Below are positions 1-45,028 of a stretch of 45,028 nucleotides of DNA, piece by piece. The notes under the pieces were generated by a model. The model was not told where the DNA came from. It saw only the letters and a program-made list of their open reading frames with translations, and did no database searches. How positions within the stretch are numbered: the stretch's first letter is position 1; the number at the start of each line of letters is the position of its first letter. Source of the stretch: Methylobacter sp. BlB1 (GTDB taxonomy: Bacteria > Pseudomonadota > Gammaproteobacteria > Methylococcales > Methylomonadaceae); NCBI RefSeq assembly GCF_015476545.1, contig NZ_JADMKV010000035.1:1-45028 (forward strand). Direction: 5' to 3'. The translations under genes and the position numbers were made by a program.

Positions 1-37
1 TCTATAAATAATCGGGCACTGGGGCTTTTTCTCCGCG

Positions 38-649
38 TTAGCGGCTTCGTCCAACCATCAATTCGGCCAGATTTTCGGCCTGCATTTTTTCCATGATATG
101 GGCTCTGTGTACGTCAATGGTGCGGTTGCTGATATCGAGTATTCTAGCGGCTTCTTTGTTGGAATGGCTCCTGACTATCAGGTTCAGTACTTCTCTCTCG
201 CGTGTTGTTAAATGACTGAGACGCTCGAGTATCTTGTTTTTCTCTCTGAGTTGCTCTCTAACTTGAGCATCTTTGCTCAGGGCTTCTTCAATGCGGCTCA
301 GCAATATTTCTTCATTGAACGGTTTTTCCAGAAAATCGACGGCTCCGGCTCTGAATGCTTTGGCCGAATCGGGCACATCCGCATGGCCGCTGATGAAGAT
401 AATGGGAATATCTATGCTTCTTCTGATGAGCTCTTCCTGAAGATCCAGCCCGCTCATGGACGGCATTCTAACGTCCAGAAGCAGGCAGCTTGGCTGTTCA
501 GGATCATAGTGGTCCAGAAAGGATTCGGCCGATTCGAAACTCATCACAGGCTGTCCAGTTGATTCGATCAATATCGTCAGCGAATCACGCACGGCGAATT
601 CATCATCAACTATATAGACTATAGGAGTCGTCGGCTTGTTATGCGTCAT
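38..649 (-). CDS. FixJ/NarL-type two-component response regulator
   Basis: A DNA-binding response regulator of 203 residues. The N-terminal receiver domain (about 10-125) has the acidic pair DD15-16, the phospho-acceptor D59 in LLLDVRMP, and the conserved lysine in LEKPF. A LuxR/FixJ helix-turn-helix follows (about 140-200), with LTTREREVLNLIV and NRTIDVHRAHIMEKM. The frame is open upstream to 730, but I choose the ATG at 649 because a GGAGG ribosome site lies 7 bases before it and the protein then starts at the usual place. This start lies inside the kinase gene, an 11-bp overlap that suggests translational coupling. The kinase is its obvious partner. Target genes cannot be read from the sequence. 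Confidence 0.93.
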   Translation of the reverse strand: MTHNKPTTPIVYIVDDEFAVRDSLTILIESTGQPVMSFESAESFLDHYDPEQPSCLLLDVRMPSMSGLDLQEELIRRSIDIPIIFISGHADVPDSAKAFRAGAVDFLEKPFNEEILLSRIEEALSKDAQVREQLREKNKILERLSHLTTREREVLNLIVRSHSNKEAARILDISNRTIDVHRAHIMEKMQAENLAELMVGRSR

Positions 650-2492
650 TAGATTTCCTCCGTACAGGTATAGTGAAATAAAAAGTACTGCCTTTTCCTG
701 CCTTGCTGGCGAAATGCAATGAACCGTCATGGGATTTGACTATAGATTGGCTGATGGACAATCCCATTCCCATGCCGGACGATTTGGTCGTATAAAAAGG
801 CGTTAATATTTTCTTTTGGCTGGACTCGCCGAGTCCGTGGCCGTTGTCTTTGACCTTTACTTCGATAAAATTCTCATCATTCAAAAGTGTCTGAATGAAG
901 AGCTTTCGTTGTTTGTTATGTGCCACGTCTTTCAACGCATCGATGCTGTTTCTGACAAGATTTAGAATGACCTGTTCAATTTGAACGCTATCGACATAAA
1001 TACTCGGCAGATTATCGGCCAGGTTGAAAGACAGCTGGATATTGTATTGTTTTAAATCTGTTATTGACAGGCTGACCGCATTTTCGATCAGCGCATTGAT
1101 GTCGGCGGTCGACCGATGTATTTTTTTGGACCTGACAAAGTCCCGCATGTGATGGATGATCTGTCCGGCTTTCAGCGCCTGGTCATGGGTTTTTTCCAGA
1201 ATTGATCTGAGTTTTGCCAGATCGGGTTGATCAGCCTGAATGAAACGCAGACAGGCCTGCGCGTAATTGACGATCGCTGTCAGCGGCTGGTTGACTTCAT
1301 GAGCGATGCCCGATGCCAGTTCCCCCATCAGGCCGAGGCGCATGACATGGGAAAGCGCTTCCAGATGCTCTTTCTGCTGCAATTCCTGCATCTTGCGCTG
1401 GGTGACGTCACGGACAATGCTGGTGAAATAATTCTGGCCGTCGAGCGTAAATTCAGCGATGGATATATCCAGCGGCACTGCAGAGCCGTCTTTGCGCATG
1501 CCCTCAACCTCGCGAATGCGGCCCAGCACTTTGGGCATATCGGCTTCTTGCCGATAGCTCTTTCGCTCACGATGAGAGCATTTATCCTGCGATAAGGGCA
1601 TGAGTTTGTTGATGCTGCAACCGATCAGTTCTGCTTCCGTATAGCCAAAAATGGTTTCTACCGCCGCATTCGCGGAAATGATCTTGCAGGACATATCGCA
1701 GGTGATGATGCCTTCTACAGACGCATTGAAGATGGAATTAAGTTTAGCCTCGCGTTCCAGTATCTGCTGCTTGGAATGCTTGAGCTCTTCAACCAGTTGG
1801 GTTAGGTTCTGATTGCTCAGCGACAAATCGCAATCTTGCTTGAGCACCTTTTGAGCCAATTTCTTATTGAGATTGGCTATGGTTTCTTCAGCGCGTTTGC
1901 GCTCCGTAATGTTGTTTAAAGTCAGCCAGATTTCGCTGTCATTATTATTGATGTCATTGATTTTACCCTGACATTCCACATGAGTGATCTCGCTGCCGTC
2001 ACTCTTGAGCCGGACATCCAATGACTGATGAGTGCGTTCCGTTGCCAGCCTGCGCAGGAATAAATAGTACGGGTCCTGATCGCTGGCATCGATATATTGC
2101 GCCAGTTTCCTGTTGATCAGCTCCTCAATGGGATGATTCAATAGACGCGTCGCAGTCAGATTGGCCTGCAGGATAACGCCGTCTTTATTGAGGGTCAGAT
2201 AGCCAACCGGAGAAAGGTTGTATAAGTTGGCATACAGGTCGCGTGAGGCGAGCAGCTCCTGATGCGTTCTGTTCAACTCCTCATTCTGGAGCTCAAGCTC
2301 TATCTGGTGGACCTGAAATTCGAACAGTAGCTTTTGAATTTCCTGGCTGGACATGCGCGTAATGTCGGTTCCGGATTTGTTAAGCATCGTTTCCGCCCGA
2401 TTGCGGAGATTCTCGCGATACTGGACAAGCAGGTTCTCCGCATCTGTCTGGAGAATTTCGTAATCGATATTCCCGTCGAATGAATTAAACAT
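639..2492 (-). CDS. PAS-domain sensor histidine kinase (FixL/HPK4-type)
   Basis: A 617-residue kinase with no clear membrane segment, so probably cytoplasmic. It has an N-terminal charged coiled coil (about 50-85), two PAS domains (about 88-195 and 252-365), the phospho-acceptor H398 in GIAHEVNQPL, and a HATPase domain with N box NLVRNSIDAL, G1 VKDNGHGLG and G2 GMGMGLSIS. The second PAS domain and the H box resemble FixL, but I see no DPH-type heme-binding histidine where FixL has one (here the region reads ADMPKVLGR). Oxygen sensing through heme should therefore not be assumed. It is cotranscribed with the overlapping regulator gene. The start at 2492 has only a weak ribosome site. Confidence 0.92.
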   Translation of the reverse strand: MFNSFDGNIDYEILQTDAENLLVQYRENLRNRAETMLNKSGTDITRMSSQEIQKLLFEFQVHQIELELQNEELNRTHQELLASRDLYANLYNLSPVGYLTLNKDGVILQANLTATRLLNHPIEELINRKLAQYIDASDQDPYYLFLRRLATERTHQSLDVRLKSDGSEITHVECQGKINDINNNDSEIWLTLNNITERKRAEETIANLNKKLAQKVLKQDCDLSLSNQNLTQLVEELKHSKQQILEREAKLNSIFNASVEGIITCDMSCKIISANAAVETIFGYTEAELIGCSINKLMPLSQDKCSHRERKSYRQEADMPKVLGRIREVEGMRKDGSAVPLDISIAEFTLDGQNYFTSIVRDVTQRKMQELQQKEHLEALSHVMRLGLMGELASGIAHEVNQPLTAIVNYAQACLRFIQADQPDLAKLRSILEKTHDQALKAGQIIHHMRDFVRSKKIHRSTADINALIENAVSLSITDLKQYNIQLSFNLADNLPSIYVDSVQIEQVILNLVRNSIDALKDVAHNKQRKLFIQTLLNDENFIEVKVKDNGHGLGESSQKKILTPFYTTKSSGMGMGLSISQSIVKSHDGSLHFASKAGKGSTFYFTIPVRRKSNDA

Positions 2493-2517
2493 GGCGATTT
2501 ATTCCAGCGGATAAGTG

Positions 2518-2548
2518 AAAAAGTGAACGCCTGCGGTTGGGGCAGGCG
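2518..2548 (-). terminator. Probable terminator after the CheB-CheR gene
   Basis: A 7-bp perfect stem, CGCCTGC/GCAGGCG, with a 7-base loop spans 2528-2548. Read on the minus strand it is followed after a few bases by five T residues (2518-2522). It lies in the 117-bp gap between the CheB-CheR gene and the kinase gene, so the two are probably separate transcription units. The stem is short, so some readthrough is possible. Confidence 0.5.
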
Positions 2549-2609
2549 CTCGCCGGATTTATAGTGCGCAATTTTTGCCTATGCGCCGGAGAAATTAGGA
2601 CGATTGTAT

Positions 2610-5588
2610 TCATGGGTTATCCCGTTCGACATCTTCAATGGCTAACAGAATGCGTCTGGCATTGGTCGATGACTGCTGAAGCAAGCGGCCATTGAGGGTT
2701 AGATGTTTTTTTCCTATGACAGGGCATTCACACGTATAGTTAAACGCATCGAAAGGCGTATTGCTGTTTAATGTTTCGTATAAATGGCCGCGTAATTGAT
2801 CCGAATCCCAGGCCGACCTATTGATAGTGAAAAAAGATTGTCCTGTCAGGTCTTCATGGGACGGATTGAAAGCCTTATGAAACGCAGGATTGGCGGTAAT
2901 GATGCTGAGATTTTCATCGAGCACCAGCAGCGGGTTGGATACGGTATTGACAATCGCGCTGGCCATACTGGCGTCCAAAGCCGCCTGTTCGGCTTTCTTC
3001 AGTCTGTCGATGTCGATAAACGTAATAACCAGCCCGTCGATCATGTTTTCCGCGGTTCGATACGGCAGGATGCGCAACAGATACCACGCACCGTTTGTGG
3101 ACTGCACTTCTGCATCCTTGTAAATCAGTGTTTGCAACACCGCTTTGGCATCATCTATCAGGTGGGCATATTTAAGACTTGACGCTAGGTCGCCGAGCGG
3201 CCGCCCTATATCGCTGTTGATCAGATGGACAATATTGATGGCCGATTTGGTGAAGCGTCTTATTTTGAGGTTATTGTCGAGGAAGATGGTTGCAATATTC
3301 GTGCTGTTCAAAAGATTTTGCATATCGTCATTGATCTTCGATAAGGCATCGACCTTTGTTTGAAGCTCGCTGTTGATGGTATTTAATTCCTCATTCAAAG
3401 ACTGCATTTCTTCCTTGGAAGTTTCCAGTTCTTCGTTGGAGCTTTGCAGCTCTTCATTGGCCGATTGCAGTTCTTCGTTCGTGGACTTGAGTTCTTCGTT
3501 CGATGTTTCCAGTTCCTCGATAGTTGCGCGCAGTGATTTTTTAGTAGAAAGCAGTTCATGAGCGAGCTGCTCCTTATCGTTTTTATTGATCAGGATCGGG
3601 AAGACAGCTGGCTCGCCAGTTTGTGAGCCGGCATCTTTATGATGCGGATGAAAACTGACCAGGAACAGATCCTGTAGTGCTTCTGGCTCCAGGAGCCTTA
3701 CCAGCTTCAGGTCGATCGTTTCAAAACCGTTATTGGTTTTGACCCTGATTCCACTATTGATGATTTCCATATCGCCCTTTTTTTGGACTTTACGCAGCGA
3801 TGTTGCTAATGGCACGCGCAAGCCCTCTCTGGCCATTTCGATGATATTCCAGTTGGGCTGGCCTTGCGCAGGTTCCAGATAATTTCCTGTATGGCCATGA
3901 ATGTAAATAATTCTGCCGTGTTCGTCGATGATAATGCAGACCGGGGCATAGCGCTCCAGCAATAACTTCTCAATTTGCCGGGCGATCTGGCCGGGCTGGG
4001 AATCGAGTTTGTGTGATTTATGTTCCATTGATGGTGCGTTTTTGGCGCTTGTCGGCAACAGACGGGGTTTGGATGTCGGCAAACCGGCCTGGATATCTTT
4101 TCGCTGATAGATCTTGCTCTTTTTGTCAACAACTGAGAACAGATGATCAAAATTGCCGATCGACTCGGATGTGCCAAGAAACAGGAGGCCGCCTGGCTTC
4201 AGAGTGTAGTGGAAATGCGGAAAAATCTTTTTTTGCAGTTCGCCGTCCAGATAAATAAGCAGATTACGGCAACTGATCAAGTCGATGCGGGTGAATGGCG
4301 GATCCTGAAGCAGATTCTGCGTGGCAAATATCACGGTATCGCGAATTTCCTTGGCGATACGATACTGGCTGTCTTCCCGTTCAAAGTAGCGGGTCAGGCG
4401 ATCCGGCAAAACATCGGTTTCAATGCCGCTTGGATAAAGGCCTTCCCGTGCCTGAATGATGGATGACTCGTCCAGGTCGGTGGCAAAGATCTGAAAGCTG
4501 TAAGTTTTGCCATGTGTTTCATTATATTCTTTAAACAGAATGGCAAGCGAGTAGGCCTCCTCGCCGGTGGAGCATCCCGGAACCCATACGCGCATTTCGT
4601 AATTGTCGGGTTTATTTTCAAATAGTTTCGGCAGGGCAATATTTTTTAATGCCGCGAATGCGGGTTCGTCTCTGAAAAAATTAGTGACGTTGATCAACAG
4701 TTCCTTAAACAGTTTATCTATTTCAACAGGGTTCTCCTGCAGAAACTGCACGTAAGCGTTCATGGTCTGAATATGATGGATATTCATGCGCCGGCTTATG
4801 CGGCGGTTGACCGTGGTAGGCTTATAGGCAGACAAGTCATGGCCGGTGCGGTTGCGCAACAGGATAAAAATTTTTTGTAAAGGTTCGGTGGCAGCTAACA
4901 TTTCCGCCGGTTCCAGCGTTTGAAAATTGTTGAAGCAAGGTGCATCAAAATATTGAAGCAGTTGTTGTCCCATTTTTTCAACGGGCAATACAAAGTCGAC
5001 ATCGCCCCTTGCTATCGCACTCTTGGGCATGCCGTCAAATTTTGCAGTTGCAGGATCTTGAACCATGGCCATGCCAGATGCGCTTTTGATGGCTTTTAGC
5101 CCCAAAGTGCCATCGGTACCGGTACCTGAAAGAATAATGCCGACACTCATTTCTTTTACATCTTCCGCCAGGGAATGAAAAAAGAAGTTTATAGGCATAC
5201 GCATTGTCTCATGATCGGTTCTGTCCATAAGATAAATTCGACGATGGAATACGGCGAGATTTTTCCCGGGAGGACATACGAATATATGATCTTTTTTCAA
5301 TGGCATACCGTCTTCGGCAGCAATCACAGGAATTTTGGTAAATCCAGCCAGTAAATCAGGTAGCAGGCTAATGTGTCTGGGCTGTTGGTGAGATACTACG
5401 ATGAAAGCAAAACCGTTGTGCAACGGCAGATTGGAACAGAATGCTTCTAATGCTTGCAAGCCGCCGGCTGACGCTCCAATGCCGACTACAGGTAATAGAG
5501 AGCTTACTAAATGCTTTTTATGCTGTACATCATGAACACTTGATCTAGATGTGACTTTTGGCTCTACTTTGCTGTTGCCTGACTTCAC
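2610..5588 (-). CDS. CheB-CheR-PAS hybrid signalling protein
   Basis: A 992-residue soluble protein joining a methylesterase and a methyltransferase. The CheB-like domain (about 32-215) has a Ser-His-Asp triad visible as S40 in GIGASAGG, H67 in VVSHQQPR and D159 in GTGTDG. No receiver domain precedes it. The CheR domain (about 240-490) has VWVPGCSTGEEAYSLA for S-adenosylmethionine binding, plus IFATDLDE and SCRNLLIYL. A coiled coil with repeated NEEL units (about 670-750) and two PAS domains follow. It starts with GTG at 5588, with AGAGGA upstream. No chemoreceptor, CheA or CheW gene is nearby, so it probably feeds a sensory network other than classical chemotaxis; its substrates are unknown. 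Confidence 0.92.
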   Translation of the reverse strand: MKSGNSKVEPKVTSRSSVHDVQHKKHLVSSLLPVVGIGASAGGLQALEAFCSNLPLHNGFAFIVVSHQQPRHISLLPDLLAGFTKIPVIAAEDGMPLKKDHIFVCPPGKNLAVFHRRIYLMDRTDHETMRMPINFFFHSLAEDVKEMSVGIILSGTGTDGTLGLKAIKSASGMAMVQDPATAKFDGMPKSAIARGDVDFVLPVEKMGQQLLQYFDAPCFNNFQTLEPAEMLAATEPLQKIFILLRNRTGHDLSAYKPTTVNRRISRRMNIHHIQTMNAYVQFLQENPVEIDKLFKELLINVTNFFRDEPAFAALKNIALPKLFENKPDNYEMRVWVPGCSTGEEAYSLAILFKEYNETHGKTYSFQIFATDLDESSIIQAREGLYPSGIETDVLPDRLTRYFEREDSQYRIAKEIRDTVIFATQNLLQDPPFTRIDLISCRNLLIYLDGELQKKIFPHFHYTLKPGGLLFLGTSESIGNFDHLFSVVDKKSKIYQRKDIQAGLPTSKPRLLPTSAKNAPSMEHKSHKLDSQPGQIARQIEKLLLERYAPVCIIIDEHGRIIYIHGHTGNYLEPAQGQPNWNIIEMAREGLRVPLATSLRKVQKKGDMEIINSGIRVKTNNGFETIDLKLVRLLEPEALQDLFLVSFHPHHKDAGSQTGEPAVFPILINKNDKEQLAHELLSTKKSLRATIEELETSNEELKSTNEELQSANEELQSSNEELETSKEEMQSLNEELNTINSELQTKVDALSKINDDMQNLLNSTNIATIFLDNNLKIRRFTKSAINIVHLINSDIGRPLGDLASSLKYAHLIDDAKAVLQTLIYKDAEVQSTNGAWYLLRILPYRTAENMIDGLVITFIDIDRLKKAEQAALDASMASAIVNTVSNPLLVLDENLSIITANPAFHKAFNPSHEDLTGQSFFTINRSAWDSDQLRGHLYETLNSNTPFDAFNYTCECPVIGKKHLTLNGRLLQQSSTNARRILLAIEDVERDNP
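3373..3561 (-). repeat. Degenerate tandem repeat coding the NEEL coiled coil
   Basis: This part of the CheB-CheR gene consists of degenerate 21-base units, each coding seven residues of the pattern S-x-N-E-E-L-x (NEELKS, NEELQS, NEELET). The heptad spacing fits a parallel coiled coil joining the methyltransferase to the PAS domains, as is common in this hybrid family. It is protein structure, not a mobile repeat. Confidence 0.75.
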
Positions 5589-6142
5589 AGAATAGGTCCT
5601 CTAATTTGCTACCTTGCTGAATTATTTTGGATTCTTGTTTCATTTCTTCATGTTTTTGGTGAAGGATTTCAGCTTAACACCCGATTAACCTTAAAAACAA
5701 GCGCTCTATCAAGAGCTTTGATGCCCTGTTTGAGAGAGGGTGCGCAGTATCAATAAATATGAGTAATTAAGGAAGCATCAGAACCAGTGACCTCAGCAAA
5801 GCGGCAGTCGAGTTAATCTACGAATTTTCCAGAATGAGCGTTCTTCAACAATTGCGGACCCATTTTCTCGAAACAGAATCTCAATTTCGTCTACGTGTAA
5901 GAAAATTACTACATTTCCCAATGGCTATATATGCGTAAAAACACTTAGGTGAATATACGAATGTTTTAATCAAGCTCTTTCTTTTATAAATATAAGACCA
6001 TTTAAATAGTTTTAAGTTTAGCTTTGCAGGACTGCTTTCAAATTGAGTATCTCTTTAGGATTTTTATACATAATTTATCCAAATAGATAGATTTTCAGAT
6101 TTAAATGGTTGTTGAAAATTCAGATGAAATAGCGAGTATAAA
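5589..6142. other. AT-rich intergenic region
   Basis: No convincing gene is visible. It must hold the promoter of the minus-strand CheB-CheR gene, but I cannot pick out reliable -35/-10 boxes. A 34-codon frame from 5834 has no ribosome site or recognisable product and is not called. Confidence 0.5.
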
Positions 6143-6316
6143 ATGTCGGCTAATATTAATGCACTTAAGCAACAGAAAAGTTTTGATTGGCATTACGAAA
6201 TTGACGAGGTTGATATTGAGTTAAAGGAAAAGAGATTTATGGATGATGAGTTCGAGTATTACAAATCCACAAAAACCAAATCCAAGAAAAAAGTTCGCCA
6301 AGACAGGCAAAAATAA
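6143..6316 (+). CDS. Possible small charged protein, 57 residues
   Basis: An ATG-to-TAA frame of 58 codons lies in an otherwise empty region. The product has an acidic middle (EIDEVDIELKEK) and a strongly basic tail (KTKSKKKVRQDRQK), with two tryptophan or tyrosine clusters and no membrane segment. I do not recognise a family. The ribosome site is weak (AGCGAG about 7 bases before the ATG). The ordered acidic-then-basic composition favours a real gene, but a chance frame is possible. Confidence 0.4.
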   Translation: MSANINALKQQKSFDWHYEIDEVDIELKEKRFMDDEFEYYKSTKTKSKKKVRQDRQK

Positions 6317-6524
6317 ATTAAGTGAAATTCTGTAGATGATCGAATGTCAATTGGGCGAATTATCCGGCAAGGCATCAACCGGAACATCCGGAGAATCATG
6401 GCGGCCGTAAGAGTAAATCAAGTCATTATCAAATAACAACATTAAAGATTAAGTTAGATTTGACTGTTTTCCCTTCATTACGATCTGGCAAAGAATTCCA
6501 GCCATCTATGTTGTAAGGCAGGCG

Positions 6525-6562
6525 TGAAGAGATTTATTCAAAGGCTTGAGTAAATCTCTTCA
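6525..6562. repeat. Long hairpin (17-bp stem) upstream of the GGDEF-EAL gene
   Basis: TGAAGAGATTTA at 6525-6536 is the exact reverse complement of 6551-6562. The pairing continues inward through one G-T wobble and TTCAA/TTGA-type pairs to a 4-base AGGC loop. The result is a 17-bp stem with no mismatch apart from the wobble. No T-run follows on either strand, so it is not a standard terminator. It could be an operator, a processed RNA structure or the remnant of a small mobile repeat. Confidence 0.8.
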
Positions 6563-6597
6563 AAGTTGAAGATTGGGACCCAAGTGGGAAAATCACT

Positions 6598-6696
6598 ATG
6601 TTGATCCAGCATAAATATCGCTATACAAGTTACCAGGAATGTTTGAAACATCCTGATGCAATGACGCCTTTATCGTGCGAAGTGATGAAGGAGTAA
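6598..6696 (+). CDS. Possible leader peptide before the GGDEF-EAL gene
   Basis: A 32-residue frame begins 35 bases after the long hairpin and stops at 6694-6696, just before the ATG at 6704 of the diguanylate cyclase gene. Its last codons contain the AAGGAG (6688-6693) that serves as the ribosome site of the next gene, so ribosomes translating it would affect access to that site. No family is recognised; support is positional only. Confidence 0.25.
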   Translation: MLIQHKYRYTSYQECLKHPDAMTPLSCEVMKE

Positions 6697-6703
6697 ATGG
6701 GCT

Positions 6704-8851
6704 ATGTTCAATTTATTTAAGGACGAATCGCAGAATGTTAATTCATTTTTTCTGTTTATGCAGAGCTTGGTGAATCGCAATCTGGCCGCTGAGGCCTTAA
6801 GAGTGAGCGAAACCAGGTATCGGAATTTACTGGAAAATATGGATACGGGCGTTGTATATCTAAATAATACTGGGACAATCATCTCTGCCAATCAGGCGGC
6901 AGAGCAAATTCTGGGCTTGCAGTCGGATGACATGATGGGGCGCGCATTGACCGAGACCTGCGCCAGGATTGTCAGAGAAGACGGTTCGATTCTTCCTCAT
7001 GAGCAGCATCCGGCCATGCTGGCTTTACGCACCGGAAAACCGGTGGAAAATGTCGTTATGGGTTTTTTAAATCACGCCCGACAAGATCATACATGGGTGA
7101 TGACCAGTTCCATGCCGGAATTCCGCCCGGGAGAGCGACAACCCCATCAGGTTTTCATGACTTTGAACGATATCACTCAGCGTAAATTGGCCGAGGAGGA
7201 GTTAAATCTGGCATCGGTTATCGTCAATAATACGGGTGAAGGCATCATTGTCGCCGATCAGGACAACAACATCATTTCAATCAACCCTGCTTTTACGATT
7301 CTAACCGGTTTTTCCCGGCAGGAGGTTTTCGGCAGGAAAGCCGATTTTCTGCAATCCAAAAAAAATGCCATAAAAATCAATGATGAGCTCCACAAAAGCA
7401 GAAAAAATAGGCACAGTTGGCAGGGCGAAATGTGGCATCGGCGTAAAAACAGCGACGATTTCCCTTGCTGGACAACCATCAATCAGGTCAAGGATGCGCA
7501 GGGTAAGACAACGCATTATGTGTATGTGGTTATGGATATTACCCATCTTAAAAAGGCTCAGAATCGTCTCGGATTTCTGGCTTATCATGATCCGCTGACT
7601 CAACTGCCCAACCGGATGTTATTAAAGGATCGCATCAATCATTCCCTGCAAAATGCGCGGCGGGAAGGCTCGCTGGTGGCTGTGCTGTTTCTTGACCTTG
7701 ACCGCTTCAAGATCATCAACGATACCTATGGGCATGCCGTCGGCGACGGTTTGTTAAAGGAAGTGGCAAGGCGGATCAAGAATCTGGTCAGAAAGGAAGA
7801 TACCGTGTCACGTTATGCCGGTGATGAGTTTATCGTGCTTATGGAAGACTTTTTGGACGCGAAAAGCCCCGCCAGATTGGCTAGAAAACTGATTGAAACA
7901 TTTAACGACCCGGTTGAAGTCAAAGGTCACCGCTTGCAAATAACCACCAGCGTAGGCATCAGTTTGTTTCCACGAGATGGGGACGACACTGACAGTTTAA
8001 TCAAGAATGCCGATGCCGCTATGTATCGCGCCAAAAAAGAAGGGCGCAATAACTTCCAATACTATAACCCGGAGTTAACGACGCAGGCTTTTGAAAAAAT
8101 GGCTATGGAAAGCGATTTAAAACAGTCGATAGATAGAAATGAGCTGGTTTTATATTACCAGCCGCAAATCTGTCTTACGGCCGGAAACATTGTCGCTATC
8201 GAATCGTTAGTGCACTGGCAGCATCCGACTATGGGCTTGATAAATCCTGCACGCTTCATTTCCATAGCCGAAGAGAGCGGCTTCATCCTGGCTATGGGCG
8301 AATGGATGATAGAAACGGCTTGTAAACAGATGAGGCATTGGCTGGATGAAGGCGCGCCGATGAACAAAATAGTGGTGAATGTGTCGGCGGCTCAATTGCT
8401 GCGTTCCGATTTTGTGGCTACCGTTGAACGCATACTGCGCACGCACGGGCTTTCACCTCATTGTCTGGAACTGGAAATTAGCGAGAACAGTTTTATGGAC
8501 AATGTCGAACCGATCATCAAGGCTTTAAATGGATTGGCCGAGGCGGGGGTAGATTTGACCATCGCTAATTTTGGCAAAGGCTATTTTTCACTCATCAATT
8601 TAAAGCGTATACCGGTAAAAAAGCTGAAAATTGACAGTTCATTCATATCTGAAATGTTGCGTAATTCCAACTACGAAGACATCATACGCTCCATGATAGC
8701 CTTGGGGCACAGTTTGGATTTAAAAGTTATTGCTCCGGGTATTGAATCGGAAGCCCAGCAAAAGCTGCTGGCAGAGTTGGATTGCGATATGGGGCAAGGC
8801 CATTTTTATTATCCTCCTGCTTTGCCAGACGCAAATTTCTTTGCAAAATGA
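6704..8851 (+). CDS. PAS-PAS-GGDEF-EAL c-di-GMP signalling protein with degenerate EAL
   Basis: A 715-residue soluble protein with PAS domains at about 38-160 and 168-285, a GGDEF domain at about 290-455 and an EAL domain at about 465-710. The cyclase motif is AGDEF (372-376), a variant still active in many cyclases, and an RxxD inhibitory site (RKED, 363-366) lies exactly five residues before it. The EAL half keeps E500, N559, K642 and Q698. However, the DDFG motif reads ANFG (621-624) and the EGVE motif reads PGIE, with P678 where glutamate is expected. Phosphodiesterase activity is therefore unlikely; the domain may bind c-di-GMP or regulate the cyclase. The AAGGAG 10 bases upstream supports the start. 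Confidence 0.93.
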   Translation: MFNLFKDESQNVNSFFLFMQSLVNRNLAAEALRVSETRYRNLLENMDTGVVYLNNTGTIISANQAAEQILGLQSDDMMGRALTETCARIVREDGSILPHEQHPAMLALRTGKPVENVVMGFLNHARQDHTWVMTSSMPEFRPGERQPHQVFMTLNDITQRKLAEEELNLASVIVNNTGEGIIVADQDNNIISINPAFTILTGFSRQEVFGRKADFLQSKKNAIKINDELHKSRKNRHSWQGEMWHRRKNSDDFPCWTTINQVKDAQGKTTHYVYVVMDITHLKKAQNRLGFLAYHDPLTQLPNRMLLKDRINHSLQNARREGSLVAVLFLDLDRFKIINDTYGHAVGDGLLKEVARRIKNLVRKEDTVSRYAGDEFIVLMEDFLDAKSPARLARKLIETFNDPVEVKGHRLQITTSVGISLFPRDGDDTDSLIKNADAAMYRAKKEGRNNFQYYNPELTTQAFEKMAMESDLKQSIDRNELVLYYQPQICLTAGNIVAIESLVHWQHPTMGLINPARFISIAEESGFILAMGEWMIETACKQMRHWLDEGAPMNKIVVNVSAAQLLRSDFVATVERILRTHGLSPHCLELEISENSFMDNVEPIIKALNGLAEAGVDLTIANFGKGYFSLINLKRIPVKKLKIDSSFISEMLRNSNYEDIIRSMIALGHSLDLKVIAPGIESEAQQKLLAELDCDMGQGHFYYPPALPDANFFAK

Positions 8852-9023
8852 TGTTGTGAAATTGATACATTTTAAAAAATTAAACAACGTTATTTATTTT
8901 TGCAACTGATTCTAAATGTTTGATTAATTAGGCAATTGCTAGGTAATTGTACGGATTGTTGCCAACTCCGTCTGTTCATAGAATAGACTCCAATGAATAT
9001 TTCTTCGCACTTTAGGAAGAAAG

Positions 9024-9224
9024 ATGAAAGATGATTGCAAAACCATGCAACACATGCCCAAGACAGCTATCAACCCTGATACGTTTCAGGAAATGGTGGC
9101 AGAACGCGCTTATTCCAAAGCCGAAAAAAGAGGTTTTGCAGCAGGACACGAACTCGAAGACTGGCTTGAATCCGAAGAGGAAATTAAAAATCAATGTTTC
9201 TACTGGTTTCAGGATGCGGAGTAG
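9024..9224 (+). CDS. DUF2934 family small protein
   Basis: A 66-residue soluble acidic protein. The segment AYSKAEKRGFAAGHELEDWL (about 29-48) followed by ESEEEI matches the core of DUF2934, a small family of unknown function that I know mainly from proteobacteria. An AGGAAG ribosome site lies just before the ATG. The next gene is about 60 bp downstream on the same strand, so cotranscription with the protease genes is possible but unproven. Confidence 0.8.
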   Translation: MKDDCKTMQHMPKTAINPDTFQEMVAERAYSKAEKRGFAAGHELEDWLESEEEIKNQCFYWFQDAE

Positions 9225-9283
9225 CTTTTTGAAACGGAGTTTTTTACTTCCTTAGTCTTTTTACCAAACACATTAAGTGATGC

Positions 9284-10060
9284 ATGAACACACGGAATCT
9301 CCTAAACATGGTATTCAATATGAAGCGAAACAAAATAATTGACGTTCCCAGTTTTGACAATAAACTCACAGAACACAAGCAATGCGTCGCTTTCCATGAA
9401 GCCGGGCATGCAGCGGCAATTTATCTGAACAACAAGGCCCAGAGTCTGCCTCCGGTTTTCTTTCAGATTTTATTCAAGGATATAGGAGCGGTTTCGGAAG
9501 GCCCTAAAAACGTTTATCACATCGCCCATGATGATTGTATTGCCAGAGTGGAAGGCGGACGGTTAATTCAATCATTGCCTTATTCCATGGATGAGTTTCT
9601 GGATAAATTGGCTGGACATGACGACATGGCTCAGGCAGTGAAGGATTATGTCACGGCTTTCGAGGCAGACATCGTTAATCTGCTTATTGGTCCTCTTGCC
9701 GAAGCCAAATACATTGCTGATGCCGATAATGAGCTATTCAATCATCGTCTGGTCAATTTAAACGCATTGAAGAATTATGGCGGACGTTCTGATATCGCAT
9801 CGGTCTATGAATATTTACAAAGTTACTCCCCCAGTAAACAACGGCAGGATGAAAAACTGGACGAGTTGTTTAATGTCGCCTTTGACTTCATAAACGACTA
9901 TGAAAACTGGAAAGCAATTTCCAAGCTGGCCAATTACATTATCGACTCTGATAAAGATACGATCAGCTGTGAGGAGGTTATTGCCGTGCTTGAATCCACA
10001 AACGCGAACGAGTTTGCGGAGGAGGCAGCGCAGCCAGATTGCTATGTAAAATATGCCTGA
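9284..10060 (+). CDS. Stand-alone M41 (FtsH-like) peptidase domain protein
   Basis: A 258-residue protein with the zinc motif HEAGH at 38-42, in the context VAFHEAGHAAAIYL. Further on it has IGPLAEAKYIA and GGRSDIAS, which I align with the FtsH segments MGGHVAEE and GAQNDLERA; the aspartate would be the third zinc ligand. It has no AAA ATPase module, no membrane segment and no signal peptide. It could be an ATP-independent protease or a regulator of substrate access, and the complete FtsH gene next door makes a functional link attractive. The first ATG has a weak ribosome site; in-frame ATGs at 9308 and 9320 are alternatives. Confidence 0.7.
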   Translation: MNTRNLLNMVFNMKRNKIIDVPSFDNKLTEHKQCVAFHEAGHAAAIYLNNKAQSLPPVFFQILFKDIGAVSEGPKNVYHIAHDDCIARVEGGRLIQSLPYSMDEFLDKLAGHDDMAQAVKDYVTAFEADIVNLLIGPLAEAKYIADADNELFNHRLVNLNALKNYGGRSDIASVYEYLQSYSPSKQRQDEKLDELFNVAFDFINDYENWKAISKLANYIIDSDKDTISCEEVIAVLESTNANEFAEEAAQPDCYVKYA

Positions 10061-10301
10061 TTAAGGTGTGACTGCTCTTTGATGGGGATAAGCCGTTGTA
10101 TAACCAAATTAATAGAGTTCCCTGGACGATTGAAAGTTATTTTTTCTCTATCGCCAAAAGGGCTTTTCGGATACGGGAGCGGATTTGTTGACATGCTTCA
10201 GATTCATGGACAGGCAAGTATCTATCGATTGGCGGCCAAGGCCGTCCCACATTAAAACTGTGCCGCTTCTAATACAACGTTTAGGTTGAAGGAACTGTAC
10301 A

Positions 10302-12251
10302 ATGGATAAGCCGGTAAACAGCATTAAAAATCTATTGAATAAGTTATACAACTATTTGAAGGATTTGCTAATGGCCGGTTCCAGCTCACTCTCCAAGGAA
10401 AAGCCGGAGGTTGAGCTTCATAAACCCATCGACGAAAAAACGCCCGACTCCAAACAGCGAAGAATCATTTACCTGGCGCTGTTTTTCATAGTGTTATTGT
10501 CTTTGTTTAACAGCATCCAGGAAATTCAGCGGGATGAAATCCCTTATAGCCAGTTTCTGAAGTACGTAAAAGAAAAAAAGGTTGAAAAGGCTGTTGTTAC
10601 CGACCGCTATATTACCGGCGTGATTAAATCGGACGATCCGCGCGAGCCGTCCAGGCCTTTCATGACCATTCCGCTATTACAGGATGATCTGGCTAATTTG
10701 CTGGAGCAAAACAACGTCGAATATGTAGTCAGAAGCGGAGAGAACTGGTTGACCAATATTTTGTTCAACTGGGTCATCCCGATTTTAATATTCGTTTTTA
10801 TCTGGTCCTGGATTATTCGCCGCACCACCGGCGGACAAAGGGAATTCCTGAATCTGGGCAATAAAATCCGTATTCATCAGGATACGCTGCCCAAGATCAC
10901 CTTTGACGATGTGGCCGGCGCCGACAATGCCAAACAGGAACTGAAGGAATCCATCGAGTTTTTGAAATCGCCGGAAAAAATACAAAGACTGGGCGGGCGC
11001 ATGCCCAAAGGCATATTGCTGGTCGGCCCGCCCGGCACCGGTAAAACGCTGCTGGCACGGGCGGTCTCCGGGGAAGCGGGCGTGCCTTTCTTTAATATCA
11101 GCGGTTCGGAATTCATTGAATTGTTTGTCGGAGTGGGCGCAGCCCGGGTTCGCGATCTTTTCGAGCAGGCACGCAACAAAGCCCCCTGCATGATCTTTAT
11201 CGACGAGCTCGACGCCATCGGCCGGTCGCGCAGCGGGCCTGTCATGATAGGCGGCCATGACGAGCGTGAACAAACCTTGAACCAGTTGCTGACCGAAATG
11301 GACGGTTTTGATACTTCGGTGGGCGTGGTCGTCATGGCGGCAACAAACCGGCCCGAAATTCTGGATAAGGCGCTGCTGCGCGCCGGACGCTTCGATCGCC
11401 AGATCATTGTCGATAAACCGGATTTGCAGGACCGCATCGAAATTCTGAAGCTGCACACCCGAAATATGGTTCTGGCTGATGACATCAATATCGAGATCAT
11501 CGCCAAACGCACGCCGGGGCTGGTCGGCGCCGACCTTGCCAATATTGCCAATGAAGCGGCGATCATAGCGACCCGGGTCGGCCATAACAAAGTTGAAATG
11601 GAAGATTTCGAAGCGGCTATAGATCGCATACTGGCCGGACCTGAAAAGAAAAACCGCGCCCTCAGCCCCGACGAAAAGCGCCGGGTCGCCTACCACGAAG
11701 CGGGGCATGCGATGGTCGCCGAGCATGTGCCGACCGGACAGCCGGTGCATAAAATTTCCATTATCCCCCGCGGTGTATCGGCCCTTGGCTTTACGCTGCA
11801 ATTACCCGTCGAGGAAAAGTTTCTGTCCACCGAAGATGAGCTCAAGGATCAGTTAGCTATTCTGATGGGCGGACACGTCGCAGAAGAATTCATCTTTGGC
11901 AACATCTCGACCGGCGCCCAGAATGACCTGGAAAGGGCCAGCGAGATTGCCCGCAACATGGTCTGCAGTCTGGGCATGAGCAAAAAACTGGGACCGTTGA
12001 CCTACGGCAAACGGCAGCAACTGCAGTTTTTGGAGGCAGAAACACCCGAAGTCCGCAACTTCAGTGATGAGACCGCTCGAATTATCGATACCGAGGTCAT
12101 GGCGCTGATCGAAGAAGCTGAAACGCGTGCCCGCGGAGTGATTACAACCAACAGAGAGGTATTGGACAAACTGGCGAATCTACTGCAAGAAAAAGAAGTT
12201 GTTAACAGAGAAGAAATTACAGACCTACTTAAAAGCGAGATGAAACAGTGA
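10302..12251 (+). CDS. ftsH: ATP-dependent zinc metalloprotease FtsH
   Basis: A 649-residue inner-membrane protease that extracts and degrades membrane and soluble proteins as a hexamer. Two membrane helices (about 55-75 and 150-170) flank a periplasmic domain. The AAA module has Walker A GPPGTGKT, Walker [12 protein letters not shown] and the second region of homology [20 protein letters not shown]. The peptidase has HEAGH and the third ligand in QNDLERAS. A 30-residue extension precedes the first helix. Length is typical. Between orphan protease genes rather than beside rlmE or folP, it is probably an additional FtsH copy. AAGGAA lies 7 bases before the ATG. It overlaps the next gene by 4 bp. 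Confidence 0.95.
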
Positions 12252-13228
12252 ATACGCAAGCAATCTGGGAGCAAAAACAGCTCAATCATCACCGCCTGAG
12301 CAATTTTTTTCAGTCGTTGATTTTATACGTCACAATGCAGTTCCTGATCTCCCTTGTCAGTTATTTGTTATGGGGTATGGAAGGATTGAAATGGGCGGCG
12401 ACTGTTGGCGCAGTTCTGTTGCTCATCGGCATCAAATTTATGCCGGGAATTATCCTTAAACTGTACAGGGCGCGGCCGATCGTTCATGATGAGATTCCCG
12501 GTTTACAACAGCTGGTCTCGGAATTGGCGGCGCATGCCAAGCTTGGAGCCGTGCCGCAACTGTATTATGTGCCCAGCCGTACCATGAATGCTTTTAGCGT
12601 AGGCAATCACGACAAATCCTGCATCGTCCTGACTGACGGCCTGCTGCGTACGTTGAGCCGGCGCGAACTCATCGGCATCCTGGCTCACGAAATCGCTCAT
12701 ATCGGCAACAATGACAATCAGGTGCTGAGCATCGCCGACATGCTCAGCCGAATGACCAGTTTGTTGTCTACGTTTGGCCAATTATTGCTGCTGATCAACC
12801 TGCCGATGTTTTTTCTGGACGGCGCCATAGTGCCTTGGTCAGTGATTGTAATGATGCTTTTTGCTCCGATTATCAATAGTCTTTTGCAACTTGCGCTGCC
12901 GAGAACGCGCGAGTTTGAGGCGGATACGCATGCGGTATATCTGACAGGCGATCCTGACGGATTGGTAAGCGCATTATTCAAGATGGAATACTACGGTGCA
13001 GGCTTATTCGAATGGTTGTTCCTGGCTGGACACGGAACACCTGAACCGTCCCTGCTGAGAGCGCATCCCGCGACTGAGGAACGAATGAGAGAGCTAAAGT
13101 CTCATTTCAAAATAAGCAAAAACCCATCCAATGATGCTTCCGATGAATCCAGACTGCTTACCATTCCTCTGCATGTGCAGAGAGTTCAACGCAGGCCGCG
13201 CTGGCGAATAGGCGGCATGTGGTATTAA
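12248..13228 (+). CDS. M48 family zinc metalloprotease (HtpX-like)
   Basis: A 326-residue membrane protease. Hydrophobic segments lie near 25-65 and 178-215. The zinc motif is HEIAH in IGILAHEIAHIGN, with the third ligand in EFEADTHAVYLTGD. The spacing and the MNAFSVG segment are those of HtpX-type enzymes, which cleave membrane proteins in cooperation with FtsH. It starts with GTG at 12248, inside the ftsH stop (GTGA overlap), so the two are translationally coupled. That arrangement strongly implies joint membrane quality control. Confidence 0.9.
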   Translation: MNTQAIWEQKQLNHHRLSNFFQSLILYVTMQFLISLVSYLLWGMEGLKWAATVGAVLLLIGIKFMPGIILKLYRARPIVHDEIPGLQQLVSELAAHAKLGAVPQLYYVPSRTMNAFSVGNHDKSCIVLTDGLLRTLSRRELIGILAHEIAHIGNNDNQVLSIADMLSRMTSLLSTFGQLLLLINLPMFFLDGAIVPWSVIVMMLFAPIINSLLQLALPRTREFEADTHAVYLTGDPDGLVSALFKMEYYGAGLFEWLFLAGHGTPEPSLLRAHPATEERMRELKSHFKISKNPSNDASDESRLLTIPLHVQRVQRRPRWRIGGMWY

Positions 13229-13775
13229 AGTCTGAAAACTTAATATCGTATTTTTTCACCTTTCAGTTGATCTTATCGGTTCATAGAAACCAGGACTCCG
13301 ATTGAGTTGCACGACTAAAAACAGATAAATTCGCCCTTTTTTAGATAAAAAAGCAGAAAAACAGAGCCGATCAGGATAAAAATAACCTTAAAATTATAGT
13401 GGTTAATTTCTTGACGGGCTGGTAAGCTTCTTTTATTGAATTAGGTGTTGAGTGGGAACTGTTTTTAACTGTCAGAGTCGAAGTCTCTGTCAATACGATG
13501 CGACAGGCACTGACCAGATGTCTTGTGTAAAGTAGCGAATGTTTATTAAGGATGAGAGAGAAGTTGCAACGTCGGTTTGATGCCGGCCAAGCGGGTAATC
13601 AATCATTAATAGAGAATAAATAGTCTGTCCTCTAAAGCCCACTATGCAGTTATCAGATTACACCTCAATGGTTTGATCGTCATTCATACACCCATCACAA
13701 AATCCTGAAACCATTGCCATTTTTATTTTATTCGGGCGTTAAGAAAGAATTTTGCGCCATATTCGTTTAAAATAG
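13229..13775. other. Intergenic region with no gene seen
   Basis: About 550 bp between the protease operon and the oxidase promoter. I see no coding frame with a ribosome site. An A/T hairpin near 13337-13354 (CTTTTTT/AAAAAAG) is too weak to call as a terminator. Confidence 0.5.
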
Positions 13776-13804
13776 TTGCTTTAGTATTCTTTCCGTTTTA
13801 TATA
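13776..13804 (+). promoter_or_regulatory. Sigma-70-like promoter of the two-domain copper oxidase
   Basis: TTGCTT (13776-13781) and TATATA (13799-13804) are separated by exactly 17 bases, close to the sigma-70 consensus. The expected transcript start is about 35 bases before the ATG at 13847, which has GAGG 7 bases upstream. Confidence 0.6.
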
Positions 13805-13846
13805 GCGGCTAGTTATTTTATAAGTGTAATTTTCCGAGGTCATCCT

Positions 13847-15592
13847 ATGCGTAAAAAACTTCTTACCATTAGTTGGGGCACAGCGATGCTCCTTATGCCT
13901 CCCTGGATACAGGCAGCTAATGATTTACCACCTTCGGCCAAAGTTGAAATGGGAGAGGTGGAAGAGGTATGTTCTGACTTCACGCCAAAAGAATGGCGCC
14001 AGGAACAGGTTATTGATGGGGTAACGATACAGGAGTCGCGGTTATGCAACCCTGACAACCCTGCCGATATCGCCGCTTTTGTTAAAGGCACGAACGGCGT
14101 TTCCATGCAAACATTAATGGAAACCCAACTGGCTGCCGACGCTATCACCATGTCCGACGATATGGATGGCGACGGCGACCCTGACAAGATTGTTATCAAA
14201 CTCGAAGTTATCGAGTTGAACGGTCATTCGCCTGACAGCACTGAATTGACTACCCAGTTTGACATAGCACCGGGCATAAAACCGACTTTCTGGGTTTTCG
14301 CACCTAAAACACGCGATATGTCGACCCTGAGCTTGTACGAACCCCAGGCCAATCCGCTGCTGCGTGCGCCGTCTCCTGCTATCCGCGTCGAACAGGATGA
14401 CGTCATCTGGCTGGTGCTGGAAAACACCCATTATCTGCCGCATTCCATCCACCTGCACGGCATCGATCACCCTTTCATGGATCATAGCGGCCATGGCAAC
14501 GACGGTGTAGGCCAGACCAGCAACATGGATACGATGCCTGGAGAAACCAAAACTTATGTGATTAAGCCGCGCCAGCCTGGCACCATGTATTATCACTGCC
14601 ATGTCCAGCCCCATACGCATATTCCTATGGGCTTGCAGGGGATGTTTATTATTGAGGAAAACCGCCCGAACAACTGGGTGCAAACTTTCAACGTTGGCAA
14701 CGGCCAGGTTCGTCATCCCTCTGTGGCAGTCCTGGAAAAATATTCCCGGGAATACGACCTACATTATCAGTCTGCAGACAAGGAACTGCATGAAATTGTC
14801 GCCCGGTCAGCCAATGATCCGCGCCTGATCGCGAAACATCTGAACGTCGATTACGACGTGACCGACGCGACCGACGACTACTTCATGCTGAACGGCCGTT
14901 CATTCCCTTACACACTAAGGGAATCGTTGATCGAAATGGAGCAGGACAAGAAAGTCAAACTGCGCATTTTAAATGGCCATACCGAAGCATTTGCCATGCA
15001 CATTCACGGGCACAAACCGACCATCACGCATTATGACGGCGTCGATAACGGCCCCGATTCGTATATTACGCGTGACGTGCACGGCATGGTTCCGGCTCAG
15101 CGGATTGACCTGGAGCTGAGCGGCGTCGATGACGGCTTGCATAGTTTCGGCCAGGGCATCTGGATGTTCCACGACCACGTCGAGAAGTCCTTTACAACCA
15201 ATGGCACGGGCGAGGGCGGCGATATCAGCCTGGTGGTCTATAAAGACTTTCTTGATGAGAAAGGCATTCCCAAATCGCATGGCATGAGCCTTGCGCCTTA
15301 CTTCACCAAAGGTTTCTGGCAGAAGAACTATCCAATCTGGCAGGACTATGATGCATGGCGTAGCTTGGGCTTGCCTGAAGTGAAAGGCGTCACCGATCAA
15401 AAAGCCGCTCCTGCACAAACAACAGCAGCGCCTGCTAAACAAGCAGCTGCAGCCTCCGCGCCGGCTGTTGAAGAAGGTTCGGCCATTGGCAGACTGTTCA
15501 ACGGTATCCTGTTGGGTCTGTTGAGCTATACGCTGATCGCCAAACGGAAATTCATTCTCGAACACCTGCGCAAGCTGACGAAGCAACAGTAA
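13847..15592 (+). CDS. Two-domain multicopper oxidase with C-terminal membrane anchor
   Basis: A 581-residue exported blue copper oxidase coupling substrate oxidation to oxygen reduction. A signal peptide covers about 1-23 (cut after IQA). Copper motifs are HSIHLHG (199-205), YYHCHVQPHTHIPMGLQG (248-265), MHIHGHK (384-390) and FHDH (441-444). The type 1 ligands C251, H256 and M261 are in the first domain, and the second lacks the cysteine; this is the arrangement called type C, as in the Nitrosomonas europaea blue copper oxidase. DMDGDGDPDK (105-114) looks like a calcium-binding loop. An Ala/Pro-rich linker leads to a C-terminal helix (about 549-567) and a basic tail, so the enzyme is probably anchored facing the periplasm. 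The substrate is unknown. Confidence 0.9.
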   Translation: MRKKLLTISWGTAMLLMPPWIQAANDLPPSAKVEMGEVEEVCSDFTPKEWRQEQVIDGVTIQESRLCNPDNPADIAAFVKGTNGVSMQTLMETQLAADAITMSDDMDGDGDPDKIVIKLEVIELNGHSPDSTELTTQFDIAPGIKPTFWVFAPKTRDMSTLSLYEPQANPLLRAPSPAIRVEQDDVIWLVLENTHYLPHSIHLHGIDHPFMDHSGHGNDGVGQTSNMDTMPGETKTYVIKPRQPGTMYYHCHVQPHTHIPMGLQGMFIIEENRPNNWVQTFNVGNGQVRHPSVAVLEKYSREYDLHYQSADKELHEIVARSANDPRLIAKHLNVDYDVTDATDDYFMLNGRSFPYTLRESLIEMEQDKKVKLRILNGHTEAFAMHIHGHKPTITHYDGVDNGPDSYITRDVHGMVPAQRIDLELSGVDDGLHSFGQGIWMFHDHVEKSFTTNGTGEGGDISLVVYKDFLDEKGIPKSHGMSLAPYFTKGFWQKNYPIWQDYDAWRSLGLPEVKGVTDQKAAPAQTTAAPAKQAAAASAPAVEEGSAIGRLFNGILLGLLSYTLIAKRKFILEHLRKLTKQQ

Positions 15593-15639
15593 CGGTGTAA
15601 CCGGGAAGCGCCGGGTTAAAATCCGGTGCCTTGTTAAAC

Positions 15640-15676
15640 AAAAAGCCATCGCTGGCATATCGGCGATGGCTTTTTT
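15640..15676. terminator. Bidirectional terminator
   Basis: GCCATCGC (15645-15652) pairs with GCGATGGC (15663-15670), extended by A/T pairs into A-runs and T-runs on both sides. It lies between the convergent oxidase and helicase genes and fits intrinsic termination in both directions. Confidence 0.9.
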
Positions 15677-15683
15677 ATGTCTT

Positions 15684-18350
15684 CTAGCGCCGGCGCAATA
15701 ACGCATTCTTGAGCTGCCATTGGTCTTGCGGCTCGATGTCTGCCAGAAAATTGATTTTTCCCTGAGCGCCGATGGCTATCGGGACGCCGTCACGGTACAG
15801 AATGCGCCGGCCGGCCTGCGCCGGCAAGCGCACTCCGGGCGTGATGATGCCGGTCAGATTCAACGGGTCGGCGGCGCTGATGGCGATCAGATCGCCGCGT
15901 TTCGCTTGCTTGCGGATCTCGCGCAGAACGCTGACCGCCTCTGGCAGCGCATACTGCTCGCCGGCAAAGCCCTGCACGAAGCGCCCGCCGCGCAGTTCGC
16001 CGCGCGCTTCCATGCGCCGGAACACATACAGCAGTTCCCGCCAGCTCGGCAGGTTGTTTTCCTGTTCCAGCACTTTCCGGAACACGACGCCATAACGGCG
16101 CAGCAAAACCTGGGCAATATGCTCGCAATGCTGATGGCGCTCCGTTTCGGCTATTGTATGCCGGCGGATCAGTGACCAGCGGCCGGCCTCCGCAAACGGA
16201 TCGTAGAATGAATAGCGCTGGCTGAGCCGGTGCTGGGTTTTCTGCTCCGTGATCAGCGTGCGCAGGCCCTGAAAACTGTCGGCCGTGATCAGGCCCCAGG
16301 CGCTCAGTTCAGCCAGCGCTTCTTCCAGTTGCGACTTCAGCAGGTCGGTTTCGCTGAGCAGTTCTTCGAAGAAACTGGCGCCCCATTGTTTTAACGCATC
16401 ATGGACTTTCTGAGCTTTACCCGACAATTCCAGCGTTTCAATATCGGGTAATGACGAATAGGCGCGCCAGTGCTGCAGGTGCGAGCGAGCAATGAAACTG
16501 AAGGCCGTGGTCTTGCCGGCCGGGCTCTTGCGCTTCGGGGTTCCGACCGGCAGGTGCAGGCGCAACCAGCTGATTTTGCCGGCACTGCAGAGTTTATCGA
16601 GATCGGACGCTGCATAAGGTCTGATGCGGACCGGCAGAATATCGGCTTCCCAGCTGGCTGCCGGCAGGCTTAAACCTTCCAGCTGCAATAAACGCTGTTG
16701 CAGCGCGGTTTCGCCGGTGCCGGGATCGTCCAGCCCCTGCCAACGGAACAGAAAACGCATGAAGTCAGCCGGCGCGACAGGTTCGATCTCGTTGCGCAGC
16801 TGCTTCAGCGTGTAACGGTGGATGCGGGCCAGCAAGCCGCGCTCGCACCATTCTGTGGTTTCGGTGCCCGGCGTGAACTTGCCCTGGATGATGCCGCCTT
16901 CCTGTTGTAGGGCGAGCAGGGCAAGTTCAATTTCAGATGTGTTGAGCCGCATCGAGGTGGCCAGCTGCGCAGCCGTAACCGGCCCCAACCCTTCCATCCG
17001 GCTGCTCAGGATTTCGACAAGCGCGCTTTCCCGGTCTGCGGCCTCGTTCGAATCCACAGGCCGGATTGCCGGATCGATCCTGGCATCGGGGAAAACCCAT
17101 TGCAGCGCTTTCAACCGTTCGGCCGCGACCCATAGGTGCGCATCATCGGCTATAGTCATGACCGTTGCGCGTCTGGCTTTTGTCAGCGTTTCCAGCAGCT
17201 CGGGCCAATAATCCTGCTGCGCTGCCAGCGAACCGCGTTTGCCTTCGGCTTCGGTCAGAAAACCCAGCACCACCAGCGCATCATGCAGTTCGTCTGGCGT
17301 TTGCGCCTCGGGCCAGGCTTCCATGCGCACGCGCGCGATCGCTTCGGGATTCAGATGGCCGGTTTCGGCAGCCGTTTGCGGGTCCATGAAACGGCGCTGC
17401 TGTACGGCCAGCGTGCGTCGTTCTTCGGCGGGCGCATCGTCAAGAAACGCATAGGGCCGCGCGTTCAGGATTTCCAGCGCCAGCGGCGAAGGGCTGGCCA
17501 GTTCGCGCGCAACGATGCCGACCGTACCTTGTTCGATGCCGGCCAGCAGGCGCTCCAGGCCGCCGATATCCATCAGCTCATGCAGGCAATCGGACAAGGT
17601 CTGGTTGACCAGCGGATGGTCGGGCACTTCGCGGTCGCCGGCGATATTTTCAAAACAGGCGAGCTGATCGGGAAAGATCACCGCGATCAGGTCCTCGGCG
17701 TTGTTGCGCTGGAAATAGGCCGGGACTTTCTTGCCGGCGCGGTTGCGCGGCACGGCCAGGGCAGTGTTGGCAACCCAGCGCCAGCGCGTCGGAAACATCG
17801 GCGCGGCCAGCAGCGCCTGAACCAGTATGTCTCTGACGGTCGCGGCTTTCAGATACTGCGCAGGCTCTTCCAATAGAAAACTGTGTGTCGGCCCCAGCGA
17901 CAGTACGATATTGTCTTCGCTGGCCGCGGCCTGCAATTCGAAGTTGAAGCGTCGGCAAAAGCGTTTGCGCAGCGACAGTCCCCAAGCCCGGTTGATGCGC
18001 GAACCGTACGGCGAATGCACGACGAAATGCATGTCGCCGGTTTCATCGAAGAAACGCTCGAACACGATGCGCTGCTGCGTCGGCAATACGGTCAGCGCTG
18101 CCTTGGCGGCGGCCAGATACAGCAGCAGCTGCTCGGCCGCGGCGGCAGGCAGTTGCAGTTCGTCGGCCAGATAACGGTAGGCCGCTTCCTGCCCGAGTTC
18201 GAGTTTGGCGTCCAGCGTCGCGCGCAGGTCCGATACGGCCTGCGACAGTTCGTCACTGCGGCCCGGCGCTTCGCCGAACCAGAACGGAATATTGGGCGGC
18301 TGGCCGTGCGCATCCTCGACAAACACGCGGCCCTGCTCGATTTTGAGCAT
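15684..18350 (-). CDS. lhr: Lhr-type helicase, C-terminal part (downstream of frameshift)
   Basis: An open frame of 888 residues forming the C-terminal two thirds of a large Lhr-family ATP-dependent helicase. It contains winged-helix and Lhr-core regions, with no walker motifs of its own. The frame is open upstream of this ATG, and the residues coded between about 18435 and 18350 ([12 protein letters not shown], then PGDIFQLGNNSYRML) are the normal continuation of the N-terminal part. The ATG at 18350 is thus unlikely to be a true start. Together the pieces would make a protein of roughly 1,435 residues, the usual Lhr length. Lhr proteins unwind DNA and RNA-DNA hybrids in repair. A few bases separate its stop from the shared terminator. 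Confidence 0.8.
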   Translation of the reverse strand: MLKIEQGRVFVEDAHGQPPNIPFWFGEAPGRSDELSQAVSDLRATLDAKLELGQEAAYRYLADELQLPAAAAEQLLLYLAAAKAALTVLPTQQRIVFERFFDETGDMHFVVHSPYGSRINRAWGLSLRKRFCRRFNFELQAAASEDNIVLSLGPTHSFLLEEPAQYLKAATVRDILVQALLAAPMFPTRWRWVANTALAVPRNRAGKKVPAYFQRNNAEDLIAVIFPDQLACFENIAGDREVPDHPLVNQTLSDCLHELMDIGGLERLLAGIEQGTVGIVARELASPSPLALEILNARPYAFLDDAPAEERRTLAVQQRRFMDPQTAAETGHLNPEAIARVRMEAWPEAQTPDELHDALVVLGFLTEAEGKRGSLAAQQDYWPELLETLTKARRATVMTIADDAHLWVAAERLKALQWVFPDARIDPAIRPVDSNEAADRESALVEILSSRMEGLGPVTAAQLATSMRLNTSEIELALLALQQEGGIIQGKFTPGTETTEWCERGLLARIHRYTLKQLRNEIEPVAPADFMRFLFRWQGLDDPGTGETALQQRLLQLEGLSLPAASWEADILPVRIRPYAASDLDKLCSAGKISWLRLHLPVGTPKRKSPAGKTTAFSFIARSHLQHWRAYSSLPDIETLELSGKAQKVHDALKQWGASFFEELLSETDLLKSQLEEALAELSAWGLITADSFQGLRTLITEQKTQHRLSQRYSFYDPFAEAGRWSLIRRHTIAETERHQHCEHIAQVLLRRYGVVFRKVLEQENNLPSWRELLYVFRRMEARGELRGGRFVQGFAGEQYALPEAVSVLREIRKQAKRGDLIAISAADPLNLTGIITPGVRLPAQAGRRILYRDGVPIAIGAQGKINFLADIEPQDQWQLKNALLRRR

Positions 18351-18396
18351 GCGGTAGGAGTTGTTGCCGAGCTGGAAAATATCGCCGGGCAGGCTT

Positions 18397-19959
18397 TCAA
18401 ACGCGAAATCCTCGTTCAGGGTGCCGACGAACAGGCCTTCCTTCCGGCTGCATGATCACATCGTAGTCGAACTGGTCGGGAATGGCGCCGCCATTCATCA
18501 GCGCGGTCAGCTTGGCGCCCTTGCGCGGCCGCAGCAGGCCATTGACGGCATCGCGGTGCAGGTAGGCGCTGCGCCGGCCGCGCTGCGTGTGGAAGCCGTC
18601 GCTGAGCATTTTGACGACGTCGAGAAACGGCTCGTAGCTCAGCTCGCGGTAATGCCAGGCAGCAGCGAAGGCTTTGAACAGCTCGGTTTCCTGCCATTCG
18701 CGGCAGGCGACTTCGGCCACAATCTGCTGCGCCAGCACGTCCAGCGGCGCATCGGGTATCAGGATGCGGTCCAGTTCATCGCGCTGAATCGCAGCCAGCA
18801 TGGCCGTGCATTCGACCAGATCGTCGCGCGACAGCGGAAACAGGCGGCCTTTCGGCACGGCGCCGAGCCGGTGGCCGGAGCGCCCGACCCGCTGTAGGAA
18901 CGTCGAGATCGCATGCGGCGAGCCGAGCTGGCAGACCAGGTCGACATCACCGATATCGATGCCAAGCTCCAGCGATGCGGTCGCGACCAGCGCTTTCAGC
19001 GAGCCCTGTTTCAGGCGCTGTTCGGCCGACAGCCGGTGTTCCTTGGCGAGGCTGCCGTGGTGCGCCGTGACGTACTGATCGCCCAGCCGTTCGGCCAGGG
19101 CCGCGGCCGCGCGCTCGGCCAGACGCCGCGTGTTGACAAAGATCAGCGTCGTGCGGTGCTGTCCGATCAACTCCTCCAGCCGGTCATAGATCTCGCCCCA
19201 GACTTCGGCTGCCATGACCGCTTCCAGCGGCGAGCCGGTGACTTCGATCTGCAAGTCGCGCCGGCGCACGTGGCCCGTATCGATAATCGTGCAATCGGTT
19301 GCTGTCGTGCCGGTCAGATAGCGCGCTATCGTTTCGATGGGTTTCTGCGTGGCCGACAGGCCGATGCGCACGGGCGGCGTTTTGGTCAGCTGCGCCAGAC
19401 GCTCCAGCGACAGCACCAGATGCGCGCCGCGCTTGCTGCCGGCCAGCGCGTGAATCTCATCGACGATAACGCTGCGCACGGTGCTGAGTATGGCGCGCCC
19501 CGAATCCGACGTGAGCAGGATATACAGCGATTCCGGCGTCGTGACCAGGATGTGCGGCGGCCAGCGCTTCATGGCGTGGCGCTCGGCCGGCGAAGTGTCG
19601 CCGGTGCGCGTCTGCGCGCGGATCAGCACGTCGGGCAGGCCAGCGGCGGCCAGGCCCTCGCGGATGCCGCTCAGCGGTTCTTCCAGATTCTTGTGGATAT
19701 CATTCGATAACGCCTTCAGCGGGGAAATGTAGAGAATGCGCGTTTCATCGGGCAGCGGCGATTCCAGCCCCTGCTGCACCAGCTGGTCGATGGCGGCCAG
19801 AAACGCCGCCAGCGTCTTGCCCGATCCGGTAGGCGCCGCGATAAGCGTGGAATTGCCGGCGCGTATGGTCGGCCATGCCTGACGTTGCACGTCCGAGGGC
19901 GCATTGAAATGCGCTTTGAACCATTGGGCGATAACGGGATGAAACGATGTTAAGGGCAT
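18397..19959 (-). CDS. lhr: Lhr-type helicase, N-terminal part, ending at a frameshift
   Basis: A 520-residue piece carrying both RecA-like helicase lobes: Walker [13 protein letters not shown] box in VDEIHAL, motif III SATQKP, and motif [13 protein letters not shown]. The match to Lhr breaks off after VIMQPEG: the frame then codes [13 protein letters not shown] and stops at 18397, while another frame continues the Lhr sequence as [10 protein letters not shown]. Removing one C from the run near 18433-18437 restores the full gene. This may be a true pseudogene mutation, a sequencing or assembly error, or much less likely a programmed frameshift. There is no strong ribosome site at 19959. Confidence 0.85.
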
Positions 19960-20411
19960 GGCGCTGAGTGATTGCGGGCGATAAAATAATTTGATAAAGA
20001 GGTCAGTGACATACAGAGCTCAGTTTCAACAGGTGCATAGTCTAGCATTGAAAGAGCATGGTGGGTGTCCGGAGTGAATGGAAGCGTTTTGTATTTGCCG
20101 ATACAAAAGACTCAGACGATGCCTGGACAGGAAGCGCCCCTTCATTAACCGGCTTATTCCGTTTTTATGGCTGAGCAGGGGCAAGGCAGCGAAGCGCTCT
20201 TACATCCGTTGAATCGGCAATCGTTGCGGCACGGGAAAAAATATTCAACATTTAATTTATGTTGCAAGTTTCTGTATTTAAAAGTACTCCTAATATTGTC
20301 GTCATCTTGTCTGAGTCTCTATTGCAACTTGTGCCCCGGTTAACCCTCTATAGAACGATCCCATTGATTTTTAAAAACGCAGTAACAAAAACAACGTAGT
20401 AAATCTTCCGC
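19960..20411. other. Intergenic region between divergent genes
   Basis: It holds the start regions of the minus-strand helicase and the plus-strand hydrolase. A hairpin TTTTGTAT (20087-20094)/ATACAAAA (20101-20108) with a 6-base loop is the only structure I note. I cannot assign promoters with confidence and see no gene. Confidence 0.5.
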
Positions 20412-21464
20412 ATGCTAAAACGCCTTATTTTCCCTTCAACGCTCAGCTTGTCTATGTTGATGCTGACGCTACTTTCAACCTGCCCCTTTCTTTCAGGCTG
20501 TACTCCCAGGATTTACAAACCCGGCCCCTATGTCCTCAATGGCGGACAAATACTGGAAAACCGCTATGTAACGTCCGATGGCATTGAATTACCGCTCAGG
20601 CAATGGCTGCCCGAGCATAGCAAGGCGTCGGCGGTGCTGATAGCGCTGCATGGCTTCAACGACTACAGTCATTTTCTGCAGCAGCCCGGCGATTTTTTCC
20701 GGCAACAGGGCATTATCAGTTACGCCTATGACCAGCGCGGCTTCGGCGGCAGCCCGCATCGGGGCTTATGGAGCGGCGTCGATGCCTATGTGCAGGATCT
20801 GGACTTATTCGTGCGGCTGATCCGGAACAAACATCCAGGGCTGCCGGTTTACTTATTGGGCGAAAGCATGGGCGGGGCCGTCATCATCGCGACCATGGCG
20901 CGCTCCCTGAAAACGCCCGTGGATGGGTTGATTCTGGCCGCGCCGGCTGTCTGGGGACGGGAAACGATGCCCTGGTATCAGCAGACGCTATTATGGGCGT
21001 TATCGCATACCATGCCCTGGCTGACATTGACCGGCAAAGGCGTCGTCAAAGTCACGCCGTCCGACAATATCGAGATGCTCAGAGCGCTGAGCCGCGATCC
21101 AATGGTCATCAAGGCCACGCGTGTGGAAGCGATGTCCGGCCTGGCCGACCTGATGGACATAGCATTGCACAGCGCCAAGCAGATAGAAGCCGATACGCTG
21201 GTTCTGTATGGCGATAAAGACGAGATTGTGCCAAAACAGCCTACTTACCGCTTTCTGCAGGATTTTCTGCAAACCCGTCAGCAGCGAAAAAGGGTCGCCT
21301 TTTATGAAAACGGTTATCACATGCTGCTGCGTGACCGGCAGGCCCCGATTCTATGGAACGATATCGTCGCCTGGATCAAATCATCGTCAGCGCCGCTGCC
21401 TTCTGGCGCCGATAAATACGCCGAACAGGTACTGGCGGCTGCCAATGGGGATGACAACTCCTGA
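20412..21464 (+). CDS. Lipoprotein alpha/beta hydrolase (lysophospholipase / monoacylglycerol lipase-like)
   Basis: A 350-residue serine hydrolase. The N-terminus has a signal peptide ending in the lipobox LSGC (C30), so the protein is probably lipid-anchored. The fold shows LHGFNDYSHF for the oxyanion region, YDQRGFGGS, the nucleophile elbow GESMGG, an aspartate in LYGDKDEIVP and a histidine in NGYHMLL. These match the PldB/monoglyceride lipase family, which releases fatty acids from lysophospholipids or monoacylglycerols. The exact lipid substrate is not readable. It lies 84 bp before egtB on the same strand; a small stem GCATCC/GGATGC at 21499-21517 sits between them. Confidence 0.85.
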   Translation: MLKRLIFPSTLSLSMLMLTLLSTCPFLSGCTPRIYKPGPYVLNGGQILENRYVTSDGIELPLRQWLPEHSKASAVLIALHGFNDYSHFLQQPGDFFRQQGIISYAYDQRGFGGSPHRGLWSGVDAYVQDLDLFVRLIRNKHPGLPVYLLGESMGGAVIIATMARSLKTPVDGLILAAPAVWGRETMPWYQQTLLWALSHTMPWLTLTGKGVVKVTPSDNIEMLRALSRDPMVIKATRVEAMSGLADLMDIALHSAKQIEADTLVLYGDKDEIVPKQPTYRFLQDFLQTRQQRKRVAFYENGYHMLLRDRQAPILWNDIVAWIKSSSAPLPSGADKYAEQVLAAANGDDNS

Positions 21465-21548
21465 CGGAATATAGGGAATTCCCGGATTGACTTGAAAAGC
21501 ATCCGGATTTAGGATGCCAGTCAGTTTAACTCTGATGAGGAGTTCAGC

Positions 21549-22856
21549 ATGCGCCGTACCGATTTTGCAATTCCCCGCAGTTCGGCAGTACTGGATCAGG
21601 CCCTTTCGGGCGAAGTGCTGGCGCAATATCAGGTCGTCAGGCATGAAACGGAACAGCTGTGCGAGCCGCTCGCCATCGAGGATTACGGCATCCAGGCCAT
21701 GCCCGACGTCAGCCCGCCGAAATGGCATCTGGCCCATACTTCCTGGTTTTTCGAGACCTTTCTGCTGGCGCCTTATCTGCCCGGTTATCAGGTTTTTCAT
21801 CCCCGCTTCGGCTACCTGTTCAATTCCTATTACCAAACTGTCGGCAGTTTTTTCCCGCGTCCTCAGCGCGGCTTGCTGTCTCGGCCGACCGTCGAGGAAG
21901 TCTACCGCTACCGCGCCCATGTCGATGGCGCGATGGCGGAACTGCTAGCCAACACGAATGATTCCCGGCGCGATCAGATCATGTTCCGTACCGTGCTGGG
22001 GCTGCACCATGAACAGCAGCATCAGGAACTGCTGTTGACCGATATCAAATATAACTTCGCATTCAATCCGTTGCGCCCGGCTTATCGGCCAGCGCCCGAG
22101 CCTGTCGGGAAACCGCCGGTTTTGATGCAATGGCTGGGTTATGACGGCGGCCTTCGAGAGATCGGTTTCTCGGGCCCAGGCTTCGCCTATGACAACGAAA
22201 CGCCCCGGCACAAGGTTTTTTTGGAGGATTTTCAATTGGCCTCGCGCCTGGTGACGAACGGCGAATTTCTGGCCTTTATCGAGGACGGCGGTTATCGGCG
22301 CGCCGATTTGTGGCTCTCCGACGGCTGGGCGGCCTTACAGCAAAGAGACTGGCAGGCGCCGCTTTATTGGGAGAAGCCTGACGGCGAATGGTGGACCCTA
22401 TCGCTGGCCGGACTCAGACGCCTGGATCTGAGCGAGCCCGTCTGTCATGTCAGTTTTTATGAGGCCGATGCCTATGCGCGCTGGTGCGGCAAGCGCTTGC
22501 CGAGCGAAGCGGAATGGGAGGTTGCAGCCCAGGACTACGAGCCGCGCGGCAATCTGCGCGAAGCCGGCTTCCTGCAGCCTGTGGCCGCCGAAGACGGCAC
22601 ATGGAACGGACCGGTCCAGTTGTTCGGCGATGTCTGGGAATGGACGCAAAGCCCTTACCGGCCTTATCCCGGATTTCAGCCGCTGAGCGGCTCGCTGGGC
22701 GAGTACAACGGCAAATTCATGTGCAATCAGATGGTGCTGCGCGGCGGTTCCTGCGTAACACCTCAGTCGCACATCGCGGCCACATACCGCAATTTCTTTT
22801 ACCCTGCCGACCGCTGGCAGTTCATGGGCATACGGCTGGCCGGCGATGCAGACTGA
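21549..22856 (+). CDS. egtB: Ergothioneine biosynthesis sulfoxide synthase EgtB
   Basis: A 435-residue non-heme iron enzyme that uses oxygen to join a thiol donor (gamma-glutamylcysteine or cysteine) to hercynine, forming the C-S bond. The N-terminal DinB-like domain has the likely iron ligands H63 in HLAHTSW and H154/H158 in HHEQQHQEL. The C-terminal FGE-sulfatase domain has VSFYEADAYARWCGKRLPSE, DVWEWTQSPYRPYPGF and GEYNGKFMCNQMVLRGGS, all strongly conserved in EgtB. GAGGAG ends 6 bases before the ATG. It overlaps egtD by 11 bp. The donor thiol cannot be assigned, and no egtA, egtC or egtE gene is visible nearby. Confidence 0.95.
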   Translation: MRRTDFAIPRSSAVLDQALSGEVLAQYQVVRHETEQLCEPLAIEDYGIQAMPDVSPPKWHLAHTSWFFETFLLAPYLPGYQVFHPRFGYLFNSYYQTVGSFFPRPQRGLLSRPTVEEVYRYRAHVDGAMAELLANTNDSRRDQIMFRTVLGLHHEQQHQELLLTDIKYNFAFNPLRPAYRPAPEPVGKPPVLMQWLGYDGGLREIGFSGPGFAYDNETPRHKVFLEDFQLASRLVTNGEFLAFIEDGGYRRADLWLSDGWAALQQRDWQAPLYWEKPDGEWWTLSLAGLRRLDLSEPVCHVSFYEADAYARWCGKRLPSEAEWEVAAQDYEPRGNLREAGFLQPVAAEDGTWNGPVQLFGDVWEWTQSPYRPYPGFQPLSGSLGEYNGKFMCNQMVLRGGSCVTPQSHIAATYRNFFYPADRWQFMGIRLAGDAD

Positions 22857-23823
22857 GCTGATCGGACCGCACCTTCGGTTTTCGGACCTTAAGCCGCCGC
22901 CGGCTGATTTCCGGCGCGAGGTCGTCGAAGGACTGCGTCTGCCGCAGAAGACGCTGTCGCCGAAGTTTTTCTATGATGCCGAAGGCTGCCGGCTGTTCGA
23001 GGCGATCTGCGATTTGCCCGAGTATTACCTGACTCGCACCGAAATCGGCATTCTGACCGAACACGCAGAGGACATCGCCCGAACCCTGGGGCAGGACGGC
23101 ACGCTTATTGAATTGGGCAGCGGCAACAGCCGCAAGGTCCGGTTGTTGCTGGAGGCGCTAAGGCCGGCTGTTTACATCCCGGTCGACATTGCCAGAGAGC
23201 ACTTGCTCGCCGCCAGCCGCACGCTGGCGGCCGATTATCCGTGGTTGGATATTCATGCGGCCTGCCTTGATTACTCGGAGCGTTTCGAAATGCCGTTTTT
23301 GCCGGATGCGCAAAGGAAAGTCATTTTTTTTCCGGGCTCCAGCATCGGCAATTTCGAGCCGGCGGAAGCGGAAAACCTGCTGCGTGGCATAGCGCAATGC
23401 GCGCAGCCCAATGGCGGCCTGCTGATCGGCTTCGATTTGAAAAAAGATGGGAATATATTGCAGGCGGCCTACAACGACAGCGCCGGCGTAACGGCGCTGT
23501 TCAACCTGAACCTGTTGCGCTGCATCAACGCCAAAGCGGCGGCGAATTTTGCCCTCGACCGTTTTCACCATCATGCTTTCTACAATGAGCCGCAAGGGCG
23601 CATCGAGATGCATCTGTGCAGCGAATCCTGTCAGCAGGTTGTCGTGGCTGGCGAAACGTTTGATTTTCTGGATGGGGAGTCCATTCATACGGAGAATTCC
23701 TACAAATACGGGATCGAGGAATTCCGGTCTCTGGCCCTCAGCGCCGGATTCGAGCCGGGGCACTGCTGGTGCGACCGGGACGGATTGTTTTGTGTGCATT
23801 ACTTTGCCATTGGCAGTGCTTAA
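22846..23823 (+). CDS. egtD: L-histidine N-alpha-methyltransferase EgtD
   Basis: A 325-residue S-adenosylmethionine-dependent enzyme that trimethylates histidine to hercynine, the first step of ergothioneine synthesis. Diagnostic segments are KTLSPKFFYDAEGCRLFEAI, CDLPEYYLTRTE, the SAM motif LIELGSGNSRKVRLLLEAL, VDIAREHLL and FFPGSSIGNF. Its start lies inside egtB with an 11-bp overlap, so the two enzymes are made together. The pair would need a C-S lyase coded elsewhere to complete ergothioneine. Confidence 0.95.
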   Translation: MQTELIGPHLRFSDLKPPPADFRREVVEGLRLPQKTLSPKFFYDAEGCRLFEAICDLPEYYLTRTEIGILTEHAEDIARTLGQDGTLIELGSGNSRKVRLLLEALRPAVYIPVDIAREHLLAASRTLAADYPWLDIHAACLDYSERFEMPFLPDAQRKVIFFPGSSIGNFEPAEAENLLRGIAQCAQPNGGLLIGFDLKKDGNILQAAYNDSAGVTALFNLNLLRCINAKAAANFALDRFHHHAFYNEPQGRIEMHLCSESCQQVVVAGETFDFLDGESIHTENSYKYGIEEFRSLALSAGFEPGHCWCDRDGLFCVHYFAIGSA

Positions 23824-23842
23824 ATATCAGGGCTAGGATCAG

Positions 23843-23876
23843 ATGTGGGGGCGACTAAAGTCGCCCCCACATTTTT
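23843..23876 (+). terminator. REP-like palindrome acting as egtD terminator
   Basis: ATGTGGGGGCGACT (23843-23856) and AGTCGCCCCCACAT (23859-23872) form a 14-bp inverted repeat with a 2-base centre, followed by TTTTT. It fits an intrinsic terminator for egtD. Its core also appears near 41570 and 44090, so it belongs to a dispersed repeat family. Confidence 0.75.
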
Positions 23877-23934
23877 AAACTCCGACGTTTCCGCAGTGAG
23901 CTAAGGAACTGCACTTAACCAGCGTCAAACGTTT

Positions 23935-23959
23935 CGGGCGGGGCAACATGCCCCGTCCG
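23935..23959. repeat. GC-rich hairpin in the egtD-ABC gap
   Basis: CGGGCGGGGC (23935-23944) pairs with GCCCCGTCCG (23950-23959) around an AACAT loop, with one G-T pair. With the palindrome at 23843 it forms a two-hairpin block typical of REP/BIME-type intergenic repeats. No T-run follows. Confidence 0.6.
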
Positions 23960-24005
23960 GCTGTGGGTCCCGTTTGTCCAGAATTGTTTGTTGAAAACCT
24001 GCAGC

Positions 24006-25760
24006 TCACTCTCCGAGAAAATCTCCGCTCTGATGCTGCCACATGGCGTAATACTTGCCTTTCAGGGCGAGCAGCTGCTCGTGCGTGCCCTGTTCGATGA
24101 TGTTGCCCTTGTCCAGGACGACGATGCGGTCCATGTTCAATATCGTGGACAGTCGGTGCGCGATCACGATGGCGGTCTTGTTCTCGATCAGCTCAAAAAT
24201 GGCCACCTGGATCTGTTTTTCGGTCAGCGAATCGAGCGCGCTGGTAGCCTCGTCCAGCACGACGATGGGCGCATCTTCGAGAAACGCCCGGGCAATGGCG
24301 ATGCGCTGTTTTTCGCCGCCGGAGAGCTTGACGCCGCGTTCGCCCACCAGCGTATCGAATCCATTGGGCAGTTTCTCGATGAATTCCAGGCTGCGCGATT
24401 TCCGGGCCGCGTCGATCAAGCGTTCTTCCGGGATATCTTCACCCAGCGTGATATTGTCCCGCACCGAGCGGTGGAAGAGCTCCGGCTGCTGCGGCACCAT
24501 GGAAATCTGCTGGCGCAGGGCAGGCAGCGTAAAGGTTTTGGCGGGCATGCCGTCGAAAGACAGCGTGCCTTGCTGCGGGTCGAGAAAGCGGAACAGCAGT
24601 TTGGTCAACGATGATTTGCCGGAACCGGACGGCCCGACCAGGGCGACTTTCTCGCCGGCCTTGATGGACAGCGAGAAGTTCTCGAACAGCTTCGGCTGGC
24701 CAGGATTCGACGGGTTATAGCTAAAGCCGATGCCATCAAAGCAGATTGCGCCTTTAGTGATCTTCAGCGGCTTGGCGTCGGAGGCATCGACTTCCAGGTC
24801 CTTTTGCCTGAACACATCGGCCATCTCGGAGGCATCGGCCAGCGCCGTGAAAAAATTGCGGAAATTGCGTCCGAATTCCCACAGACGCTGGATCAGCATG
24901 AGCATGATCGATTGGAACAGCACGAACTCGCCGACCTGGAAGTTTCCGGCCTGCCATTTGCGGATCATCAGATAAACCAGCAGCAGCTCGATGCCGAAGG
25001 TCATCAGGCCTTGTACGGCAAAGGAGACGAACATCAATATCCAGGCGATTTTCTTCTTGCGGTAAACGAAATCCGACGCCTGGTTGATCTGAGCCTGCTC
25101 CCTGGCTTCCAGGGCAAAGCTTTTGACGATGAAGATATTGCTGATGGCGTCCGAAAAAGCGCCGCCGACTTTCGAATCGCCTTTGGCCACGGCTTTGTCG
25201 AAGCGCAGTTTCCAGATTGAATAGCCGATGTTCCAGGCCACGAACAGCACAACCCAGGCCAGGAAATAAATCGCGAACTGCGGCTGCTGCCGGTAGAAGA
25301 TCACGAACGAGATCGCGATCGCGACAATGTTCATGAAGAACTGGAACAGGAACCAGTCCATGATGATTTCAAAAGACCTTGAAAAGCGGTTGGCCTGCTT
25401 GATCAGGCTGCCTGAAAAGCTGTTTTCGAAAAAGGCGTATTTCTGTTTTTTCAGCACCTCGAAACAGCGTTTTTCCAGCAAGTTGACGCCGCCGCCGTCG
25501 AGCGGCACGATCGCGACTTCCAGCAGGCGCCATGACAGCCAGATGCAGGCGTAGATCAACGCGATCGTCTTCAGATTGTCCAGCAAAGAAGCTAGGGTCG
25601 CATCGGAGTAGGGCTTCGCCAACCCGTTGGCGATGTTTTTGTAATAGAGGGGCGCCGACAAATCCAGCATAACGGCGCAGACCAAAGCAAACAGCGATAA
25701 CAGAAAATACCACTTTTTCTGCCAGACAACCCGGCCGTATTCTTTAAATATAATGTCCAT
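24006..25760 (-). CDS. ABC transporter, fused membrane and ATPase domains (exporter type)
   Basis: A 584-residue half-transporter. The N-terminal part (about 15-310) has six hydrophobic segments of an ABC exporter membrane domain. The ATPase domain (about 340-575) has Walker A GPSGSGKS, the signature LSGGEKQR, Walker B IVVLDEATSALDS and the switch histidine in IAHRLS, so it should be active as a homodimer. Such proteins export lipids, drugs or peptides; the substrate cannot be read. It is convergent with egtD and alone in its transcription unit. Only a weak ribosome site precedes the ATG. Confidence 0.92.
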   Translation of the reverse strand: MDIIFKEYGRVVWQKKWYFLLSLFALVCAVMLDLSAPLYYKNIANGLAKPYSDATLASLLDNLKTIALIYACIWLSWRLLEVAIVPLDGGGVNLLEKRCFEVLKKQKYAFFENSFSGSLIKQANRFSRSFEIIMDWFLFQFFMNIVAIAISFVIFYRQQPQFAIYFLAWVVLFVAWNIGYSIWKLRFDKAVAKGDSKVGGAFSDAISNIFIVKSFALEAREQAQINQASDFVYRKKKIAWILMFVSFAVQGLMTFGIELLLVYLMIRKWQAGNFQVGEFVLFQSIMLMLIQRLWEFGRNFRNFFTALADASEMADVFRQKDLEVDASDAKPLKITKGAICFDGIGFSYNPSNPGQPKLFENFSLSIKAGEKVALVGPSGSGKSSLTKLLFRFLDPQQGTLSFDGMPAKTFTLPALRQQISMVPQQPELFHRSVRDNITLGEDIPEERLIDAARKSRSLEFIEKLPNGFDTLVGERGVKLSGGEKQRIAIARAFLEDAPIVVLDEATSALDSLTEKQIQVAIFELIENKTAIVIAHRLSTILNMDRIVVLDKGNIIEQGTHEQLLALKGKYYAMWQHQSGDFLGE

Positions 25761-26142
25761 ATGTAATGTTGAGTGTTTTTCCAGTGGCTAATTTAACATT
25801 GTATCAAGCCGAGCCTATGAAGTTTTACGTGAGAAGGCGAATTTCGGTCGTAGGGTACGCATCGCGTACCTTTTGAAGTTTGGTTCATCGAAAAACTTTG
25901 AAAATGGTACGCGTACCCTACAAAGCATTTTTTCCACAAGAAGTAAGCGCCGTAAATATTATCTTGACCGCATGGCTCAAAGCCGGCTATAAGTATTCGT
26001 ACTTAACATATTGAAATACAGGCATAAAGGCTTTGATTTGAAGCCGACTAACAATAACCCGCCATATAAATACCGATATGAAAACAGCTGAAAAAATATC
26101 CTGCAAATTCTCGCATCGGTAAGATTAATCAAGGTGTGAGGA
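25761..26142. other. Intergenic region between divergent genes
   Basis: It contains the 25850-25921 inverted repeat and presumably the promoters of the ABC transporter and of the membrane protein gene at 26143. I see no gene. Confidence 0.5.
25850..25921. repeat. Inverted repeat with GTAGGGTACGC ends
   Basis: GTAGGGTACGC (25850-25860) is exactly reverse complementary to GCGTACCCTAC (25911-25921). A further GCGTACC (25864-25870) and GGTACGC overlap add a nested palindrome. The 72-bp unit looks like a small palindromic intergenic element. Only one copy is seen here. Confidence 0.65.
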
Positions 26143-27411
26143 ATGAACCTGAATAATTTTCGCGTCATGGGCTCCGGTGGCACCGGCGGCATCATCAACC
26201 GTATCCAGACACTGTTCGTCGGCCTGTTGAGGATATGGACAATCCCGATTGTTCTATTGCTGAGCCTGGCCTCCGGATTTACGACTTACTACGGCATGTC
26301 GCATTTCATCACGCCGTGGATCGCCTTGATCATCACCGTGGCGATTCAGTCCATCATCGTCATCTGTTCGCTGGAAATTGCCGGCATCCATTGGAAAGCC
26401 AACCGGATTCGCTATATCAGCGTATTAGCTTCCCTGCTGGTGGCCATTATCGCCTCGGTTTCATTTTCTTATTTTCAATTTTACGAAATATCGGAAAAGG
26501 ACAACCTGCATATAGAGCGGCTGAATCAGGTGAGGGATGACGTTAATCATTACCTGAACAAAATCCTGGCCGTAAAAACCGAGATTCTCGAGCAGCAGCG
26601 CGCACAACTGGAACTGGCGTCCAAGGAAGTTTCGCAAGCCTATTTCGGCACGCATCCGCAAATTGCTGCCGAGTATAGAAATCAGGTAGGCGAGGGGCCG
26701 TTCTGGAAGCATTACAATGAGCTTTATCAGGCTAAAGCGCAGCAGTCAGCCCAGCTTGAACAGGGATTCCGGCAGCTTGACGACGACATGCGCAAACTGC
26801 AGGCCAGCCTCAGGCAGGTGAGCCTCGGGCAGGATGAAAGCGGCGCCTACCAGACCGTGCTGTCCAGCCTTAACGACGTGCAGCTTAAATTCAACCAGCT
26901 TGCGACCGGTCTGGGGCATGCCGTGCCCGAAGCGCCTGCGGTGATGTCTTACGCGCAGTTTGTGCAGGGCGTGCAGCCGTCGTTCCTGATGTGGAGAGAT
27001 TTTTCCCCGTTCGCGTTCGTCTGCGCCTCCATGATCGAGTTTTTTACGGTATTGCTGTCATATCGGCTGGAGATGACGGCGCCTGGACCGTTGACCGATC
27101 AGGAGGAGGAACTGGTGTTCGAATGCCTCCGGCAATTCACCGAATTCAGAATCAACGAAAACGACGAGCTTGAAATGGTGATCGAGAAAAGCGAGCTGGA
27201 GCGGGCCAGACGCTATTCCGACTGGTCGAGAATGTTTGCCGTCGGCTTACTGCTAAGCCGCGGTTTCCTGCGCAAGGTCGATGCCCGAACCGTCGAGTTC
27301 GCTCCCAACCTGTATCCGCTGATCGCCCAGCGCATGGGCGAAAAAATCCGCGCTATCAAAGCCGAATCCGGAATTAAACTCGAAGCAGTGCAGCAGGCCG
27401 CCAATGAATAA
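26143..27411 (+). CDS. Membrane protein of unknown function with periplasmic coiled coil
   Basis: A 422-residue protein I do not recognise. It has three hydrophobic helices near the N-terminus (about 30-52, 56-80, 87-110), a charged helical stretch with coiled-coil character (about 115-225), a fourth helix (about 287-308), and a C-terminal soluble domain of about 110 residues that may be helix-turn-helix-like (SRMFAVGLLLSRGFLRKV). An AAGGTG lies 6 bases before the ATG. It overlaps the next gene by 8 bp, so the two products probably work together. Confidence 0.8.
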   Translation: MNLNNFRVMGSGGTGGIINRIQTLFVGLLRIWTIPIVLLLSLASGFTTYYGMSHFITPWIALIITVAIQSIIVICSLEIAGIHWKANRIRYISVLASLLVAIIASVSFSYFQFYEISEKDNLHIERLNQVRDDVNHYLNKILAVKTEILEQQRAQLELASKEVSQAYFGTHPQIAAEYRNQVGEGPFWKHYNELYQAKAQQSAQLEQGFRQLDDDMRKLQASLRQVSLGQDESGAYQTVLSSLNDVQLKFNQLATGLGHAVPEAPAVMSYAQFVQGVQPSFLMWRDFSPFAFVCASMIEFFTVLLSYRLEMTAPGPLTDQEEELVFECLRQFTEFRINENDELEMVIEKSELERARRYSDWSRMFAVGLLLSRGFLRKVDARTVEFAPNLYPLIAQRMGEKIRAIKAESGIKLEAVQQAANE

Positions 27412-28777
27412 TGAAAACACTGATCTGGAAAAATGGCTGGGCGGTTTCGATTCCGGCCAGGACATTGCCGGGCAGGAGAGTTGGGACCCCGGCTTTGATG
27501 CCGAGCGGCGCATCGTTCACTCCCGGCTCGGCTTTTACAGCAAGCTGTTCAGCCGGCCCGAGAAATTCGTCAAGCGCTTTTACCATACCGTCTATCCGCT
27601 CACGATAGCCGACTGGTCCTTAACGGCCGATAACAAACTCTATGACGGCTTCTGCACCATAGCGTCGCGGCTCGATATTCGCTTTCAGGCTTCAATCAAG
27701 TACGCGGCCGCCAACTGGGAGCTGTTGCCCGACATCAACCAACATATCCAAGCGGCTTATGAAGGCCTGGTCAGGGATGCAGTCGACAGGGAATTGCTGA
27801 ATCTGGACGACGGCGCCTGGATACAGACAGGCTTGAGGAGCACAGAGCAAAAGATAGCCCAGGCCGTTAATGAGCTATTGATGATCCGCGATATTCAATG
27901 CCGGACTTTCTGCACGTTGAAGCCCTCTTTCGAAGAATTTCCTGACGATGCGGCGCTGGCGCTGGACGGCCGGTTTGCGCAGGCGTCCGTCTATCTGAGC
28001 GTAGTTAAAAAGAATTTCGAGTTCCGGGAAAAACAGGCGCAGGAAAAGCAGCGCCAGGCGCAGGAACTGGAAAATCAGAAACTGCTGCATGAACAACAGC
28101 AACTGCAGCAGCTGAACAGGGAAGAGGAACTGCGAAGGCTGAAAGCCATTCAGGACGCCGAAAACCAGCAGTTGCGCCTGAAGGATCAGGAAAAGCTGCA
28201 AGCCGAGCAATTTGACATTGAAAAGCGCCTGCATGCGGAAAAAATCAGACACGAAAATGCCCTGAAAGAGATGGCATGGCGGGCCGAAATCGAGGAACAG
28301 GAAAAGCGCCAGGCGCTGCTGCATGAGATCGAACAGCAAAACCAGCTTAATCAACTGTCGCATAACGCGCGCTTGAAAGAAACGGCGCTGGACGCCGAAA
28401 TCAGGGAATTCGAAAAGCAGCAGGCGCGCTGGAACGAGGCCAAGGAAAAAATGCATGTCGAGAACCTTAAGCAGCAGCAGCGCCTGCAGCAAATGGATCT
28501 GGAAGCCGAGCTCAAGGCGCAGGAACACCAGCAGCAGCAAAGGAACAATGTGCAGCAGAAGCTGAAGGCGGACAAGATTGAGTACGAAGCGCGCCTGAAA
28601 GATATGCAGCTGAAAGCCGAAGTCAAGGAGCAGCAGAAGCGTTTCGAGGCCACTGAAAAATCGGACGAGTATTTGCGCCGCGAAATTGAATTGCTGATTC
28701 TGGAAAAGCAGCGCGCCGAACTGGTGCTGGCCGTCAATAAGCCGGCCGACAATCTTTTGGAAGCCCCAAATAGCTGA
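27404..28777 (+). CDS. Coiled-coil protein of unknown function, possibly SPFH-like
   Basis: A 457-residue soluble protein. Residues about 60-195 suggest an SPFH/band-7-like fold: TADNKLYDGF, SRLDIRFQASIKYA, ELLNLDD, and a helix followed by IRDIQCRTFCTLKPSFEE, in the order seen in that family. This is a judgement by eye without a search. Residues about 205-445 are an almost continuous coiled coil rich in Glu, Gln, Lys and Arg. There is no signal peptide or membrane helix, so it may reach the membrane through its partner at 26143, whose gene it overlaps by 8 bp. The function is unknown. Confidence 0.8.
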   Translation: MNNENTDLEKWLGGFDSGQDIAGQESWDPGFDAERRIVHSRLGFYSKLFSRPEKFVKRFYHTVYPLTIADWSLTADNKLYDGFCTIASRLDIRFQASIKYAAANWELLPDINQHIQAAYEGLVRDAVDRELLNLDDGAWIQTGLRSTEQKIAQAVNELLMIRDIQCRTFCTLKPSFEEFPDDAALALDGRFAQASVYLSVVKKNFEFREKQAQEKQRQAQELENQKLLHEQQQLQQLNREEELRRLKAIQDAENQQLRLKDQEKLQAEQFDIEKRLHAEKIRHENALKEMAWRAEIEEQEKRQALLHEIEQQNQLNQLSHNARLKETALDAEIREFEKQQARWNEAKEKMHVENLKQQQRLQQMDLEAELKAQEHQQQQRNNVQQKLKADKIEYEARLKDMQLKAEVKEQQKRFEATEKSDEYLRREIELLILEKQRAELVLAVNKPADNLLEAPNS

Positions 28778-29213
28778 AATTCAATTCCGTTTGTGTATGC
28801 CGGTCCGCTACCAAAAACTGTGAAACAGCGCTGAACTAGCCGATAATCAGTTCCAACAGTGAAGTTATATAAAGCCTGGCTCTTATTTTAAACGATGAGT
28901 GCAGGATCGGTTTCATCCGACTTTACGCATGCAGACCCCCGTCATGTGATGAGTGCCGGACATTGAATGAAGACCGGTTTGACACCCTATCGGCCAGCCC
29001 GGCCGACAAAATAAAAAAGGACTCTGCCAAATCAGTTATATCAAGGTATGGCTGCTCGTCTGGCTCAATAAATCTCCACATGATTTCCATTCCGCTGCAA
29101 TGTACCTTAATTTTTAGTCAGGTATTTTTCAGCGCCAAATACAGTTTTCACCTGATAGCGTATTTTCTTCGCCTTTAATATGCTTGAGCAAGCGTTAAAG
29201 GACGCAACAATTC
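28778..29213. other. Intergenic region, no convincing gene
   Basis: No terminator after the coiled-coil gene is clear. A 71-codon frame from 28963 has no ribosome site and a composition unlike its neighbours, so I do not call it. Confidence 0.5.
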
Positions 29214-29241
29214 CGGTTTCACGATTACGATTATGAAACCG
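29214..29241. promoter_or_regulatory. Dyad upstream of secreted protein A (possible operator)
   Basis: CGGTTTCA (29214-29221) is the exact reverse complement of TGAAACCG (29234-29241). The 12-base spacer is a tandem CGATTACGATTA. It lies about 100 bases before the ATG of gene A. It may be a regulator site or an RNA hairpin. No regulator can be named. Confidence 0.45.
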
Positions 29242-29342
29242 CCGCCTAACCACTTTAAACCTCTACGTCCTTATCTTTAGGTAAAGGAATTCGGGTGCCT
29301 TTTTCGTCATTCGCATCTTTCGAAAAGCTTGGAGAAAAAATT

Positions 29343-30653
29343 ATGAAATCAAGGCGTACTATTTTTCTTCCTCTCGTACTGTTGCCGTTCAGTTTTTTTC
29401 AGACAGCGCAGGCGATCACCGGCGGCTGTCCGATTGAAGGGGCGACGCCCATGAATATCGGTCCCCTCAACAATTCCCCGGACAGCGGTTTTCCGCTTTA
29501 CGTTCAGGATTCCAGCGGACTGACCGTGGAAATATGCCTGCATCCGACGCTGTGCATCTCCGATCCGGTGATTCCAGGGCATGAATTTTCGGAATTGATC
29601 GGCTTTGGCGCCGAGGGTTTCTGGGCGGCAGCCGATGCGATTATTACCACGACCGCCGGCATTGATGCACGTTTGATATCCGGTGTCGAGGCCGCCTTCG
29701 TGACCGAAAATCCGGCTGCCGGCCAGCAGTTTCCGTTTACGCGCCTGCGCATCCGCATCGATGTTCCGCAGGCCGGCATTTATACCGTGACGCATCCCTG
29801 GGGGCAGGAGGTATACACAATCGACACGCCGGGCGTGCGCGCTGTCAACGACAGCTTTGATATCGAGTTCGCCGCCAATTCCGTGCACCAGGGCCGCATC
29901 GGGCCGATTCTGCGCTGGGATGCCGGACTGCCGATCACCGACGCGCAGGGCGGGCAATATATCGGCGATCCGGCCATACCCCATGCTGTGACCGGCAGCC
30001 CTTGCGGCACCAATTTTTTCCGCATCGAGGCTGTTGATCTGGACGGCGTAACGCCGCTCGCTATCGATCCGGGCGATAGCGACAATAATGGCAGCGCCAG
30101 CAGCGTGCAGACCAATTTATTTAACGTTTCCGGCAAGCTTTTCAGCGGCAACGCGCCGGCGCCGTTAGTGGTCGACCGCACCAGCTATACCCGCGAGATC
30201 GGCGATGAAGGGCAAGTGAACGCGTTTGTCACCTCGGCGCCCTTAGCCGAAGTCACGGTGAGAGGGGAGCCCAATCTGCCCCCGGATGACGTACCGCTGG
30301 ATGGCAACGGACAAGGCCTGTTTTTCAAGAGCATTCCAGTGGACGCCAGTGTGTTGCCGGATTCAGTGGAAGTCAGCGCCAAGAACAGCGGCAATGCCAA
30401 CGCCTCGCATATCAACCTGCTCACCGATGCCGTGAATATTACCAAGGCCGAATATAACGTGACATCACAGACCCTGACCATCCAGGCGAACTCCAGCGAC
30501 AAGGCAACGAATCCTGTCCTCACGGTCTTCGGGTTCGGCGATCTGACCAACGGCAGCGGCACATTCAGCAATGTGATCGCTCCGCCTGCGAAAGTCACCG
30601 TGACCTCGGCAAAAAGGGGATCAGACAGCGAAGACATAACCATCATCCGGTGA
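29343..30653 (+). CDS. Secreted protein A of an unrecognised family
   Basis: A 436-residue exported protein. I start it at the ATG at 29343, not at 29295, because GGAGA lies 7 bases upstream and a standard signal peptide follows (cut after TAQA). The first 260 residues form the domain shared with the next two genes: GFPLYVQDSSGLTVEICL, FPFTRLRIRIDVPQAGIYTV, THPWGQEVYTI, SVHQGRIGPILRWD and VTGSPCGTNFF. DSDNNG at about residue 245 resembles a calcium-binding loop. A beta-rich region ends the protein. Cysteines in GGCP, ICLHPTLC and GSPC may form disulfides. No enzyme motif is seen. It is probably cotranscribed with B, 65 bp downstream. Confidence 0.85.
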   Translation: MKSRRTIFLPLVLLPFSFFQTAQAITGGCPIEGATPMNIGPLNNSPDSGFPLYVQDSSGLTVEICLHPTLCISDPVIPGHEFSELIGFGAEGFWAAADAIITTTAGIDARLISGVEAAFVTENPAAGQQFPFTRLRIRIDVPQAGIYTVTHPWGQEVYTIDTPGVRAVNDSFDIEFAANSVHQGRIGPILRWDAGLPITDAQGGQYIGDPAIPHAVTGSPCGTNFFRIEAVDLDGVTPLAIDPGDSDNNGSASSVQTNLFNVSGKLFSGNAPAPLVVDRTSYTREIGDEGQVNAFVTSAPLAEVTVRGEPNLPPDDVPLDGNGQGLFFKSIPVDASVLPDSVEVSAKNSGNANASHINLLTDAVNITKAEYNVTSQTLTIQANSSDKATNPVLTVFGFGDLTNGSGTFSNVIAPPAKVTVTSAKRGSDSEDITIIR

Positions 30654-30718
30654 AGGTGCGGCTATATCTGACTTATGCCGACACTTGCAACGACTGATAA
30701 AAAATACGGAGAAACCTC

Positions 30719-33133
30719 ATGAATTCAAGGCTTAATACGAGTATTGTCGCCGCCTTCGCGCTGTTTGCCTGCACCCAGAGCGCCCACGCAATTCCCGGCG
30801 GCTGCCCGATCGAAGGGGCAACGCCCATGAACATCGGTCCCATTAACCCACAAAACGGTTTTCCTTTATCGGTTCAGGATTCCAGCGGACTGACCGTGGA
30901 AATGTGCCTGGACCCGAACCTGTGCATCTCCGATCCGGTGATTCCAGGCAATGTCTTCTCTGAACAGATCGGTTTCGGCGCCGAGGGCTTCTGGGCATCA
31001 GCCGATGCCAGATTGACTACGTCTGCCGGCATTGATGCGCGCCTGATCACCGGCGTCGAGGCCGCTTTTTTGACCGAAACCCCCAGGAACGGCGACCAGT
31101 TTCCGTTTACGCGCCTGCGGATCCGCATCGATATTCCACAGGCCGGCATCTACACGGTAACCCATCCCTGGGGCCGCGAAGTCTATACGATCGAAACGCC
31201 GGCCAGACGGGCCGTCAACGAGAGCTTCGACTTCTCGTTTGCCGCCAATTCCGTGCATCAGGGCCGCATCGGGCCGATTTTGCAATGGGATTCCGATCTG
31301 CCGATCACTGACGCGCAGGGCGGGCAATACATCGGCAATCCGGCCATACCTCATACTGTGACGGGCAGCCCCTGCAACACCAATTTCTTCCGCATCGAAG
31401 CCGTGGCGCTGAACGGCGTGACGCCGCTCGCTATCGACCCGGGCGATAGCGACAATAATGGCAGCGCCAGCAGCGTGCAGACCAACCTGTTCACCGTTTC
31501 CGGCAAGGTTTTCACGCAAGTTGAACCGGCCGCGCTGGTGACCACCCGAACCACCTACGCCCGTCAGGCCAACAGCGCCGGCCAGGTGGATATCTTTGCC
31601 ACCTCGGACGCAGCGGCCAATGTAACCGTGAGCGGCGGCGCGAATCTGCCGGCCGGAGAAAATCCGCTGATCGGCGACGGCAACGGCTTGTTCTATTCCA
31701 GTCTGCTGCTGGAAGATGCCGCCATATTGCCCCGAGTGGTCAGTGTGACGGCCAACAGCTCAGGCAAGACACCTACCCGATTGCTGAGTCTGTTGACCGA
31801 CAAGGTCGACATTACGCGAGCGGAATATAATCTGCAATTGAAAACCATGACCATAGAAGCCGTTTCCAGTGATCTGCTCAATCCGCCGACACTCACGGCA
31901 TTCGGATTCGGCAATCTGAGCAATGGCGGCCTGACGGTTCCCGATATAACGGCTGCGCCTTCCAAAGTCAGGGTGATCTCGACGGCCGGCGGATCGGATA
32001 TCGAGAATGTCACCATTGTGGGAGCGGCACAGCCGGTAGCCGTCAACGATGCTTACAGCACATCGCAAAATACCGTGCTTGAGATTCCTGCGCCCGGTGT
32101 GCTGGGGAATGATATTAATCCTGATGGGACAGCGCTGACCGCTGTTCTGGCTGCCAATGTCAGTAACGGCACGCTTGCCCTGAATCCGGACGGCTCATTC
32201 ACCTATACGCCCAATACCGGCTTTATCGGACAGGACAGCTTTACTTATACGGCGCAGGACGGCAACTCGTCTGGTCCGGCAACCGTGACGATCGATGTCA
32301 TCGGCTCGAATGCCGCTCCGGTGGCCGTGAACGATGAGGCGACAACGGCCGAGGATACGCCGGCGAATATTGCGGTGCTCGCCAACGACAGCGATGCGGA
32401 CGGCAACACGCTGACTCTGACATCAGTCAATCCGCCTGTGAATGGTACAGCGGCCATCAATCCGGATAATACGGTCAGCTATACGCCCAATGCCAACTTC
32501 AATGGCACAGACGCTTTCACTTATAGCATTTCCGACGGCAACCTCACGGCCACTGCCACGATCACAGTTACCGTGACAGCAGTCAACGATAACCCGGTCG
32601 CGGTCAATGACGCGGCGACAACCACTGCCGGCACCCCGGTCACTGTTTCTGTGCTGGGCAATGACAGCGATATAGACGGCGACAATCTGACCGTAGCGGC
32701 CATCGCATCATCCCCTGCCAATGGTACGGTAAACTTTAACGCCAACAGTGTCACCTATACGCCAAATGCCGGCTTTACCGGCACCGACGCGTTCCAGTAC
32801 ACCGTTTCCGACGGCAGCCTGACAGCCACGGCCACCGTGACGATCACGGTCAATCCCGTCGCCGTAACCGATCAGGTGACAGTGATCACAGCCGATTTCA
32901 GGACGAGGGCCGTCCGCTGGTCGATCAGAGGCACCTCGGGGGCCAATACCACCGTCACCATCCATGTCGGTTCATCCGAGACGGGAACCGTTATCGGCAC
33001 TGCGGCGGCGGACCAGCGCGGCAGATGGAAATTCGATAGCCGCGGCGGCGCCCCGTTAGGAAACAATACGACTATCACTGTCGTTTCGTCAGGCGGCGGC
33101 AAAATAACCGTCCCTGTCACCGTAAGGAGATAG
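30719..33133 (+). CDS. Secreted protein B: family domain plus three tandem cadherin/Ig-like repeats
   Basis: An 804-residue paralogue of A. The signal peptide ends after SAHA. Residues about 25-430 align with A throughout, including GFPLSVQDSSGLTVEMCL and DSDNNG. Three beta-sandwich repeats of about 92 residues follow, each with the pattern PVAVND, VLGNDSD and YTPN-F-G-DSF-Y, as in the cadherin-like or VCBS-type domains of large bacterial surface proteins. The last 85 residues (with WSIRGTSGANTTVTI) form a separate domain resembling the end of C. GGAG precedes the ATG. It is likely extracellular or surface-attached; no sorting signal is evident. Confidence 0.87.
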   Translation: MNSRLNTSIVAAFALFACTQSAHAIPGGCPIEGATPMNIGPINPQNGFPLSVQDSSGLTVEMCLDPNLCISDPVIPGNVFSEQIGFGAEGFWASADARLTTSAGIDARLITGVEAAFLTETPRNGDQFPFTRLRIRIDIPQAGIYTVTHPWGREVYTIETPARRAVNESFDFSFAANSVHQGRIGPILQWDSDLPITDAQGGQYIGNPAIPHTVTGSPCNTNFFRIEAVALNGVTPLAIDPGDSDNNGSASSVQTNLFTVSGKVFTQVEPAALVTTRTTYARQANSAGQVDIFATSDAAANVTVSGGANLPAGENPLIGDGNGLFYSSLLLEDAAILPRVVSVTANSSGKTPTRLLSLLTDKVDITRAEYNLQLKTMTIEAVSSDLLNPPTLTAFGFGNLSNGGLTVPDITAAPSKVRVISTAGGSDIENVTIVGAAQPVAVNDAYSTSQNTVLEIPAPGVLGNDINPDGTALTAVLAANVSNGTLALNPDGSFTYTPNTGFIGQDSFTYTAQDGNSSGPATVTIDVIGSNAAPVAVNDEATTAEDTPANIAVLANDSDADGNTLTLTSVNPPVNGTAAINPDNTVSYTPNANFNGTDAFTYSISDGNLTATATITVTVTAVNDNPVAVNDAATTTAGTPVTVSVLGNDSDIDGDNLTVAAIASSPANGTVNFNANSVTYTPNAGFTGTDAFQYTVSDGSLTATATVTITVNPVAVTDQVTVITADFRTRAVRWSIRGTSGANTTVTIHVGSSETGTVIGTAAADQRGRWKFDSRGGAPLGNNTTITVVSSGGGKITVPVTVRR
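32027..32866 (+). repeat. Three tandem repeats coding cadherin/Ig-like domains
   Basis: Units begin near 32027, 32309 and 32585, each about 276-282 bp, or 92-94 codons. They share PVAVND at the start, GNDSD or ANDSD in the middle and YTPN with DAF-Y near the end. The second and third are closer to each other than to the first. Such tandem units commonly change copy number by recombination. Confidence 0.8.
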
Positions 33134-33153
33134 TAAAGCCGCTTTAGAGCAAT

Positions 33154-33205
33154 AAGCCGCCGTGCCGGATGGTCGAATCTGACAATCCCGTACGGCGGTT
33201 TTTTT
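33154..33205 (+). terminator. Terminator after secreted protein B
   Basis: AAGCCGCCGT (33154-33163) pairs with ACGGCGGTTT (from 33192) with one G-T wobble, followed by a run of seven T residues. It starts 20 bases after the stop of B and separates the A-B unit from C. Confidence 0.8.
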
Positions 33206-33753
33206 ATCCCTGCTGTCGCGCATGGGCGTCTCATCCCGTCTGATGCAAAGCATGCCGCTGCCGGGGGGCGAGGCTGTGAAAACTTGCGGGATTGAAGAGG
33301 GCTCGGCTTTTTTCGTCATCTCCTTTTATTGCTGCGCGAGGTTTTCGATCGCTTGGTATCGATGCGTTTGTCCGGTGCTTAGCCATGATTGAGGTCTTTG
33401 CCATTCACTATGGAAAATTCAATCATTTCAATTTGTTGAGTATCCTGCCTGCGGGAGCCTTCCCTTGAGTTAAAAGTTAAATCCCGCTTTTATAATCAGG
33501 TATTTGCCTGACTCAATTTCAGGTGTTCACCCGAGTTTGTTTGATTTGCTTTTGTTATACGCTGTGATCGAGAGCAGCTCAGTCTGGCTGCCATTGCGGC
33601 CCTTAACGAGCCTGCCTGATGCCCATACCAGACATTAATTAGGTCGGCTTCAGTTGAGGAATGGATGAGGATTATCGATACAAGAAATAATTTTCATACA
33701 GCAGTTCATGGATTACCGCCTAATGAATGTAAATCCTACAATGAGGTTTAAAC
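33206..33753. other. Intergenic region upstream of secreted protein C
   Basis: I see no gene here. It presumably holds the promoter of C; the AATGAGG ending 8 bases before the ATG at 33754 is the ribosome site. I cannot assign -35/-10 boxes. Confidence 0.5.
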
Positions 33754-36048
33754 ATGAAAATGAGACACACAGCTATTGCAGTCGCGCTCGCTGCGTCGGG
33801 CTTCTCCGCACAGGCCGATCTGGCCAGGGTCGGGCCTAGTAACGTGCCATCACCGCCGGGATATGGCTTTCCTCTTTGGTATCAGGATCTGAACGGCACA
33901 GTTCTGGATCTGTGTTTGCCGGACGCCAATGACCCCGGCGCTGCGCAGCAGAATGCCTGTTTACTGGTCGGACCCGGCTTGCCCGATCCGCCTTACAGCT
34001 TCCCGAACAACTTTCCCGATGAAGCGTTTTACTTCAATGCCACATCCGTGATGGACATGCCGGCAGGCAAGCGCGCCACGCTGGTTACGGCGCTGGAAGC
34101 GGCATTTTCTGTAGGCCCTGTAGTCATAGGCGATCAAATAACATTTACACGTATCCGCGTATTTGCCGGCGTTCCCGAACCTGGCACTTATACCGTGACG
34201 CACCCTTACGGCGTTGAAACCTTTCCGGTTGATTCCGTTTCCGCCGGCAATCGCGACATCGTCTTCAGCGAAGACGTCGGCGTGGCGCGCGGCATATTTG
34301 ATGGCGCGCTCAAAAGCCGCGTCGGGCCTTTCCTGCAGCGAGCCGACAGCCTGGGCGCCCCGCTCGGGCCGGTCACGGTTAACGGCGCTCAATTCCTGTC
34401 GGATGGGGCTGCCACGGAATTTGTCACCGGCAGTCCTTTCGGCACCAATTATTTCGAGATCTGCGGCGTCCGTACAGACGGCACGCCCATCATATTGGGC
34501 GATCAGGGCGCTAGCGGTATGTGTATTCGTTCCGACCAGTTCAGCCTGATGGGCCGCCTGCACGATTTTGTGGCAAATCCAATTCCCAGCCCGCTGGAAA
34601 TCTACAACAGCTTCTATAAGCGCGACGCGGACGGTACGCAGGTCGATGTCTACGCCCGCAATATCAAGGCATTGCCCAGCCAGCCCAATCCCTCGCTGAC
34701 AGCGGCGGCGGCCAATATAAAGCCTGTCAAGATGATTCCGTTCGGTCCGACTGGCCTCGGCCAATTCTATACTCAGGGCCTGGTGGATCCCAGCGGCGCC
34801 TTGCCTGGTCCCGTATCGGTCATCAACAGTGCCGATACGCCGTCCAGCAAGGTTACGAAGGATGCCGTCGATATCGTGACAGCGGCTTCGGCAAATTACG
34901 ATTACAACACGGATACGCTGACCGTAACGGCAACCAGCAGCGATAAAGGTTTCGGAACCGATCTGCCGCCAAAACTAAGCCTCGACGAGAATAAATACCC
35001 TGGCCATACGGCAGTGGCCGCCAACAACGCCAACGATCCCGCCGAAATGATACTGACGGCCACGGGAGTAGGCACGCCGCCGGATACTGTCACCGTTCTG
35101 TCGTCTGCCAACGGCAGCGGGACATTCCCCGTAATGCGCAATCAGGCGACAGGCGTCAATATACCTGGACCTGGCGTGCCGCTGGCGCTGGATGACAGCG
35201 CGACGGCGGAAGCGAATGGCGCGGCAGTCGAAATTCAGGTTGCCGAGAATGACATCGTCAATACGGCAGCGCCCATCACGTCCTTGCAACTGGTCGGGCC
35301 TGCGATACCGGCCGGTTCTGGAACTGCGTCCGTTAATGGCGCGAAAATCATCTACACGCCGGGTTCCGTCAATGGCGTCGTGACTTTCCAATATACGGCA
35401 TCGAACAGCGTCGGCCAGTCCAATGCGGCGACGGTGACGGTCACGGTTATTCCGTCCGCAGCAGGTCCTGCGCCGATCGTTAATCCCGATGGTCCAGTCA
35501 ATGCGACTGTCAGCCAGTCGGTAGTGATCAACGTGTTGGCCAACGATTCGGGCAATGGCGGCACGCTGAATCCGGCCTCGGTAACGTTAGCCAACGTCAC
35601 CGGCGGTACGGCGGCTGCCGATGCCACCGGCAAGGTGACTTTCACGGCCGGCACAGCGGCAGGCAACTTCGGCTTCGATTACACGGTAGCCAACGACAAC
35701 GGCCAGGTTTCGCCGACAGCGCATGTCGCAGTGACGGTCGTCAATCCTGAGAATATCCAGATAACTACATCACAGTGCAAGGTCATCAGTACCACGGCGG
35801 GCGAATGGCGCGTGGCCGGCACCAGCTCGGTGCAGACCAATAACAGCATCCAGTTGTATCTGACGGCATCTGTGCCGGCCGATCTGAGTGACAACAAACT
35901 GGGGGCAGCCGCCCCTGTTGTTGCCGGCGTGCCTAACGGTACCTGGGAAGTCCGGTTAAGACCGGGACCAGCCTGCAGGACGCCGATCAGCTTGATTTCC
36001 TCGGCGACAAGCGCCAAGCGGGAAAACATCGCTGTTGCGCCCAAATAA
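33754..36048 (+). CDS. Secreted protein C, divergent member of the same family
   Basis: A 764-residue exported protein with a signal peptide cut after SAQA. Its first 265 residues align with A and B but have diverged: GYGFPLWYQDLNGTVLDLCL, ITFTRIRVFAGVPEPGTYTV, THPYGVETFPV, SRVGPFLQ and VTGSPFGTNYFEICG. The DSDNNG loop is absent. Two or more Ig/cadherin-like units follow (VPLALDDSATAEAN and VINVLANDSGNGG regions), then a C-terminal domain with GEWRVAGTS and GTWEVRLRPGP. No catalytic motif is seen. It is followed by its own terminator, so it is probably a single-gene unit placed just before the oxidase operon. Confidence 0.85.
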   Translation: MKMRHTAIAVALAASGFSAQADLARVGPSNVPSPPGYGFPLWYQDLNGTVLDLCLPDANDPGAAQQNACLLVGPGLPDPPYSFPNNFPDEAFYFNATSVMDMPAGKRATLVTALEAAFSVGPVVIGDQITFTRIRVFAGVPEPGTYTVTHPYGVETFPVDSVSAGNRDIVFSEDVGVARGIFDGALKSRVGPFLQRADSLGAPLGPVTVNGAQFLSDGAATEFVTGSPFGTNYFEICGVRTDGTPIILGDQGASGMCIRSDQFSLMGRLHDFVANPIPSPLEIYNSFYKRDADGTQVDVYARNIKALPSQPNPSLTAAAANIKPVKMIPFGPTGLGQFYTQGLVDPSGALPGPVSVINSADTPSSKVTKDAVDIVTAASANYDYNTDTLTVTATSSDKGFGTDLPPKLSLDENKYPGHTAVAANNANDPAEMILTATGVGTPPDTVTVLSSANGSGTFPVMRNQATGVNIPGPGVPLALDDSATAEANGAAVEIQVAENDIVNTAAPITSLQLVGPAIPAGSGTASVNGAKIIYTPGSVNGVVTFQYTASNSVGQSNAATVTVTVIPSAAGPAPIVNPDGPVNATVSQSVVINVLANDSGNGGTLNPASVTLANVTGGTAAADATGKVTFTAGTAAGNFGFDYTVANDNGQVSPTAHVAVTVVNPENIQITTSQCKVISTTAGEWRVAGTSSVQTNNSIQLYLTASVPADLSDNKLGAAAPVVAGVPNGTWEVRLRPGPACRTPISLISSATSAKRENIAVAPK

Positions 36049-36062
36049 GCGCAGGGAATCGG

Positions 36063-36090
36063 AAACCGGCCCCGCCAGGGGCCGGTTTTT
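36063..36090 (+). terminator. Terminator after secreted protein C
   Basis: AAACCGGCCCC (36063-36073) pairs perfectly with GGGGCCGGTTT (36078-36088) around a GCCA loop, ending in five T residues. It is a strong intrinsic terminator 14 bases after the stop of C. Confidence 0.93.
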
Positions 36091-36207
36091 AAGGCTGAAC
36101 GGCAAAACAGCATCTGGACTTGCTGTTGAGTGTTGGGCAAAAAGAAAAGCACTGAAACACAATTTCTTTGCGCGGTTTTTCAAAAATAAAGATGGGGAAG
36201 GAGTGTC

Positions 36208-38136
36208 ATGTTTAAGAAAACAGTCAAAGTAACGAATTACAGCCAGCGCGAAAAGGCCATAGCCCGGTATATGCAGGAGGTTAACGATATTCAGAAAGCC
36301 GGCATCAGCCGGCGCGAGTTATTCAAGATGGGATTGACGGCTGGCGTGGGCGGCCTGACAGCGATCGGAGGTCGCCATTTTCTGCCTAATCTGGCCGAAG
36401 CGGCCGATAGAGGATTGATCAGTCCACCCTGTAGGAAACCCTGGACGGAGCCGCTGCCGATCCCGAAGGCCTGCCAATCGGTAGGCTCTTTTACCGGCCC
36501 TTCGCCGGAAGAAGGCAAATGCGGCGAAAAGCATACGCTTTGGAATCCCGGAAAAAATGATTTCGACGATTTCGAGGAAGCGCGCGACGAGGCGCACCAG
36601 CGCTGGAGCGAGTTGGGCGGCCTGGACGCCTGCACGAAATATGAACTGATGGTCAGGGAAATCGACTGGAATTTTTATTCAGCGCAAGAATACCCGGCAT
36701 TCAATTCCAAAGTCTGGACTTATGTCGACCTGAATTCGGACGCGGTCGGCGTGCTGCGCATCAATGCCCATTACGGCGAGCCTATACTCATGCGTATGTA
36801 CAATGGCTTGCCCAAGGATGACAAGGAAAACCAGGGATTCGGCATCAATCAGTGCTCGCCGCATCTGCATAACGCCCACAATCCCCCTGAATCCGACGGC
36901 GGGCCGACCCGGTTCTTCGATTCCGGCGAATGGTGGGATTACTGGTATCCGAACATTCGGGCAGGCTTCGCCAGCACGCACAGGAACGGCACCTGGTACA
37001 ATGGCGCCTGGTGTCCGGGCGACTGGCGGGAAACGCAAAGCACGCTGTGGTTTCACGACCACCGCTTCGACTTTACAGCCGCCAACGTCTATAAAGGCAT
37101 GGCCTCGTTCTACACGCTGTTCAGCAATGACATCAACCTCGATACCGGCGATGAAACGACCGGCCTGAGGCTGCCCAGCGGTGAATACGATGTCCCTTTG
37201 CTATTTACCGACAAGGTCTTCGACCAGACTGGCCAGATGTTCTTCGATACCTTCAATCTGGAAGGCATCATCGGCGATATGCAGACGGTCAACTTCAAGA
37301 TCAAGCCCTATATGTATGTCAAACGCCGCAAATACCGTTTCCGTTGCCTGGATGCCGGGCCGTCACGGTTCATCGAACTGTTTCTGAGCAATGGCGCCAA
37401 GTTCACGCGCATCGCCAATGACGGCAATCTGCTGCCCAAGGCGCAAGTCGTCTCCAGTGTACGGTTGGGTGTAGCCGAAAGGGCGGATGTGATCGTCGAT
37501 TTCAGCCAGTATGCGCCCGGTACGGTGATTTATCTGGAAAACCGGCTGGAACAGCTCAACGGCAAGGGCACTTCCGGCAAGCTTCTGCCTTCCGGCAGCA
37601 AGACGCAGCTTCTTAAGTTCATCGTGTCCGGCGATCCGGTCGTCGATGAAAGCGCGCCGTTGAGCACGCTCCAGTCTCAGGTCATGGTGCCGTTGCCAGC
37701 CAGAACCAATCCCATCAAGGTCAACCGGACCTTCAAATTCGATTCAAGCAATGGCGCCTGGACAGTCAATGGCAGGCTATTCGATCCCTCCAGAATCAGC
37801 GCCTATCCGGCAGAGGGTTCGGCGGAGCGATGGACGCTGAATTCGAGCGGCGGCTGGTCTCATCCGGTGCATACACATCATGAGGAATTTCAACTGCTCA
37901 GTCGCAACGGCAAGGCCGAGAACCTGGCGATCGATGACAAGTCCCGCAAGGACGTAGTAAGAATCGGCGATGGCGCCGTGGGTTCGTCGGGATCGGGCGA
38001 GGTCAGCTACTACATACAATTCCGCGACTGGTACGGCGACTATCCCTTGCACTGCCACAACGTCGTGCATGAAGACCATGCCATGATGATTCGTTTCCGC
38101 ATCGTGCCGCCCGATGATTCGAAGGCCGGCAAGTAA
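36208..38136 (+). CDS. Tat-exported multicopper oxidase
   Basis: A 642-residue three-domain laccase-type oxidase. The twin-arginine signal SRRELFK (34-40), followed by a glycine-rich hydrophobic stretch, implies folded, copper-loaded export through Tat. Copper motifs are HLHNAH (219-224; the usual glycine is replaced by asparagine), WFHDHRF (281-287), HPVHTHHEEF near 550 and HCHNVVHEDHAMM (615-627), which has the type 1 Cys, His and Met. Large insertions separate the first two motifs from the N-terminus, with several extra cysteines (75, 89, 105, 142). The family resembles CotA and bilirubin oxidase. AAGGAG lies 5 bases before the ATG. It is followed after 23 bases by the SCO gene. The substrate is unknown. 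Confidence 0.9.
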   Translation: MFKKTVKVTNYSQREKAIARYMQEVNDIQKAGISRRELFKMGLTAGVGGLTAIGGRHFLPNLAEAADRGLISPPCRKPWTEPLPIPKACQSVGSFTGPSPEEGKCGEKHTLWNPGKNDFDDFEEARDEAHQRWSELGGLDACTKYELMVREIDWNFYSAQEYPAFNSKVWTYVDLNSDAVGVLRINAHYGEPILMRMYNGLPKDDKENQGFGINQCSPHLHNAHNPPESDGGPTRFFDSGEWWDYWYPNIRAGFASTHRNGTWYNGAWCPGDWRETQSTLWFHDHRFDFTAANVYKGMASFYTLFSNDINLDTGDETTGLRLPSGEYDVPLLFTDKVFDQTGQMFFDTFNLEGIIGDMQTVNFKIKPYMYVKRRKYRFRCLDAGPSRFIELFLSNGAKFTRIANDGNLLPKAQVVSSVRLGVAERADVIVDFSQYAPGTVIYLENRLEQLNGKGTSGKLLPSGSKTQLLKFIVSGDPVVDESAPLSTLQSQVMVPLPARTNPIKVNRTFKFDSSNGAWTVNGRLFDPSRISAYPAEGSAERWTLNSSGGWSHPVHTHHEEFQLLSRNGKAENLAIDDKSRKDVVRIGDGAVGSSGSGEVSYYIQFRDWYGDYPLHCHNVVHEDHAMMIRFRIVPPDDSKAGK

Positions 38137-38159
38137 CGCGACTGAGCGAGGATAAAACC

Positions 38160-38816
38160 ATGAACAAAAGAGATTTTATCAAAAAGCTGACCGGTGCTTC
38201 TCTCGGCATAGCCACATTGAACACCTTGCCTTCCGCCGCTATCGCCCAAGGCGATTTTCACCCGGCCAGAATGGACCGGGCCGAGCGCCGCAAAAAATCC
38301 TTTCCGAACGTGCCGCTGATTACGCATGAGGGCGAGGCCGTGCGGTTCTACGACGATCTGATCAAGGACAAAACCGTACTCATCAATTTCATGTACGCGC
38401 GTTGCGGCGATATCTGCCCGGGCATGACCGCGAATCTGAAAAAGGTGCAGAAAGAATTCGGCGATAGGGTAGGGCGCGATATCTTCATGTATTCGATCAC
38501 GCTGGAGCCGGAACATGACACGCCGTCAGCGCTGAAAGCCTATGCCGAGCTCTTCAGGGTCGGACCGGGATGGAAGTTCCTGACAGGCAAAAAAAATGAC
38601 ATCGAACTGCTGCGCAGACAACTGGGTTTTACTTTCTCGGACCCGATGCTGGACCAGGACAAAACCCAGCACATAGGCGTCGTCAAATACGGCATCGAGC
38701 CGCTGGAGCGCTGGGGAACATGCCCGGCCCTGGGTAATCCCAAATACATCGCCGAATATCTTTATTGGATGGAGCCTGACGGACGGCGGCCGAAACAATC
38801 GGAAATGCTGGGTTAA
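38160..38816 (+). CDS. SCO1/SenC family copper chaperone
   Basis: A 218-residue thioredoxin-fold protein. The copper-binding pair C82 and C86 is in RCGDIC, and the third ligand H171 is in DKTQHIGVVKYG, as in SCO1. Its N-terminus (NKRDFIKKL then a hydrophobic stretch ending SAAIA) looks like an export signal, possibly a KR variant of Tat. SCO proteins deliver copper to cytochrome oxidase or act as thiol reductases. The position 23 bases after a multicopper oxidase suggests it loads copper into that oxidase instead. GAGGA is 7 bases before the ATG. No clear terminator follows. Confidence 0.93.
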   Translation: MNKRDFIKKLTGASLGIATLNTLPSAAIAQGDFHPARMDRAERRKKSFPNVPLITHEGEAVRFYDDLIKDKTVLINFMYARCGDICPGMTANLKKVQKEFGDRVGRDIFMYSITLEPEHDTPSALKAYAELFRVGPGWKFLTGKKNDIELLRRQLGFTFSDPMLDQDKTQHIGVVKYGIEPLERWGTCPALGNPKYIAEYLYWMEPDGRRPKQSEMLG

Positions 38817-39271
38817 GCCCGCACTTGGCAGGGACAATGGCGCCACGGACGGCACGGCTCATTCATGGCATAAATCAATGATAGCTCAAAAATGCCTTAA
38901 AATTTTCCGTGCGACACGAAATTAATATCAATAATTTCATATATTTATTTAATTTTTAATTAAATAATCATTAGATAAAATTAATATTTAGGTAGTAGTG
39001 CTTATTTATCCCTTCTGACGCAAGCGCTAGCATAATGTCGTAGTGTGTCAAGTTAAAAAGAATAAAAAACAGACATTTTTTTAAATTTGTGAAACGTGTC
39101 ACGTTTTTTTTGTCCGCTGATACACCAGATTGGGGGAGCCATGTTGATCATGTGTCTGCCTGATGAGACATATTTTATTCGAGCATCAATAGAATTGATT
39201 AGTTGTAAATTTTTAAAAGTATCTTCTTTTCAATGCTTTTAAAAAGTCCCGTCAGAAGTGGAGAATTATAA
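38817..39271. other. AT-rich intergenic region before the response regulator
   Basis: A very AT-rich block (about 38930-39000) includes TTTAATTTTTAATTAAA-like palindromes. No gene is seen. The regulator gene's promoter must lie here; see the CRP-like site. Confidence 0.5.
39088..39111 (+). promoter_or_regulatory. CRP/Vfr-like site overlapping a small hairpin with T-run
   Basis: TGTGAAACGTGTCACG (39088-39103) matches TGTGA-N6-TCACA at nine of ten defined positions. The AAACGT/ACGTTT part can also fold into a 6-bp hairpin followed by eight T residues (39104-39111), so a weak terminator is an alternative reading. It lies 170 bp before the regulator gene. Confidence 0.5.
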
Positions 39272-39970
39272 ATGTATAAGATTGCAATAGTTGAGGACCA
39301 AACGATTATAAGAGCAGGGCTGTATGCGGTACTGACTCAGGAACCGCAGTTTAATGTTGTTTCTCAATCCGGGGATCCCATTGAATTGTTTCGGCAAACC
39401 TGGTTCGTCCCGCCTGATCTGGTGCTGCTGGACCTGATCATGCCCAAGATGAACGGCGTGGAAGCCATAGAAGAAGTCAAGAAGCGCTGGCATGGCACAA
39501 AAGTATTGGTTTACACGTTCAAGGATGCGGGCGCGAGCATTTCTGACGCATTCCAGGCAGGCGCTGATGGCTATCTGCTGAAGAACGCCTCGACGGAAGA
39601 ATTGGTTTCCGCCGTAAAAAACGTATTGGCGGGACATTACTATGTTTCAGATGAGATTTTACCGACGATCATGAGCCGGTATCTTCGGGCGGAAAGAATG
39701 CTGTCGGCCAACCATTTGCAGAACCTCCTGACCACACGGGAGCGTGAATTGCTTAAATTGATAACCGAGGGTTATAAAAATAAAGAAATGGCGGACAGTC
39801 TTTGCATCAGTTTAAAAACAGTGGAGACGCACCGGACTAATCTGATGAAAAAACTCAATGTGCATAATGTAGCGGAATTGATCTCAGTGGCAGGAGAGGC
39901 CGGCATTACCCGCTCTGACAATCGATCTTTTAATCCTGTTTCTTTTCGCCAAGTCCAATTGGCGGACTAA
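39272..39970 (+). CDS. NarL/FixJ-family response regulator
   Basis: A 232-residue regulator. The receiver has E8/D9 near the start, the phospho-acceptor D54 in LVLLDLIMPKMNG and K105 in YLLKNAS. A LuxR-type helix-turn-helix follows: LTTRERELLKLITEGYKNKE and LKTVETHRTNLMKKL. No kinase gene is next to it, so its partner lies elsewhere. Its position between the oxidase-SCO operon and the cytochrome-binding protein gene makes these plausible targets. A TGGAGA ribosome site precedes the ATG. Its 3' end overlaps the convergent gene by 4 bp. Confidence 0.93.
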   Translation: MYKIAIVEDQTIIRAGLYAVLTQEPQFNVVSQSGDPIELFRQTWFVPPDLVLLDLIMPKMNGVEAIEEVKKRWHGTKVLVYTFKDAGASISDAFQAGADGYLLKNASTEELVSAVKNVLAGHYYVSDEILPTIMSRYLRAERMLSANHLQNLLTTRERELLKLITEGYKNKEMADSLCISLKTVETHRTNLMKKLNVHNVAELISVAGEAGITRSDNRSFNPVSFRQVQLAD

Positions 39971-41511
39971 CGCTCATTTCGGGATGCTGAAACAATAGTA
40001 ACCGCTGTTGAGCCTATGTGTCGGTTCGACCCGTAAGAAAGAAGGGGTATCACCCCCGTGTCGAACTGATAAATAGTTTCCAGCGTATTGATCAGCTTTT
40101 TCCTGCTTAAGTCCCTGCCTGTTCTTTGCAGGCCTTCCGCTAATAGTTTGGCTGCACTGTAAGATACGGCTTGCGCGGTTAAATGATGCATTGAACGATT
40201 ATTTCGTTTGATCAGCCGGAAAAACTCATCCGCGTTCGCTTGAGCGGGCGGCGCGAGAGACAGGGACATAAAAATCCGGCTGCCGGGCGCTTCATTAAAC
40301 ATGCCAGGGCTTGTCAGTGAGCCGGAGACAAACAGGTAAGGTTTCGGCTTCAATTGTTCGGCGCTCTTCAATAACATGCGCAATTCATCATCAGTGCCAA
40401 AAAAGAAAATCACGCCCGGCGCCCGCCTTTTAAGTTCAGCAGCAAACATCTGGGATTGACGCTGCGGATAAATGAATTTGCCGGCCGGACCCAAGCCGCG
40501 AGCCCGGCTTTGTTTGTCGATAGCTTCGAGCGCGCCTTGGACCATGGCGTTTTTAGGGCCGATGACCATCGGCGCGGCATTCTCCAGGCGCAATGCATCA
40601 GCCGCATAATCCACCATGGCGCGGGCTTCGTTTTTAAGGCCCGGCAGCAGATAGAAAGCGGATCGGCTGCGGACCGGATTCTCTTCAGGAAACAAGGTAT
40701 AAGGGCCGATCTGCGGAACGCTGCGGCTCTCGCTCAGCAATAAAATATCCTGCTCCAGGTTGCCGGCGAACGGCGCTATTAAAGCAAATACCGGTTCGGC
40801 TTCGAGCAGACGGCGCGCATTCTCTATGGTCGAATCGGCGCTGCCGGTGAACTCGGCGACTTCCAGGCGAATCTCGCGATTGTAAATGCCGCCTCGTGCA
40901 TTAATCTCGTCAAAATAAGCCGACAGCATGTCCTTCATGGCCTGGCCCATGCCCGCCAAGGGGCCGCGCATCGGCAGCACTGTGCCCAGCCGGATAACAG
41001 ACTCGCTCAGCCCCGGATCGGCATCGGTCGAGAGGCGTTTCAGGTACGCGATCAGGTCGGCGCTGTCGCTGGCAGACAACGCGTATCTCGGCATGGCGGA
41101 ATCCAGCCGGTTGCCGGCCGGATCGAGGCCGCCGGCAATAGCCGCGGCGATAGTGCCGGCCGTGAAAGCGGCATGTTTTCTGCCGTTGTCATGGGTGTGC
41201 CCATAGGCCAGGGTCAGGTGCTCAAAGGTGATGTCGGTTGGAACGATGCCGCCTTCCGGCCGCCCATGCCCATCCTCGCCATGGCAGCCGGCACAGGGCA
41301 CATCCGTCCCCGACAGTTCCGTCGATTCGGGCCCTACCAGCGCTTTGACCGGCTTGCCGGAAGGGCCGGCGCCGGTCAGGTAAAGCTGCTTGCCCCGCGT
41401 TTCCGAAGCCGTCAGCGGCGCAGCCGACAGGGAAGGGCTGAACAACACGGCCGATAACAGCACAAAGCCGGCCGCGTCCAATCCGTTTATTGTTTTATCA
41501 GGGCTTTTCAT
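39967..41511 (-). CDS. Cytochrome c fused to an ABC-type periplasmic ligand-binding domain
   Basis: A 514-residue exported protein with an N-terminal signal (cut near SLSA). Residues about 35-160 form a class I cytochrome c with CAGCH (73-77) for covalent heme and a probable axial M140 in SAMPRYAL. From about 165 a periplasmic binding protein of the branched-chain amino acid type (Peripla_BP_6) begins with VIRLGTVLPMRGPLAGMG and continues to the end. A heme domain on such a receptor suggests that ligand binding is tied to electron transfer or redox sensing. No permease or ATPase gene is nearby, which argues against simple uptake. It is convergent with the response regulator gene. Confidence 0.9.
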   Translation of the reverse strand: MKSPDKTINGLDAAGFVLLSAVLFSPSLSAAPLTASETRGKQLYLTGAGPSGKPVKALVGPESTELSGTDVPCAGCHGEDGHGRPEGGIVPTDITFEHLTLAYGHTHDNGRKHAAFTAGTIAAAIAGGLDPAGNRLDSAMPRYALSASDSADLIAYLKRLSTDADPGLSESVIRLGTVLPMRGPLAGMGQAMKDMLSAYFDEINARGGIYNREIRLEVAEFTGSADSTIENARRLLEAEPVFALIAPFAGNLEQDILLLSESRSVPQIGPYTLFPEENPVRSRSAFYLLPGLKNEARAMVDYAADALRLENAAPMVIGPKNAMVQGALEAIDKQSRARGLGPAGKFIYPQRQSQMFAAELKRRAPGVIFFFGTDDELRMLLKSAEQLKPKPYLFVSGSLTSPGMFNEAPGSRIFMSLSLAPPAQANADEFFRLIKRNNRSMHHLTAQAVSYSAAKLLAEGLQRTGRDLSRKKLINTLETIYQFDTGVIPLLSYGSNRHIGSTAVTIVSASRNER

Positions 41512-41872
41512 GGCAGGCAGTCAGCAGGTCATAGATTCTGAAAGGTAGCACTTACGCAAGCTTGTGGGGGCGACTTTAGTCGCCTTTTATATTGAAACGG
41601 GCGGCTAAAGTCAGTCGCCCCCCACATTATTAGAATAGCTTTTTTTCATCTTTAGATCACCTAATCCTGTTTTCTACCGTTTATGAGAGTCTTTCTACCA
41701 TTGTCGTTATCGAAGGAGCGAAATACTGCCGGCTTTACTGTGGGCGTGAGAAAGAGCACAGCCCATCCGGGGCTGCACTCCGTCCGATACGCTTTAGGTA
41801 ATATTCGACACGTAATTTGCTCCACAAATTGCTACAAAGTCGGAACGATACTCGCCTTACCCCGGCCCTGGC
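41512..41872. other. Intergenic region containing a repeat copy
   Basis: It holds the 41550-41628 repeat and the upstream region of the cytochrome-binding protein gene. I see no gene and no clear terminator for the oxidase ending at 41873. Confidence 0.5.
41550..41628. repeat. MITE/REP-like element, partial copy
   Basis: ACTTACGCAAGCTTGTGGGG at 41550-41569 repeats the left end of the element at 44018 almost exactly. GTGGGGGCGACT (41564-41575) pairs with AGTCGCC-CCCCAC (41613-41625) around an internal GGCTAAAG segment. The right terminal repeat seen in the larger copy is missing, so this is a decayed or shorter copy. Confidence 0.7.
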
Positions 41873-44212
41873 CTAGTTGCCCGCCAGCGGAACCGGGCAG
41901 TCAGCCTGATTGCCCACGCAGAGGGGGCGCATCATGTCGTGGTCTTCATGAGACAAAATATGGCAATGCCAGACATACAGGCCGGGGCGGTCGAATCGGG
42001 CTTTTACGCGCGTCACTTCGCCGGGATAGGCGATCACTGTGTCTTTGGAACCGAATTCCCAGGCTTCCGGTCCCCTGGCAGCGCCTCCTATTGGTGTTGC
42101 CGGGAGCAAAGGCATACCGTTCAGATCGGTTTGCAGCGGCTCACGGCTTTCAACCTGGAACTCTACCAGGTGCATATGGACAGGGTGGGCGTCTGCGGTG
42201 AAGTTGTAGATTTCCCATATCTCCGTGGCGCCGTTGCCGGGATTTTCGGTAACCGGGTCCATCCAAGGGAAGGGCGCAGGAGCGCCATAGCTATCCAGCG
42301 TGCCAAGCATGGAAATGGTCGGGCCGAACGGAATACCGGTAGGATCCTCGATAATATTCACCAGGTTGCCATTGGCATCGGTGTTGTAATTGGCAAACAC
42401 GGTTCCGGATTCCATTTCGTTGAGGGAAACCTTGCGTATCATTGAAGGGTTGCCTAAATTTTCAGCCGGCAACAACTCCGTTATCTGTTGCGGAGGAATC
42501 GAGTTGTCTTTCGAAGTTGCCTGCACGACGTTAAGCTTCATGATCTGGCCTGTGGTGTCCGGATCGGAGAAGGCATAATCCACCCCGCCTTGGCCGCCGC
42601 CATAAGGCTCATCAGGGCCTTCATTGATCAGGTAAAGCTGCGTACCGTTAGCCACATTGGTGAAATCCACGATCACATCGGCTCTCTCGGCGGGCCCGAT
42701 AAGAAGCGAACCTGATTGTGCCGGCTGGGTCTGAAATCCGCCATCGCCTCCAACCACCCAAAACGGCACGGCCTCTGTTGCTGGCCGGGCTGTCGGGTCG
42801 TCGGCAATTTTCAGAATCATGAAGCGCGAGTCTGACGCATTCAGAATGCGAAAACGATAACGGCGCTGCTCGACGTTAAGTTTCGGCCAGCTGTGGCCGT
42901 TGACCAGCATCACGTTAGAGAAATATTCCGGATTCCAGATGGGCGAGACATCGCTGTCGCCGCCCGTTGCGGTTTTGCTCGGAATGAAGGGTATCTGAAG
43001 ATCGTTCTTGGCCAGTCCTTCGAAGAACGCCCGATCGCCCGGATAAAACAGGCTGCCGTCACTGTTGAAAGCGCGGTCTTGAATGACCAAGGGAATTTCG
43101 TAGGCGCCTTTAGGCAATGACGCGCTAGGGAGGTCCGATGCGCCGCCGCGTAAAAAGTAATTTCCTGTCAAACCGGCATAGACGTTGTTTCTGGTCATGC
43201 CCAGCGCATGGTCATGGAACCACATATGCGTGGCGCGTTGATCATTGGTATATTGATAAGTTGCGGCTCCGGCCTCATCGGCGACCCCGTCTATTTGTGT
43301 CCAATGGGAGCCTCGGGGCGCATAGCCGGCCGGAATATCCGATGCCGCAGGCAACGTCCATGATTCGGGATAGCCGTCGCTTCCCGAAACGACATGCGCA
43401 CCGTGTAAATGTGTAACCAAAGGCACTGGTCCGGTATACGGATTCGGGTTTGTGCCCATGCTGTCCTGTCCTCCCGGGCCTCCGGCAGGATTGGCCCAGT
43501 GCACGGTCTGATCGACCGGCAGAAGGTGGGGAAGGAAATTTCCTTTTTTACCTTTGAGGTCGTTGATCCATTTTACCTGTACCGGCCGGTTGACTTTCGC
43601 TTCGATGGTATAGGAAGGAGAATGGAAGGTTTTCGAATCACTGCTGGCACCATATGCCCATAGTTTCGTTTTAGGCAGCGGAGCCGGAAGAACCTGTTGT
43701 GAAATCTGGCGTGCAGCGATTTCGTAATAATCGATTTTAGAATTACTTTTGTAAGGCACTTTAGGCATTGCGGGTGGAACATACAAAGGACTGGCGTATT
43801 TGGGTATTGTCGCCGGATCCAAGGTGCCGCCCGGCAGTGCTGCCCAGGCGGCGCTTCCCATCCATGGCAGCATAAGCATCAGGCTGACTCCGGCCAGAGT
43901 CCGCCGCTTAAGTGGGCATATGGCTTTTTGCCTGACTTTTCCCCGGTACTTTATGGTTTTGCCGGGCAGCTTTTTCGGGTCATGCGATTGAGTTGCTAGC
44001 GAGGGAAAAACATCATTATCAGGACTTACGCAAGCCTGTGGGGCGACTTCGCCTAGAGCGCCTACTGTTGGCAGTCGCCCTTTATCTGAATGGGCGACTG
44101 AAGTCGCCCCCACAGGTTTTAGAGCCGCTTGTCTCAGTAGTTGAACAGGCAGACTGCATAAGTCCTGATTGTGGATCACATTATTATTGTCGTTATGCAC
44201 TCTCTGAGACAT
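41873..44212 (-). CDS. Exported laccase/CotA-like multicopper oxidase with element-derived leader
   Basis: A 779-residue three-domain oxidase. Copper motifs are HLHGAH (268-273), WFHDHALG (331-338), HPVHMHLVEF (676-685) and HCHILSHEDHDMM (749-761), a complete type 1, 2 and 3 set. The signal segment KRRTLAGVSLMLMLPW (102-117) is cut near AWA (124). It may be Sec, or Tat because of KRRTLAG. About 100 residues precede it, and residues 15-65 are coded by an inserted repeat element. I keep the ATG at 44212 because TGAGGG lies 8 bases before it and no other Met, Val or Leu start has a good site. It may oxidise metals or phenols; the substrate is unknown. Confidence 0.88.
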   Translation of the reverse strand: MSQRVHNDNNNVIHNQDLCSLPVQLLRQAALKPVGATSVAHSDKGRLPTVGALGEVAPQACVSPDNDVFPSLATQSHDPKKLPGKTIKYRGKVRQKAICPLKRRTLAGVSLMLMLPWMGSAAWAALPGGTLDPATIPKYASPLYVPPAMPKVPYKSNSKIDYYEIAARQISQQVLPAPLPKTKLWAYGASSDSKTFHSPSYTIEAKVNRPVQVKWINDLKGKKGNFLPHLLPVDQTVHWANPAGGPGGQDSMGTNPNPYTGPVPLVTHLHGAHVVSGSDGYPESWTLPAASDIPAGYAPRGSHWTQIDGVADEAGAATYQYTNDQRATHMWFHDHALGMTRNNVYAGLTGNYFLRGGASDLPSASLPKGAYEIPLVIQDRAFNSDGSLFYPGDRAFFEGLAKNDLQIPFIPSKTATGGDSDVSPIWNPEYFSNVMLVNGHSWPKLNVEQRRYRFRILNASDSRFMILKIADDPTARPATEAVPFWVVGGDGGFQTQPAQSGSLLIGPAERADVIVDFTNVANGTQLYLINEGPDEPYGGGQGGVDYAFSDPDTTGQIMKLNVVQATSKDNSIPPQQITELLPAENLGNPSMIRKVSLNEMESGTVFANYNTDANGNLVNIIEDPTGIPFGPTISMLGTLDSYGAPAPFPWMDPVTENPGNGATEIWEIYNFTADAHPVHMHLVEFQVESREPLQTDLNGMPLLPATPIGGAARGPEAWEFGSKDTVIAYPGEVTRVKARFDRPGLYVWHCHILSHEDHDMMRPLCVGNQADCPVPLAGN
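44018..44169. mobile_element. MITE-like element inserted in the oxidase leader
   Basis: ATCAGGACTTA (44018-44028) is the exact reverse complement of TAAGTCCTGAT (44159-44169), and the similarity continues a few bases inward. Inside are two GGGCGACT palindromes matching the repeats at 23843 and 41550. No target duplication is clear. At 152 bp with no coding capacity of its own it fits a non-autonomous mobile element. It is open in the oxidase reading frame. Confidence 0.75.
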
Positions 44213-44235
44213 ATATAAACCCTCAATAATGCTAA

Positions 44236-44269
44236 GTTATAAAATTTATGTTTTAAAAAACAAACATAA
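44236..44269 (-). promoter_or_regulatory. Promoter and possible operator of the laccase-like oxidase
   Basis: On the minus strand, TTGTTT (44263-44258) and TATAAC (44241-44236) are 16 bases apart, giving a transcript start about 17 bases before the ATG. An 8-bp dyad TTATGTTT (44246-44253)/AAACATAA (44262-44269) covers the spacer and the -35 box and could bind a repressor or activator. Confidence 0.55.
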
Positions 44270-44839
44270 TTGTTTGATAAATAAGTAAATTTTGTTAAAA
44301 CATTCTTGTTCAATATCCGTGAGCCTCGCTCGGATCACCCGTGTGCACGACCTGAGCATGATTTCTCTTGCATTCATTCCTGTTCCTTTAACAGCGCATT
44401 TTTCATCTCGACGGCAGGCATTGGTCTAACCTGCAAGACGGGACTATCCTGCTTTCTATTGCGTGGCGGCGCATCCTCCACCATCCGCAGGCAAACCGGA
44501 ATGGCGCCTGATTCTGGTAGCGCCAATGGATCACGGCATTGGCCGATTCCCACTTAGCGATACCTTAAAAAATCATTAAGGCAGGCAGACTTTATCTGTA
44601 GAGCTAGAGAGTGCATATCAGGTGAAACCCTGATTTTTAACTCAGAAAGTACCTGATTTGGTGGGCTGCAATTTGTGAAAACTAAGTAGTCGGGTGACGA
44701 TGCTTCCGTCATTCGAAAATGACGTCATGCAGGGAGGTTCGGATACTCGTGAGCTTAAGCTCCAGGCATTTTCACGGCGAGCATCAAGCAGTTTATCGGT
44801 TAAAGCTCCTGTTTTGTCTGCAGTCCTGCAGAAATGGAA
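44270..44839. other. Intergenic region between the two minus-strand oxidases
   Basis: Between the promoter above and the terminator below I find no supported gene. An 83-codon plus-strand frame from 44306 has no ribosome site or recognisable composition. Confidence 0.5.
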
Positions 44840-44870
44840 AAGGGTGCAGCCGACTATCGGCCGCACCCTT
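44840..44870 (-). terminator. Terminator of the partial copper oxidase gene
   Basis: AAGGGTGC-A-GCCGA (44840-44853) pairs with TCGGC-C-GCACCCTT (44857-44870) around a 3-base loop, with a single mismatch. On the minus strand it runs into TTTTCC. It lies 19 bases after the stop of the partial gene. Confidence 0.88.
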
Positions 44871-44888
44871 GATACGTTTTACGGGATG

Positions 44889-45028
44889 CTATTGCACGCG
44901 TAATTTACCCCACAGCCCGCCGTCAAACTGGAACGATGCCTGATCCCGGTAGAGGTAATCCCCGGGCGTTGCAAAGACACCGCCGGCGCCATTGGCCAGC
45001 AGGAAGTTGAAATGGCTGCCCGGCCCGA
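44889..45028 (-). CDS. C-terminal end of a multicopper oxidase-like protein (cut by window edge)
   Basis: The last 45 codons before a TAG at 44889-44891 are visible; the rest lies beyond the window. The peptide contains GPGSHFNFLLANGAGG, GDYLYRDQASFQFDGGLWG and LRVQ at the end. GDYLYRDQAS followed by GLWG is the type of ending I associate with large bacterial copper oxidases of the cupredoxin fold, but no copper ligand is in the visible part. The assignment is moderate. Below 60 residues it is easily missed. Confidence 0.6.
   Translation of the reverse strand, partial: GPGSHFNFLLANGAGGVFATPGDYLYRDQASFQFDGGLWGKLRVQ

Follow-up and report, generated by a model that had tools for sequence, protein, structure and literature searches.

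The iodide oxidase cluster ioxABCDEF has been described from Iodidimonas sp. Q-1 and Roseovarius sp. A-2, and in the published account ioxF is given as the third SCO gene of the cluster (PMC9415286). For the mofABC cluster of Leptothrix and the ompB cluster of Geobacter, a multicopper oxidase (MCO) is reported together with a protein carrying cytochrome c and periplasmic-binding domains and, in some, with a copper chaperone (PMC5566968; PMC8218464). A cluster of Sideroxydans lithotrophicus ES-1 is said to encode predicted extracellular MCOs along with mofC-like and copper-chaperone genes, its function being described as unknown (PMC5566968). The DNA analysed here (the window) spans an entire contig of 45,028 nucleotides from a Methylobacter-like methanotroph, and eight genes between position 29343 and the contig end at 45028 invite comparison with these clusters. 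We found that these genes do not form a single unit but comprise an A3-MCO1-SCO-regulator core and a divergent pair made up of a cytochrome fusion and a second oxidase, MCO2.

The gene content of the interval is well beyond chance; whether the genes act as a joint unit is a separate question, to which the answer is mostly no. The preliminary description had listed three secreted paralogues, two complete copper oxidases and a partial one, an SCO chaperone, a heme-binding receptor fusion and one regulator, and all of these were recovered except the partial oxidase. The stretch from 44213 to 45028 has no long ORF, and the best match there among 38 query proteins, oxidases included, was non-significant (E 0.004 over 54 residues) and was not to an oxidase; a partial third oxidase at this end of the contig is therefore rejected. 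A further putative oxidase gene, MCO0, lies outside the interval (13847-15592; 581 aa).

MCO1 (36208-38136, plus strand) is a three-domain multicopper oxidase of 642 aa, recognised by motifs and homology, with all four copper motifs (HLH at residue 219, HDH at 283, HPVHTH at 552 and HCHNVVHEDHAM at 615) and an N-terminus that appears twin-arginine-like by eye. Every dN/dS that could be computed was 0.30 or lower, and the lowest values were those of MCO1 (0.08-0.09). The SCO1/SenC copper chaperone (38160-38816, plus strand), whose CxxxC motif reads CGDIC, starts 23 bases past the end of MCO1. Across 100 MCO1-family rows, which are drawn from 97 loci and are non-independent since several share a locus or genus, 98 have an SCO gene at a centre-to-centre distance of at most 9 kb, and in at least 86 it lies directly downstream of the oxidase, some of the misses being due to contig ends or a naming clash. 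The earlier idea of a catalyst, a means of copper loading and a secreted partner therefore describes a combination that recurs. In a quick tree of 101 rows with SH-aLRT support only, the IoxC-linked oxidases formed one clade (36 rows, 34 with IoxC; support 99), and MCO1 fell in a separate clade of 16 rows (support 100), the loci of which carried a large secreted S-type partner protein (S) in 10 cases, family A in 5 and neither in view in 1. MCO1 is ruled out as IoxA proper by its position outside the IoxC-linked clade, in a tree that holds no authentic Iodidimonas sequence, and no match to IoxC was found within the window. By sequence, the MCO1-SCO pair is a member of a broad MCO plus SCO family that includes the iodide-oxidase (iox) type.

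The three paralogues, which we call family A, all have N-termini that look export-like, export being assigned by eye. A1 (29343-30653, plus strand; 436 aa) consists of the family-A N-domain only, A2 (30719-33133, plus strand) adds three Big_9 domains and a C-terminal module, and A3 (33754-36048, plus strand), directly upstream of MCO1, adds two Big_9 domains. A1 is 67% identical to A2 and 33% identical to A3; it matched no Pfam or NCBIfam family, and its dN/dS is 0.16-0.20. Fold models were poor both for A1 (mean pLDDT 58.6; TM-score at most 0.32 among the 50 PDB matches listed) and for an S protein (mean pLDDT 52.6), only the C-terminal part of the A1 model being usable, with Ig-like matches. 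In profile comparison the N-domain of family A showed no detectable likeness to IoxC, to S or to the YVTN protein (probabilities < 2%), and such a likeness is rejected. At the other end of the protein, the C-terminal module of A2 is common to S-type partner proteins of MCO1 loci: besides copies of A2 itself, its last 110 residues matched only four S-type partners (L158, L026, L020 and L034) among 5,856 ORFs, taken from fetched loci that are mostly MCO and A neighbourhoods. The last 120 residues of A3 gave a weak match to S (E 0.011).

Family A was found in 1 of 398 sampled Pseudomonadota, namely the window's own genome, in 5 of 61 relatives (own genome included) and in 18 of the 50 surveyed genomes that carry MCO1-family genes, figures that come from uneven surveys, with at most four candidates scored per genome in the first sample and all candidates in the other two. 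The 50 genomes were chosen for MCO1 relatives and hand-picked from 78 loci, the MCO1-relative loci being the best 80 of 103 stretches that matched exact peptide patterns of MCO1. When distances were worked out by hand in the 23 A-bearing genomes, an MCO1-type oxidase lay within 10 kb of A in 11 (7 MCO1-like and 4 of a long relative); in one other A stands beside a remnant, in two contig breaks intervene and in one the distance is 30 kb. The remaining eight showed no MCO near A in the stretch examined, and four of these are short contigs (G482, 4.7 kb; G467, 8.6 kb; G469, 12.8-17.6 kb; G463, 18.6 kb). The oxidase of G501 extends past the end of the fetched stretch, and G004 has a second family-A copy without an MCO nearby. 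Family A thus stands near MCO1-type oxidases in several lineages, in keeping with the secreted partner proposed earlier.

A first alternative, drawn by analogy, is that the locus handles copper, with MCO1 and MCO2 acting as CueO-like cuprous oxidases that protect or feed a methanotroph of high copper demand and with A resembling CorA/MopE in role; we regard this as unlikely. The CueO model does match both oxidases, but at 115.2 and 100.1 bits against an equivalog cut-off of 525. Copper-repressible surface proteins of methanotrophs are reported to share transcripts with di-heme peroxidase-like genes (PMC3912023), and a di-heme CCP_MauG-type gene lies near the oxidase in several S- and A-type loci elsewhere, but the eight genes include neither a MauG-type gene nor a copper pump, and the alignment of family A (40 rows) holds no invariant His or Met, which argues against copper handling.

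The heme-binding receptor fusion joins a cytochrome c domain (Cytochrom_C, CAGCH) to a type I periplasmic binding protein domain (Peripla_BP_6) and is encoded at 39967-41511 on the minus strand. It is IoxE/MofC-like, the IoxE assignment being made by gene order, and its relatives elsewhere adjoin oxidases of both the iodide-oxidase and the Mof/OmpB type, so that its earlier inclusion as a working part of such a set has some backing. In M. luteus the fusion is preceded by an SCO gene that is not present before it in the window. MCO2 (41873-44212, minus strand; 779 aa) is a CotA/phenoxazinone-synthase-like multicopper oxidase with all four kinds of copper motif, and among 60 other genomes only M. 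luteus has an intact close relative (83%). A system that oxidises manganese or iron, after the pattern of mofABC/ompB, would account for the make-up of the fusion, which agrees with the published description of MofC-like proteins encoded next to MofA/OmpB and SCO (PMC5566968), and for the fusion relatives that adjoin genes for a giant oxidase and an FKBP in two further genomes from the family. Against it, neither MCO1 nor MCO2 is of the giant MofA type, no FKBP gene is among the eight, and the fusion has no match in the three M. tundripaludum-kind genomes that keep MCO1, SCO and the regulator, and we judge such a system quite improbable.

Comparison with relatives separates the two groups of genes. 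The order A3-MCO1-SCO-regulator is conserved across four Methylobacter genomes (the window's own, L010, L011 and L012), with A3 in the same place in the latter three and an ortholog of the regulator in the same place in these and in L013; among the three M. tundripaludum-kind genomes with the core, one has it across a contig break. The regulator (39272-39970, plus strand) is a NarL/LuxR-type response regulator, and its copy in M. tundripaludum matches at 57%, the next best in that genome reaching 28%. No kinase is among the eight genes; the core is probably under the control of this regulator. The co-occurrence expected for the full set did not extend beyond the core: in a search of 61 genomes, the window's included, that covered all but SCO and the regulator, MCO1, MCO2, the fusion and A1-A3 were all intact in only two (the window's and M. 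luteus), as were the fusion and MCO2 together. These absences, with the losses described below, rule out the single eight-gene assembly that had been proposed.

The sister species G002 (L157) has kept A1-A3, the regulator and the fusion and has lost both oxidases, with a remnant of about 80 residues left of MCO1, SCO gone and only the ends of MCO2 remaining. Family-A dN/dS in G002 is no higher than elsewhere. Because G002 keeps A1-A3 after this loss, A is not simply dependent on MCO1, and it may have a role other than that of MCO1 partner or serve other oxidases of G002. Relative to M. luteus, SCO2, YVTN and H276 are absent from the window; H276 occurs in two sister species, and the point at which the window lacks it adjoins a palindromic repeat (hairpin; 41564-41626); such a repeat stands at two points of gene gain or loss between the window and its relatives. 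That secreted-protein genes with separate inheritance and no joint function have come to lie together by chance, in a gain/loss region perhaps shaped via these repeats, would fit the rarity of the full set, the differential losses and the repeats, but is very improbable in the face of the core synteny, the nearness of A to oxidases of MCO1 type in further lineages and the module common to the C-termini of A2 and S partners.

The explanation that we favour, with confidence a little better than even, takes A1-A2-A3-MCO1-SCO-regulator for an oxidase module that works outside the cytoplasm, akin to the IOX and Mof systems but with its secreted partner exchanged. Its basis is homology, copper and heme motifs, synteny, family distribution and purifying selection, and from these we infer the surface location, the partner role of A, the regulation and the substrate class. 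The general build would be like that of the bacterial iodide oxidase cluster, with a copper oxidase and an SCO joined by a large secreted partner that differs from clade to clade, family A standing here where other loci have IoxC or S. MCO1 would leave the cytoplasm in the folded state and be loaded with copper with the help of SCO, the Ig-repeat A proteins may hold MCO1 or work with it, and electrons would pass from a small extracellular reductant (an inorganic ion or phenol) through MCO1 to oxygen. The fusion beside MCO2 would then represent a second, separately inherited module of IoxE/MofC type, in which the fusion probably relays electrons or a ligand for an oxidase outside the cell. It is hardly probable, in our estimate, that the MCO-SCO core is instead a general protein-maturing machine with interchangeable clients (A, S or IoxC), whose oxidase, with MauG-type di-heme enzymes where present, would oxidatively mature or cross-link the co-encoded surface protein to yield a redox-modified coat, small-ion oxidation being a side activity.

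If the oxidase-module reading holds, shared helper genes connect the iodide oxidase system with the metal-oxidase clusters of mof/omp type, a third partner type is placed in methanotrophs, and the unnamed secreted family A gains a testable role. With a natural series of losses in a single genus, from the complete set through an oxidase-less state to absence, the question of the partner can be put to a direct test. No paper on this locus was among the matches listed for methanotroph or Methylobacter with multicopper oxidase, none was found for Methylobacter with iodide oxidation, and the IoxE-MofC link was not found in print in a search combining multicopper oxidase, SenC, iodide and MofC, which may be worded otherwise elsewhere.

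Set beside the known systems, MCO1 and MCO2 have bilirubin oxidase and CotA as their nearest solved relatives by sequence, in a group with phenoxazinone synthase, and keep the copper motifs; none of these enzymes is known to occur with SCO and family A. The likeness to the Sideroxydans lithotrophicus ES-1 cluster is one of description, and that description, as far as it goes, does not mention family A. With mofABC the locus shares a MofC-type Cytochrom_C plus Peripla_BP_6 protein, the make-up of MofC being that given in print; in contrast to mofABC, it has no giant MofA-type oxidase, as judged by length (642 aa and 779 aa) and by nearest solved relatives, and, among the eight genes, no MofB (FKBP-type isomerase), and its MCO2 is CotA-like. 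In iox-layout clusters an SCO and a cytochrome c-binding-protein fusion occupy the ioxD-ioxE place, as assigned by gene order, whereas in the window the fusion is encoded on the strand opposite to MCO1, comes after the regulator and lacks the accompanying SCO. MCO1 likewise differs from the iox oxidases in its clade and in having family A instead of IoxC, but, as in the iox cluster, an MCO is followed by an SCO, and MCO1 belongs to the same broader family.

The window, 45,028 bases long, spans an entire contig of a 4.87 Mb genome, and its interval 29343-45028 carries, on the plus strand, three secreted family-A paralogues (A1, A2 and A3), the multicopper oxidase MCO1, a SCO1/SenC copper chaperone (SCO) and a NarL/LuxR-type response regulator, and on the minus strand a fusion of cytochrome c with a type I periplasmic binding protein and a second multicopper oxidase, MCO2. 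The preliminary description had listed all of these and one partial oxidase besides; at the right end of the interval we found no such third gene. The four copper motifs are kept in MCO1 and MCO2, as are CxxxC in SCO and CxxCH in the fusion; export was judged by eye. A1 is 67% identical to A2 and 33% to A3, with Big_9 Ig-like repeats in A2 and A3 and the N-domain alone in A1, whose fold model was poor overall and has Ig-like matches. The closest MCO1 relative among the named genomes found was that of Methylobacter luteus (93% identity), which makes the host a Methylobacter-like methanotroph. Outside the island, at 13847-15592, lies one more multicopper oxidase gene, MCO0 (581 AA).

The eight genes had been read as one assembly, but comparison with other genomes resolved them into two modules lying side by side. 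The order A3-MCO1-SCO-regulator is common to the window, M. luteus, M. tundripaludum SV96 and a Methylobacter MAG, and in Ca. M. titanis MCO1-SCO-regulator opens one contig and A3 closes a different one. Against the window's genome, the M. tundripaludum regulator matched the window regulator at 57% and its second-best hit at 28%. The fusion, with close relatives (62-89%) in G002, G003, G461 and G468, had no match at E 0.001 in the MAG, SV96 and Ca. M. titanis genomes, and of 60 other genomes only M. luteus had a close, intact MCO2 relative (83%), with matches at 39-52% in eight others. Pairwise dN/dS came to 0.08-0.09 (MCO1), 0.15-0.16 (SCO), 0.16-0.24 (A1-A3), 0.20 (MCO2) and 0.28-0.30 (fusion); for the regulator it was 0.16-0.22, the comparison with M. 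tundripaludum being saturated.

By gene order, proteins of the fusion's kind follow a second SCO in the clusters typified by IoxC, the secreted partner in iodide oxidase clusters, and occupy the place of ioxE; in two other genomes, G465 and G004, they form mof-like clusters together with a giant oxidase and an FKBP gene. These clusters, at L248:3021-11189 and L170:8241-17935, belong to methanotroph-family genomes, whose hosts are possible manganese oxidisers. A YVTN gene, SCO and the fusion are grouped in five genomes: M. luteus, G461, G468, G004 and G021, the last two having an S-type protein (the large secreted partner of MCO1-clade loci) between YVTN and SCO. The window locus lacks the fusion-associated SCO, the YVTN gene and H276, a gene present in two sister species.

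A palindromic, hairpin-forming repeat occurs at 23845-23870, 41564-41626 and 44093-44113 (z of -6.3 for the 41560-41630 copy), with four pattern matches at these three places against none in 100 shuffles, and with 11 full or partial matches genome-wide. One copy marks the point of the missing H276, a related copy lies by the MCO1 remnant of the sister species G002, and another falls within the MCO2 reading frame (44057-44130, minus strand) ahead of the likely export signal. MCO2 has a longer N-terminus in the window (779 AA, against 726 AA in M. luteus), and its true start may lie further in.

The N-domain of family A matched no Pfam or NCBIfam family. Among 398 Pseudomonadota genomes its profile hit just one, that of the window; it also hit 5 of 61 relatives, again counting the window's genome, and 18 of 50 genomes bearing MCO1-family genes, a contrast somewhat flattered because the first survey scored at most four candidates per genome and the other two scored all. 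In 11 of 23 A-bearing genomes no more than 10 kb separated family A from an MCO1-type oxidase (seven MCO1-like, four the long relative; distances taken by hand); of the other 12, one had A beside an oxidase remnant, two could not be assigned because of contig breaks, one had A at 30 kb, and eight had no oxidase in the stretch examined, four of these on short contigs. Two-component-like genes, recognised by eye rather than by domain scan, were near A in five of the seven A stretches listed. In Pseudomonas resinovorans, a curlin-like repeat protein (L213:7057-8436, recognised by eye only) adjoins two family-A genes. In ORFs from the collected loci, to which the search was limited, the last 110 residues of A2 matched, beyond copies of A2, nothing but the S-type partners encoded at MCO1-family loci (L158, E 2.7e-12; L026, 1.8e-10; L020, 2.3e-8; L034, 1.7e-7), which ties A2 to the S partners. 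The end of A3 matched S weakly (E 0.011), the three N-domains (A, S and IoxC) showed no similarity to one another, and the 780 AA S protein of L158 had no match in Pfam.

The sister species G002, of the same genus, counts against the proposed pairing of A with MCO1, since A1-A3 are open there, as are the regulator, the fusion and H276, while of MCO1 only some 80 residues, interrupted by a stop, are left, the SCO next to it has been lost and MCO2 is reduced to its ends. dN/dS of A against M. luteus is no higher in G002 than in the window. The oxidase may have been lost recently, A may have a role of its own, or A may work with other oxidases, G002 carrying both an IoxC-type cluster and a long relative of MCO1. 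In G001, which completes the four members of the genus, A, MCO1 and MCO2 are all absent and the fusion has distant relatives only.

The wider MCO1 family was sampled from the best 80 of 103 stretches together with stretches from related genomes. SCO lay within 9 kb of the oxidase in 98 of 100 distinct rows (97 loci given) and directly downstream in at least 86. A quick tree of 101 rows placed the IoxC-associated oxidases in one supported clade of 36 rows, Roseovarius included, 34 of them with IoxC, and put MCO1 outside it in a 16-row clade; of the loci there, 10 carry S and five family A, and one shows neither in the part examined. The MCO-SCO core thus stays constant, and the large secreted partner differs between clades. 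IoxC-type clusters are also carried by M. luteus, M. marinus and G002. Queried with MCO1, the window's genome returned, besides MCO1 itself at 1538 bits, one longer relative, on contig C157, at 276 bits, and otherwise weak matches at 71 bits or less; because the IoxC-type oxidases of these three sisters reach about 345-352 bits, an oxidase of that type is probably absent here. A second MCO1 relative in this genome, of 1023 AA (L156:9493-12561) and followed by an SCO gene, has C-terminal Ig-like (He_PIG/Big_9) repeats, an oxidase fused to the general kind of repeats borne by A2. Five methanotroph loci (L158, L015, L017, L024 and L019) show the order long MCO-SCO-MCO1-SCO-S protein-MauG-type di-heme enzyme.

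Based on this analysis, the gene content given in the preliminary description was confirmed in part and its interpretation partly supported: the idea of extracellular oxidation holds for the type of activity but not for its substrate, for which a metal, iodide, a phenol and Cu(I) are all candidates. MCO1 would probably be exported and loaded with copper with the help of SCO, and, held by or cooperating with the A proteins, would use oxygen to oxidise a small extracellular reductant. Clusters of an extracellular multicopper oxidase, a copper chaperone and a MofC-like gene are already in print, and the same paper describes MofC-like proteins as cytochrome c with a periplasmic binding domain, some close to SCO genes (PMC5566968); to this the present analysis adds family A, the exchange of partners by clade and a helper common to the iox and mof types. 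The published account of the iodide oxidase IOX calls the roles of IoxC and IoxE unclear; the purified enzyme contains IoxA and IoxC and is active on both iodide and phenolics (PMC9415286), and it is the model for the partner-dependent extracellular oxidase proposed for MCO1 and A.
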